From Alphaproteobacteria bacterium (GTDB lineage Bacteria > Pseudomonadota > Alphaproteobacteria > Rhizobiales > Aestuariivirgaceae): a DNA stretch of 41,195 nt. The notes under the pieces were generated by a model. That model did no database searches, was not told where the DNA came from, and worked only from the letters and a program-made list of their open reading frames with translations. The number at the start of each line of letters is the position of its first letter. Within the stretch, counting starts at the first letter, position 1. The stretch lies in NCBI GenBank assembly GCA_028868695.1, contig JAGWTZ010000025.1, positions 1 through 41,195 of the forward strand, in the 5' to 3' direction. This document shows positions 1-41,195 of the stretch, piece by piece. Made by a program: the position numbers and the translations under genes.

Positions 1-23
1 ATGGCAAGGCCTCTGGTGTCCCC

Positions 24-218
24 CATCAGGCTTCCCCCAAGCGGGAAGTGAGATGGATCACCTCGGGTGGAGAGGCTCACAAGGCTTCACCACCCCAGAC
101 CCAAGGGGCGGACTGACAGTTCACCTGATGCTCAATTCCTGCCGGCGCGTGGGGCAACCCATTGCACCAGTAATGCGACTTTAAACACAGTCGCACCCGC
201 GTGAGTTACCCCACGCGT
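24..218. ncRNA. Candidate structured RNA in a gene-free stretch
   Basis: Positions 1-353 carry no convincing coding frame. Nested inverted repeats are visible: CATCAGG (24-30) with CCTGATG (124-130) encloses hairpins at 31-48 (CTTCCC/GGGAAG), 48-80 (GTGAG/CTCAC) and 94-108 (CCCC/GGGG). A second domain pairs 146-158 with 205-217 (13 bp, one G-U) around a 7-bp hairpin at 174-195. CGCGTG at 198-203 can instead pair with CACGCG at 212-217, so two folds exclude each other. No known RNA family (6S, SRP, RNase P, tmRNA, common riboswitches) was recognised. The strand is undecided. On the minus strand it could be the leader of a gene left of the window. Seen: the repeats. Inferred: that they act as RNA. 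Confidence 0.25.
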
Positions 219-295
219 CTCCCTTCTTCCCCTCCGGTTTCGAACGCCACGAAGCCACCTAGGGCGAAGCTGTGACCAAAATCCCCCTCGCTCCC

Positions 296-329
296 AAAAA
301 GCAAAAAGCCGAAACTTGCGTTCCGGCTT
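296..329 (-). terminator. Rho-independent terminator of sciP
   Basis: Read on the minus strand, a 10-bp stem (320-329 pairing with 306-315, one G-U) with a 4-nt loop is followed by two T-runs (307-303 and 300-296). It lies about 25 nt after the sciP stop codon, so sciP is probably a monocistronic unit. Confidence 0.75.
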
Positions 330-353
330 CAAACTCAAAACTGTTGCTGGCGC

Positions 354-629
354 CTATTGGCGGTATTGCTGGATGCGCGTGGTGCGCAGGCCGGCGAGGC
401 CGTGCTTCTCAATGGAACGCTGCCAGCCGAGATATTCCTCGACGGTGAGTGTGTAACGGCTGCAGGCCTCTTCAAGGCTGAGCAGGCCGCCTCTGACGGC
501 CGCCACAACTTCGGCCTTGCGGCGGATCACCCAGCGGTGGGAGCCTGGCGGCGGAAGATCGGCGATCGTCAAAGGACTGCCATCGGGCCCGATGACGTAA
601 TTGACGCGTGGACGCAACTGACCATTCAT
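354..629 (-). CDS. sciP: CtrA inhibitor SciP (DUF1153)
   Basis: This 91-aa protein matches the DUF1153/SciP family along its whole length: conserved N-terminal RPRVNYVIGPDGSPLTIADL block, then a helix-turn-helix segment (WVIRRKAEVVAAVRGG, then SLEEACSRYTLTVEEYLGWQ) and the C-terminal GLAGLRTTRIQQYR. In Caulobacter SciP binds the master cell-cycle regulator CtrA, stops it activating promoters and also contacts DNA; it is confined to Alphaproteobacteria. The family is usually about 90 aa, so the gene is complete. It is divergent from mnmA, has its own terminator, and a near-consensus CtrA site lies 72 bp upstream, consistent with the known CtrA-SciP feedback loop. Confidence 0.95.
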   Translation of the reverse strand: MNGQLRPRVNYVIGPDGSPLTIADLPPPGSHRWVIRRKAEVVAAVRGGLLSLEEACSRYTLTVEEYLGWQRSIEKHGLAGLRTTRIQQYRQ

Positions 630-700
630 ATACGCATACTCACAAACTGACCTTGCAACCCGCTACACCGGCCGCACCACGCCACCATGCCAAAGGCGCA

Positions 701-715
701 TTAAAAATGGCCTAA
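701..715. promoter_or_regulatory. Putative CtrA box between sciP and mnmA
   Basis: TTAA (701-704), a 7-nt spacer, then CTAA (712-715) departs by one base from the CtrA consensus TTAA-N7-TTAA. It sits in the 199-bp divergent gap, 72 bp upstream of the sciP start. In Caulobacter sciP is itself activated by CtrA. A single match to a short AT-rich motif can arise by chance, but the location is apt. Confidence 0.45.
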
Positions 716-828
716 GTGGAAATGAACAAATTGCAAATGGTGGCCCGGTTCCTGCCCCAATCCGGCACAAAAGGGGGCTGCTGGCACGGCAGCTTGAAAG
801 ATTTTTGCAAAAGGCCCAATAGAGCGCG

Positions 829-2055
829 ATGAATTTGGCCCCAACCATGCCCGCACAGATTGAGCCGCGCGTGCTTGCCGCCGTGCATCAGGCCATGGGC
901 CTGCCCGGCCGGCCGCAGGATCACCGCGTGGTGTGCGCCATGTCGGGCGGCGTTGATTCATCAGTGGTTGCGGCGCTGCTGAAACTCGCAGGCTATAATG
1001 TCGTCGGCATCACGCTGCAGCTCTATGACCATGGCGAAGCCATCCGCCGCAAGGGTGCATGCTGCGCCGGCCAGGACATTCACGATGCGCGGCGCGTGGC
1101 GGCGGCGCTGGACATTCCGCACTATGTGCTGGATTTTGAATCGCGCTTCCGCGACAGCGTGATTGAAGACTTCGCCGAGGCTTATGTTCAGGGCGCCACG
1201 CCGGTGCCTTGCGTGCGCTGCAACCAGACTGTGAAGTTCGCCGACCTGCTGGCGCGCGCCCATGAGCTGGATGCCAGCGCGCTGGTCACCGGCCATTATG
1301 TCGAGACCCGCGTGCGCGCCGATGGCAGCGGGCGTTGGGACATGTTCACGCCCGCCGACACGGCGCGGGACCAGAGCTATTTCCTGTTCGCCACCACGCA
1401 GGCGCAGCTGGATTTCCTGCGCTTCCCCTTGGGGTTGCTCACCAAGCCCGAGGCGCGGGCCGTGGCGCAGGCCCTTGGCCTCAGCGTCGCCGACAAGCCG
1501 GACAGCCAGGACATCTGCTTCGTGCCAGATGGCAATTATGCCGATGTCATCCTGAAGCTGCGGCCGGAAGCGGCGCGGCCGGGCAACATTGTTGATCTCG
1601 ACGGCCGCGTGCTGGGCCAGCATGCCGGCATCATCCATTACACCATCGGCCAGCGCAAAGGCCTGGGCATTGGCGGCGGCGCGCCGCTCTATGTCATCCG
1701 CCTCGATGCTGCCAATGCGCAGGTGATTGTCGGCCCGCGCGAGGCGCTGCGCCGCCATGAGATTGCCGTTACTGATCTCAACTGGCTGGGCGAGTGCGCG
1801 CTCAGCGATGAGCCGCAGGCCGTGTTCGCGCGCATCCGTTCCACGCGGGCGCCGGTTGCGGCTTCGATCCGCGCCGAAGGGCAGGGGGCCGTGCTGGCCA
1901 TTGATGGCGGCGAATATGGCGTTTCTCCCGGCCAGGCGGCAGTGTTCTATGGCGGGCTGGGGCCGGGCCAGCGGGTGCTTGGCGGTGGCTTCATTGCGCT
2001 GGCGCAGCCGCGGGTGGCCTTCACGCGCTCTGCCGCCGTGGCGCTGACAGCCTGA
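829..2055 (+). CDS. mnmA: tRNA-specific 2-thiouridylase MnmA
   Basis: MnmA uses ATP and persulfide sulfur to make 2-thiouridine at wobble position 34 of Lys, Glu and Gln tRNAs in the cytoplasm. The 408-aa product has the PP-loop SGGVDSS at residues 39-45, the catalytic cysteine in CVRCN (C128), the second cysteine in the [13 protein letters not shown] block (C230), and the [12 protein letters not shown] signature of the tRNA-binding central domain. A C-terminal beta-barrel completes the usual length. ATG 829 is used here; ATG 847 would remove six residues and is equally possible. The adjacency of mnmA and a DUF1153 gene is, from memory, common in Alphaproteobacteria. Confidence 0.97.
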
Positions 2056-2131
2056 CGCAGGCAGAGTTCCGCCGCAGCGCATGATTGCGCCGGGCATTGG
2101 CCTTTCCTATAAGTGGCGCGGGGAGAGACAA

Positions 2132-2932
2132 ATGGCCAAGCTGACACTGAAGCCGAATATTGAGCATGAGATCAAGAAAGGCATGGCCTGGTCGGTGCAT
2201 GCCTTCACCACCAGCGGCATCGTGCTTGGCTTTCTCGCCCTGGTGTCGGTGCTCAAGAATGACGCGGTGGCCGCCTTCATGTGGCTCGGGCTGGCGCTGT
2301 TCGTGGATGGTGTGGATGGCACGCTGGCGCGGCGGGCGCGCGTCAAGGAATACACCCCGAATTTCGATGGCGGCTCGCTGGACCTGGTGATCGACTTCTT
2401 CACCTATGTCGCCGTGCCGGCGCTGATGGTCTATTGGTTCAACATGGTGCCTGCGCCCTGGTTCTTTGCCGGCCAGACCTGGAGCCTGATCTGCGCGGCG
2501 CTGATCATGGCAGTTTCCTGCTACACCTTCGCCAATGTCGGCATGAAGAGCTTTGACTATTACTTCGTCGGCTTCCCGGCGATCTGGAATGTGGTGGTAC
2601 TGTATTTCTACCTGTTCAACACCGGCTGGCTGATCAACCTGGTCACCATCGTGTTCCTGAGCGTGCTGACCTTCATTCCGGTCAAGTTCGTGCACCCCTT
2701 GCGGGTGGCGCATTGGCGCAACATCACCATCCCCATGACGGTGCTTTGGGCGGCCATGACGCTGGGCCTCACCATTTCCAGCCGCAACCCTGACTATAAT
2801 GACTGGGTTTACAAGCTGGAGCTGGCGCTGTTCACCCTGTCCTCGCTGTATTTTGCCTGGATTTCGCTGTGGCGCACCTTCGTTCTGGGCGACAAGGGCG
2901 ACGAGGAAGGCGACGACACAAGCGCCGCTTGA
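2132..2932 (+). CDS. pcs: Phosphatidylcholine synthase
   Basis: This 266-aa integral membrane protein belongs to the CDP-alcohol phosphatidyltransferases. Its motif, DGTLAR, 12 residues, G-x3-D-x3-D (about residues 56-82), has the x12 spacing of bacterial Pcs rather than the x8 spacing of PgsA/PssA; compare pgsA later in this window. Pcs condenses CDP-diacylglycerol directly with choline to make phosphatidylcholine in the inner membrane, a pathway common in plant- and animal-associated alphaproteobacteria. About eight hydrophobic segments follow. The start is ATG 2132, preceded by GGGGAGAG; an upstream ATG at 2081 has no such site. The stop codon overlaps the promoter of the following tRNA. 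Confidence 0.9.
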   Translation: MAKLTLKPNIEHEIKKGMAWSVHAFTTSGIVLGFLALVSVLKNDAVAAFMWLGLALFVDGVDGTLARRARVKEYTPNFDGGSLDLVIDFFTYVAVPALMVYWFNMVPAPWFFAGQTWSLICAALIMAVSCYTFANVGMKSFDYYFVGFPAIWNVVVLYFYLFNTGWLINLVTIVFLSVLTFIPVKFVHPLRVAHWRNITIPMTVLWAAMTLGLTISSRNPDYNDWVYKLELALFTLSSLYFAWISLWRTFVLGDKGDEEGDDTSAA

Positions 2933-2958
2933 CTTTGCCCGGCAAGCAAACCTATACC
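2929..2958 (+). promoter_or_regulatory. Sigma70-type promoter of tRNA-Met
   Basis: TTGACT (2929-2934) and TATACC (2953-2958) are separated by 18 bp and lie 30 bp before the mature tRNA 5' end. The -35 hexamer overlaps the pcs stop codon. Confidence 0.6.
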
Positions 2959-2988
2959 GCGCCCATCTTGCGCCCTCCGGGGTGCTGT

Positions 2989-3065
2989 GGCGGGGTAGCT
3001 CAGTTGGTTAGAGCACGGGAATCATAATCCTGGGGTCGGGGGTTCAACTCCCTCTCCCGCTACCA
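2989..3065 (+). tRNA. tRNA-Met (CAT anticodon)
   Basis: A full 77-nt cloverleaf can be drawn: acceptor GGCGGGG pairing with TCCCGCT (G-U at both ends), D-arm GCTC/GAGC, anticodon arm CGGGA-ATCATAA-TCCTG with anticodon CAT, 5-nt variable loop, and T-arm GGGGG-TTCAACT-CCCTC. The CCA end is encoded (3063-3065). The AATCATAATC context resembles alphaproteobacterial elongator Met tRNA. A CAT tRNA modified to read Ile (AUA) cannot be fully excluded, but the initiator type is excluded because position 1 pairs. Confidence 0.93.
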
Positions 3066-3199
3066 AATTCCAGCATTTTGCAGGTTTTCCGGCTTTCCTG
3101 ATTCATCGGGGAAGGCCGCGGCTGGTGTGGCCATTTCGACACAATTTGGAGGAAATTCAGCATCTTGGCAGATCGCGCGCCTGGGCAGCCACTATTCGC

Positions 3200-3228
3200 T
3201 TGATCATACGTATATTTACTGATTATTC
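3200..3228 (+). promoter_or_regulatory. Possible promoter of the first barrel gene
   Basis: TTGATC (3200-3205), a 17-bp AT-rich spacer and TTATTC (3223-3228) lie 36 bp before the start codon. The -10 match is poor. The spacer holds a perfect 8-bp palindrome, ATACGTAT (3206-3213), which could be a regulator site. Confidence 0.3.
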
Positions 3229-3263
3229 ATCTCCCGCTGGGGCAAGCAGGGTGACCGGGAAAG

Positions 3264-3998
3264 ATGAATAAGTTTTTGGGCAAGGCCGCGATTTTGGCGG
3301 CAGTTTCTGTTTCGGCCATGGGGCTCACGTCCACCATGTCCATGGCTGATGGCTTCCAGCCTTACATCAGCGTTTTTGCCGGCGGCTCGCTGGCCAATGA
3401 TGTGAATGGCGGGGACTATTATAACTACATCCCCTACTACGGTGGTGCCCAGAGGATTTCTGGCGCCGCTTCCTTGTTGCCCCCAGTCCGCAACGCGGCG
3501 AAAGGTGGTTCGACCTATTATGGCTCGATCAAGAGCAATCTCGGCTACATGGCGGGCATTGCCATGGGTGCCAAGGTCAATGACGCTATCCGCCTGGAAA
3601 TGGAATTTTCGCATTCCGGCAACGCCTTGGACAAGATCGTTTTCACCACGGGCGCTTCGACAAAGCTCAACGGCACGTTGGGTGTGACCTATCTGCTGGG
3701 CAACATGTGGGTTGATATTCCGACCCATTCTGCTGTCACACCCTATTTCGGCGGCGGTATCGGTTTGGGCTGGGCCAACATCACCTCTGACCAATTCAAC
3801 GCCACGCAAAATGGCACGAGCTTCGCCTACCAGTTGGGCGGCGGCCTCGGCTACGCCGTGAACGACCATGTCACCCTGGACATCGGCTACCGTTTCAAGG
3901 GTTTGACCAACGCCAAGTTTGACACCACCAACAACTACTTCGTGGATGGCCCCGTCACTTCGCACAACGTTCTGGTGGGCTTGCGCTACCAGTTCTAG
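3264..3998 (+). CDS. Outer-membrane beta-barrel protein (P44/Msp4-like), paralog 1
   Basis: The 244-aa product starts with a signal peptide (about residues 1-28, ending SMSMA before DGFQPY) and continues as an alternating amphipathic, Gly/Tyr-rich barrel. It ends in a phenylalanine (RYQF), the usual outer-membrane assembly signal. Motifs such as YISVFAGGSL, PYFGGGIGLGW and LDIGYRFKGLTN are typical of OmpA-like/Omp25/P44-Msp4 eight-stranded barrels of alphaproteobacteria. The downstream gene is a diverged copy sharing these motifs. Ligand and role are unknown; a structural or adhesion-type surface protein is likely. GAAAG before ATG 3264 is a weak ribosome-binding site. Confidence 0.85.
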   Translation: MNKFLGKAAILAAVSVSAMGLTSTMSMADGFQPYISVFAGGSLANDVNGGDYYNYIPYYGGAQRISGAASLLPPVRNAAKGGSTYYGSIKSNLGYMAGIAMGAKVNDAIRLEMEFSHSGNALDKIVFTTGASTKLNGTLGVTYLLGNMWVDIPTHSAVTPYFGGGIGLGWANITSDQFNATQNGTSFAYQLGGGLGYAVNDHVTLDIGYRFKGLTNAKFDTTNNYFVDGPVTSHNVLVGLRYQF

Positions 3999-4025
3999 TT
4001 CCGGTCAAATCAGCATCACGCAGAG

Positions 4026-4047
4026 CGCCACCCACGGGTGGCGTTTT
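4026..4047 (+). terminator. Rho-independent terminator after first barrel gene
   Basis: CGCCACCC (4026-4033) and GGGTGGCG (4036-4043) form a GC-rich stem, at least 6 bp once a minimal loop is allowed, followed by TTTT. It separates the two barrel genes into distinct transcripts. Confidence 0.7.
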
Positions 4048-4081
4048 CATTTGCTGATCCGAAGACGCAACCAAAGATTGG

Positions 4082-4110
4082 TTGTTGCCTGCGCTGTTTA
4101 CGATTTATTA
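4082..4110 (+). promoter_or_regulatory. Possible promoter of the second barrel gene
   Basis: TTGTTG (4082-4087), 17 bp, TTATTA (4105-4110), about 45 bp before the chosen start codon. The match is moderate. The terminator just upstream implies that some promoter must lie here. Confidence 0.35.
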
Positions 4111-4154
4111 AGAGGGCCTTGGGGGCGGAGTCTTTGGGCATCGGGGAATGGGCA

Positions 4155-4826
4155 ATGAATCTTTCTAACATCAGATTGGGCGTGCTTGCTGGCGCTTCGC
4201 TTTTGGCCTTGGGCCTGGTGAGCAATACTGCTTCGGCAACCGACTACAAGCCATATGTGAGCGTTTTTGGTGGCGCCAGCCTGCTCAATGATTTCACGCT
4301 TTCGACCAGGCCCTACAGCCACTACACGGTCTCGTCCAACATGGGATACATCGTTGGCGCAACTGTGGGTGCCAAGTGGGACGACAGGTTCCGCACTGAA
4401 ATCGAGTTGTCGCATGCGGTGTGGGGTGCGAAGGACTTCCACTATCAGGGCGATGGCTCCAGCAATGGCACTGCTTCGGGCAACATCAACGCAACCTATT
4501 TGCTGGCCAATCTTTGGCTCGACATGCCAACCGGTGGCATGGTGACGCCCTATGTTGGCGGTGGTGCCGGCATTGGCTGGGCAAATGCTGACGTCACCTT
4601 TATCGGTACCGGCGGCGAGGGGTTCGTCAACGGCAGCGGCGGCTTTGCTTTCCAAGTGGGCGGCGGCATCAAGATTGCGGCCAGCGAAAACATCGATATC
4701 GACATTGGTTACCGTTTGAAAGACCTGACAAACGTTGTGTTCACTGACCGTGATTTCCCGGTCAACTTTGGACCTGTCTCACTTGTCTCGCACAATTTCC
4801 AAGTTGGCATGACTTACAAGTTCTGA
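4155..4826 (+). CDS. Outer-membrane beta-barrel protein (P44/Msp4-like), paralog 2
   Basis: From ATG 4155 the product is 223 aa with a signal peptide of about 28 residues (ending NTASA before TDYKPY), then a barrel ending in YKF. It shares with its upstream neighbour the YxSVFxGxSL start, the internal TYLLxNxWxDxPT block, PYxGGGxGxGWAN, and IGYR-KDLTN near the end, so the two are tandem duplicates that have diverged. An in-frame ATG at 4038 exists, but it would begin inside the preceding terminator and add 39 residues before the signal peptide, so it is rejected. The gene has its own terminator. Function is unknown beyond being a surface barrel. Confidence 0.85.
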   Translation: MNLSNIRLGVLAGASLLALGLVSNTASATDYKPYVSVFGGASLLNDFTLSTRPYSHYTVSSNMGYIVGATVGAKWDDRFRTEIELSHAVWGAKDFHYQGDGSSNGTASGNINATYLLANLWLDMPTGGMVTPYVGGGAGIGWANADVTFIGTGGEGFVNGSGGFAFQVGGGIKIAASENIDIDIGYRLKDLTNVVFTDRDFPVNFGPVSLVSHNFQVGMTYKF

Positions 4827-4846
4827 CCGTAACACGCCGTTGATCA

Positions 4847-4877
4847 ACACCGCCCTTTTCAGGGCGGTGTTTTTGTT
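4847..4877 (+). terminator. Rho-independent terminator after second barrel gene
   Basis: A perfect 9-bp stem, ACACCGCCC (4847-4855) with GGGCGGTGT (4862-4870), has a 6-nt loop and a T-rich tail. It starts 20 nt after the stop codon. Confidence 0.9.
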
Positions 4878-4920
4878 TGAGCCCTCGCCACCGGCATCTG
4901 GATTTTGCTAAGGTTCCACC

Positions 4921-6615
4921 ATGCCCAAAATGCCCGTTCCGCCAAAGAATCCGCCAGTGTTCGGCCAAGTGCAGCCAAGCCCTTTTGCCGAGGCCCGGTT
5001 TGGCCAGGCAAATCATCCGAACAAGGCGGCCAGGCCAGCTGGTGTGGCGCGCGACAGGTTGCTGATGCTGCTGCAGCAGGGCTTGGGCCTGCAGCGTGAC
5101 GGCAAATTTCTCGAGGCCGAACGGTTTTACCAAATGGTGCTGCAACAGGCGCCAGAGATGCCTGAGGCCAATAACCTGATGGGCACCATTGCCATGGAAG
5201 CCGAGGATTTCTCAACGGCAGTGGAATATCTTGAAAAGGCGGTGGCTGGCCTGCCGCGTGATCCTCTGATCCGCCACAACATTGGCAGCGCCCTGATGAG
5301 CCTGAATGACTTGCACGCCGCCATCGGCCATTTCCGCAAGGCGCTGGAGATCAAGCCGGGGCAGGTGGAGACGCTGGGGCTGATGGCCACTTGTTACAAC
5401 CGGATGGGCCGCAGCAGCGATGCCTTGCCGCTCGCTGAAAAGGCCTTGCGCATGGACGAGGGAAATGTGACGGCGCGCATGGCCAAGGCTGATGGCTTGA
5501 TCAACCTGGGGCGCATGGATGAAGCCGTCATCTATCTCAAGCAGAGCATCGCGGCTGGAATTGCGGTGCCCCGTGCCTTTCAAAGCCTCGCTGCAGCACG
5601 AAAGTTTTCAGCGGATTCTGAAGAGCTTGCCGCAGTGAAGCTTGCCCTGAGCGGAGACGGGTTCAGCGAGGAAGAGAAATCATCCTTGCACTATGCAGCC
5701 GCGAAGATGAGCAATGACGCCAAGCTGTTCGACGCTGCAATGGAACACTATCTCGCGGCCAAGGCTGTGTCTGCGAAAGCCTATGACATTGGTTCCTATG
5801 AGCGGCGGATTGACAGCTTCTCGAATTTCTTCAACCCGCTGTTTTTTGGGGCGCGGCAAAATCACGGCGATCCATCGCAGAAACCAGTGTTCATTGTGGG
5901 GATGCCACGTTCGGGCACGACGCTGACCGAACAGATCATTTCCAGCCACCATGATGTGGCGGGCGCTGGCGAGCTTGCAGAGATGACGGCCATTGCGCGA
6001 AGCCTGGGGGACAATCCGCGCAGCCAGGACCGCTATCTTGCCCGTCTGAGCGCACTTAGCGTTGAGGAATCCCGCGCCTTGGCGCAGCGCTATCTCAAGT
6101 TCATTGCGCGCACTTCGCTGGACGCCGCGCGGATCACTGACAAGATGCCCCACAATTTTGAGCATGTGGGGCTTATCTCACTGCTGTTCCCCAATGCCAC
6201 GATCATTTATTGCCGCCGCGATGCGATTGACAACTGCCTCTCTTGCTACATGAACGCCTTCAGCGAGGCGCATGCCTACAACACCGATCTTGCCAAGCTT
6301 GGGCGCTATTACCGCGCGCATGACCGGCTGATGAAGCATTGGCAAAAGGTGCTGCCGGGGCGCATCTTGGAGAATGTGTACGAGAAGCTGGTGGATGACC
6401 AGGAGGGCCAATCGCGCAAACTGATTGCGCATTGCAATCTGGAATGGGATCCGGCCTGCCTGAACTACACCGAGAACGACCGTTCGGTGACCACCATCAG
6501 CCGCTGGCAGGTGCGCCAGCCGATCTACAAGACATCGATGAAGCGCTGGAAGCCCTATGAGAAATATTTAGGGCCGCTGATCGCGGCCCTCGGTGATCTT
6601 GCGGATACGGAATGA
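4921..6615 (+). CDS. TPR-repeat sulfotransferase
   Basis: The 564-aa protein has an N-terminal array of tetratricopeptide repeats (about residues 40-270, e.g. AIGHFRKALEIKPGQVETLG and SDALPLAEKALRMDEGN) followed by a sulfotransferase domain. The PAPS 5'-phosphosulfate-binding loop FIVGMPRSGTTLTEQII lies at about 321-337, with TDKMPHNFEHVGLI and CRRDAIDNCLSCY further on as the usual DKxPxN and 3'-phosphate-binding region. Such TPR-sulfotransferases are common in alphaproteobacteria, but their acceptors (peptide, lipid or polysaccharide) are mostly unknown. There is no signal peptide, so it should be cytoplasmic. It ends immediately against the stop codon of the opposing gene. ATG 4930 is an alternative start. 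Confidence 0.88.
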   Translation: MPKMPVPPKNPPVFGQVQPSPFAEARFGQANHPNKAARPAGVARDRLLMLLQQGLGLQRDGKFLEAERFYQMVLQQAPEMPEANNLMGTIAMEAEDFSTAVEYLEKAVAGLPRDPLIRHNIGSALMSLNDLHAAIGHFRKALEIKPGQVETLGLMATCYNRMGRSSDALPLAEKALRMDEGNVTARMAKADGLINLGRMDEAVIYLKQSIAAGIAVPRAFQSLAAARKFSADSEELAAVKLALSGDGFSEEEKSSLHYAAAKMSNDAKLFDAAMEHYLAAKAVSAKAYDIGSYERRIDSFSNFFNPLFFGARQNHGDPSQKPVFIVGMPRSGTTLTEQIISSHHDVAGAGELAEMTAIARSLGDNPRSQDRYLARLSALSVEESRALAQRYLKFIARTSLDAARITDKMPHNFEHVGLISLLFPNATIIYCRRDAIDNCLSCYMNAFSEAHAYNTDLAKLGRYYRAHDRLMKHWQKVLPGRILENVYEKLVDDQEGQSRKLIAHCNLEWDPACLNYTENDRSVTTISRWQVRQPIYKTSMKRWKPYEKYLGPLIAALGDLADTE

Positions 6616-7194
6616 TCACTGCGGCGCGGTGATGGTGATTGCCGGATCATAGGTGATGTGCTGGGTGGTTTTGCTTTTGACACCCATGGCCTGGCCATCG
6701 ACAATGAGAATGGCGGGAAGGCCGTTGTCGCCCTTGTAGACCGTGACATGGCTGCTGGTGGGCATGCCCACCGCTGCACCCGAACTGTCATAGGAATAGG
6801 CGGTGTAGGATTTTCCCTCCACCTGTTGCGCACCCAGGCATTGCAGGTTGGTGATGCCTGCCATGGTGTTTTCCATGCCGGTCTTAATTGAGCTGGTGAC
6901 CATGGCGGACATGTTTCCGGGCATGGCCATCCACTTGCCGCCCATCTTCATCCAGCTGCCCTGCTTCATCATCACGCTTTCCATTTCCGGGCTCTTCATA
7001 TGGAAGGAGGAGGGGAGAATCACATCAATTTCCATGGTGTGGGTTTTGCCGGCGGCGGAGGATTCCATTGCCACGTGATAAGGCCCGGCTTGCAGGTGGC
7101 CTTGCATCATGGCTTGAAGTTCTGCGGCGCAATCGGCCTTGGCGGCGGCGGTGCCCAGCAACAGGGCAACTGCTGTCATCATCAACTTGTTCAT
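6616..7194 (-). CDS. Exported Met-rich hypothetical protein
   Basis: A 192-aa protein with a clear signal peptide (residues 1-24, AAAKA before DC). I do not recognise a named family. The mature part resembles small periplasmic beta-rich proteins (LolA-like in general pattern). It contains 21 methionines in all, with a dense cluster around residues 65-105 (SVMMKQGSW, MKMGGKWMAMPGNMSAM). Two mature cysteines could form a disulfide. ATG 7194 is preferred over a GTG 12 nt upstream because GAGG lies in front of the ATG and the signal peptide begins there. It is convergent with the sulfotransferase with no gap. Metal binding or oxidation buffering by the methionines is only a possibility. Confidence 0.75.
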   Translation of the reverse strand: MNKLMMTAVALLLGTAAAKADCAAELQAMMQGHLQAGPYHVAMESSAAGKTHTMEIDVILPSSFHMKSPEMESVMMKQGSWMKMGGKWMAMPGNMSAMVTSSIKTGMENTMAGITNLQCLGAQQVEGKSYTAYSYDSSGAAVGMPTSSHVTVYKGDNGLPAILIVDGQAMGVKSKTTQHITYDPAITITAPQ

Positions 7195-7297
7195 TTGACC
7201 TCGCACAGATCAGAAAGCCCCCTGGCGCGAGGGTAGCGTCAGTTTGTGAATTCGACAAGCGGTGTGGCCCGGCTATGATGCGAGGAAGGAGCTGAAC

Positions 7298-8041
7298 ATG
7301 CTGAACCTGATGATGAGCAAGGCCGGGCTGGTGCTGGCCACGCTGCTGGTCTTCTTTGTGCTGGAGCGGATTTTCCCGGTGGCGCGGGTGCGGGAAAGCT
7401 TTGCGCGGCTGGGACGCAATTTCTCGCTGGCGGGGTTCAATGCGCTGCTGGGACCCGTCATCGTGGTGCCGGTTTCCCTGTTCGCCGCGCAACATGCGCT
7501 GCTGCTGCGCCCGGCCTGGTGGAACATGGCGCTGGATCTGCTGCTGCTCGATGCATGGATCTACTTTTGGCACCGGCTCAATCATGTGCTGCCGTTCCTC
7601 TGGCGTTTCCATGAGATCCACCACCTGGATGAGACGCTGGATACGTCGAGCGCCCTGCGGTTTCATTTTGGCGAAGTGCTGCTTTCGGCGCTGGCACGGG
7701 CAGGGGTGATCTGGCTTTTCGGCATCCCCTTCGGAACCGTGCTGCTGTTCGAAACCCTGGTTGTGGTGGCGGCGCTGTTCCAGCACTCGAATGTGGAAAT
7801 TCCTGCCGGATTCGAGAAGGCCTTGTCTTGGTTGATTGTGACGCCGTCGATCCATTGGGTGCATCATCATGCGCTGCGGCGTGACACGGATTCAAACTAT
7901 TCCACCGTTCTTTCGGTGTGGGACAGGCTTTTTGGCACGCGCAGCGCAGGCCCACGGACGGCGGAAATGGCGATTGGCGTTGAGGGCGGGCAGGATCAAG
8001 GCCTGGTCCGTCTCGTGCTGCGGCCATTCGGTTTCCGTTAG
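7298..8041 (+). CDS. Fatty acid hydroxylase / sterol desaturase family membrane protein
   Basis: The 247-aa protein has four to five hydrophobic segments and the histidine clusters of the di-iron membrane hydroxylases: HRLNH (92-96), HEIHH (105-109), H163 in QHSN, and HWVHH (186-190). The family (FA_hydroxylase) hydroxylates or desaturates lipid chains, sterols and carotenoids using O2. With a sphingolipid locus starting about 760 bp downstream, hydroxylation of a fatty acyl or long-chain-base moiety is a plausible inference, but the gene is not in that operon. ATG 7298 follows AGGAAGGAG, so the in-frame upstream start at 7262 is not needed. Confidence 0.88.
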   Translation: MLNLMMSKAGLVLATLLVFFVLERIFPVARVRESFARLGRNFSLAGFNALLGPVIVVPVSLFAAQHALLLRPAWWNMALDLLLLDAWIYFWHRLNHVLPFLWRFHEIHHLDETLDTSSALRFHFGEVLLSALARAGVIWLFGIPFGTVLLFETLVVVAALFQHSNVEIPAGFEKALSWLIVTPSIHWVHHHALRRDTDSNYSTVLSVWDRLFGTRSAGPRTAEMAIGVEGGQDQGLVRLVLRPFGFR

Positions 8042-8133
8042 GATGCGGCGTGGCACGGAAGATGCAATGTGGTTGCCGGAGCATCAGGTCTGGCGTTGAG
8101 CTGGCCTGAAATGGCACAGTCGGGACAGGATAC

Positions 8134-8655
8134 ATGGCGCAGGCCGAGGCCTTTTTGCAGGCACTGAGACAGGCACGATTGACCGAAGCGGCACAGCTTG
8201 ATGCGGTGCTGAACCTGCGCGATGCGCGCAGCCTGCGCCTTGGCGCGTTGCGTGACGCGGTGCTGCCCTTGCTCAAGGGCAATGATTCGGCTGTGGAACT
8301 GTTTGAGCTCAACCTTCAGGATGGCGAGAAGCCGCGGTTGTGGATAGACCTGATTTCCGCAGTGGAGATGGAGCCGGATCCCAAGACCTACCGCCTGGTG
8401 CAGCAGCGCGATGGCGCGCGTGAGACGCTGCTGGAGACTGCCCAGCTTGACGAGATGCGCGATTATCTCGTGCGCTTTCTGGCGCACCGCGTGGTGGCGC
8501 AAGAGCGGCACGCGGCTGGTCTTTCACATCTGCTGAAGCCGGGCAAACGGGGATACAGCCTCTTTGCGCTGGTTTATGCGTGGTTCACCGGGCTCATGTT
8601 TGGCGTATTGAGCCTTGTGGCTTGGGCGCTGGCGGTTGGGCGCCTCAAATTCTGA
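8134..8655 (+). CDS. Hypothetical protein with C-terminal membrane segment
   Basis: A 173-aa protein that I do not recognise. Residues 1-140 are soluble, charged and helix-prone (RDARSLRLGALRDAVLPLL, LWIDLISAVEMEPDPKTYRL). A short basic stretch (KPGKRGYS) then leads into one hydrophobic segment at about 148-168, so it looks tail-anchored with the bulk in the cytoplasm. Codon usage is like that of its neighbours, which supports a real gene. It stands alone between the hydroxylase and the sphingolipid operon. Confidence 0.7.
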   Translation: MAQAEAFLQALRQARLTEAAQLDAVLNLRDARSLRLGALRDAVLPLLKGNDSAVELFELNLQDGEKPRLWIDLISAVEMEPDPKTYRLVQQRDGARETLLETAQLDEMRDYLVRFLAHRVVAQERHAAGLSHLLKPGKRGYSLFALVYAWFTGLMFGVLSLVAWALAVGRLKF

Positions 8656-8804
8656 GCGGCAACCGCGTTTTCATGTCATATGGATGACGGTACCGCTGAA
8701 AAGTTGCGGGTGCTTGTGGTTACAATCTGAAACACCATGTGATTTCCGCCCTGTGCCTCCCAGTTGGTAAATTTGCCCTCAAGTTTGAGAGGTCAAGGCA
8801 CACC

Positions 8805-10580
8805 GTGAGCGGCACAGTTGCAGTCAACACAATGTCAGAAGCGCAGGCTTTGGTGAAAACCCCCACGGTGAACCGTGATTTGCCACAGCGCCTGGCGGAT
8901 TTCTCCACGCTGGCTGAGGGCCTCGACTATGCCGCCCAAGGCGTGACTGGCTTCAATTTCTATTCAGGCCGTGGCTCGCTTGCCCATGTGTTGCCGCATG
9001 CCGAGTTGCGCCGCCAGGCTTTGGTGACAGCGCGCAAATTGCTTTCTTCCGGCCTCAAGCGGATGGACCGCGTGGCAATTGTTGCTGAGACCGGGCCTGA
9101 ATTCGTCATTACGTTTTTTGCCTGCCAATATGCGGGCCTCATTCCGTGCCCGGTGCCTTACAGCATGTATATCGGTGGCAAGGATGCCTATGAGACGCGG
9201 ATCGCCGGCATGCTGAAGGCGGCTGATGCCCATTGCATCGTAACGCCTGCGGAACAGGTGGAAAGCATCCGCGCCGCGGCCGCCATGGCCAAGGTTGAAC
9301 TGGTGTTCACCCATGAGGAATTGGCGGCCTTGCCGGAAGCGCTGTCCAAGCTGCAAGGCTTTGGCGGGGATGACGTTGCTTATATCCAATATTCATCGGG
9401 TTCCACTTCGGCGCCCAAGGGCGTCCTGATTTCGCAGAAAGCCATCATGGCCAATGCGCGCGGCATGCTGGTGTTCGGCACGCAGACGAAGCCAACCGAC
9501 CGCGGCTTCTCCTGGCTTCCGCTCTATCACGACATGGGGCTTGTGGGCTTCTGCCTTGGGCCGCTGATGTCCCAATCCAGTGTTGACTATCTGGCGACCA
9601 CGGCTTTCGCCCGCCGCCCCGGCCTGTGGCTGAAACTGATTTCGGACAACCGCTGCACCATCTCCTTCTCGCCCACGTTTGGCTATGAACTTGCTGCCAA
9701 GCGCATCGGCTCTGAGGCCGCCAAGCTTGATCTCTCCTGCTGGCGTGCGGCAGGCATCGGCGGCGACATGGTGCGCCCAGACGTGCTCGCTGAATTCACC
9801 AAGGCGCTGGAAGTGGCGAAGTTCGCTCCCAACGCTTTCCTGCCTTGCTATGGCATGGCGGAATCCACGCTGGCCATTTCATTCCCGAAGTCCGGCACGC
9901 CCATCCGTGTTGACCATGTGGACCGCAAGGCGGTGCGCCAGGACAACAAGGCAATCCCGGTTGCCGCGGGCACGGCTGACTCGCGCGGCTATGTGGTTTG
10001 CGGGCGGATCATCGCCGGGCATGAGCTGGAAGTGCGCGATGGCGCGGGCGCGCTGCTGGCGGAGCGCGAGATTGGCCGTATCTTCGTCAAAGGGCCCAGC
10101 CTGATGAGTGGTTATTTCAACAACCCGGAAGCGACCGGCGAAGTGATTGACGCGCGCGGCTTCCTTGATACCGGCGATATGGGCTATTTGCTGGACGGCG
10201 AGATTGTCATCACCGGCCGGGCCAAGGACCTTATCCTGCACAATGGCCGCAACATCTGGCCGCAAGACATTGAATGGACGGCGGAGCAGAACGCCCATCT
10301 CAAATCCGGCGATGTGGCGGCCTTTGCCATCGAAGGCAGTGATGGCGATGATGAGGTTGTGGTGCTGGTGGAATGCCGCGCCACTGAAATTGCCGAGCAG
10401 GAAACCTTGCGCCGGGAAGTGGGCAAGCTGGTGCACCAAGGCTCTGGCGTTGATTGCAAGGTGGAGCTGGTGGCGCCGCGCAGCTTGCCTTTCACCTCTT
10501 CGGGCAAGCTTTCGCGGGCCGGCGCGCGCGCCAAATATCTCGCGGGCGAAATGACGGTGTTCGCGCCGCAGACGGAGTAA
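8805..10580 (+). CDS. Fatty-acyl-AMP ligase / acyl-ACP synthetase of the sphingolipid operon
   Basis: An ANL-superfamily adenylating enzyme that activates a fatty acid as acyl-AMP and, given the ACP two genes downstream, probably loads it onto that carrier. Visible motifs: YIQYSSGSTSAPKGV (phosphate-binding loop), WLPLYHDMGLVG, PCYGMAESTLAISFP, DTGDMGYLLDGEIVITGRAKDLI and the C-terminal PFTSSGKLSR with the catalytic lysine. The YSSGSTSAPKG and LPLYHDMG forms are typical of the FAAL branch. Caulobacter has a homologous ligase in its spt cluster. The start is uncertain: GTG 8805 with AGAGG upstream is chosen (591 aa); ATG 8832 and the ORF-initial codon at 8739 are alternatives. The next gene begins 6 nt after the stop. 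Confidence 0.88.
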   Translation: MSGTVAVNTMSEAQALVKTPTVNRDLPQRLADFSTLAEGLDYAAQGVTGFNFYSGRGSLAHVLPHAELRRQALVTARKLLSSGLKRMDRVAIVAETGPEFVITFFACQYAGLIPCPVPYSMYIGGKDAYETRIAGMLKAADAHCIVTPAEQVESIRAAAAMAKVELVFTHEELAALPEALSKLQGFGGDDVAYIQYSSGSTSAPKGVLISQKAIMANARGMLVFGTQTKPTDRGFSWLPLYHDMGLVGFCLGPLMSQSSVDYLATTAFARRPGLWLKLISDNRCTISFSPTFGYELAAKRIGSEAAKLDLSCWRAAGIGGDMVRPDVLAEFTKALEVAKFAPNAFLPCYGMAESTLAISFPKSGTPIRVDHVDRKAVRQDNKAIPVAAGTADSRGYVVCGRIIAGHELEVRDGAGALLAEREIGRIFVKGPSLMSGYFNNPEATGEVIDARGFLDTGDMGYLLDGEIVITGRAKDLILHNGRNIWPQDIEWTAEQNAHLKSGDVAAFAIEGSDGDDEVVVLVECRATEIAEQETLRREVGKLVHQGSGVDCKVELVAPRSLPFTSSGKLSRAGARAKYLAGEMTVFAPQTE

Positions 10581-10586
10581 TCCGCG

Positions 10587-11534
10587 ATGGGTTTGCGCGT
10601 GGCGCTGACCGGGGGAACCGGCTTTTCCGGCGCACACATTATTCCAGCCCTGTTGGACGCAGGCCATAGCGTTGCGGCTTTGGCGCGAAGGCCTGATGCC
10701 CTGAAGGGCCAGGCGGTGGACATCATCGAAGGCGACCTTGCTGATCAAGGCGCGCTGCACCGGCTGGTTGACCAGGCTGATGTTGTCGTGCACGCCGCGG
10801 CCGCCACGTCCGCAAAAAATCGCGCGGGCTATTTCGCTGCAAATCTCGATGGCACACGTCATGTGTTTCAAGCTGCGCGCATGGCCCGCGTGAAGCGCTT
10901 TGTTTTCGTCTCATCCCTCGCGGCGCGTGAGCCACTGCTTTCCGGCTATGCCGCGAGCAAGGCGGCGGCGGAACATTATGTGACGGGGCAGCATGGCGGC
11001 CCTGAAGTTCTCATTCTGCGCCCGCCTGCCATCTATGGTCCGGGAGACCGGGCCACTTTGCCGCTGATGAAGGCGCTGCGCCAGAGGAGGGCCTTTGTGC
11101 CGGGGCGGCGCGGGCAGAAATTCTCGTTGCTGCATGTACGCGATTTCGGCGCGGTGATTGCCGCGGCCGTGGGAAGCGATGAAACCGGGCTTGTTGAACT
11201 TGGCTTCCCTGATGAAGCGCAAGGCTGGGAAAGCCTGGCCGCATTGCACCGTGGCATCACGGGCCTGCCGCGAAGTATGGTTTTTCTGCCGAAGCCCTTG
11301 GCCAGCAGCTTTGCCGCGCTGGCGGAATTGGCAGCGCAAGTGACCGGCAGGCCCTCAATGGTGAACACAGGTAAGGTGAATGAGCTTTATCACCGGGACT
11401 GGGTGGCGCGGGAGGTAACCAACCTGCTGCAAAACCCAACACCGCTGGCGGATGGCCTGGCCGAGACCCTTGGCTGGTATGAACAACAAGGCTGGTTGCC
11501 GCCGCTGGCCCAAAAGACTAGAACCCCCGCATGA
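10587..11534 (+). CDS. cerR: NAD(P)-dependent epimerase-type reductase, CerR-like (3-ketosphinganine reductase)
   Basis: A 315-aa extended short-chain dehydrogenase. The nucleotide-binding motif TGGTGFSG is at residues 8-15, the VVVHAAA region near 67, and the catalytic SGYAASK block at 119-125 (Y121, K125). In Caulobacter the epimerase-like gene next to spt is CerR, which reduces 3-ketosphinganine to sphinganine even though it looks like a sugar-nucleotide epimerase. Position between acyl ligase and acp-spt supports the same role here; the assignment is by synteny and family, as the sequence alone cannot exclude another substrate. Its stop overlaps the acp start (ATGA at 11531). Confidence 0.85.
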   Translation: MGLRVALTGGTGFSGAHIIPALLDAGHSVAALARRPDALKGQAVDIIEGDLADQGALHRLVDQADVVVHAAAATSAKNRAGYFAANLDGTRHVFQAARMARVKRFVFVSSLAAREPLLSGYAASKAAAEHYVTGQHGGPEVLILRPPAIYGPGDRATLPLMKALRQRRAFVPGRRGQKFSLLHVRDFGAVIAAAVGSDETGLVELGFPDEAQGWESLAALHRGITGLPRSMVFLPKPLASSFAALAELAAQVTGRPSMVNTGKVNELYHRDWVAREVTNLLQNPTPLADGLAETLGWYEQQGWLPPLAQKTRTPA

Positions 11535-11779
11535 CTGACACATCCGAAATCATTCCCGTTCTCGTTTCTCTGCTGGCGCCTTTCAACCCCGAGAACAAGG
11601 CGCTCTCGGAGGTCACCGACATTCCGGCCGAACTCAATATCGACTCAGTGGGCGTTCTTGATTTCATCATGGAAGTGGAAGACCATTTCGACATTGAAAT
11701 CCCCATGAATGCCGTGGCCAACATCCGCACAATCGGCGAGCTGGCGGCCTATGTGCAATCGCAGTTGAACAAGGGCTGA
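11531..11779 (+). CDS. Acyl carrier protein of the sphingolipid operon
   Basis: An 82-aa acidic protein with the phosphopantetheine attachment motif NIDSVGVLDF, serine 39, followed by the helix VEDHFDIEIP and a C-terminal helix, as in ACPs. The DSV motif differs slightly from the DSL of the housekeeping AcpP, indicating a dedicated carrier. It would hold the acyl chain that Spt condenses with serine. It is translationally coupled to the upstream reductase (ATGA) and lies 2 nt before spt. Confidence 0.93.
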   Translation: MTDTSEIIPVLVSLLAPFNPENKALSEVTDIPAELNIDSVGVLDFIMEVEDHFDIEIPMNAVANIRTIGELAAYVQSQLNKG

Positions 11780-11781
11780 GC

Positions 11782-12966
11782 ATGGTTGACCTTCTCGAAA
11801 AGCACAAAGGTATCGCGGACCGTTTCCAGCGCATGGTCGACATGGGCATCAATGGCCTTGGCGTCACCAATGACAAGATGATTTCACCAACGCGCGCGAT
11901 GGTGGGCGGGCGTGAGATCCTGCTTGCGGGCACCAACAACTACATGGGCATCACCTTTGATCCGCGCTGCATTGCCGCCGGGCAAAAGGCGCTTGCCGAA
12001 TATGGCACGGGAACCACGGGTTCGCGCATCGCCAACGGCTCATTCGCCATGCACAAGGAGCTGGAGAAGGAACTTGCCGGCTTTTTGAACCTGCAACATT
12101 GCGTGGTGTTCACGACAGGATATCAGGCGAACCTGGGCATGCTCTCCGGCCTCGCGGGGCCGAAGGACACGATCTATCTCGACGCTGATTCACATTCCTC
12201 AATCTATGACGGCTGCACGCTCTCGGGTGCCAAACTGGTGCGCTTCCGGCACAATGACGCCGCGGATCTCGACAAGCGCCTGTCGCGCAGCGAAGACACT
12301 GAAGGTGGCCGCCTCGTGGTCTTGGAAGGCATCTACTCGATGCTGGGCGACCGTGCGCCGCTCAAGGACTTCGTGGAACTGAAGAAAAAGCACGAGTTCC
12401 AGCTTCTGGTGGATGATGCACACAGCTTTGGCGTTCTCGGCCCCAATGGCCGCGGCCTTGGTGATGAGGCGGGCCTCGAGGAGCATGTGGATTTTGTGGT
12501 CGGCACATTCTCGAAAAGCGTGGGTGCCATCGGCGGCTTCGGCGCGGGCAACCACCCGCTGTTTGAAACGCTGCGTTATGCCATGCGGCCCTATATGTTC
12601 ACGGCCTCTTCCTCGCCGGCGTCGATTGCCACATCCATTGCTGCCTTGCAGGTGTTAAAGGCAGAACCTGAACGCCGCGCACGGCTGTGGGCCAATTCGG
12701 AACAGCTTTACAAGGGCCTGAAGGGCCTGGGCTTCGAGATGGGCACTGACCAGGTGAGCCCGGTGATCGCCGTGAAAATGCCGGATGAGCTTTCCACCAT
12801 CGTCAAGTGGAATGCGCTGTTCCAGGGCGGGGTTTACGTCAACATGGCCGTGCCGCCGGGCACGCCGAACAGGATGTGTTTGCTGCGCTGCTCGGTCTCC
12901 GCCGCGCATACGCCCGAAGACATCAACCGCATCATCGGCATCTTCAAGGATGTCGTGGCCGCGTGA
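11782..12966 (+). CDS. spt: Serine palmitoyltransferase
   Basis: A 394-aa PLP-dependent alpha-oxoamine synthase that condenses L-serine with an activated acyl chain to give 3-ketosphinganine, the committed step of sphingolipid synthesis. Evidence: GTGTTGSRIANGS near residues 74-86, DADSHSS (substrate/PLP histidine), LVDDAHSFGVLG (the aspartate that holds the pyridine nitrogen), and the Schiff-base lysine K245 in GTFSKSVGAIGG. AONS and KBL share this fold, but the acp, acyl ligase, reductase and ceramide synthase around it fix the function. It is a soluble, cytoplasmic, homodimeric type like the Sphingomonas and Caulobacter enzymes. Its last 23 bp overlap the opposing kinase gene. Confidence 0.93.
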   Translation: MVDLLEKHKGIADRFQRMVDMGINGLGVTNDKMISPTRAMVGGREILLAGTNNYMGITFDPRCIAAGQKALAEYGTGTTGSRIANGSFAMHKELEKELAGFLNLQHCVVFTTGYQANLGMLSGLAGPKDTIYLDADSHSSIYDGCTLSGAKLVRFRHNDAADLDKRLSRSEDTEGGRLVVLEGIYSMLGDRAPLKDFVELKKKHEFQLLVDDAHSFGVLGPNGRGLGDEAGLEEHVDFVVGTFSKSVGAIGGFGAGNHPLFETLRYAMRPYMFTASSSPASIATSIAALQVLKAEPERRARLWANSEQLYKGLKGLGFEMGTDQVSPVIAVKMPDELSTIVKWNALFQGGVYVNMAVPPGTPNRMCLLRCSVSAAHTPEDINRIIGIFKDVVAA

Positions 12967-13915
12967 TGAAGCGGAAGGCGGGGCCTGCTTCGACACGGAG
13001 CGGGCCATCCACCGGGCCTTCGAAAAACTCTCCGTCCATCACAAATGGCTCGGCACAAGTGATGGCGAAGCTGTGCCCGGAGAAACTCACAGCACCGGGC
13101 GGGACTTTCCGTTTCTCGCCACCATACATCACCGGCCAGGCCCAGCGCAGCACATTGGGAACCGGATAGGGGATTGATGTGGCGCGGATGGGGCCGTGCC
13201 GTTCGCCCCAGAATGGCTTTGTCCTGAAGAACAGGTGTTCAAGCGTTGTGGCGATGAACATGAGATGATCGCCTTGCAGCAGCTTGCGGCCTCCGCTTTC
13301 AACGCTGATGGGGCAGGGCCTGTCGAGGCGTGACGAATCATGCGGTGCGGCGCGGGTGAATGCTGCCTTTGCCAAGCCTGATGCCATGGTGGCGAAGCTC
13401 GCGAAGGAACCTTTGACACCCTTGTCATTGTAGGAAAGCTGGGCGTGGCGGGTGGCTGTGGCGGCTGCGCCAGCACCCAAGGTGAAACCATGGCGCGCGT
13501 GCTGACCGCGCGGGTTGGTCACGCGCATCGTGTGCCGGGTGAGAGTTTCTGCCGGCGGCAGGCTCGCGACAAACTTTGCCTGTGAGCGGATGTTTTTCTC
13601 CGCGAAGCCCAAATCGCCGGCCGACAGATTGGTCGTGCCGTGCGGCAGCACGCAGAGCGATGGCGGCGCATGCCACTGGCCGCTCTCGGCGATGTGCGAA
13701 AGAACTGCCTGCACGGTGCCATCGCCCGAGGAAATGAACAGGTCAGTAATGCGCGCCTTGGCAAAGGCCTGCATGGCGGGATCGAGGTCATCGAACCGGT
13801 GGAGGGTTTCGACATGCACATTGGGTGCGGCCTCAAGCAGGGCCTTCAGCTTCGCGCCCTTGCCGTTGCCACGGCCGGAAGCAAGGTTGATGAGAACGGC
13901 GGCGCGGCGCGTCAT
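12944..13915 (-). CDS. cpgB: Diacylglycerol/ceramide kinase family protein (CpgB-like)
   Basis: A 323-aa lipid kinase of the DAGK catalytic family: LINLASGRGNGKG at the N-terminus, the nucleotide motif ISSGDGTVQAVL (SGDGT at 63-67), LPHGTTNLSAGD at about 90-101, and FVMDGEFF near the end. In Caulobacter a DAGK-family gene in the sphingolipid cluster, CpgB, phosphorylates ceramide. This gene is last in the ceramide synthase operon, so ceramide is the likely substrate; diacylglycerol or another lipid remains possible. ATG 13915 is used because it forms an ATGA overlap with the upstream permease gene. The first glycine of the usual GGDGT is serine here. Confidence 0.82.
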   Translation of the reverse strand: MTRRAAVLINLASGRGNGKGAKLKALLEAAPNVHVETLHRFDDLDPAMQAFAKARITDLFISSGDGTVQAVLSHIAESGQWHAPPSLCVLPHGTTNLSAGDLGFAEKNIRSQAKFVASLPPAETLTRHTMRVTNPRGQHARHGFTLGAGAAATATRHAQLSYNDKGVKGSFASFATMASGLAKAAFTRAAPHDSSRLDRPCPISVESGGRKLLQGDHLMFIATTLEHLFFRTKPFWGERHGPIRATSIPYPVPNVLRWAWPVMYGGEKRKVPPGAVSFSGHSFAITCAEPFVMDGEFFEGPVDGPLRVEAGPAFRFITRPRHP

Positions 13916-14979
13916 ACGTGATCGGTGCGGGCCATCAGGGCCACGGCGATGGCGGCAAAGACGATCAGCGGCCCCCACGCTGCCATCCATGGCGAAATGG
14001 TGCCTTGCTCACCCAGCGTCATGGCCACGCCATCGGCAATGAAATAGACAAAGCCCAAGGCCACGCCGGCGGCAAAGATCAAGCCCAGGCCGCCACCGCG
14101 GCGGAAACTGGTGCCCAACGGCACGCAAAGAATGAGCATGACGACGGCGATGAATGGCGGGGTCAGGCGCTTTTGCCACCAGGTTTTGTAAACATGGACC
14201 GGGCGCACGCCGAATCCATCATTGGCGATGAAGGTGGAAAGTTCGGCGAGCGTCATTTCCTCAGGTGCTGCCACCTTGTTTGAGGCCAAGCGCATGGGGC
14301 CCTGATAGACCATTTGCGCCAGATGGCTGGGCTGCTCACCGGAGGCATAGTAGGTGGTGACATTGTTCAACAGCCAATTGCCATCCTTCTGCAGCGCGCT
14401 TTCGGCAAAAATCTGGGATTGCAGCTGGCCAGCGGGTTCACGGCGGAAAATGATCACGTTGAACAGCGTGTCGCCTTCGCTGGAAACGCGCTCGGCGCGC
14501 ATGATGTCGTTGCCGGAGCGGATCCACACCGGGTCATTGGCGGCGGTGTCGAACTTGCGCGTGGCATAGTCTCCGATGCCCCAACTGCGCAGTGCGGGTG
14601 CGGCGGCAGGAACGCCCCTGTCCATCACCACGAAATGGAATGTTCCCACGATCAGCGCCAGCGGCAGCAGCTTGACGATGAGGCGCGAGGGCGAAATACC
14701 CGTGGCCCAAATGGCAGTGAGCTCGTTGCGGTAGCTCAACTCCGTCATCACAAGAAGCAGTGCAAGCAGCATGCTGGTGGGCAGGAACAGCGAGATGACG
14801 CCCGGCAGGCGCGCCAACGCATAGGTGATGACGGCGAGCAGGGGGTTGGCATTGAGGCGCAAGATGTCAGTGAGGAAGCTGACGATTTCCAATGTCACCA
14901 CAAAAGCGCAAAGGCCGAAGAGAATGACACCGAGGCGGATCAGCACCATGCGTGTGAGAAGGCGGGCGATCAGCGACAT
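13912..14979 (-). CDS. LptF/LptG-family permease (YjgP/YjgQ), unpaired
   Basis: A 355-aa protein with three N-terminal membrane segments (about 13-35, 48-80, 95-117), a periplasmic beta-jellyroll-type domain (about 120-265) and three C-terminal segments (about 272-350), the topology of LptF and LptG. Those proteins normally work as a pair with the LptB ATPase to extract LPS from the inner membrane. Here only one copy lies in an operon of ceramide genes, 3 nt after a phosphoesterase gene and in ATGA overlap with the lipid kinase. It may therefore form a homodimer, or pair with a distant LptF/G, to move a sphingolipid toward the outer membrane. That role is inferred from context; LPS transport is the alternative. 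Confidence 0.85.
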   Translation of the reverse strand: MSLIARLLTRMVLIRLGVILFGLCAFVVTLEIVSFLTDILRLNANPLLAVITYALARLPGVISLFLPTSMLLALLLVMTELSYRNELTAIWATGISPSRLIVKLLPLALIVGTFHFVVMDRGVPAAAPALRSWGIGDYATRKFDTAANDPVWIRSGNDIMRAERVSSEGDTLFNVIIFRREPAGQLQSQIFAESALQKDGNWLLNNVTTYYASGEQPSHLAQMVYQGPMRLASNKVAAPEEMTLAELSTFIANDGFGVRPVHVYKTWWQKRLTPPFIAVVMLILCVPLGTSFRRGGGLGLIFAAGVALGFVYFIADGVAMTLGEQGTISPWMAAWGPLIVFAAIAVALMARTDHV

Positions 14980-14982
14980 TGC

Positions 14983-15876
14983 CTAGCCCCCCACCACAAA
15001 ATCATGCGCGGGCACAAAGCCTGCGGCGGCGTCCTGCCATTTGCGGATGTGCACCCGCGTTTGCCATTGGCCCTTGTGGCGCGAGATTTCGTACAGGTTC
15101 CATTCCGCCGGGTGGTGGGCGTCGGCAGCCATGGTGGCCGAAGGCACGCCAATGGCGGGCACGCGCGAATTGTTGTGTTCAAGCCAATGAAATTCGCGGC
15201 GGTGGTTGTGGCCGTGGATCACCAGCTCCACGCCCTCTTCACACAGAATATTGCGCAATTCCGGCGCGTCGGTGAGTGCGCGCAACCTGGCGGCCATGCC
15301 GGGACCGGGAGGGTGGTGGATCATCACAAGACGGTAAAAGCCCTTGGCGCGCAACTCGGCCAGCAGCAAGCGCAAATGGTGGCGCTGGGTGGGGCCAAGG
15401 CGCCCTTCGGCGCTGTGCAGCCAGCGTGGCTCAGCGCTGTTGAGGCCAATGAGCGCCACATTCCGGCGCAGGCGCACATAGGGGAAGGGCGCCTCTGTCT
15501 TCATGTCACCTGCCATGAAGGGCGCGAAATAGGCCAAGCCCTTTTCCGGGGAAACCGGCACATAGGCATCATGATTGCCCGGCGTAAAGGACACCCATTC
15601 CGGGTGGCCCAGCCTGTCCAGCCAGGCGCGCAGGCGCGGGAACTCCAGCGGGCTGGCAATGTTGGTGGCATCACCTGTGAAGGCCACATGTTGCGGCCGG
15701 TGGGCGTGGATGTCCCGCAACAGGGCCTCGGCAATGCCGGGGAGGTGCTTCTTGCGGCGGTTGAAGGCCCAAGACGCCGCGCCAATCACCCGCTTGAAGC
15801 GGAAGGCGTGAAAGGCAGCCCCGCGCGGCAAGGGCCCAAGATGGAGATCAGAGAAATGGGCGAGGGTGAAATTCAC
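14983..15876 (-). CDS. Calcineurin-like metallophosphoesterase
   Basis: A 297-aa protein with all five metal-binding motifs of the family: DLHLG (DxH) near residue 10, FTGDATN (GDxxN), PGNHDAY, MIHHPP and the terminal GHNH. It lacks a signal peptide and should face the cytoplasm. Its gene overlaps the ceramide synthase stop by ATGA and precedes the LptF/G-like permease by 3 nt, so all are co-translated. Related phosphoesterases include LpxH/LpxI-type pyrophosphatases and phosphodiesterases, so trimming a phosphorylated sphingolipid head group is an attractive hypothesis, but no substrate can be read from the sequence. Confidence 0.87.
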   Translation of the reverse strand: MNFTLAHFSDLHLGPLPRGAAFHAFRFKRVIGAASWAFNRRKKHLPGIAEALLRDIHAHRPQHVAFTGDATNIASPLEFPRLRAWLDRLGHPEWVSFTPGNHDAYVPVSPEKGLAYFAPFMAGDMKTEAPFPYVRLRRNVALIGLNSAEPRWLHSAEGRLGPTQRHHLRLLLAELRAKGFYRLVMIHHPPGPGMAARLRALTDAPELRNILCEEGVELVIHGHNHRREFHWLEHNNSRVPAIGVPSATMAADAHHPAEWNLYEISRHKGQWQTRVHIRKWQDAAAGFVPAHDFVVGG

Positions 15877-17021
15877 AGCGGCTTTTCATACACGCGGTAT
15901 GTTTTGTAGACGCGGCTGCCCATGCTTTCGAGGATATGGCGCACGCGCATGTTATCTTCCAGGATCCACGAGTATTCACCATGGGTGACGCCCTTGCTGA
16001 TCACATGGTCTGACGAGGCGCGGATGGCGGCGAGTGCGAGACCAGCGCCAATGGCGCCATCCTGATATTTCTTCTTCACGCCCATCAATGGCACGCGGAC
16101 GGAACGGGATTTGCCGCTGATCACGCGCGGCAACAGCTTGGCCCAGCCGAAGGGCAGAACCCGGCCATTGAGGCCCTGGAACCACTCATTGATATTGGCA
16201 ATGGCCAAGCAAAAGGCAGCAGGCTCTCCCTTCCAGGAGGCGAATTGCACGGCCTTGGCGTCCAGCAGCATCTTGAACAGGCTGGCGAGGTTGTTCACTT
16301 CGGCGCGCGTGAAAGGCACGAAATTCCAGTTCTCCGACCATGCATCGTTGAAGATGTCCATCACGATGTCGATTTCGCTGGCCATGTTCTTCTTGTTCAA
16401 GGGGCGCACGGTGAGATCGCCCGAAGCCATCATGCGGTCCACCATCTTGCGCATGGTGGGAGGCAGGCCCTTGATGTTGTCGAACTCATAGGCCAGCACG
16501 TCCTTGGCCTTGGCGTAGCCCTGTTCCTCGACGCGCGCCTGATAGTAGCGCGGCGCGTGGCCCATCATCATGTTGGGCATGGTCTCAAAGCCGTCCACCA
16601 ACAGGCCGATCTCATCGTTGATCGAGAATGAAAACGGTCCAAGCGCGCGCTTCATGCCTTGGGCGCGCAGCCAATCCTCGGCGGTCTTGAACAGCGCTGA
16701 GAAAATGGCTGGATCATTCTGCGCTTCGAGGAAGCCGAACATCCCCGTGGCGTCCTGGTGGCGTTCGATGTGCAATTGGTCGACTTGCGCGGAAATGCGG
16801 CCGACCGGCTTGCCATTTTTCTCGGCGATGAAGAGCTGGCCCTTGGCGTGCTGGAAATAGGGGTTCTTCTTCTCGCTCAAATGTTCCAGCCGCTCGAGAA
16901 ACAGCGGCGCCACCCAGGCCTTGTCCCCTTCATAAATTGGGAATGGAACGTTGAGAAAAGCGATCTTGTCCTGTTTGGTCATAACCGGCCGGATGGTGAC
17001 AGGGGAAACGGAGGCGGACAT
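15873..17021 (-). CDS. bcerS: Bacterial ceramide synthase (bCerS), GNAT-like acyltransferase
   Basis: A 382-aa protein resembling the double-GNAT-fold proteins that include the Caulobacter ceramide synthase, which N-acylates sphinganine. Conserved stretches are [59 protein letters not shown], the central [15 protein letters not shown] and the C-terminal [20 protein letters not shown]. It is unrelated to eukaryotic TLC-type ceramide synthases. It is first in the minus-strand operon that converges on spt. ATG 17021 is taken; an upstream in-frame codon (17108) would overlap the divergent Nudix start. The function rests on family resemblance plus the complete pathway next to it. Confidence 0.85.
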
Positions 17022-17107
17022 GGGTTTCGCTTTTGATTTGCTGCAGCTTTGGCATAAATGGAACAGCCTTCCCGCCTTGGCAAGGCCTAAGAGTTTACGG
17101 GTCCGCA

Positions 17108-17566
17108 ATGAAAAAACTGCCCATGAAGGTGTTTCAGCAACTGTCGCGCTGGCGGCGGGGAAAAACGCTCGGCGCGCGCGTGGCGGCCATCGAGGAAGGA
17201 AGGCGCGTGCTGCTGGTGCGTCATGGCTACATCAGGGGCTGGAGCCTGCCGGGCGGTGGCGTTGACAAGGGGGAGACGCTGCGCGAGGCGGCCATCCGCG
17301 AATTGCGCGAGGAGACTGGGGCCGTGGCCACCGGACCACTCAGCCTGCACGGCATGTTTTCCAATGAGGCCGCATTTCCCGGAGATCACGTTGCGCTCTA
17401 CATCGTGCGGGAGTTTGAACGCGGGCCCTTCATGCCCAGCTTTGAAATCCGCGAGGCGCGGTTTTTTGAGCGGGACAAGCTGCCGGGAGACATGACGCCC
17501 GGCACCAAGGCCCGGCTCGCCGAGATTTTCCTCGGTGCCAGCGTTTCGGACCTTTGGGTGCCTTGA
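17108..17566 (+). CDS. Nudix hydrolase
   Basis: A 152-aa protein with a perfect Nudix box ([18 protein letters not shown] then REETGA, about residues 48-71), which binds Mg2+ and hydrolyses nucleoside diphosphates linked to another group. Substrate cannot be assigned. It diverges from bcerS across an 86-bp gap that must carry both promoters. ATG 17108 fits the gap; the frame is open further upstream but would run into bcerS. A function linked to CDP- or CoA-activated lipid precursors is conceivable from context only. Confidence 0.85.
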
Positions 17567-17687
17567 CGGCGCGCCCGCCTGCCTGTATCGGGCGGGAATG
17601 GCCACCGTTTTTCACAGCCAATCGCGACGAGCAGGGCTTCCTGCCTGAACCGCCCCTGAGCCGGGGCGCAAGCTCATTCCATTTGTG

Positions 17688-18239
17688 ATGGCCCCGATGA
17701 CTGTGAAACCTTCCCTGACTGAACAAAGTGCTGCCGATGGCGCAGCTGTTGAGACCCTGCTTGACTTGAGCTTTGGCCCTTCGCGGCGCACCAAAACATC
17801 CTACCGGCTGCGTGAAGGCTCATCGCCCTTGCCGCATCTCTCGCTGGTGATCCGCGAACATGAGCTTGGGCTGGTCGGCGCCATCAGCTTCTGGCCGCTC
17901 AGCGTCGGGCCTGCTGAAACACCTGCGATCATGCTGGGGCCGCTTGCTGTTCACCCCGGACGGCAACGGATGGGCATTGGCCTTGAGTTGATGCGCGAGG
18001 GCATTGCGCGGGCCAAGGCCGCCGGCCATGGGCTGATCATCCTGATTGGTGATGCGCCCTATTATGCCCGCGAGGGCTTCGTGCAAGTGCCGGAAGGGCA
18101 AATACAGGTGCCGGGGCCGGTGGACCCAAAGCGGCTGCTCTATCTCGAACTGATTCCCCGTGCCCTTGCCAAGACAATGGGTCTGGCGCTGCCACCATGG
18201 CGCTGGCGGGAGATCAACGCCCTTCGCGCGCCCACATGA
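17688..18239 (+). CDS. GNAT family N-acetyltransferase
   Basis: A 183-aa YhbS-type acetyltransferase. The acetyl-CoA-binding motif A, MLGPLAVHPGRQRMGIGLELM, lies at about 84-104, followed by the beta5 segment LIILIGDAPYYAREGF. The acceptor is unknown. Starts at ATG 17688 or ATG 17697 are both possible (a GTG lies at 17685); none has a strong ribosome-binding site. Its 3' end overlaps the 3' end of the next, opposing gene by 26 bp. Confidence 0.82.
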   Translation: MAPMTVKPSLTEQSAADGAAVETLLDLSFGPSRRTKTSYRLREGSSPLPHLSLVIREHELGLVGAISFWPLSVGPAETPAIMLGPLAVHPGRQRMGIGLELMREGIARAKAAGHGLIILIGDAPYYAREGFVQVPEGQIQVPGPVDPKRLLYLELIPRALAKTMGLALPPWRWREINALRAPT

Positions 18240-20271
18240 AGCACGCAGCCAGCAACAAGGCTGCGAGGCTGAGCAGGCTGGAGAACAGCGCCACTTCCCG
18301 GATGGCCAGCACCTTGTATTGACCGTTGGCCTTGAGGTTGAACCAGCCAGCCCCGGCAAAGGCGCCGGTGCCGCCCTGCTTGGCGATATGCGGCAGGCCA
18401 TCTTCCAGCCAGAACACGCCGCCCCCGGTGGCCGCTGCGGCTGGCTGCAGTTTCTTGTCGGTTGCCAACAGGTCCGACATTTCGCGCGCGTCGCCTGCGC
18501 CCACTTCAACAACTGTTTCAAGCGCGCCATCCCGGACCAGCACCAGCCCCGGTTCGATGGCGGGCACATGGCCGGAGAAATGGCCGGGAGAAACCTGGCT
18601 AAGCGGCACGTCGGTGGCTTTGCCTGAAGGCCATTGCAGGCTGGCTGACTTGTAATTGTCGCCCAGGCCGAAGCGGTCCACCACGATGTCCGTGCCGGAT
18701 TGATGGGCAGTGAGGCGGTCTTCCTCAAGCTCCGGCTCTTTCATCAGCCAGTGGGAAATGCGCTTGAGCATTTCTGCCTCCGGCCCGCCGCCCTCATAGC
18801 CGCGCGACCAAAGCCAGCCCTGATCCGAAAGGATTTGTGCGACACGGCCCTGTTCCACGCGGCGCAATACGAGGAGGGGTTTGGCTTCCGGGCCTTGCAT
18901 CAGGACTTCGGTTGCAGGGTCGGCATCAGCCGTTGCGTCAATGATGCGGAACCATGTGCCCCATTTGGGATCCGTGGCGCTGGCGCCCGGCAGGCTTTGG
19001 GTGACGGGGTGGCGCTCCCCGCTTTGGGTGAGCAGCGGCTTGTAGGGCGTGTTGATCACTTGTCCTGTCGGCTGGGCCGCCAGCACATCGCCGAGCGGCG
19101 TTGAGGCAAGGCCATCAGCTTCCGCAAAATCCGGCCCGGAGGAAACCAGCAGCGCGCCACCCTTGCGCACATAGTCTGCGATATTGCCAATGAACGAGTC
19201 TGGCAGGATTGCCTCGCGCTGGTAACGGTCAAAGATCACGAGGTCAAACTTGTCCAGCTTGTCGACAAACAGTTCCTTGGTGGGGAAGGCGATCAGCGAA
19301 AGCTCGGTATTGGGCGTGCCGTCCTGCTTTTCCGGCGGGCGAAGAATGGTGAAATGCACGAGGTCTACAGCGGAATCTGCTTTCAGCAGGTTGCGCCACG
19401 TGCGCTCCCCGGGATTGGGCTGGCCAGACACGAGCAGCACGCGCAGCCTGTCCCTGATGCCTTCGACGACGGCGAGGGCCTGGTTATTGGCGGTGGAAAG
19501 CTCGCCCTGGCGCGTGGCAGCGGAAAGCGAGATGAAATTCTTGCCGGCGTGACTCACATCGACGTCCACCTCGGCCTGTACGCCGGGCTTGACGACAAGG
19601 CGTTTGGCTTCAGCCCCAGCAGGCGAGACAGTCACTTCAACATCGCCGTTGCCGCCCTGATCCTCCACGTGGAAAGTGATTTTGGCGCTTTGGCCGACCA
19701 GCGTGAATTGCGGGGCGTGGTCAATCACCAGCCGCCGGTCACTTTCCTTGCGGCTGCCGCTGATCAGGCCATGCAGCGGGCCCGGCAATTGCGCCAAGGC
19801 CTTGCCCTGCGGCACGTCATGGATCTGCCCATCGGTGATGAATACCGCTCCTGCAAAGCGGTTTTGTGGAATGTCGGCGAGCGCGCGGGTGAGAGCCGCA
19901 AAGGCACGCGTGCCATCATGGCCTTCCTCGACGCCGGAAGTGACTGTGACAATGCGGACTTCCGTGTTGGGCAGCGCGGTGATGCGCTGTTTCAGGTCTT
20001 CAGCGGCCTTGTCTGTCTGGGCCATGCGGGTGCCAAGTTTCTGGCTGTCGGAATGGTCCACGACCAGCACGGCAATGTCGTTGAGCGCCTCGCGTTCATT
20101 CTGGTGGAACACGGGATTGGCCAGGGCGGCGAGCAACACTGCACCCGTCAGCCCGCGCAGCAGCGCACCTCTGGCGCGTTTCCAGAAAAGGAACACGGTG
20201 AGGGCCACGACAGCGGCGGCAAAGGCAATGAGCCAGAGGGAACCAACAAGCGGCGCGAAAGTCAGGCTCAT
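18214..20271 (-). CDS. Membrane protein with VWA-like and GATase1-like domains (MoxR operon)
   Basis: A 685-aa protein: two N-terminal membrane segments (about 8-30 and 37-53), then a VWA-like region with a MIDAS-type DHSDS (72-76) and a later FITDGQIHD. Next comes a Rossmann/GATase1-like region (LRVLLVSGQPNPGE to YVRKGGALLVSSGPDF, about 280-390), and a C-terminal membrane segment at about 658-680. It is the last gene of a MoxR - DUF58 - DUF4159 operon. Such Bat/aerotolerance-type operons are widespread, and the membrane proteins are thought to be clients or effectors of the MoxR chaperone ATPase. The start overlaps the upstream gene's stop (ATGA at 20271-20268). Confidence 0.8.
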   Translation of the reverse strand: MSLTFAPLVGSLWLIAFAAAVVALTVFLFWKRARGALLRGLTGAVLLAALANPVFHQNEREALNDIAVLVVDHSDSQKLGTRMAQTDKAAEDLKQRITALPNTEVRIVTVTSGVEEGHDGTRAFAALTRALADIPQNRFAGAVFITDGQIHDVPQGKALAQLPGPLHGLISGSRKESDRRLVIDHAPQFTLVGQSAKITFHVEDQGGNGDVEVTVSPAGAEAKRLVVKPGVQAEVDVDVSHAGKNFISLSAATRQGELSTANNQALAVVEGIRDRLRVLLVSGQPNPGERTWRNLLKADSAVDLVHFTILRPPEKQDGTPNTELSLIAFPTKELFVDKLDKFDLVIFDRYQREAILPDSFIGNIADYVRKGGALLVSSGPDFAEADGLASTPLGDVLAAQPTGQVINTPYKPLLTQSGERHPVTQSLPGASATDPKWGTWFRIIDATADADPATEVLMQGPEAKPLLVLRRVEQGRVAQILSDQGWLWSRGYEGGGPEAEMLKRISHWLMKEPELEEDRLTAHQSGTDIVVDRFGLGDNYKSASLQWPSGKATDVPLSQVSPGHFSGHVPAIEPGLVLVRDGALETVVEVGAGDAREMSDLLATDKKLQPAAAATGGGVFWLEDGLPHIAKQGGTGAFAGAGWFNLKANGQYKVLAIREVALFSSLLSLAALLLAACFMWAREGR

Positions 20272-22985
20272 TTCTTGCCCAGCCTTTCGAGAATGGCCGG
20301 CACATGAACCTGATCGGTCTTGTAGTTGCCGGTGAGCACATACATCACGACGTTAATGCCGACGCGGTAGGCGAATTCGCGCTGCCGGTCGGTGCCCGGA
20401 ATCACGGCATAGAGGGGCTGGCCCTTGTCGTTGCGCGCCCAGGCGGCGGCATAGTCATTTGCGCCAATGATGATGCCCGACACATTGTCAAAGCCGGATG
20501 CCTGTGGATCATCCTGCGCTTCCACCCAGAGCGGCGCGCCCTGATAGCGGCCAGGAAAATCCTTCAACAAGTAGAAACTCTTGGTGAGCGCGTGGCTTTC
20601 AGGCACCGGCTCCAGCGGCGGGACATCCAGCTTGGCCATGATGCGGCGCAAGGCATCGCCAGCCGGGCTGCTGTTCGGGTCTGCGCTGTTGTCGCGCAAG
20701 TCAAAGAAGATGGTGCCGCCGTTTTTCATGTAGGCGGAGATGCGTTCCAGCGCCTTGGGGTTGGGGGCCTCTGCATCGGGCGTCACCGGCCAATAGAGCA
20801 GGGGGTAGAACACCAGCTCATCGTTTTCGATGTCGATGGGTTTGGGCTCACCCAATTCAGCGGAAGTGCGGTCCGCCACCACTCCGCCAAGGCCAGTGAG
20901 GCCCTGTTCGCTGGCCTGGTCAATTTCGGCATCGCCGGTCTTGATGAAGGCCAAATGGGTTTGCAGGGCCGCTTGCATGGCCTCGTCCTGCGCCGTGGCG
21001 GCGTGTGCGCTGTCAAAATGAGGCTGGGGCAACAGCATGGCGCCGCACAGCATCAGGGCAGCGGCACCCTTGCGCCAATGGCCGCCGACAAAGATGGCCG
21101 CGAGCCCATCCAGCAGAAACAGCAGTGCCGCCAGCGTGAACAGTGGCGCGGCAAAATCCTGCACATCCTCTGGTGCCAAGGGCTTCATCCCAAGGCTTGC
21201 GGGCAGCGGCAGCAGGTCTTTCTCAGTCAGCTTCAAATTGATGGCGCGGTTCTGGCCGCCACGCGCATAAAAGCCGGGCGGTGTGGCAGCGCTGGCTTGG
21301 GTGCTGGCGATATCGCGCTGTGAAATGGTCTTGACCTGACCTGTGGGCGTTTCAAGTTCGCCAGCGCCATTGAGCAACAGGCGGGCGGCGAAGTCTCCCT
21401 CCACAGTCTGGCTGGTGCCCTGGTTCTTTGGGCTGCCTGCGGCGGGGGCCAGTTCCAATATGCGGCGCATCACTTGGGCGAAAGTGCCGGTGAGCGGCAG
21501 GTTGGACCATTCGGCATTGGCCGTGACATGGAAGAGAATGATGCGGCCCTTGCCGTGCCGCGCACTGGTTATCAGCGGTGTGCCATCCTCCAGGCTGGCC
21601 CAGGTTTTTTGGGCCAGTTCGGCATCAGGCTCGGCCAGCAGCTGGCGGGAGACTTTGGCCTCCGGATCGACTGCAATTCCGGCAAGCGCGCCTTGATCGG
21701 GGAATGGCTTGATGGCTTGTGGTGTCTCCCAAGACAGGCTGGAGCCCAAATTGCGGTCTCCCTCATGCAGTTTCACGGGCACGAGATCATCAGCACCGGC
21801 GGCAAGGTGCGGCCCCGCGAAGCGCAACAGCAGGCCACCCTGATCGAGCCAGGCCGCGATGGCGTCATGTTCGGCTTGCGGCAAAACACCGGCATCGGCC
21901 AGTACCAGCATGGATACGCCGGCATCCAGCGCCGCCTTCAACTCTTCACTGCCTTGTGGTGTTGATATTTCGGCCTCATTGCCAAGGGCCGTGACGAGGT
22001 AATGCTGGGCCGAGAGCAAGGGCTGGTCAGCGGACTGATTGCTGCCGCCCTCAATGGCCACAGTCTTGCGCCGCCATGAATCGTCCAGCAACTGCCTCGC
22101 ACCAGCATGGCCTTCGCCCGCCAGAGTGAGGCTTTGGATTTCGTTGCGGAGCTCCACCGGCAAGGTGATGTGAACAGGCAGGGTGGTGGTGTTTGCGAAA
22201 TTCACGGGCGCTTCGGCAAGCACGCGGCCATCGCCGGAAAGAGCCTGCAGTGTGGCTGTGCCTGCGCCTTGGGGGCCACGCAGCGCATTCACAACAATGT
22301 CTGCGCCGGAAAGGCCGGGCGTTCCGAGAGCCAAGACCGGCTTGGCAACAGGTGGGCCAATCACCTGAGCAGGCGCAATGGCCGCAAGGCCTTCGGCGAA
22401 TGCCTGGCCGCTGCCAGCGTCAATATCATCAGCCAGCCAGATGATTTCGGCCGGCTTGGGCGTGAGAGCGTTGAGCAGGGGCAGCAGCTGCTTGCGGCTG
22501 GTAGGCAGGGCCTTCGGGGCCCAGGCCCGCAGCTTCTTGGCAGCATCTGTTGCGTTGTCGCTGGTGGGCGGTTCGGCCAGGCTTGTTCCCGCCAACTCGA
22601 CCACGCGGCCTTCGGCTTCGCCAGCCAGCCTCAGGGCAGTTTCCTGGCGCTGGGGCCATTGCTTGGCGGCGGCCCAGCCATCATCCAGCACCAGCAAGAC
22701 CGGGCCTGGGCCGCCATTCAGGCTTTGGCTGTGGCGCAGGAACGGGTGGGCGACTGCGAAAATGAGGGTCGCCGCCAAGGTGAGGCGCAACAGCAGCAGC
22801 CACCATGGCATCTTGTCCGGCGTGTCTTCAATGTTGCGCAGCTTCAGAAGAATGCGCAACGGCGGAAAGGCCTGCTCCAGCGGGCGGGGCGGCGTGCTGC
22901 GCAGCAGCCACCAAATGACGGGGAGCGCCAACAGCGCCCAAAGCGCCAAGGGCGAAGCGAAGGTGATAGCACCCAGCCAGCCCAT
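20268..22985 (-). CDS. BatA-like/DUF4159 membrane protein
   Basis: A 905-aa protein. The N-terminus is a BatA-type region (about 1-85: FASPLALWALLALPVIWWLLRSTPP, a pair of membrane segments). A long periplasmic part includes a GATase1-like stretch, two membrane segments lie near 615-660, and a C-terminal DUF4159 domain runs from about 690 to 900 (YPLLYWPVTPDAEAPN, GGTIFFDLRDN, GIIIGANDYAAAWA, REFAYRVGINVVMYVLTGNYK). No catalytic role is established for DUF4159. It overlaps DUF58 by 1 nt (TGATG), so expression is coupled. Function is likely envelope maintenance or stress tolerance with MoxR, by family analogy. Confidence 0.85.
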   Translation of the reverse strand: MGWLGAITFASPLALWALLALPVIWWLLRSTPPRPLEQAFPPLRILLKLRNIEDTPDKMPWWLLLLRLTLAATLIFAVAHPFLRHSQSLNGGPGPVLLVLDDGWAAAKQWPQRQETALRLAGEAEGRVVELAGTSLAEPPTSDNATDAAKKLRAWAPKALPTSRKQLLPLLNALTPKPAEIIWLADDIDAGSGQAFAEGLAAIAPAQVIGPPVAKPVLALGTPGLSGADIVVNALRGPQGAGTATLQALSGDGRVLAEAPVNFANTTTLPVHITLPVELRNEIQSLTLAGEGHAGARQLLDDSWRRKTVAIEGGSNQSADQPLLSAQHYLVTALGNEAEISTPQGSEELKAALDAGVSMLVLADAGVLPQAEHDAIAAWLDQGGLLLRFAGPHLAAGADDLVPVKLHEGDRNLGSSLSWETPQAIKPFPDQGALAGIAVDPEAKVSRQLLAEPDAELAQKTWASLEDGTPLITSARHGKGRIILFHVTANAEWSNLPLTGTFAQVMRRILELAPAAGSPKNQGTSQTVEGDFAARLLLNGAGELETPTGQVKTISQRDIASTQASAATPPGFYARGGQNRAINLKLTEKDLLPLPASLGMKPLAPEDVQDFAAPLFTLAALLFLLDGLAAIFVGGHWRKGAAALMLCGAMLLPQPHFDSAHAATAQDEAMQAALQTHLAFIKTGDAEIDQASEQGLTGLGGVVADRTSAELGEPKPIDIENDELVFYPLLYWPVTPDAEAPNPKALERISAYMKNGGTIFFDLRDNSADPNSSPAGDALRRIMAKLDVPPLEPVPESHALTKSFYLLKDFPGRYQGAPLWVEAQDDPQASGFDNVSGIIIGANDYAAAWARNDKGQPLYAVIPGTDRQREFAYRVGINVVMYVLTGNYKTDQVHVPAILERLGKK

Positions 22986-23851
22986 CAGCGCGCGCCCATC
23001 AAGTGATAGAGCGCAAGCACCGTGCTGGTCAGCGGCTTGTCTGTGTGATGGACGGTGAAGGTCCAGCCAATGCTGCGGGCAATGGCACGCACGGCTTCAC
23101 GCTGTTCAAGGAAAGCCATGGCATAGCTGCTGCGCAACGCTGCCACCTTGTTGGCGCGGAAGCGCAAGGCTTCTCCCAGGCCGACAAATTCAACCCGGCC
23201 TTCATAGGGCAGGCTTTCTTCGGCGGGATCATTCATCTGCACCAGATGGCCCCTCATGCCGCTTTCGGCCAGCGCCTTCAAAGCCGTGGCAATCACCTCC
23301 GGTTCCTCGAGAAAATCCGAAACCAGCAAGGCGGTGGACCGGCGCTGCAAAGTGGCAGGGCGGGGCAGCACACCGTCATTGCCCTCATTCATGCTGGCGC
23401 CGAGCTGCGGCAGCACATGGCGGCCATAGCTGGCGCGGCGACCGGAGCCGAGAAGGCCAACGCGCTCATGGGCCCGCAACGAAAGCGCCGACATGGCCAA
23501 GGCCAGAACTTCCGCCTGCTGGCGCTTGGTTTCCTCCGCCAGGTGTGACTTGAATGCCATGCGCGGACCAAGGTTGGCCCAGACCCAGAGGGTGTTGGCC
23601 GCTTCCCATTCATTGTCACGAATGAAGGTTTCATCGCTCTTGGCGCTCTTGTGCCAATCAATGCGCTGGGTGGAATCGCCAAAGGCGTAGGACCTGTAGG
23701 CCCAGAAGCTTTCCCCTGGCCCGGCGCGGCGCAGGCCGTGGGATCCCATCATTACCGTTGCGGCGATGCGCTCGGCCTGCACCACCAGGGGCGGCAGGCT
23801 GTCGCCCAGGTTGCGGGCGCGGCTTTCACTGATGTGGGCGCTGGCGGTCAC
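22985..23851 (-). CDS. DUF58 domain protein
   Basis: A 288-aa protein of the DUF58 family that almost always accompanies MoxR ATPases. The hallmark block is the run GESFWAYRSYAFGDSTQRID followed by WHKSAKSDETFIRDNEWE (about 48-84), then LLVSDFLEEP (VWA-like, about 175). It is soluble. It lies one base downstream of the moxR stop codon and overlaps the next gene by 1 nt. Probably a MoxR partner; the biochemical activity is unknown. Confidence 0.92.
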   Translation of the reverse strand: MTASAHISESRARNLGDSLPPLVVQAERIAATVMMGSHGLRRAGPGESFWAYRSYAFGDSTQRIDWHKSAKSDETFIRDNEWEAANTLWVWANLGPRMAFKSHLAEETKRQQAEVLALAMSALSLRAHERVGLLGSGRRASYGRHVLPQLGASMNEGNDGVLPRPATLQRRSTALLVSDFLEEPEVIATALKALAESGMRGHLVQMNDPAEESLPYEGRVEFVGLGEALRFRANKVAALRSSYAMAFLEQREAVRAIARSIGWTFTVHHTDKPLTSTVLALYHLMGAR

Positions 23852-23852
23852 G

Positions 23853-24833
23853 TCACTTCAGGGTTTCGGCCAGGCGCGCGATCACGGAGGTGATGGTGAC
23901 GCCATCAGCGCGGGCAGCAAAATTGAGGGCCATGCGGTGCTTGAGCACGGGTTCGAGCAGGGCGATGACATCTTCCACAGAAGGTGAAAGGCGGCCCTGC
24001 AGCAAGGCGCGGGCCTTGGCGCAGAGCATCAGGCTTTGCGCGGCGCGGGGAGATGGCCCCCAGGCCACGGCCTCGTTGATGAAGGTGGCGGCATCCGGCC
24101 CGGGCCTTGCGGCGCGCACCACGCTGAGGATCGCGCCCGCCACCTGTTCACCCACCGGAATGTCGCGCGTTTGGCGCTGGGCGGTTTGCAGGCTGGCGGT
24201 GTCCAGAACCTGGCGCGCAGGGGCCTCGCTGTTGCCGGTGGTGGCGAACAGCATGCGCCGCTCAGCTTCAAGGTCGGGATAGGTGATGTCGATTTGCATC
24301 AAAAACCGGTCCAACTGCGCTTCAGGCAGGGGATAAGTGCCTTCTTGCTCGATCGGGTTCTGGGTGGCAAGCACGTGGAAGGGGTCGGGCAAGTCATGGC
24401 GTGCGCCAGCCACTGTGACATGGTGTTCCTGCATCGCCTGCAGCAGCGCGGATTGGGTGCGCGGGGAGGCGCGGTTGATTTCATCGGCCATCAGCAATTG
24501 CGTGAACACCGGGCCTTGCACGAAACGGAAGGCGCGCTTGCCCTTTTCATCCTCATCAAGAATTTCGCTGCCGAGAATGTCGGCCGGCATGAGATCGGGC
24601 GTGAATTGGATGCGCTTTTCCGAAAGGCCCAGAACGGTGCCGAGCGCCGCGGCAAGGCGGGTCTTGGCAAGGCCCGGCGCGCCGACGATGAGGCCATGGC
24701 CGCCCGCGAGAATGGTGATCAGGGCGAGGTCAATCACATTGCCCTGGCCGAAGACGATTTCGCCCAGCGCGGCGCGCGCCGCTTGCAGCTTTTCTGCCGT
24801 TTCATCCACCGCCGCCACCGTTTTATTTGCCAT
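23853..24833 (-). CDS. moxR: MoxR family AAA+ ATPase
   Basis: A 326-aa AAA+ ATPase with Walker A GAPGLAKT (51-58), the helix-2 insert region, Walker B LLMADEINRASPRTQSALLQAM (about 112-133), the ATQNPIEQEGTYPLPEAQLDRFLM sensor/arginine-finger region and a lid domain. MoxR proteins act as chaperone-like ATPases for maturation of protein complexes, with DUF58 and VWA partners encoded alongside. It heads the minus-strand operon and diverges from a DUF1285 gene across a gap of only 48 bp. Confidence 0.93.
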   Translation of the reverse strand: MANKTVAAVDETAEKLQAARAALGEIVFGQGNVIDLALITILAGGHGLIVGAPGLAKTRLAAALGTVLGLSEKRIQFTPDLMPADILGSEILDEDEKGKRAFRFVQGPVFTQLLMADEINRASPRTQSALLQAMQEHHVTVAGARHDLPDPFHVLATQNPIEQEGTYPLPEAQLDRFLMQIDITYPDLEAERRMLFATTGNSEAPARQVLDTASLQTAQRQTRDIPVGEQVAGAILSVVRAARPGPDAATFINEAVAWGPSPRAAQSLMLCAKARALLQGRLSPSVEDVIALLEPVLKHRMALNFAARADGVTITSVIARLAETLK

Positions 24834-24881
24834 TGCGAAAGCCTTATGTTCCGACTCAAATGTGTTTAAGAGATGTTTGCC

Positions 24882-25445
24882 ATGTCATCGCCCAGTGAAC
24901 CACTGAAAGGTTTGCAGGAGGTGGGCCGCGCGAAGGGCCCGCCGCCTGTGCATTTGTGGAACCCGCCGTTCTGCGGCGACATTCCCATGCGCGTCGGGCG
25001 CGACGGGCTGTGGCACTACATGAATTCGCCGATTGGGCGGCTGCCATTGGTTAAACTTTTCTCTTCCGTGCTGCGGCTGGACGAAGATGGAAAATACTAC
25101 CTTGTCACACCCGTCGAGAAATGCGGCATCGTGGTTGAGGACGCACCTTTTTTTGCGGTGCGCATGCGCGCCGAAGGCGCGGGGCGGGGGCAAGTCATTC
25201 ATCTTGAAACACAGGTGGAAGAGGAAGTGCAGGTGGGGCCGGAGCATCCCTTGCGCTTTGTTGATGAGGAGGGCACCGGCGGCCTCAAGCCCTATGTGCT
25301 GGTGCGGCGCAATCTTGAGGCGCTGGTTTCGCGCGCCCTGTTTTATGATCTGGTGGCGCTGGGCTGCGTCGAGGGCGAGTGGTTTGGCGTGTGGTCATCA
25401 GGCCAGTTCTTTCCGATGAAGAAGGCCGCTGATGCTGGACTTTGA
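24882..25445 (+). CDS. DUF1285 family protein
   Basis: A 187-aa protein matching DUF1285: PPVHLWNPPFCGDIPMRVGRDGLWHYMNSPIGRLPLVKLFSSVLRLDEDGKYYLVTPVEK is the conserved N-terminal half (long run described by key parts: NPPFCGDI, DGLWHY, SPIGR, LVKLFSSVL). It is cytoplasmic, of unknown function, and typically encoded beside CoA-type Nudix and CCA-adding genes in Rhizobiales. ATG 24882 is used; ATG 24873 is an alternative. It overlaps the Nudix gene by 14 nt. Confidence 0.88.
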   Translation: MSSPSEPLKGLQEVGRAKGPPPVHLWNPPFCGDIPMRVGRDGLWHYMNSPIGRLPLVKLFSSVLRLDEDGKYYLVTPVEKCGIVVEDAPFFAVRMRAEGAGRGQVIHLETQVEEEVQVGPEHPLRFVDEEGTGGLKPYVLVRRNLEALVSRALFYDLVALGCVEGEWFGVWSSGQFFPMKKAADAGL

Positions 25446-26043
25446 GGATTTTCTCGGCCGCGCCCGCACGCGCCTGCTGGCTGAACCTGCGAAAAGCTGG
25501 AACCACAGCGATGATGACATGAACGAAAAGGCGCGGATGATTCCGGCTGGCGTGTCGCCAAAGCAGGCCTCCGTTCTGGTGCCCATTGTGGTGGGGGCGG
25601 AACCCAAGGTGTTGCTGACGCTGCGCCACTCCGGTCTTTCAAAACATGCGGGGCAAATCGCTTTCCCCGGGGGAAGGGTTGACGCGGGTGAAACGGTGCG
25701 TGACGCCGCGCTGCGCGAGGCTGAAGAGGAAGTTGGCCTTTCGCGCGCCCATGTTGACGTGCTGGGCTATGGGGATTGCTATCTGACTGTCACGCACTAT
25801 CAGGTGACGCCCGTTGTGGGCCTGGTGCGGGAAGGTTTCAGCCTTTCGCGCCACGCTGGCGAGGTGGAGGAAATTTTCGAGGTGCCGCTGACCTTCTTGA
25901 TGGACCAGGCCAATTGCCAGGTGCAAAGCCGGGAATGGCAAGGCCGGCAGCGGCACTACTATGTCTATCAATATGGGCCACGCCACATTTGGGGGGCGAC
26001 GGCAGGCATGATAAGGCGGCTGCATGAGCGGCTTTATGCATAA
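25432..26043 (+). CDS. CoA pyrophosphatase-type Nudix hydrolase
   Basis: A 203-aa Nudix protein of the NudL/CoAse group: LTLRHSGLSKHAGQIAFPGGRVDAGE followed by REAEEEVGL. The LRxSxLSxHxGQxxFPGG sequence is the NuCoA signature preceding the Nudix box. The family splits CoA to 3',5'-ADP and phosphopantetheine using Mn2+ or Mg2+. It is cytoplasmic. It overlaps the preceding DUF1285 gene by 14 nt and the following cca gene by 20 nt. Confidence 0.9.
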   Translation: MLDFEDFLGRARTRLLAEPAKSWNHSDDDMNEKARMIPAGVSPKQASVLVPIVVGAEPKVLLTLRHSGLSKHAGQIAFPGGRVDAGETVRDAALREAEEEVGLSRAHVDVLGYGDCYLTVTHYQVTPVVGLVREGFSLSRHAGEVEEIFEVPLTFLMDQANCQVQSREWQGRQRHYYVYQYGPRHIWGATAGMIRRLHERLYA

Positions 26044-27226
26044 GCTTCCCAATCTGGGCCGCGCTGCTTGGCTGAAAGAGCCGCGGCTGCAGCAGGTGCT
26101 TGCCGTTCTGGGCGCGGCGGGCGAGGTGCGCGTGGCAGGCGGGGCCGTGCGCAATGCCTTGATGAAGCGGCCAATCGCCGATGTGGACTTGGCCACCACA
26201 TTGTTGCCGGATGATGTGATGCAATTGGCGCGGCGCGCTGGCTTTGGCGTGCACCCAACCGGGCTGGCCCATGGCACTGTGACGTTGGTCAACCACGCGG
26301 CCGTGTTCGAAGTGACAACTTTGCGCCGCGATGTCGAAACCGATGGCCGGCGTGCCAAGGTGATCTTCACCCGCAGCTTTGCCGAAGATGCAGCGCGGCG
26401 GGATTTCACCATGAACGCGCTTTACTGCGATGCCAGCGGAAAAATTTACGATTTTACAAATGGTTATGCAGATATTCTGAAAAACAGGATCAGGTTTGTG
26501 GGCGTGCCGGCGCAGCGCATCGCCGAAGATTATTTGCGGATCTTGCGGTTCTTCCGGTTCCATGCCGCCTATGGCAAGGGCGCGCCGGACAGAGCAGGTT
26601 TGCAGGCCTGCACGCGGGCGCGCAGCGGGCTGCAAAACCTTTCGGCGGAGCGCATCCGGCAAGAGCTGTTCAAACTGCTCGCCGCGCCGCGCGCGGTGGA
26701 AACACTGCAGGTGATGGCCAAGGCGGGCATCCTCAAACTTGTTCTGCCCCACACCACGGAATGGCGTGTGTTGAAGCGTCTGGCCGCCGATCCCGTGCTG
26801 CGGCTTTACGCATTGGCTGATGCACCGGAAGCGCTGAAAGAGCGGCTGCGCCTTTCCAATGATGAGGCGGCGCGGATGGAAGCCTTGGCGGCGGCGCCCA
26901 CCCTTTCCCCGAAATTGCGCGAGCGTGAACAGCGCGCGCTTCTCTATCAGTTGGGCGAGCGTTGCTGGAGCGATGCCGTGGCGCTGGCCTTCGCGCGGGA
27001 TAGGGGCAGCAATCACGCCACCCAGTGGCGGAAAATGGCGCGGCTGCCCACGCGCTGGCCTTTGCCCAAACTGCCCATCAGCGGCAAGGACTTGCTGGCG
27101 CGCGGTGTTTCAGCGGGGCCAAATCTTGGTGCGGCACTGCGCTGGGCCGAGGATTATTGGGTTGCAAGCGATTTCAAGGCCAGTGCAGAAGAGCTGCTGG
27201 CCCAAGCCGAAGGGATGATGGGATGA
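26024..27226 (+). CDS. cca: CCA tRNA nucleotidyltransferase
   Basis: A 400-aa class II nucleotidyltransferase that adds or repairs the 3'-CCA of tRNAs. Motifs: VAGGAVRNALM (about 37-47), the catalytic DVDLATT (about 53-59), FEVTTLRRDVETDGRRA, EDAARRDFTMNALY and the EDYLRILRFFRFHA neck region. Length fits the family. ATG 26024 overlaps the Nudix gene by 20 nt; ATG 26036 is an alternative. Its stop overlaps the cupin start by ATGA. The tRNA in this window encodes its own CCA, so the enzyme here mainly repairs. Confidence 0.95.
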   Translation: MSGFMHKLPNLGRAAWLKEPRLQQVLAVLGAAGEVRVAGGAVRNALMKRPIADVDLATTLLPDDVMQLARRAGFGVHPTGLAHGTVTLVNHAAVFEVTTLRRDVETDGRRAKVIFTRSFAEDAARRDFTMNALYCDASGKIYDFTNGYADILKNRIRFVGVPAQRIAEDYLRILRFFRFHAAYGKGAPDRAGLQACTRARSGLQNLSAERIRQELFKLLAAPRAVETLQVMAKAGILKLVLPHTTEWRVLKRLAADPVLRLYALADAPEALKERLRLSNDEAARMEALAAAPTLSPKLREREQRALLYQLGERCWSDAVALAFARDRGSNHATQWRKMARLPTRWPLPKLPISGKDLLARGVSAGPNLGAALRWAEDYWVASDFKASAEELLAQAEGMMG

Positions 27227-27597
27227 GCGTTGATTTGATCATGGTGCCGACCACGGGCGCAGGCGCGCCGAAGGTGGAGGTGGCCAAGGCGCCGCCGGAA
27301 AAGCTGGTGAAGGGCAACCCCGTCACACAAACCTGGAACCACTTCACCGGGGAAGATGACCGGCTCTATTGCGGCATTTGGGAGAGCAGCAAGGGCACAG
27401 TGAAAGTGTCCTACGACGAGTGGGAGTTCTGCCATTTCATCCAGGGTGAGGCGGTCCTGACACGGGAAGATGGCAAAAGCTGGAGGCTTTCCAAGGGCGA
27501 TGCCTTCATCATCCCTGCCGGGTTCAAGGGCACATGGGAAACAGTGCGCAAAGTGAAAAAGCATTATGTCATCCTGCTGCCGAAGGCCGGGGCATGA
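27223..27597 (+). CDS. Cupin domain protein (DUF861, Cupin_3)
   Basis: A 124-aa single-domain cupin. The pattern GIWESSKGTVKVSYDEWEFCHFIQGEAVLT then GDAFIIPAGFKGTWETV (about 46-103) is that of Cupin_3/EutQ-like proteins, often annotated as enzymes of sugar or amino-compound metabolism. Typical metal-binding positions are present as E67 region and H71, but no function can be assigned. It is translationally coupled at both ends (ATGA with cca and with the SDR gene). Confidence 0.85.
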   Translation: MSVDLIMVPTTGAGAPKVEVAKAPPEKLVKGNPVTQTWNHFTGEDDRLYCGIWESSKGTVKVSYDEWEFCHFIQGEAVLTREDGKSWRLSKGDAFIIPAGFKGTWETVRKVKKHYVILLPKAGA

Positions 27598-28352
27598 GCG
27601 GCGGGGCCATTCTGATCACAGGTGCGGCGCGGCGCATTGGCCGCGAGCTGGCGCTTGAACTGGCAGACGGGGGGCACGACATCGCGGTGCATTTCAACAC
27701 TTCGGCCAAGGAGGCTGAAGAGGTGGCCGCGCTCATCCGCGCCAAGGGCCGAAAGGCGGCGCTGGTGCAGGGCGATCTCGCCGATGAAGACATTGCCGAG
27801 CGCCTTGTCGGCAGCGCCAATGCTCAGCTCGGGCCGCTTTGCGCGCTCATCAACAATGCCTCGATTTTCGAGATTGACGCAGTAGGCGGCATTTCGCTTG
27901 CCAGCTGGCAGCGGCACATGGACATCAACCTGCGCTCACCCGTCATGCTGGCGCAGGCCTTTGCGCGGCAGATTGGGCCTGGGTTGAGCGGCAATATCAT
28001 CAACATCATCGACCAGCGGGTGTGGAAGCTGAACCCTCGGTTTTTCTCCTACACCCTGTCCAAATCCGGGCTTTGGACGGCAACGCGCACGCTGGCGCAG
28101 GCGCTGGCGCCCAATATCCGCGTCAATGCCATCGGGCCTGGCCCAGCATTGCCTTCGGTGCGGATGGATGCGGCCGAATTCGCCAAGCAGGAAAGCCTGA
28201 CGCTGCTGGGCCGCGGCACGTCGCCCAAGGAAATCTCGGAAGCGGCAAAATTCATATTGTCCCAGCCCGCTCTGACAGGGCAAATGATCGCGCTGGATGG
28301 CGGGCAGCATCTGGTCTGGCAGACGCGGGACGTTGTTGAGGTGAAAGAATGA
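27594..28352 (+). CDS. Short-chain dehydrogenase, pteridine reductase/FolM-like
   Basis: A 252-aa classical SDR: LITGAARRIGRELA (8-20), NNAS (about 88), the catalytic YTLSK (Y about 153, K about 157) and IGPGPALPS. The TGAxRRIG form of the dinucleotide motif, with arginine, is typical of NADPH-using pteridine reductases. The gene overlaps folB by ATGA, so a dihydromonapterin/dihydropteridine reductase role (FolM-like) in folate or pterin metabolism is a good guess, made by family and context. ATG 27594 gives the ATGA overlap with the cupin gene. Confidence 0.82.
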   Translation: MSGGAILITGAARRIGRELALELADGGHDIAVHFNTSAKEAEEVAALIRAKGRKAALVQGDLADEDIAERLVGSANAQLGPLCALINNASIFEIDAVGGISLASWQRHMDINLRSPVMLAQAFARQIGPGLSGNIINIIDQRVWKLNPRFFSYTLSKSGLWTATRTLAQALAPNIRVNAIGPGPALPSVRMDAAEFAKQESLTLLGRGTSPKEISEAAKFILSQPALTGQMIALDGGQHLVWQTRDVVEVKE

Positions 28353-28756
28353 GTGCGCCAACTAAGATTACCCACCATGTGGCCAGCGCGGAAAGCCGCA
28401 TCCGCCACGTGTTCGTGCGTGACCTCACGCTGCTGGCGCTGATCGGCATCCATGATGCTGAAAAGATCAAGCCGCAACGCATCGTTGTGAACATCGATCT
28501 ATCGGTGCAGGAAGGTGGCGCAGGCCCGCTGCCGGACGACATCAGCCATGTGGTTTCCTACGAGATCATCGTCAAGAAATGCGAGGCGATCGTGGGTGAG
28601 GGCCATGTCAACCTTGTGGAAACGCTGGCCGAGAAGTTCGCCGAGGCCTGCCTGAAGGACCGGCGCGTGGCAGCCGCCCGGGTGCGCATCGAAAAGCCAG
28701 ACATCATCCCCAATGCCCGCAGCGTGGGCGTGGAAATCGAGCGGGCGCGTGGATAA
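28349..28756 (+). CDS. folB: Dihydroneopterin aldolase
   Basis: A 135-aa FolB-family protein (7,8-dihydroneopterin to 6-hydroxymethyl-dihydropterin plus glycolaldehyde, folate pathway). Family features: VRDLTLLALIGIHDAEK (substrate-binding glutamate/lysine region), VVSYEIIV, the VNLVETLAEKFAEACL helix and RIEKPDIIPNARSVGVEIER with the catalytic lysine. It lies directly after a pteridine reductase-like gene with a 4-nt overlap; no folP or folK follows, so the rest of the pathway is elsewhere. Confidence 0.9.
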   Translation: MSAPTKITHHVASAESRIRHVFVRDLTLLALIGIHDAEKIKPQRIVVNIDLSVQEGGAGPLPDDISHVVSYEIIVKKCEAIVGEGHVNLVETLAEKFAEACLKDRRVAAARVRIEKPDIIPNARSVGVEIERARG

Positions 28757-28783
28757 TCCGGCCGCGAGGCCCTAAATAGGGGC

Positions 28784-30652
28784 ATGTCCGACTCGCCGCC
28801 CCTTATGGGGGCTGAACTCATTGCCGATTTCGTCACCCGCTTGCCTGGCAAGCCGGGGGTTTACCGCATGTTCGACGAGAAGGGCGACGCCATCTATGTC
28901 GGCAAGGCGCGCAACCTCAAGAACCGCGTGTCGAACTATGCGCGGGGGCAGGGGCACAACAACCGCATCGCCCTGATGATCTCGCTCACCCGGAACATGG
29001 AATTCGTGGTGACGGCGAGCGAGGCCGAGGCGCTGCTTCTTGAAGCCAACCTGATCAAGAAACTGAAGCCGAAGTTCAATGTCATCCTGCGGGATGACAA
29101 AAGCTTTCCCTATATCCTCATCGCCAAGGAGCATGAGTTCGCACAGCTTGCCAAGCACAGGGGCGCGCGCAACATCAGGGGCAACTATTATGGCCCCTTT
29201 GCCTCCGCCGCAGCGGTGAACAACGCCATCAACACGTTGCAGAAGGCGTTTCTCTTGCGCACCTGCACGGACAGCGTGTTCGCCAACCGCAGCCGGCCCT
29301 GCCTGCTGCACCAGATCAAGCGCTGTTCTGCACCCTGCGTGGGGCTGATCGCCAAGCCTGCCTATGACGAGCTGGTTCTTGAGGCGGAGGGCTTCCTTTC
29401 AGGCAAGAGCGTGGAGGTGAAGGCTGAACTTGGCCGGGCGATGGAGGCGGCGGCGCAAGCGCTGGAGTTTGAGGATGCCGCGCGCATCCGGGACCGCATT
29501 CATGCGTTGAGCTTCGTCACCCAGACGCAAGGCATCAACCCGCAGGGTGTTGATGAGGCGGATGTGTTTGGCCTCGCCCACGAGGGCGGCCAGTTCTGCG
29601 TTCAGGTGTTTTTCATCCGCTCGGGCCAGAACTGGGGCACACGCGCCTATTTCCCGAAGGCTGACAAGGCGCTGGCCGAAAGCGAGGTTTTGGCGGCGTT
29701 CCTCAGCCAATTCTATTACGACAAGCCAATCCCAGCGCAAATCATGCTGTCCCATGAGGTTGAGGAAAAGCCGCTGCTGGAGGAAGCCTTCACGGCCCAC
29801 GCGGGCCACAAGGTTGAAATTCTTATTCCGCAGCGGGGCGAGAAAAAGGCGCTGGTTGACCACGCGCTTCTCAATGCCCGCGAGGCCAACGGCCGAAAGA
29901 TGGCCGAAACCTCAAGCCAGGAAAAGCTGCTGGAAGGCGTTGCGCGGGTGTTTGACCTGGCCTCGCCGCCGCGGCGCATTGAAGTCTATGACAACAGCCA
30001 CATCCAGGGCGCGCATGCGGTGGGCGGCATGATTGTGGCGGGGCCAGAAGGCTTCATGAAGGCGCAATACCGCAAGTTCAACATGGACGCGGAGGCGCTG
30101 AAGGGCGACGACTTCGGCATGATGCGTGAAATGCTTACAAGGCGCTTCACGCGGCTGCTGAAAGAGCATGGCGATGAGCAGGATGATGAAAACTCCATCG
30201 CCTGGCCGGACCTCGTCGTGATTGACGGCGGGCAGGGCCAGCTTTCCGCCGCCAAGGCGGTTCTGGGCGAATTGGGCCTTCATGACATGGCGCTGGTGGG
30301 CGTGGCCAAGGGGCCGGACCGGGACGCCGGCCGCGAGCATTTCTACATGGAAGGCCGGGCTTCCTTCATGCTCGAGGCGCGGGACCCGGTGCTCTATTAC
30401 ATCCAGCGCCTGCGCGATGAGGCGCACCGCTTTGCCATCGGCTCGCACCGGGCGCGGCGTTCGCGCGCCATTGGCGTCAACCCGCTGGATGAAATTGCCG
30501 GCATCGGCCCCACCCGCAAGAAGGCCTTGCTCCTGGCCTTTGGTTCGGCCAAAGCTGTGGCGCGCGCCAACGTGGCTGATTTGGCGGCGGTGGAAGGGGT
30601 GAGCGAGACCCTGGCGCAAGCCATTTTCGATCATTTCCACCCGGAGAGTTAG
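28784..30652 (+). CDS. uvrC: Excinuclease ABC subunit C
   Basis: A 622-aa UvrC, making both incisions in nucleotide excision repair. The N-terminal GIY-YIG nuclease ([10 protein letters not shown] with [13 protein letters not shown], about 20-95), the UVR domain that binds UvrB ([19 protein letters not shown], about 215-235), the RNase H-like C-terminal nuclease ([33 protein letters not shown]) and tandem helix-hairpin-helix motifs ([15 protein letters not shown], about 570-620) are all present. The gene is complete and ends 1 nt before pgsA. Confidence 0.97.
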
Positions 30653-30653
30653 G

Positions 30654-31256
30654 ATGGCAGAGCAAACCATGCGCGCCCGCGTGCCGGGCGAGAAAATCTG
30701 GTGGTTCCCCAATGTGCTCACCTATGGGCGCATCGTGGCTGTGCCTGTGCTGGCTGCCCTGCTGATCTATGGCGGGATCACCGCGCGCTGGGTGGCCGTG
30801 GCCATCTATGTTGCCGCCGCCATCACCGACTTCTTTGATGGTTATTTGGCGCGTCTGTGGAAGCAGCAATCGGCGCTGGGCCGTATGCTCGACCCGATCG
30901 CCGACAAGGTGCTGGTGTCCGTTGTGCTGCTGGTGCTGGCGGCCGATGGCATTCTGGTGGGCGGTTCAATGTGGGCGGCCATCATCATCACGGCGCGCGA
31001 GGTTCTGGTTTCCGGCCTGCGCGAATTCCTGATGGAGCTGCGGGTTTCCGTGCCCGTCACCAAGATCGCCAAATGGAAAACCACGGTGCAGCTCATCTCG
31101 ATCGGCTTTTTGATTGCCGGGCCGGCGGGGGATGCGCTTGTTCCCATTATTACCTATGCGGGCATCGTGCTCCTGTGGATTGCTGCGGCGCTGACGCTCT
31201 ATACTGGCTATGACTACTTCCGTGCCGGCTTGCGGCACGTGGTGGATGAGGAATGA
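30654..31256 (+). CDS. pgsA: CDP-diacylglycerol-glycerol-3-phosphate 3-phosphatidyltransferase
   Basis: A 200-aa membrane protein with the CDP-alcohol phosphatidyltransferase motif DGYLAR, 8 residues, G-x3-D-x3-D (about 63-83), and around five further hydrophobic segments. The N-terminal VPNVLTYGRI-type stretch (WWFPNVLTYGRIVAVPVLAALL) is typical of PgsA. It makes phosphatidylglycerol phosphate in the inner membrane. The order uvrC-pgsA-moaD is common in Rhizobiales. It overlaps moaD by ATGA. Confidence 0.94.
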   Translation: MAEQTMRARVPGEKIWWFPNVLTYGRIVAVPVLAALLIYGGITARWVAVAIYVAAAITDFFDGYLARLWKQQSALGRMLDPIADKVLVSVVLLVLAADGILVGGSMWAAIIITAREVLVSGLREFLMELRVSVPVTKIAKWKTTVQLISIGFLIAGPAGDALVPIITYAGIVLLWIAAALTLYTGYDYFRAGLRHVVDEE

Positions 31257-31504
31257 AGATTCTCTATTTCGCGCGGTTGCGCCAGATCATCGGGCGCGGG
31301 CAGGACGACATCGCGCTGCCAGCGCAGGTGGCGGATGTGGGCGCGCTGATTGATTTCCTCAAGGCCCGTGATGAAAGCATCGCCGAGGCCTTTGGTGATT
31401 TGCGCGCGCTGAAAGTGGCCATTAACCAAAAGCACAGCACACTGGATGCGCCATTGGCGGGGGCGCGAGAAGTGGCCTTCTTCCCGCCTGTCACTGGCGG
31501 CTGA
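31253..31504 (+). CDS. moaD: Molybdopterin synthase small subunit MoaD
   Basis: An 83-aa ubiquitin-like sulfur carrier: starts KILYFARLRQIIG and ends PPVTGG, the terminal Gly-Gly that is thiocarboxylated for sulfur transfer into molybdopterin. Its length is normal. MoaE, the large subunit, would be expected immediately after, but the next gene is a pseudouridine synthase instead. Confidence 0.92.
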   Translation: MKILYFARLRQIIGRGQDDIALPAQVADVGALIDFLKARDESIAEAFGDLRALKVAINQKHSTLDAPLAGAREVAFFPPVTGG

Positions 31505-31509
31505 TTGCA

Positions 31510-32268
31510 ATGCGGTTGAATGTTTTTCTGCAACGCGCGGGCGTTGGTTCACGCCGGGAAGCCGAGAGGCTGGTGGAGCAGGGGCGCATTCAGGTGAATG
31601 GGGCGGTGGCGCAGGCCACCACACCGGTGGAAGAGGGGGATGCCGTGTTGCTGGATGGCAAGCCGGTTTCACTTGCCGCTGCCGCCTTGCCGCGCCTGTT
31701 CCTGCTGAACAAGCCGCTCGATGTGCTGGTGACCAACCGCGACCATCAGAACCGGCCCACGGTTTTCGAACTTCCCGCCCTGAAGTCGCCTGGCCTGCCG
31801 CGGCTGATGAGCGTGGGCCGCCTTGACGTGAATTCCGAAGGGTTGCTGGTGCTTTCCTCCGATGGGCCATTGGCGCAGGCGATGATGTCTCCCGCCATGG
31901 CGCTGGAACGGCATTACCGGGTGCGCATCAAGGGGCGATTTTCGGAGCGTGAATTGGCGCTGCTGGCGCGCGGCGTCACAATTGAAGGCATCCGCTATCG
32001 CGGCGCGCAATTTGAGGAAGAGCAGGACTTGGGCGGGCGCAGCAACACCTGGTACCGCGTGGTGCTGACTGAAGGCAAAAACCGCGAAATCCGCCGTCTG
32101 GTGCAGCATTTCGGCGGCTTGGTGAACCGGCTGATCCGCACGCAATATGGCCCGTTTGAATTGGGCGACCTATCCTCCGGCGCGCTTCGAGAAGTGCCGC
32201 CGCGCGCTGTCATGCGTCTCATGGATGATTTGGCCAGGCGCGGCGCGGCGCAAGCCGAAAAGAACTAG
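31510..32268 (+). CDS. rluB: 23S/16S rRNA pseudouridine synthase (RluB/RsuA family)
   Basis: A 252-aa protein with an N-terminal S4 RNA-binding domain (about 1-60, LNVFLQRAGVGSRREAERLVEQG) and the RsuA-type catalytic domain with GRLDVNSEGLL (catalytic D106) and TEGKNREIRRL. RluB and RluE/RsuA are hard to tell apart without an alignment; the S4 domain favours RluB, RluF or RsuA over RluE. It ends with a TAG that shares the palindrome CTAG with the stop codon of the opposing kinase gene (4-bp overlap). Confidence 0.88.
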   Translation: MRLNVFLQRAGVGSRREAERLVEQGRIQVNGAVAQATTPVEEGDAVLLDGKPVSLAAAALPRLFLLNKPLDVLVTNRDHQNRPTVFELPALKSPGLPRLMSVGRLDVNSEGLLVLSSDGPLAQAMMSPAMALERHYRVRIKGRFSERELALLARGVTIEGIRYRGAQFEEEQDLGGRSNTWYRVVLTEGKNREIRRLVQHFGGLVNRLIRTQYGPFELGDLSSGALREVPPRAVMRLMDDLARRGAAQAEKN

Positions 32269-33272
32269 CGCCAGCCCCAGCGCCCAGCCGTCTCAAGGCA
32301 TTCCTGCCAGGGAGCGACGGCCGCCGTTGTCGAAGGCGAACGCAAGGACATGGCAGCACTGGCATGGGCCAGCTTCAGGGATTGCAGCAGTGGCCAGCCC
32401 TCATGGTGGCCGAAGAGCATGCCCGCCGCAAAGCAATCGCCAGCGCCGTTGCTGCCGATGATTTCGGACCTTGGCACATTCACCGAAGGGTGTTCAGCCA
32501 CAGTGCCGTCTCGCGCCAGCGCCACGCCACCCGCTGGGAAGTGAATGGCGATCATCGACAGGCTGGAGATTGCCATGAGCTTTTCGGCGGCGGCGCGGCA
32601 GGCGGCGGCATCTGTCATGGTGCCGTTGAGGGTAGGGATTTCCGCCAGCGCGCCGGCCTCATAATCATTGATGATCAAGGTATCGAGATGCCCCAGCATG
32701 GGCAGGCCAGCGGCGCGCACCCGCTCGGGCTCGACAGACACCATCTCCATGTTGGGCTTCAGCCCTGCGGCGCGGGCCTTCTTCAGCACCGCCACCCAGC
32801 CGGAAACTTCATCCTGCCACGGGCCATCCAGCTTCGGCATCAGCCCGCACAGGCCCAGATGCACGATGCGCGCCGTGCTGCGGGTGAAATCGAAATCCTG
32901 CGGCTGTTGCACCGCCAATGCGCCGGGCTGGTGGAAGAAGGTGCGTTTTCCAGTGTCCTTGGCGGTGATCGCGTAGGTGAAAGACGTCGCCACGCCGGAA
33001 CGCATCTCCAACGCCGCGCGTTCGATGCCCAACTCATCACAGATGCGGAACAGCAGGTGGCCAAACTCGTCCTCGCCCACCAGGCCTTGCGCCGAAACGG
33101 GAAAGGGCGCACCCAGCCGCTTCAGCGCGGATGACATGTTATGCCCGGGGCAGCCGCCGAAATCGGTTACAGCCTGTATGGTGGAAACCGTTTCCTCTTG
33201 TGGCCAATGGCCAACTTGCAGGTTCCGGTCCACGCACCATGCCCCGGCGCAGAGAATGCCGCTGCGGCCCAT
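32265..33272 (-). CDS. PfkB-family carbohydrate kinase
   Basis: A 335-aa ribokinase-fold sugar kinase: AGAWCVDRNLQVGHWP at the start, FGGCPGHNMSSALKRLG (sugar-binding glycines), the lid region, and IIGSNGAGDCFAAGMLFG containing the GAGD anion hole and catalytic aspartate near 290. Substrate is unknown. It is 1 nt downstream of a class I aldolase-like gene, which suggests phosphorylation of a keto sugar or deoxy sugar and aldol cleavage of the product, but the order of the reactions is a guess. Start: ATG 33272. Confidence 0.87.
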   Translation of the reverse strand: MGRSGILCAGAWCVDRNLQVGHWPQEETVSTIQAVTDFGGCPGHNMSSALKRLGAPFPVSAQGLVGEDEFGHLLFRICDELGIERAALEMRSGVATSFTYAITAKDTGKRTFFHQPGALAVQQPQDFDFTRSTARIVHLGLCGLMPKLDGPWQDEVSGWVAVLKKARAAGLKPNMEMVSVEPERVRAAGLPMLGHLDTLIINDYEAGALAEIPTLNGTMTDAAACRAAAEKLMAISSLSMIAIHFPAGGVALARDGTVAEHPSVNVPRSEIIGSNGAGDCFAAGMLFGHHEGWPLLQSLKLAHASAAMSLRSPSTTAAVAPWQECLETAGRWGWR

Positions 33273-33273
33273 T

Positions 33274-34248
33274 TCAGCCCTTCAGCACAGGGTCAGTGAT
33301 CTCGATGTCTTCGCCCAGCGGCCTGTCTGGCTTCAGGCGATTCTTGGCCATGTGGTCGTGATAGGCCTTCACTGCCTCGGTTCCAGTCAGGTCATGCTCC
33401 ACCACGGCACGCATCAGTTCCACCAGCTTGACCGGGCTTTCGGCATAATTGATCTTGCGGCCGAACAGGGCCACGCGGGCGCCATGGGCCTCGGCCTGGG
33501 AAGCCAGCTCAAAGGTGTCACGCGTGGTGCCGCGGCCGCCGCCGAGGATGCCGACAATCAGGCCCTTCGGGTCATAGCTTGCCAGCTCTTCCATGGCGCG
33601 GGGGCCATTGTACTGCATCTTGAGGAAGGCGGGATATTCCGCCGAGGTCACACCCGCCAGGGTGCGCACGATGGAGTCGTTGATATAGGTGCCCAGGTCC
33701 GCGCCATTCAGGCCAATGTCAAAGGCTGGGTTAAACACCTCGAGGAAGTGGCGCATCTTCAGTTTGCGCGCTTCCTCGCGGAAGGCGGCATAGGCCTCAA
33801 GAGACTTCAGGTCGTGATTCACATTGTTGCTGTAAGTCACTGAATAGAGACCAAGATCAGCAAGCTTACGGGCGTCCGGCAGCCGTGCGCTGCGGAACGG
33901 GTGGGAGGCGGTTTGCTTGGTCGTTCCGCCGCGCTGCGACCAGATGTCGGAGGTGTCATTGAGGCGGATGGCGGGCGTCACCTTGGAGCGGGCAAACAGC
34001 TTTTGCTTGGTGAGAGTTTCTGCCGAAGAGGCTGAAACCAGCATGATATCCACCAGGCCGGATTTGGTCATTTCCGTCATGGCCTCTAGATATTCGGCGC
34101 GTGTTTTAAGCCGGTCTTCGCCGCGCTTGGGGCCGGGGGCGGCGCGGCCAAAGCCCATGTCGCCATCCTTGGCGTCGGCGATGATGAAATCGGTGGGCTT
34201 GTATTTGCCCTGCTTGATGCGGGCGAGCTTGGCGTCGAGAGACTTCAT
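33274..34248 (-). CDS. Class I aldolase-like (DeoC/FbaB-type) protein
   Basis: A 324-aa (beta/alpha)8-barrel protein. The C-terminal half fits the DeoC/DhnA-FbaB pattern: a candidate Schiff-base lysine K210 in AFLKMQYNGPRAMEE, the phosphate-binding glycines in VGILGGGRGTTRD and the terminal HGARVALFGRKINYAES, like the GAxGVxVGRNI of FbaB/LsrF. The N-terminal half (FIIADAKDGDMGFGRAAPGP) is less typical. With the adjacent PfkB kinase it probably forms a small catabolic module for an unidentified sugar phosphate. I do not recognise the pathway. Confidence 0.72.
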   Translation of the reverse strand: MKSLDAKLARIKQGKYKPTDFIIADAKDGDMGFGRAAPGPKRGEDRLKTRAEYLEAMTEMTKSGLVDIMLVSASSAETLTKQKLFARSKVTPAIRLNDTSDIWSQRGGTTKQTASHPFRSARLPDARKLADLGLYSVTYSNNVNHDLKSLEAYAAFREEARKLKMRHFLEVFNPAFDIGLNGADLGTYINDSIVRTLAGVTSAEYPAFLKMQYNGPRAMEELASYDPKGLIVGILGGGRGTTRDTFELASQAEAHGARVALFGRKINYAESPVKLVELMRAVVEHDLTGTEAVKAYHDHMAKNRLKPDRPLGEDIEITDPVLKG

Positions 34249-34353
34249 TTCTGGCTATCCGTTGTTTTGCAGCAAGGCTAGAACCTGCCTGGCTTTTTGC
34301 CAAGTGTCCTTGCGTGTAAAAGCTTGGCAAGTGATTCACGGGAGGCTGGGGCC

Positions 34354-35838
34354 ATGGCAGAAGGCGCAAAATTGAACCGCGGGGTGATCGCGGCGTTTGG
34401 CGCGCTGGCCGTGGCGGGGGTCTTTGCCAATGCCGCCCACCATTCGGGCCTTCTGTTGCGGGAGGCCGACTTGTGGTGGCACATCAAGAGCGGGCTCACC
34501 ATGTTTGCCAGCCACGCCGTGCCGCAGGTGGACACTTTCTCCTACACTCATGAGGGCCAGCCGTGGATCGCAAAGGAATGGCTGGCGCAGGTTATCTATG
34601 CCGCAAGCTGGCTCATGGCGGGCTGGGCCGGGCCGCTGCTGGTGGCGGCCCTGTCGATCGCGCTGGCAAGCTGGCTGATCTATGCGCGGGCAACACGCGA
34701 CTTGCAGCCCTTCTATGCCGTGGCGCTGGTGATCATCGGGGCCTTTCTCACCCAGGGCGTCACCGTGGCGCGCCCGCATGTGCTGACCTTCCCGATCGCG
34801 GTAGCGCTATCCATTGCGCTGTTTGATGCCGCGCGCAGCCAAAAGACGCCGCCGTGGTGGACGCTGCTGCTCACCGTGCTGTGGACCAACCTGCATGGCA
34901 GCTTTGCCATTGCCTTCCTGATTTCGGGTTGCGCCTTCCTTGACTATCTCGAACGCACACGCCTGCAGAACATTTCTGGCGCGCTGCGCTGGGTGGCCTA
35001 TCTGGCGCTGACGGTGGCCGCCACGCTGATCAACCCGTATTTCTTCCAGCCCTATGTCATCGCCCTGCAATTGGCTGGTGGCATTGGGGTGATGGACCGC
35101 ATTTCCGAATGGGCGCCCTTCAGCGCACCCGGCAACAGCCTGATGGAAGGCGGCTTCATGCTGGCTTTCTTCCTGCTGCTGAAGGCGCGGGCGCGGCTGA
35201 CGCTGGGGCAGATCCTGTTCACGCTGATGTGCTTCCACATGATGCTTTCACACATGCGGTTTCTTTATGTGTTCTTCCTGTTGGTTCCGGTGGCGCTGTT
35301 GCCTGAGATCGTCGAGGGCATGCCTGCGCTTTCTGTTCAAGGCTGGGCGCAGCGGCCGCGCGACGGGCTGGAGCGGCTGGCCGGTGGGTACGGCCGGGCG
35401 ATCAGCGTGCTCGCGCTGCTCGCTGTGCTAGTTTATGGCGGCTGGCTGGCGATGAAGGATCATGTGGTGCCGCCGCAAAATACATCGGTGGCCGGGGCCA
35501 TTGATTTTGTCCTCCAGAACAGGGACAGCCACCCGGCGCTGCAGAAAAAAGTGTTCAATGACTACAACATGGGCGGGCCGCTCATCCTGGCGGGGATCAA
35601 GACCTATATCGACGGACGCGCCGAGCAGCTGTTTCTTGGGGATTTCATGACCCAGTATATCGACAGCGGCGAGCCCACCGGCCGCGACGCGCTGGCGAAG
35701 ATTCTGAGTGACCAAGGCATCGGCTGGGCGCTGTTCCAGCCTGAGGACAGGCGCAGCAAATTCCTCTCCGAAATGCCCGACTGGCAGAAGGCCTATGCGG
35801 ATGAGACTGCCGTGGTGTGGGAGCGGAAGGGGCCCTGA
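34354..35838 (+). CDS. Polytopic membrane protein (GT-C glycosyltransferase-like)
   Basis: A 494-aa protein with about ten hydrophobic segments and a soluble C-terminal domain (about 390-490, VFNDYNMGGPLILAGIKTYIDGRAEQLF). The first periplasmic loop carries EADLWWHIKSG, and a later loop TWxxxHGS-like WTNLHGSFA, features of membrane-embedded mannosyl/glucosyltransferase-type proteins and of an uncharacterised bacterial family with the D-x-WWH motif. A lipid-linked sugar transferase is possible but unproven. ATG 34354 follows GGGAGG, so upstream codons are not needed. It is monocistronic, between two opposing genes. Confidence 0.7.
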   Translation: MAEGAKLNRGVIAAFGALAVAGVFANAAHHSGLLLREADLWWHIKSGLTMFASHAVPQVDTFSYTHEGQPWIAKEWLAQVIYAASWLMAGWAGPLLVAALSIALASWLIYARATRDLQPFYAVALVIIGAFLTQGVTVARPHVLTFPIAVALSIALFDAARSQKTPPWWTLLLTVLWTNLHGSFAIAFLISGCAFLDYLERTRLQNISGALRWVAYLALTVAATLINPYFFQPYVIALQLAGGIGVMDRISEWAPFSAPGNSLMEGGFMLAFFLLLKARARLTLGQILFTLMCFHMMLSHMRFLYVFFLLVPVALLPEIVEGMPALSVQGWAQRPRDGLERLAGGYGRAISVLALLAVLVYGGWLAMKDHVVPPQNTSVAGAIDFVLQNRDSHPALQKKVFNDYNMGGPLILAGIKTYIDGRAEQLFLGDFMTQYIDSGEPTGRDALAKILSDQGIGWALFQPEDRRSKFLSEMPDWQKAYADETAVVWERKGP

Positions 35839-36522
35839 CTAACCTGCCGTATCAATCAAGGCCGCGAGATGTGCAGCGAACTGCACAGTGGCCTGCGTGC
35901 CTTCCTCAGAGAGAGCATAGATGCCGCGCGCCTCACGGGTGAACCAGCCATAGTAGTTTGAGCGCAAGATGCTGGCCGCGCGCTCCACCGCCGTGGCCTT
36001 GGCGATCACCGCAGGCTTGGATGCGCCGTGGCTGTGCAAGTGGCGCAGGCAGCGCAGCGCGTCTTGCTTGTAGGCAGTCATCAGCTTTGTGCCGGTGCTG
36101 CCGCCAAGGTTCGGGTCGCCCTTGCGGCGCACAAATTCCTTCAGCAGCCCGGCGCTGCGCTTGGCGTTTTTGCGCGGCGCATAGGGCGCGGGTTCGGCCA
36201 GCACTTCGAGGCTGCCGGATTTGGTGATAAAAATGAGGCCCAGGCCCAGCCGGCGGCAGAGCTTCACAGCTTCTGCGGGCAAGCTTCGCCTTGCGCCGCC
36301 CACCGCGATGTAAACTGTGTCGCTGAGGGCAAGCCTATCCACCGCCTGGTAGATGAGCTTGAGGGTAAACCCGCGCTTCAACTCCACGATCAAAGGTTCG
36401 CCATTGCCGCGCCGCGCCACCACATCGCATCCGTTCACCTCCGCCTTCACCTCATAGCCCTGCGCTTCAAGAAAGCGCTTCAGCGGCAGATAGAGATCGG
36501 TTTCGCGGCCGGCCATGGACAT
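35839..36522 (-). CDS. DUF2161 protein with PD-(D/E)xK nuclease-like fold
   Basis: A 227-aa protein that matches DUF2161. The core resembles PD-(D/E)xK phosphodiesterases: D33 in GCDVVARR and E47-x-K49 in LIVELKRGF, then the ALSDTVYIAVGG strand. A C-terminal winged-helix-like part (YKQDALRCLRHL, VERAASILRSNYYGWFTREARGIYALSEEG) is present. Its DNA target or role is unknown. Start at ATG 36522 (overlapping the channel's stop by 1 nt) or ATG 36516. Its stop abuts the stop of the opposing membrane-protein gene. Confidence 0.83.
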   Translation of the reverse strand: MSMAGRETDLYLPLKRFLEAQGYEVKAEVNGCDVVARRGNGEPLIVELKRGFTLKLIYQAVDRLALSDTVYIAVGGARRSLPAEAVKLCRRLGLGLIFITKSGSLEVLAEPAPYAPRKNAKRSAGLLKEFVRRKGDPNLGGSTGTKLMTAYKQDALRCLRHLHSHGASKPAVIAKATAVERAASILRSNYYGWFTREARGIYALSEEGTQATVQFAAHLAALIDTAG

Positions 36523-37397
36523 CAGGCGGGCTTGGTGTGGTGGAATTTGCGGTAGTCCAGCGTCACGCCATCCTCGCCCACAAAGATGATGTCTTCATAG
36601 GCGTGGCCCCACAAAACCTGCTCATGGCTGTAACTTTTGCGCGCCCGCATGTCCTGGGCCGAAGTGTCGTCCACGCCCTTGATGGTGAGGATGAACTGGA
36701 AATCATCTGCGGCGAAATCCTCCGCCGTCATGCCATGCAGCGGGCTGGCCTTGGTGATGGCGTGGAACAGCGTCCAGCTCAGAACGAAAGTGGGGTTCTG
36801 CTGGCGGGAAAGCTGCAGTTCGTGGAAGCGGCGCATCCTGTGGCCCTCGGGCGTCACCTCATCGCGCAAGAGCCAAAGCTGTGCGGTGGCGTCGGAAATG
36901 AAATTCTGCCGCGCATTGGCCAGGCGGAACATCAGGTGCGGCGCGCCGCCAAATTCTGAAATCACCGGGTGGTCAGCAAAGAGAATGCGAGCGCGCGGCC
37001 GCGAGAAGCGGGCGAAGATCAGGCCGGTGAGGGCCGCCGTCTGCACCAGAGAAACAAAGCCCTCAAGGCTGTAGACAACGTGGCCCCAGGTGTCGCCGGG
37101 GTGCATTTCGCCGAAACCCACCGTGGTGAAAGCTTCCACCGCGAAAAAGAACAGGTTGAGGAAGTGCGGTTCCTCCAGCCTGTTCACGGAGGCCGGGTCC
37201 AGCGCATAGAGGCAGGCGAACAGCAGGTTGTTGGCCAGAAACACCGCCAGAACGGCCAGCACAAAGCTGCGCGGCCCCGCCGTCATCGCCCGGTGGTAGA
37301 GGTCACTCCAAAAGGCCGTCTCGCCGCCAACCGTCCTGATCTCGCGGTTGGAGATGCGGATGGTGCGGCTGCGTGGCGGGCGGGGTTTTTTCCTCAT
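36522..37397 (-). CDS. Inward-rectifier-type potassium channel (KirBac-like)
   Basis: A 291-aa protein with the KirBac layout: an amphipathic slide helix region (about 30-45), TM1 (about 45-66), pore helix with filter TTVGFGEMHPGD (TVGFG at 92-96), TM2 (about 105-130, SLVQTAALTGLIFARFSRP) and a C-terminal immunoglobulin-like cytoplasmic domain (RILFADHPVI, LMFRLANARQNFI, SWTLFHAI, SPLHGMTAEDF, YSHEQVLWGHAYEDII). It should form a tetrameric K+ channel in the inner membrane. The filter has F in place of the usual Y of GYG. It is co-transcribed with DUF2161, an odd partner. Confidence 0.92.
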   Translation of the reverse strand: MRKKPRPPRSRTIRISNREIRTVGGETAFWSDLYHRAMTAGPRSFVLAVLAVFLANNLLFACLYALDPASVNRLEEPHFLNLFFFAVEAFTTVGFGEMHPGDTWGHVVYSLEGFVSLVQTAALTGLIFARFSRPRARILFADHPVISEFGGAPHLMFRLANARQNFISDATAQLWLLRDEVTPEGHRMRRFHELQLSRQQNPTFVLSWTLFHAITKASPLHGMTAEDFAADDFQFILTIKGVDDTSAQDMRARKSYSHEQVLWGHAYEDIIFVGEDGVTLDYRKFHHTKPA

Positions 37398-37512
37398 GCC
37401 CTTTCATATCGGCGTGGTACGCTTGGTCAAGCCTACAAAGTGTCAAATGCGGTCCACCGGATTGAGGCACAAATGGATGATTGACCTGGATAAACAAAAA
37501 GCTGTCGGCTTT

Positions 37513-38571
37513 CTATTTGGTGCCTGCGACAAACGATTTTCGCGGAACAATCCCCTCATATGTAGCGAATGTGCTGCATTGGTGCCTTTTTTGGTCAAAT
37601 GAAAAGGCCCGGCATTTCTCGTCCTTGTCGCAAGCTTTGATGCATTCTTCGAATGATTCTGAAACATCAGTATCTAATGACTTACCTTGAGCTATCATGT
37701 GCTGGTGGATTTTGAGTTCGGAGGCGTGGATCTGGTTACCTAGATCCGGCAGATAGCCGCCTACTGCGTATTCGTAGCCAACTGAAAAATTGGCACCGTC
37801 CTTCAAAAAGCAAACTGAAGACTTGCGGTTGAAAGTGAATGCCTTGCAAGAAGGCTCTGCGTCACAGGCTTCTTGGCAAGAGGCGAGCGAAGAATGATGT
37901 AACGGCATATTTGACAAATCTTGCCCGAACAAATCAATGCCATCTGAAATCTTGTAGTTGCGCCGCTCCGGCTTGGTCTGAACTGCTCCAGGTGATGGTT
38001 GCAAACCAACCACTGCAACCTCTATGCCGATTTTGTTGGCATCTTCCGCTGTGAGCCATTGGATAGCATCGGGTGGCGGGGACGTGATGTACGCGACAGC
38101 GCTATCGGCTAGGCCCAATTGATTTAGATATGAGCCAGCTAGCGCATTGCCCACTCCACTTTCCTGTGCAGTACCATCTTTTTTGATGGAGGCTGCGTGA
38201 AATCCAACTTGGCCATGAGGCTCTATCATTCGCTTGATTCCACCAAGTCAGGCCAGCGCACAAGCTGAAGCGCAGGTTGAATCGTTTGTCACCAAAGTTG
38301 AAAATTGCTTTAGGCGAATTGCTTTGCCCATTTGAATGCCAGCATAGAGATTGCCGCCTGGGCTCGACAATCTGACAATGGCGGTATCTACATCAAGAAC
38401 TCTACGAGTGAATTCTTTCTCATCGCCTTGTACAAATTCGCCCTCAATCGATATGAGGGCCGGCGTTGTACTCGTGGCGGCCTGCACAATAATTACTTCA
38501 GCTGCTTGCGCCGCAGAGGCATATACAAAAACCCCAATTGAAATTGCTATTAGCAAGATTTTTTGCGTCAT
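37513..38571 (-). pseudogene. Periplasmic ClpP-like protease with PAN/Apple domains, interrupted by an in-frame TGA
   Basis: From ATG 38571 the frame encodes a signal peptide (MTQKILLIAISIGVFVYASA, cleaved after AQA), then a ClpP/crotonase-like periplasmic domain (COG3904 type) with SSPGGN (69-74) and the candidate nucleophile S102 in CASACALA. It stops at TGA (38250-38248, codon 108). After the TGA the same frame continues without shift: LGGIKR, then MIEPHGQVGFHAASI with the likely catalytic histidine. Two PAN-like domains follow, with Cys patterns CQEACDAEPSCKAFTF and CIKACDKDEKCRAFSF, to 37513. Relatives read CALxWLxG here, so TGA replaces a TGG Trp codon. Base composition is visibly lower in GC (about 47% in a sampled line) than neighbouring genes, a sign of transfer. 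The full product would be 352 aa. Confidence 0.8.
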
Positions 38572-38765
38572 GGCCCGCCCCACTTTCGCAAATCTTTGAT
38601 CATCCACGGCAACTTGTCTAGGGTGGAATGTGGCTTCAGACGCCAACCATTATTCCGCCGCCCGGGTCAAAATCATTTAGGGAAATGCACACGCTATGGG
38701 AAGCAACTCCCCCATGGGTGAATGTTTCAGTACAGGCCCTATTCTTAGTTGATTGAAAGGCCCGT

Positions 38766-39641
38766 TCAAGCCCGCACGGCGGCGCTGTAGGCGTCCATCA
38801 GGGCGCGGCTCATGTTGCCGGGGTTGAAGGTGTAGGGGCCGATTTCCTTCACGGGCGTCACTTCGGCGGCAGAGCCGACGATGAAGCACTCGTTATAGCT
38901 GGGCAGCTCTTCCGGCATGATGCGGGTTTCATTCACGGTCATGCCTTGTGCCTTGGCGATGGCGATCACTGTCTGGCGGGTGATGCCGTTGAGGAAGCAA
39001 TCGGCGATGGGCGTGTGGATCTGGCCATCTTTGATGAAGAAGATGTTGGCGCCGGTGCATTCAGCCACGCGGCCCTGCCAATCCAGCATCATGGCGTCGG
39101 CATAGCCCTTCTTCTCCGCCTTGTGCTTGGAGATGGTGCAGATCATGTAAAGGCCGGCGGCCTTGGCGTGAACCGGAGCGCATTGCGGGTCGGGCCGGCG
39201 GTATTCGGCGATGTCGAGGCGGATGCCCTTCATCTTGGTTTCGGGATCGAACATGGAAGGCCAGGCCCAGGTGGCGATGGCCACGTGGATCTTGTTGTTC
39301 TGGGCGGAAACCGCCATCATTTCCGAGCCGCGGAAGGCCACCGGGCGCACGTATTGATCGCCGCCGCCATTGGCCTTCACCACCGCGTCCTTGGCGGCGT
39401 TGATCTCATCATCGGAGAAGGGCAGGTCAAAATCCATGATCTGCGCGGATTTGCGGAAGCGCTGGGTATGTTCCTTGCTCTTGAAAATCTTGCCGGCATA
39501 GGCGCGCTCGCCCTCGAACACGCTTGAGCCATAATGCAGGCCATGGGTGAGGACATGCACCTTTGCATCCTGCCACTTCACCAACTCACCGTTGAACCAG
39601 ATCGTGCCTTCACGCTTGTCAAAGGGGATAACCGACATCAT
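38766..39641 (-). CDS. ilvE: Branched-chain amino acid aminotransferase
   Basis: A 291-aa class IV PLP aminotransferase for the last step of Val, Leu and Ile synthesis (or the first of breakdown). THGLHYGSSVFEG (32-44), the RPVAFRGSE substrate-specific block, PLP lysine K160 in HAKAAGLY, and AECTGANIFFIKDG (about 190-203), with GSAAEVTPVKEI near the end, are typical. The Met at 39638 is an alternative start. It diverges from marR over a 79-bp gap, so the MarR protein may control it. Confidence 0.93.
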   Translation of the reverse strand: MMSVIPFDKREGTIWFNGELVKWQDAKVHVLTHGLHYGSSVFEGERAYAGKIFKSKEHTQRFRKSAQIMDFDLPFSDDEINAAKDAVVKANGGGDQYVRPVAFRGSEMMAVSAQNNKIHVAIATWAWPSMFDPETKMKGIRLDIAEYRRPDPQCAPVHAKAAGLYMICTISKHKAEKKGYADAMMLDWQGRVAECTGANIFFIKDGQIHTPIADCFLNGITRQTVIAIAKAQGMTVNETRIMPEELPSYNECFIVGSAAEVTPVKEIGPYTFNPGNMSRALMDAYSAAVRA

Positions 39642-39711
39642 GTCCTCCGCAAAAATTTGGATTTGTTCTGGAATCCGTTAAATGTGGGTGCAAGGTAGCA
39701 GAAATGGAAAA

Positions 39712-39732
39712 TATGTCAATATGGCTGACATA
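39712..39732. promoter_or_regulatory. Perfect dyad over the marR start codon, candidate MarR operator
   Basis: TATGTCA (39712-39718), 7 nt, TGACATA (39726-39732) form an exact 7-bp inverted repeat whose spacer contains the marR ATG (39721). MarR proteins bind such near-palindromes and often repress their own genes. The site is also in the ilvE-marR divergent region. Confidence 0.5.
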
Positions 39733-40200
39733 ATTTTGGACGAGACGGACAAGGCCCTGTCGCTGGTGGAGCTGATGTTCTTCGCCTACCGCGATTTTGT
39801 GGCGGACCCGGACCATATTCTCGCTGGCCTCAAATTCGGCCGGGCGCATCACCGCGTGTTGCATTTTGTGGGGCGAAACCCCGGCCTCACGGTGGCGGGC
39901 CTGCTCGACATCCTGCAGATCACCAAGCAGTCACTGGCCCGGGTTTTGAAGGAGCTGATTGACCAAGGCTATGTGTTCCAGCGCGAAGGTGCCGAGGACA
40001 GGCGCAAGCGCCTGCTTTTTCTGACGCCCAAGGGAGAGGCGCTGCAGGCGCGGCTCGTGGCATCGCAAATCACCCGCTTTGAGCGGGCCTGCAAGGCCAT
40101 CGGCGCAACGCCGGAGCAGTTCGGCCGCGTGCTGCTGGCGATGGTGGACGAAGCCAACCAGCCCTTGGCGCTATCCCTGATCAAGGGTCACCATGGCTGA
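39721..40200 (+). CDS. MarR-family transcriptional regulator (PetP-like context)
   Basis: A 159-aa winged-helix repressor: GRAHHRVLHFVGRNPGLTVAGLLDILQITKQSLARVLKELIDQGYV (helix-turn-helix, about 40-85), the wing with AEDRRKRLLFLT, and a C-terminal dimerisation helix. It is co-transcribed with an OmpR-type regulator (8-nt overlap) and a sensor kinase, the order of the Rhodobacter petP-petR genes; the identity is suggested by order only. ATG 39721 starts inside a dyad, which implies autoregulation. An upstream ATG at 39682 is in frame but would lie in the promoter region. Confidence 0.88.
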   Translation: MADIILDETDKALSLVELMFFAYRDFVADPDHILAGLKFGRAHHRVLHFVGRNPGLTVAGLLDILQITKQSLARVLKELIDQGYVFQREGAEDRRKRLLFLTPKGEALQARLVASQITRFERACKAIGATPEQFGRVLLAMVDEANQPLALSLIKGHHG

Positions 40201-40879
40201 GCTTCCCCACATCCTGGTGGTGGATGACGATGCGCGCCTGCGCGGCCTGTTGCACAGCTTCCTCACCGGGCAGGGATACCGCGTGACGGTGGCAGCCTCC
40301 GCCGCCGCGGCGCGGCAAATGATGGAAGGCCTGGCCTTTGATGCGCTTGTGGTGGATGTGATGATGCCGGGAGAAACCGGGCTTTCCTTTGTGAAGGATT
40401 TGCGCGGCGGGCTGGGCCAGGTCCCGGTGCTGATGCTCTCTGCCCTTTCCGACGCGCAGGACAGAATCGCGGGGCTGGCATCGGGCAGCGATGATTATCT
40501 TTCCAAACCGTTCGAGCCGCAGGAGCTTCTGCTTCGCCTCAACAATATCTTGCGCCGGGCGCGGCCTGCGGCGGTGATGCTGGAAGAGGTGGAGTTTGGC
40601 CCCTTCTCCTTCCGCCTTTCTTCAGGCGAGCTCAAACGGGCGGATGAAGCGATCCGCCTCACCACACGCGAGAAGGAGATTTTGCGGGTGCTGGCGCGGG
40701 CCGAAGGCAAGGCCGTTTCACGCGCCGAACTGGCGGGCGAGGCGAGCGCTGACGCCACACGCAAGATTGATGTGCAGATCAACCGGCTGCGGCAGAAGAT
40801 TGAAGTGGACCCTGCCAACCCGCGCTTCCTGCAAACGCTGCGGGGGCAGGGCTATGCCTTGTTCGGAGGGGCGGGCTGA
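40193..40879 (+). CDS. OmpR/PhoB-type response regulator
   Basis: A 228-aa regulator. The receiver domain has the acidic pair in VVDDDARLR (10-13), the phospho-acceptor D55 in LVVDVMMPG and K105 in YLSKPFEP. The C-terminal winged helix (about 130-225: IRLTTREKEILRVLA, ADATRKIDVQINRLRQKIE, FLQTLRGQGYALF) is OmpR-like. It overlaps marR by 8 nt and the kinase by 1 nt (TGATG), so the three are one operon. By gene order it resembles PetR. Targets are unknown. Confidence 0.92.
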   Translation: MAELPHILVVDDDARLRGLLHSFLTGQGYRVTVAASAAAARQMMEGLAFDALVVDVMMPGETGLSFVKDLRGGLGQVPVLMLSALSDAQDRIAGLASGSDDYLSKPFEPQELLLRLNNILRRARPAAVMLEEVEFGPFSFRLSSGELKRADEAIRLTTREKEILRVLARAEGKAVSRAELAGEASADATRKIDVQINRLRQKIEVDPANPRFLQTLRGQGYALFGGAG

Positions 40880-41195
40880 TGGAAACACCGCAGCCAACCC
40901 TTTACGACCGGTTCAATGCGTTGCTCGAGGCCTATGCGCCAGACGACCTATACCGGCGCGCGCTGGCCATCATGATCACGCCGGTGGTTCTGCTGCAGCT
41001 GTTGCTGGCTGGCGTTTTGGTGTCGCGCTATCTCGACAATGTTGCCAATGTGCTGGCGCGCTCGCTGGCCGATGAAACCGCTTTGCTGGTGCGGCTCTAT
41101 GAGAAATCCGGCAAGACACCTGAGGCACTGGCCCAGGTGGGGGACTATGCCCAGAACGTGCTGCACATGGATTTCGCAGTGCAGGAAACGGGCGT
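40879..41195 (+). CDS. Sensor histidine kinase, 5' part (cut by the window edge)
   Basis: The first 105 codons are present. A short cytoplasmic tail is followed by one membrane segment (about 30-48, IMITPVVLLQLLLAGVLV), then the start of a periplasmic sensor region with NVANVLARSLADETALLVRLYEK. Such EnvZ-like kinases follow OmpR-type regulators; the catalytic domains must lie beyond 41195. It overlaps the response regulator by 1 nt, so it is its probable partner. The kinase identity is from context and topology, not from catalytic motifs. Confidence 0.78.
   Translation, partial: METPQPTLYDRFNALLEAYAPDDLYRRALAIMITPVVLLQLLLAGVLVSRYLDNVANVLARSLADETALLVRLYEKSGKTPEALAQVGDYAQNVLHMDFAVQETG

Follow-up and report, generated by a model that had tools for sequence, protein, structure and literature searches.

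Two convergent operons for predicted ceramide synthesis

The window, which is the whole stretch of 41,195 nucleotides that was analyzed, carries eight genes in two tight convergent operons. ORF coordinates, strands, and family searches all agree with the initial annotation on this layout. The plus-strand operon encodes an acyl-AMP ligase, CerR, an acyl carrier protein (ACP), and serine palmitoyltransferase (Spt), and the minus-strand operon encodes bCerS, a metallophosphoesterase, an LptG-type permease, and a CpgB-type kinase. Four-base overlaps join bCerS to the phosphoesterase gene, CerR to the ACP gene, and, provided that the ATG at 13915 is the kinase start codon, LptG to the kinase gene. 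The Spt and kinase genes overlap by 23 bases at their 3' ends. Gene order is kept across the sister loci examined, and the eight-gene locus and its arrangement are confirmed as real, far beyond chance. bCerS lies outside the operon of the other four ceramide genes, which is a stated rule in the available text of PMC11324152 and one to which the loci L203 and L204 seem to be exceptions.

The first gene of the plus-strand operon (8739..10580, with several start candidates from 8739 to 8832) encodes an AasR-like fatty acyl-AMP ligase/acyl-ACP synthetase. Profile searches upheld that identity (NF006624, 764 bits against a cutoff of 600; PF00501 matched as well) and also that of Spt (11782..12966; NF047599, 577 bits against a cutoff of 500). 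Spt carries the motifs GTFSKSVG and DADSHSSIYDG, and its best PDB matches are the solved Spt 2x8u (437 bits) and 2jg2, the source organism of which we take to be Sphingomonas. A seemingly odd substitution in Spt, at a position that is arginine in Sphingomonas-like Spt, was common to other Spt proteins of the loci compared and was dropped. Between ligase and Spt lie a CerR-like extended SDR reductase (10587..11534; PF01370, 106 bits), syntenic with Spt in sister loci, and a dedicated AcpR-like ACP (11531..11779; PF00550, 37 bits against a cutoff of 20.8). The hopanoid enzyme HpnA was rejected as an identity for CerR (92 bits against a cutoff of 368).

On the minus strand, the kinase (12944..13915, with a longer ORF to 13990) is a DAGK-family lipid kinase and a CpgB-like ceramide kinase candidate (PF00781, 50.9 bits against a cutoff of 23.6) in which SSGDGT replaces the GGDGT motif, as it does in most loci of the genus that were read. 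The permease (13912..14979; PF03739, 214 bits against a cutoff of 27.9) is of the LptG type. The next gene (14983..15876) encodes a calcineurin-like phosphodiesterase (PF00149, 41 bits against a cutoff of 21.5). Residues D10, H12, D69, N101, H102, H187, and H223, which we take to be the metal site, are invariant among 24 aligned phosphoesterases, and the GHxH motif varies at its second His. In a structure search with the predicted model (pLDDT 91.9), the first match was Lmo2642, and the nearest solved folds included GpdQ, Rv0805, SMPDL3A, and acid sphingomyelinase; these four outranked LpxH, and an LpxH identity was rejected. A PDB sequence search returned solved relatives neither for the phosphoesterase nor for bCerS.

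bCerS (15873..17021), a GNAT-like bacterial ceramide synthase, scored 19.9 bits, just below the Pfam GNAT cutoff of 20.7, and is 47 to 83% identical to 20 other aligned proteins. Its relatives are encoded in 584 confirmed stretches of public genomes, of which the 80 retained belong to Alpha-, Beta-, and Gammaproteobacteria, Desulfobulbaceae, Nitrospirota, Acidobacteriota, and Gemmatimonadetes, among others. The suggestion that the host might stand outside the few groups known to make sphingolipids is not supported by these numbers. Moreover, wide occurrence is already reported in the available text of PMC11087976, and the pathway is known and widespread.

Upstream on the plus strand, a fatty acid hydroxylase superfamily protein (7262..8041; PF04116, 95 bits) is a candidate sphingolipid hydroxylase of the window's sub-branch, and its gene stays near the ligase gene in the loci of genomes G013 and G003. 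A 173-amino-acid protein without a Pfam match (8134..8655, plus strand) adjoins the ligase and is a conserved neighbor in L056, L061, L070, and L073. A TPR-sulfotransferase (4921-6615) was considered as a head-group enzyme; it had no match in L049 to L067 and was set aside.

The locus is supported as a predicted Caulobacter-type ceramide synthesis locus, in that Spt, acyl-ACP synthetase, ACP, CerR, and bCerS are found together with a CpgB-like kinase; the basis for this assignment is family matches, synteny, and relatives. The initial annotation had gone further and called the locus complete, with all known Caulobacter-type ceramide functions seemingly present in 8.2 kb. The five ceramide genes and the kinase bear this out, but for Caulobacter phosphosphingolipids the locus is incomplete: LptF sits alone on another contig (C56), and CpgA-, CpgC-, and CpgD-like genes are absent from the locus, to which the search was confined and which has no room for them. 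L058 does have such genes, as judged by family or by position. The sister loci L056 and L061 lack both them and the kinase, and no kinase occurs in the G003 and G013 loci, which belong to the window's sub-branch. The permease and the phosphoesterase had been left without a role. For the permease, the available text of PMC11324152 offers a proposed counterpart, LptF2/LptG2 (CC_1155, CC_1156). The phosphoesterase, CC_1158-like by position and by the description in that text, is still a fair candidate for a new step, since it is kept in loci in which no kinase or Cpg-like gene was found.

Lipid A markers and LptF/LptG permeases in Aestuariivirga

The window belongs to the genus Aestuariivirga of the Hyphomicrobiales. 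LpxC was found in none of 25 Aestuariivirga genomes, 13 of which are 95 to 100% complete, versus 14 of 16 order relatives drawn from sampled Hyphomicrobiales families. LpxB (0/25 versus 11/16) and WaaA (0/25 versus 12/16) behaved likewise. The verdict on lipid A is built on these three markers, and single markers have misses: three LpxC-bearing relatives gave no LpxB match and two gave no WaaA match. LptD was present in 25/25 genomes and bCerS in 24/25, the exception being a genome that is 66% complete. The cultured Aestuariivirga litoralis KCTC 52945 has no detectable LpxC, LpxB, or WaaA, and its LptF/LptG proteins are all of the sphingolipid type. We conclude that the host is apparently without lipid A and that this, the notable part of the case, lies outside the locus. 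We note that the apparent lack is not visible from the window sequence alone.

The window's own genome encodes only two LptF/LptG proteins, the window LptG and the LptF of contig C56, and the two genes lie on two contigs in the window's sub-branch. In all 24 bCerS-bearing genomes of the genus, at least one LptF/LptG gene is no more than about 4 kb away from bCerS. An lptF-lptG pair is absent between pepA and lptD in the own genome (pepA-lptD-surA-pdxA-ksgA), the only one of the genus in which this site was read, another gene lying upstream of lptD in G028; the LpxC-bearing genome G030 reads pepA-lptF-lptG-lptD-surA-pdxA-ksgA. In a 125-row quick tree with SH-aLRT support, the window LptG (in the LptG2 clade) and the C56 LptF both fall among sphingolipid-locus permeases, apart from the LPS type, and the sphingolipid type is the sole kind in the 10 genomes of the genus placed there. 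The loci in the tree were hand-chosen: 18 of 80 named loci entered, picked for having an LptF/LptG pair; L054 and L209 are labeled sphingolipid, yet the fetched stretch holds no bCerS; and of 12 loci labeled LPS, eight adjoin LptD and L191, L193, L195, and L210 were labeled for their distance from bCerS. One genome, G038, lacks all three lipid A markers, yet keeps an LPS-type LptG in the tree.

LpxC and bCerS across the Alphaproteobacteria

LpxC was found in 254 of 290 sampled alphaproteobacterial genomes, and its absence goes with the presence of bCerS (Fisher P = 4.5e-19; by family, P = 1.4e-7). LpxC was missing with bCerS present in 27 genomes, spread over twelve families of the sample and including one (G049) that is Sphingomonas-like by its Spt, a name given on the basis of 2jg2. 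Both were missing in 9, both were present in 17, and 237 had LpxC alone. Among LpxC-lacking genomes of at least 3 Mb, 23/23 encode bCerS. At least four LptF/LptG proteins are encoded in 15 of the 17 genomes with both LpxC and bCerS, versus 1 of the 237 with LpxC alone. In named bCerS loci with full flanks, from several phyla, 30 of 38 hold an LptF/LptG pair.

The bCerS region was fetched for 16 of the 27 LpxC-lacking, bCerS-bearing genomes, besides the window, and 13 of these regions hold an LptF/LptG pair. Two others come from G088 and G246, which, with G306 of the same genus, encode neither LptF/LptG nor LptD, so that sphingolipids without lipid A need not have Lpt everywhere; G184 has a single permease with listed coordinates, about 25 kb from bCerS. 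Conversely, Lpt can persist with neither LpxC nor bCerS, since G082, G085, G141, and G292 keep LptF/LptG and LptD. Among the titles and abstract openings listed, in which subscription journals are sparsely covered, we found no description of a link between LpxC loss and bCerS or of LPS loss in Aestuariivirga or Hyphomicrobiales.

A proposed sphingolipid exporter and its known relatives

In 2024, the available text of PMC11324152 described the route of bacterial sphingolipids to the outer membrane as unknown, and why some species can lose lipid A is an open question (PMC10964400). We propose, with a probability of roughly 70%, that the locus provides for the synthesis of dihydroceramide and its phosphorylation to an anionic sphingolipid, which a dedicated LptF/LptG pair then takes over. 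The acyl-AMP ligase would put a fatty acid on the ACP, Spt would join the loaded fatty acid to serine, and ceramide would be phosphorylated by the CpgB-type kinase. In the weakest step, the GpdQ/sphingomyelinase-like phosphodiesterase might use an intermediate near ceramide that is phospho- or nucleotide-linked. The window LptG and the C56 LptF would then extract the lipid to the Lpt bridge and LptD. Every enzyme activity in this scheme is inferred, as are the route of export and the chemistry of the membrane. Because the genus shows none of the LPS genes sought, the sphingolipid may have taken the place of lipid A at the cell surface, with the LptFG pair dedicated to its export.

Perhaps the window's sub-branch no longer makes a phosphosphingolipid, its surface lipid is a plain or hydroxylated (perhaps glycosylated) ceramide, and the kinase acts on a different lipid. 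The window locus, L056, and L061 all lack CpgA-, CpgC-, and CpgD-like genes, the latter two lack the kinase as well, and a hydroxylase gene adjoins the locus. The absence of Cpg-like genes, however, concerns the loci, and the window operon keeps a kinase with the SSGDGT motif found in most of the loci read from the genus; we regard this outcome as possible but doubtful. That sphingolipids are made while the adjoining LptF/LptG exports another lipid (a glycolipid, a hopanoid, or something unknown), the linkage to bCerS being historical and lipid A loss having been permitted by another cause, seems unlikely. The three genomes with bCerS and no Lpt, and the four that keep Lpt with neither LpxC nor bCerS, are consistent with it, and sphingolipid transport was not investigated according to the available text of PMC11324152. 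Against it stand the pairs beside bCerS in several phyla, the near confinement of a second pair to bCerS genomes, and the split in the tree between sphingolipid-locus and LPS-type pairs.

Alternatively, the locus could be an ordinary Caulobacter-type one in an LPS-bearing host whose lipid A genes are too divergent or were missed. The misses of LpxB and WaaA in relatives and the retained LptD and Lpt permeases would fit, but three separate families are missing in all 25 genomes, many of them nearly complete, LpxC was found in most of the class genomes sampled, and lptFG is missing beside lptD in the own genome. We consider an LPS-bearing host very improbable. Returning to the dedicated sphingolipid exporter, we somewhat favor a wider reading in which lipid A has been lost repeatedly among free-living Alphaproteobacteria, a loss made possible by the sphingolipid pathway. 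A lineage would first have carried a second LptF/LptG pair, dedicated to sphingolipid, beside bCerS, lipid A synthesis and the lptD-adjacent LPS-type pair would then have been lost, and the shared bridge and LptD would have become a sphingolipid exporter, with Aestuariivirga as a case within the Hyphomicrobiales. The class-wide pattern of LpxC and bCerS also offers a simple means of predicting from the genome which alphaproteobacteria are LPS-free, and A. litoralis KCTC 52945 could serve to test export by Lpt with no LPS to confound the result.

The locus resembles Caulobacter crescentus CC_1152-CC_1168, as described in the available text of PMC11324152, in its acyl-ACP synthetase, CerR, ACP, Spt, bCerS, CpgB-like kinase, phosphoesterase, and second LptF/LptG. 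Caulobacter, however, has LPS and CpgA/C/D, whereas the window locus carries neither LptF nor CpgA-, CpgC-, or CpgD-like genes, and LpxC, LpxB, and WaaA are undetected in its host. The LptB2FG LPS exporter is of the same family by sequence, and LptD is kept, but the sphingolipid-locus permeases form separate clades, and no LPS-type pair occurs in the Aestuariivirga genomes placed. Sphingomonas is reported to be naturally without lipid A and to produce sphingolipids (PMC10964400). Like the window's host, G049 and G282 have no LpxC, encode bCerS, and keep LptD and one LptF/LptG pair, theirs lying beside bCerS. Unlike Sphingomonas, the window's host belongs to the Hyphomicrobiales, an order in which LpxC is the rule among the families sampled.

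The sphingolipid locus and its surroundings

The sphingolipid region of the window consists of two convergent operons of four genes each. On the plus strand, family searches identified a fatty acyl-AMP ligase (8739-10580), a CerR-like reductase (10587-11534), an ACP (11531-11779) and a serine palmitoyltransferase (Spt; 11782-12966), the last with solved Spt as its best structure matches. Facing them on the minus strand are the ceramide synthase bCerS (17021-15873), which scores just below the Pfam cut-off and has relatives confirmed by one scan in at least 584 stretches, followed by a metallophosphoesterase (15876-14983), an LptG-type permease (14979-13912) and a DAGK-family kinase (ATG at 13915 to 12944), each found by family search. 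The facing operons and gene assignments of the initial annotation are borne out by ORF coordinates and family searches. The enzymes mark the locus as an ordinary example of an already known type, with functions that we infer throughout.

Several details were noted along the way. The Spt passes the NCBI model SerpalmtaseBetaP (577 versus 500) and fails SerpalmtaseAlphaP (482 versus 670), yet the host is an alphaproteobacterium. The kinase carries the motif SSGDGT instead of GGDGT, as in most loci of the genus that were read, and the Nitrosomonas loci carry AGDGT. Upstream of the ligase, a fatty acid hydroxylase superfamily protein (7262-8041), also present in the sister loci L056 and L061, which have no Cpg-like genes, is a candidate for sphingolipid hydroxylation. 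The TPR protein at 4921-6615, which carries the sulfotransferase domain PF13469, had no match among loci L049-L067. Finally, a side-by-side gene pair (18214-22985), whose second member carries BatA and DUF4159 domains, adjoins the sphingolipid locus in those genus loci read that extend far enough.

Lipid A markers and Lpt permeases in Aestuariivirga

The window is a contig of a 3.09-Mb genome that is 99.7% complete. A genome of the same genus matches Aestuariivirga litoralis KCTC 52945 exactly over 18 kb, and we therefore assign the window to Aestuariivirga, Hyphomicrobiales. The lipid A search comprised LpxC (PF03331), LpxB and WaaA. None of the three was found in any of 25 genus genomes, 13 of them 95-100% complete, versus 14, 11 and 12, respectively, of 16 genomes of the same order. 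LpxB and WaaA were missing as well from G028 and G038, the only two of these order relatives to lack LpxC, and both had bCerS; a third order relative, G030, had LpxC, WaaA and bCerS and no LpxB match.

LptD was found in all 41 of these genomes. Besides the window LptG, the host genome encodes just one further LptF/LptG protein, located on another contig. Across the 25 genus genomes, 18 carry two such proteins and 7 carry three, the third being in one of these 7 a match under the family cut-off. At least one LptF/LptG lies, by coordinates, within about 4 kb of bCerS in all 24 bCerS-bearing genus genomes, the bCerS match being a contig-end fragment in two. The gene order is pepA-lptF-lptG-lptD-surA-pdxA-ksgA in G030 and pepA-lptD-surA-pdxA-ksgA in the host, where about 100 bases separate pepA from lptD. 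We placed 125 LptF/LptG rows in a rapidly built tree (SH-aLRT support, some branches long), among them the full LptF/LptG sets of 10 of the 25 genus genomes. The window protein fell within sphingolipid-locus LptG and the one on the other contig within sphingolipid-locus LptF, both away from LPS-type clades. Tree loci were selected by hand; two that carry the sphingolipid label (L054, L209) show no bCerS over the stretch retrieved, and 8 of the 12 labelled LPS adjoin LptD, the other four (L191, L193, L195, L210) having received that label because they are distant from bCerS. What deserves attention, we conclude, is the setting of the locus: it belongs to a genus of Hyphomicrobiales in which no lipid A genes were detected and every LptF/LptG placed in the tree is of sphingolipid type.

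The tree held a second distinct clade of bCerS-linked LptF/LptG pairs (L078, L082, L083, L085, L090, L097, L117, L124, L142 and L194) from Nitrosomonas, Pseudomonas, Desulfobulbaceae, Nitrospirota, Acidocella and others. G038, which has none of the three lipid A markers, retains an LPS-type LptG (L055, 7399), which may be left over from a recent loss of lipid A. On another contig, G030 carries a second bCerS-like gene with a divergent Spt-like gene and a lone LptF-like permease (L052, 278-9406).

LpxC absence and bCerS across the class

An even sample of 290 alphaproteobacterial genomes, drawn once with a requested completeness of 95 or more, contained 44 with bCerS and 36 without LpxC, 16 of the latter identified by elimination. 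Absence of LpxC and presence of bCerS coincided in 27 genomes, against 9 with neither, 17 with both and 237 with LpxC alone (Fisher p 4.5e-19). Because genomes are related, counts were collapsed by genome labels to 133 families; bCerS occurred in 13 of 20 LpxC-lacking families (12 within the same genome) versus 10 of 113 others (p 1.4e-7). Among LpxC-lacking genomes, bCerS was present in 23/23 of at least 3.0 Mb and 4/13 smaller ones (sizes rounded).

Four or more LptF/LptG were found in 15 of 17 genomes with both LpxC and bCerS versus 1 of 237 with LpxC alone, and exactly two in 22 of the 27 with bCerS alone. LptF/LptG and LptD were both missing from 3 of those 27 (all one genus) and from 5 of the 9 with neither marker. 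Two LptD-less genomes identified by elimination, G319 and G329, had LpxC. The Spt of G049, a Sphingomonas-like member of the sample, aligns across nearly its full length with solved Spt 2jg2, which we take to be from Sphingomonas. Among 80 named bCerS loci, 49 had two LptF/LptG and 29 the phosphoesterase; for the 38 of at least 20.5 kb, the counts were 30 and 16.

The phosphoesterase and the Caulobacter pathway

Loci of Nitrosomonas, Pseudomonas asuensis and Azotobacter showed no phosphoesterase, and CC_1158 is reported to be lacking in N. eutropha, P. luteola and A. vinelandii (PMC11324152). The matching absences fit the two being counterparts. The gene is kept in L056 and L061, which have neither kinase nor Cpg-like genes, and also in loci from genomes without Lpt (L203 and L204). 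This retention counts against a function confined to the second phosphoglycerate. The predicted structure of the enzyme (pLDDT 91.9) resembles GpdQ, Rv0805, SMPDL3A and acid sphingomyelinase. Given this likeness and its persistence in loci without kinase or Cpg-like genes, the enzyme may act at a step near ceramide itself. In L203 (8980-15472; G088) and L204 (9792-16200; G246), ligase, CerR, ACP, Spt, phosphoesterase and bCerS are consecutive on one strand, in contrast to the published statement that bCerS always occupies a separate operon (PMC11324152). LpxC, LptF/LptG and LptD were all undetected in G088, G246 and G306.

Loci of the genus differ in content. L058 adds an ABC transporter adjoining bCerS, two nucleotidyltransferases, a HIT protein, an LptF, a CDP-alcohol phosphotransferase and, adjacent to the kinase, a 291-aa protein; L050, from the same order, resembles it over the part read. 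The transporter (L058, 5983-7746; L050, 4121-5950) lies directly upstream of bCerS with membrane and ATPase domains fused in an MsbA-like layout and is a candidate sphingolipid flippase. The window locus, L056 and L061 have no space for the extra genes, and L056 and L061 lack the kinase as well. By description and position, the additional genes of L058 and L050 resemble Caulobacter CC_1152, CC_1153, CC_1159 and CC_1161 (PMC11324152, PMC12275187).
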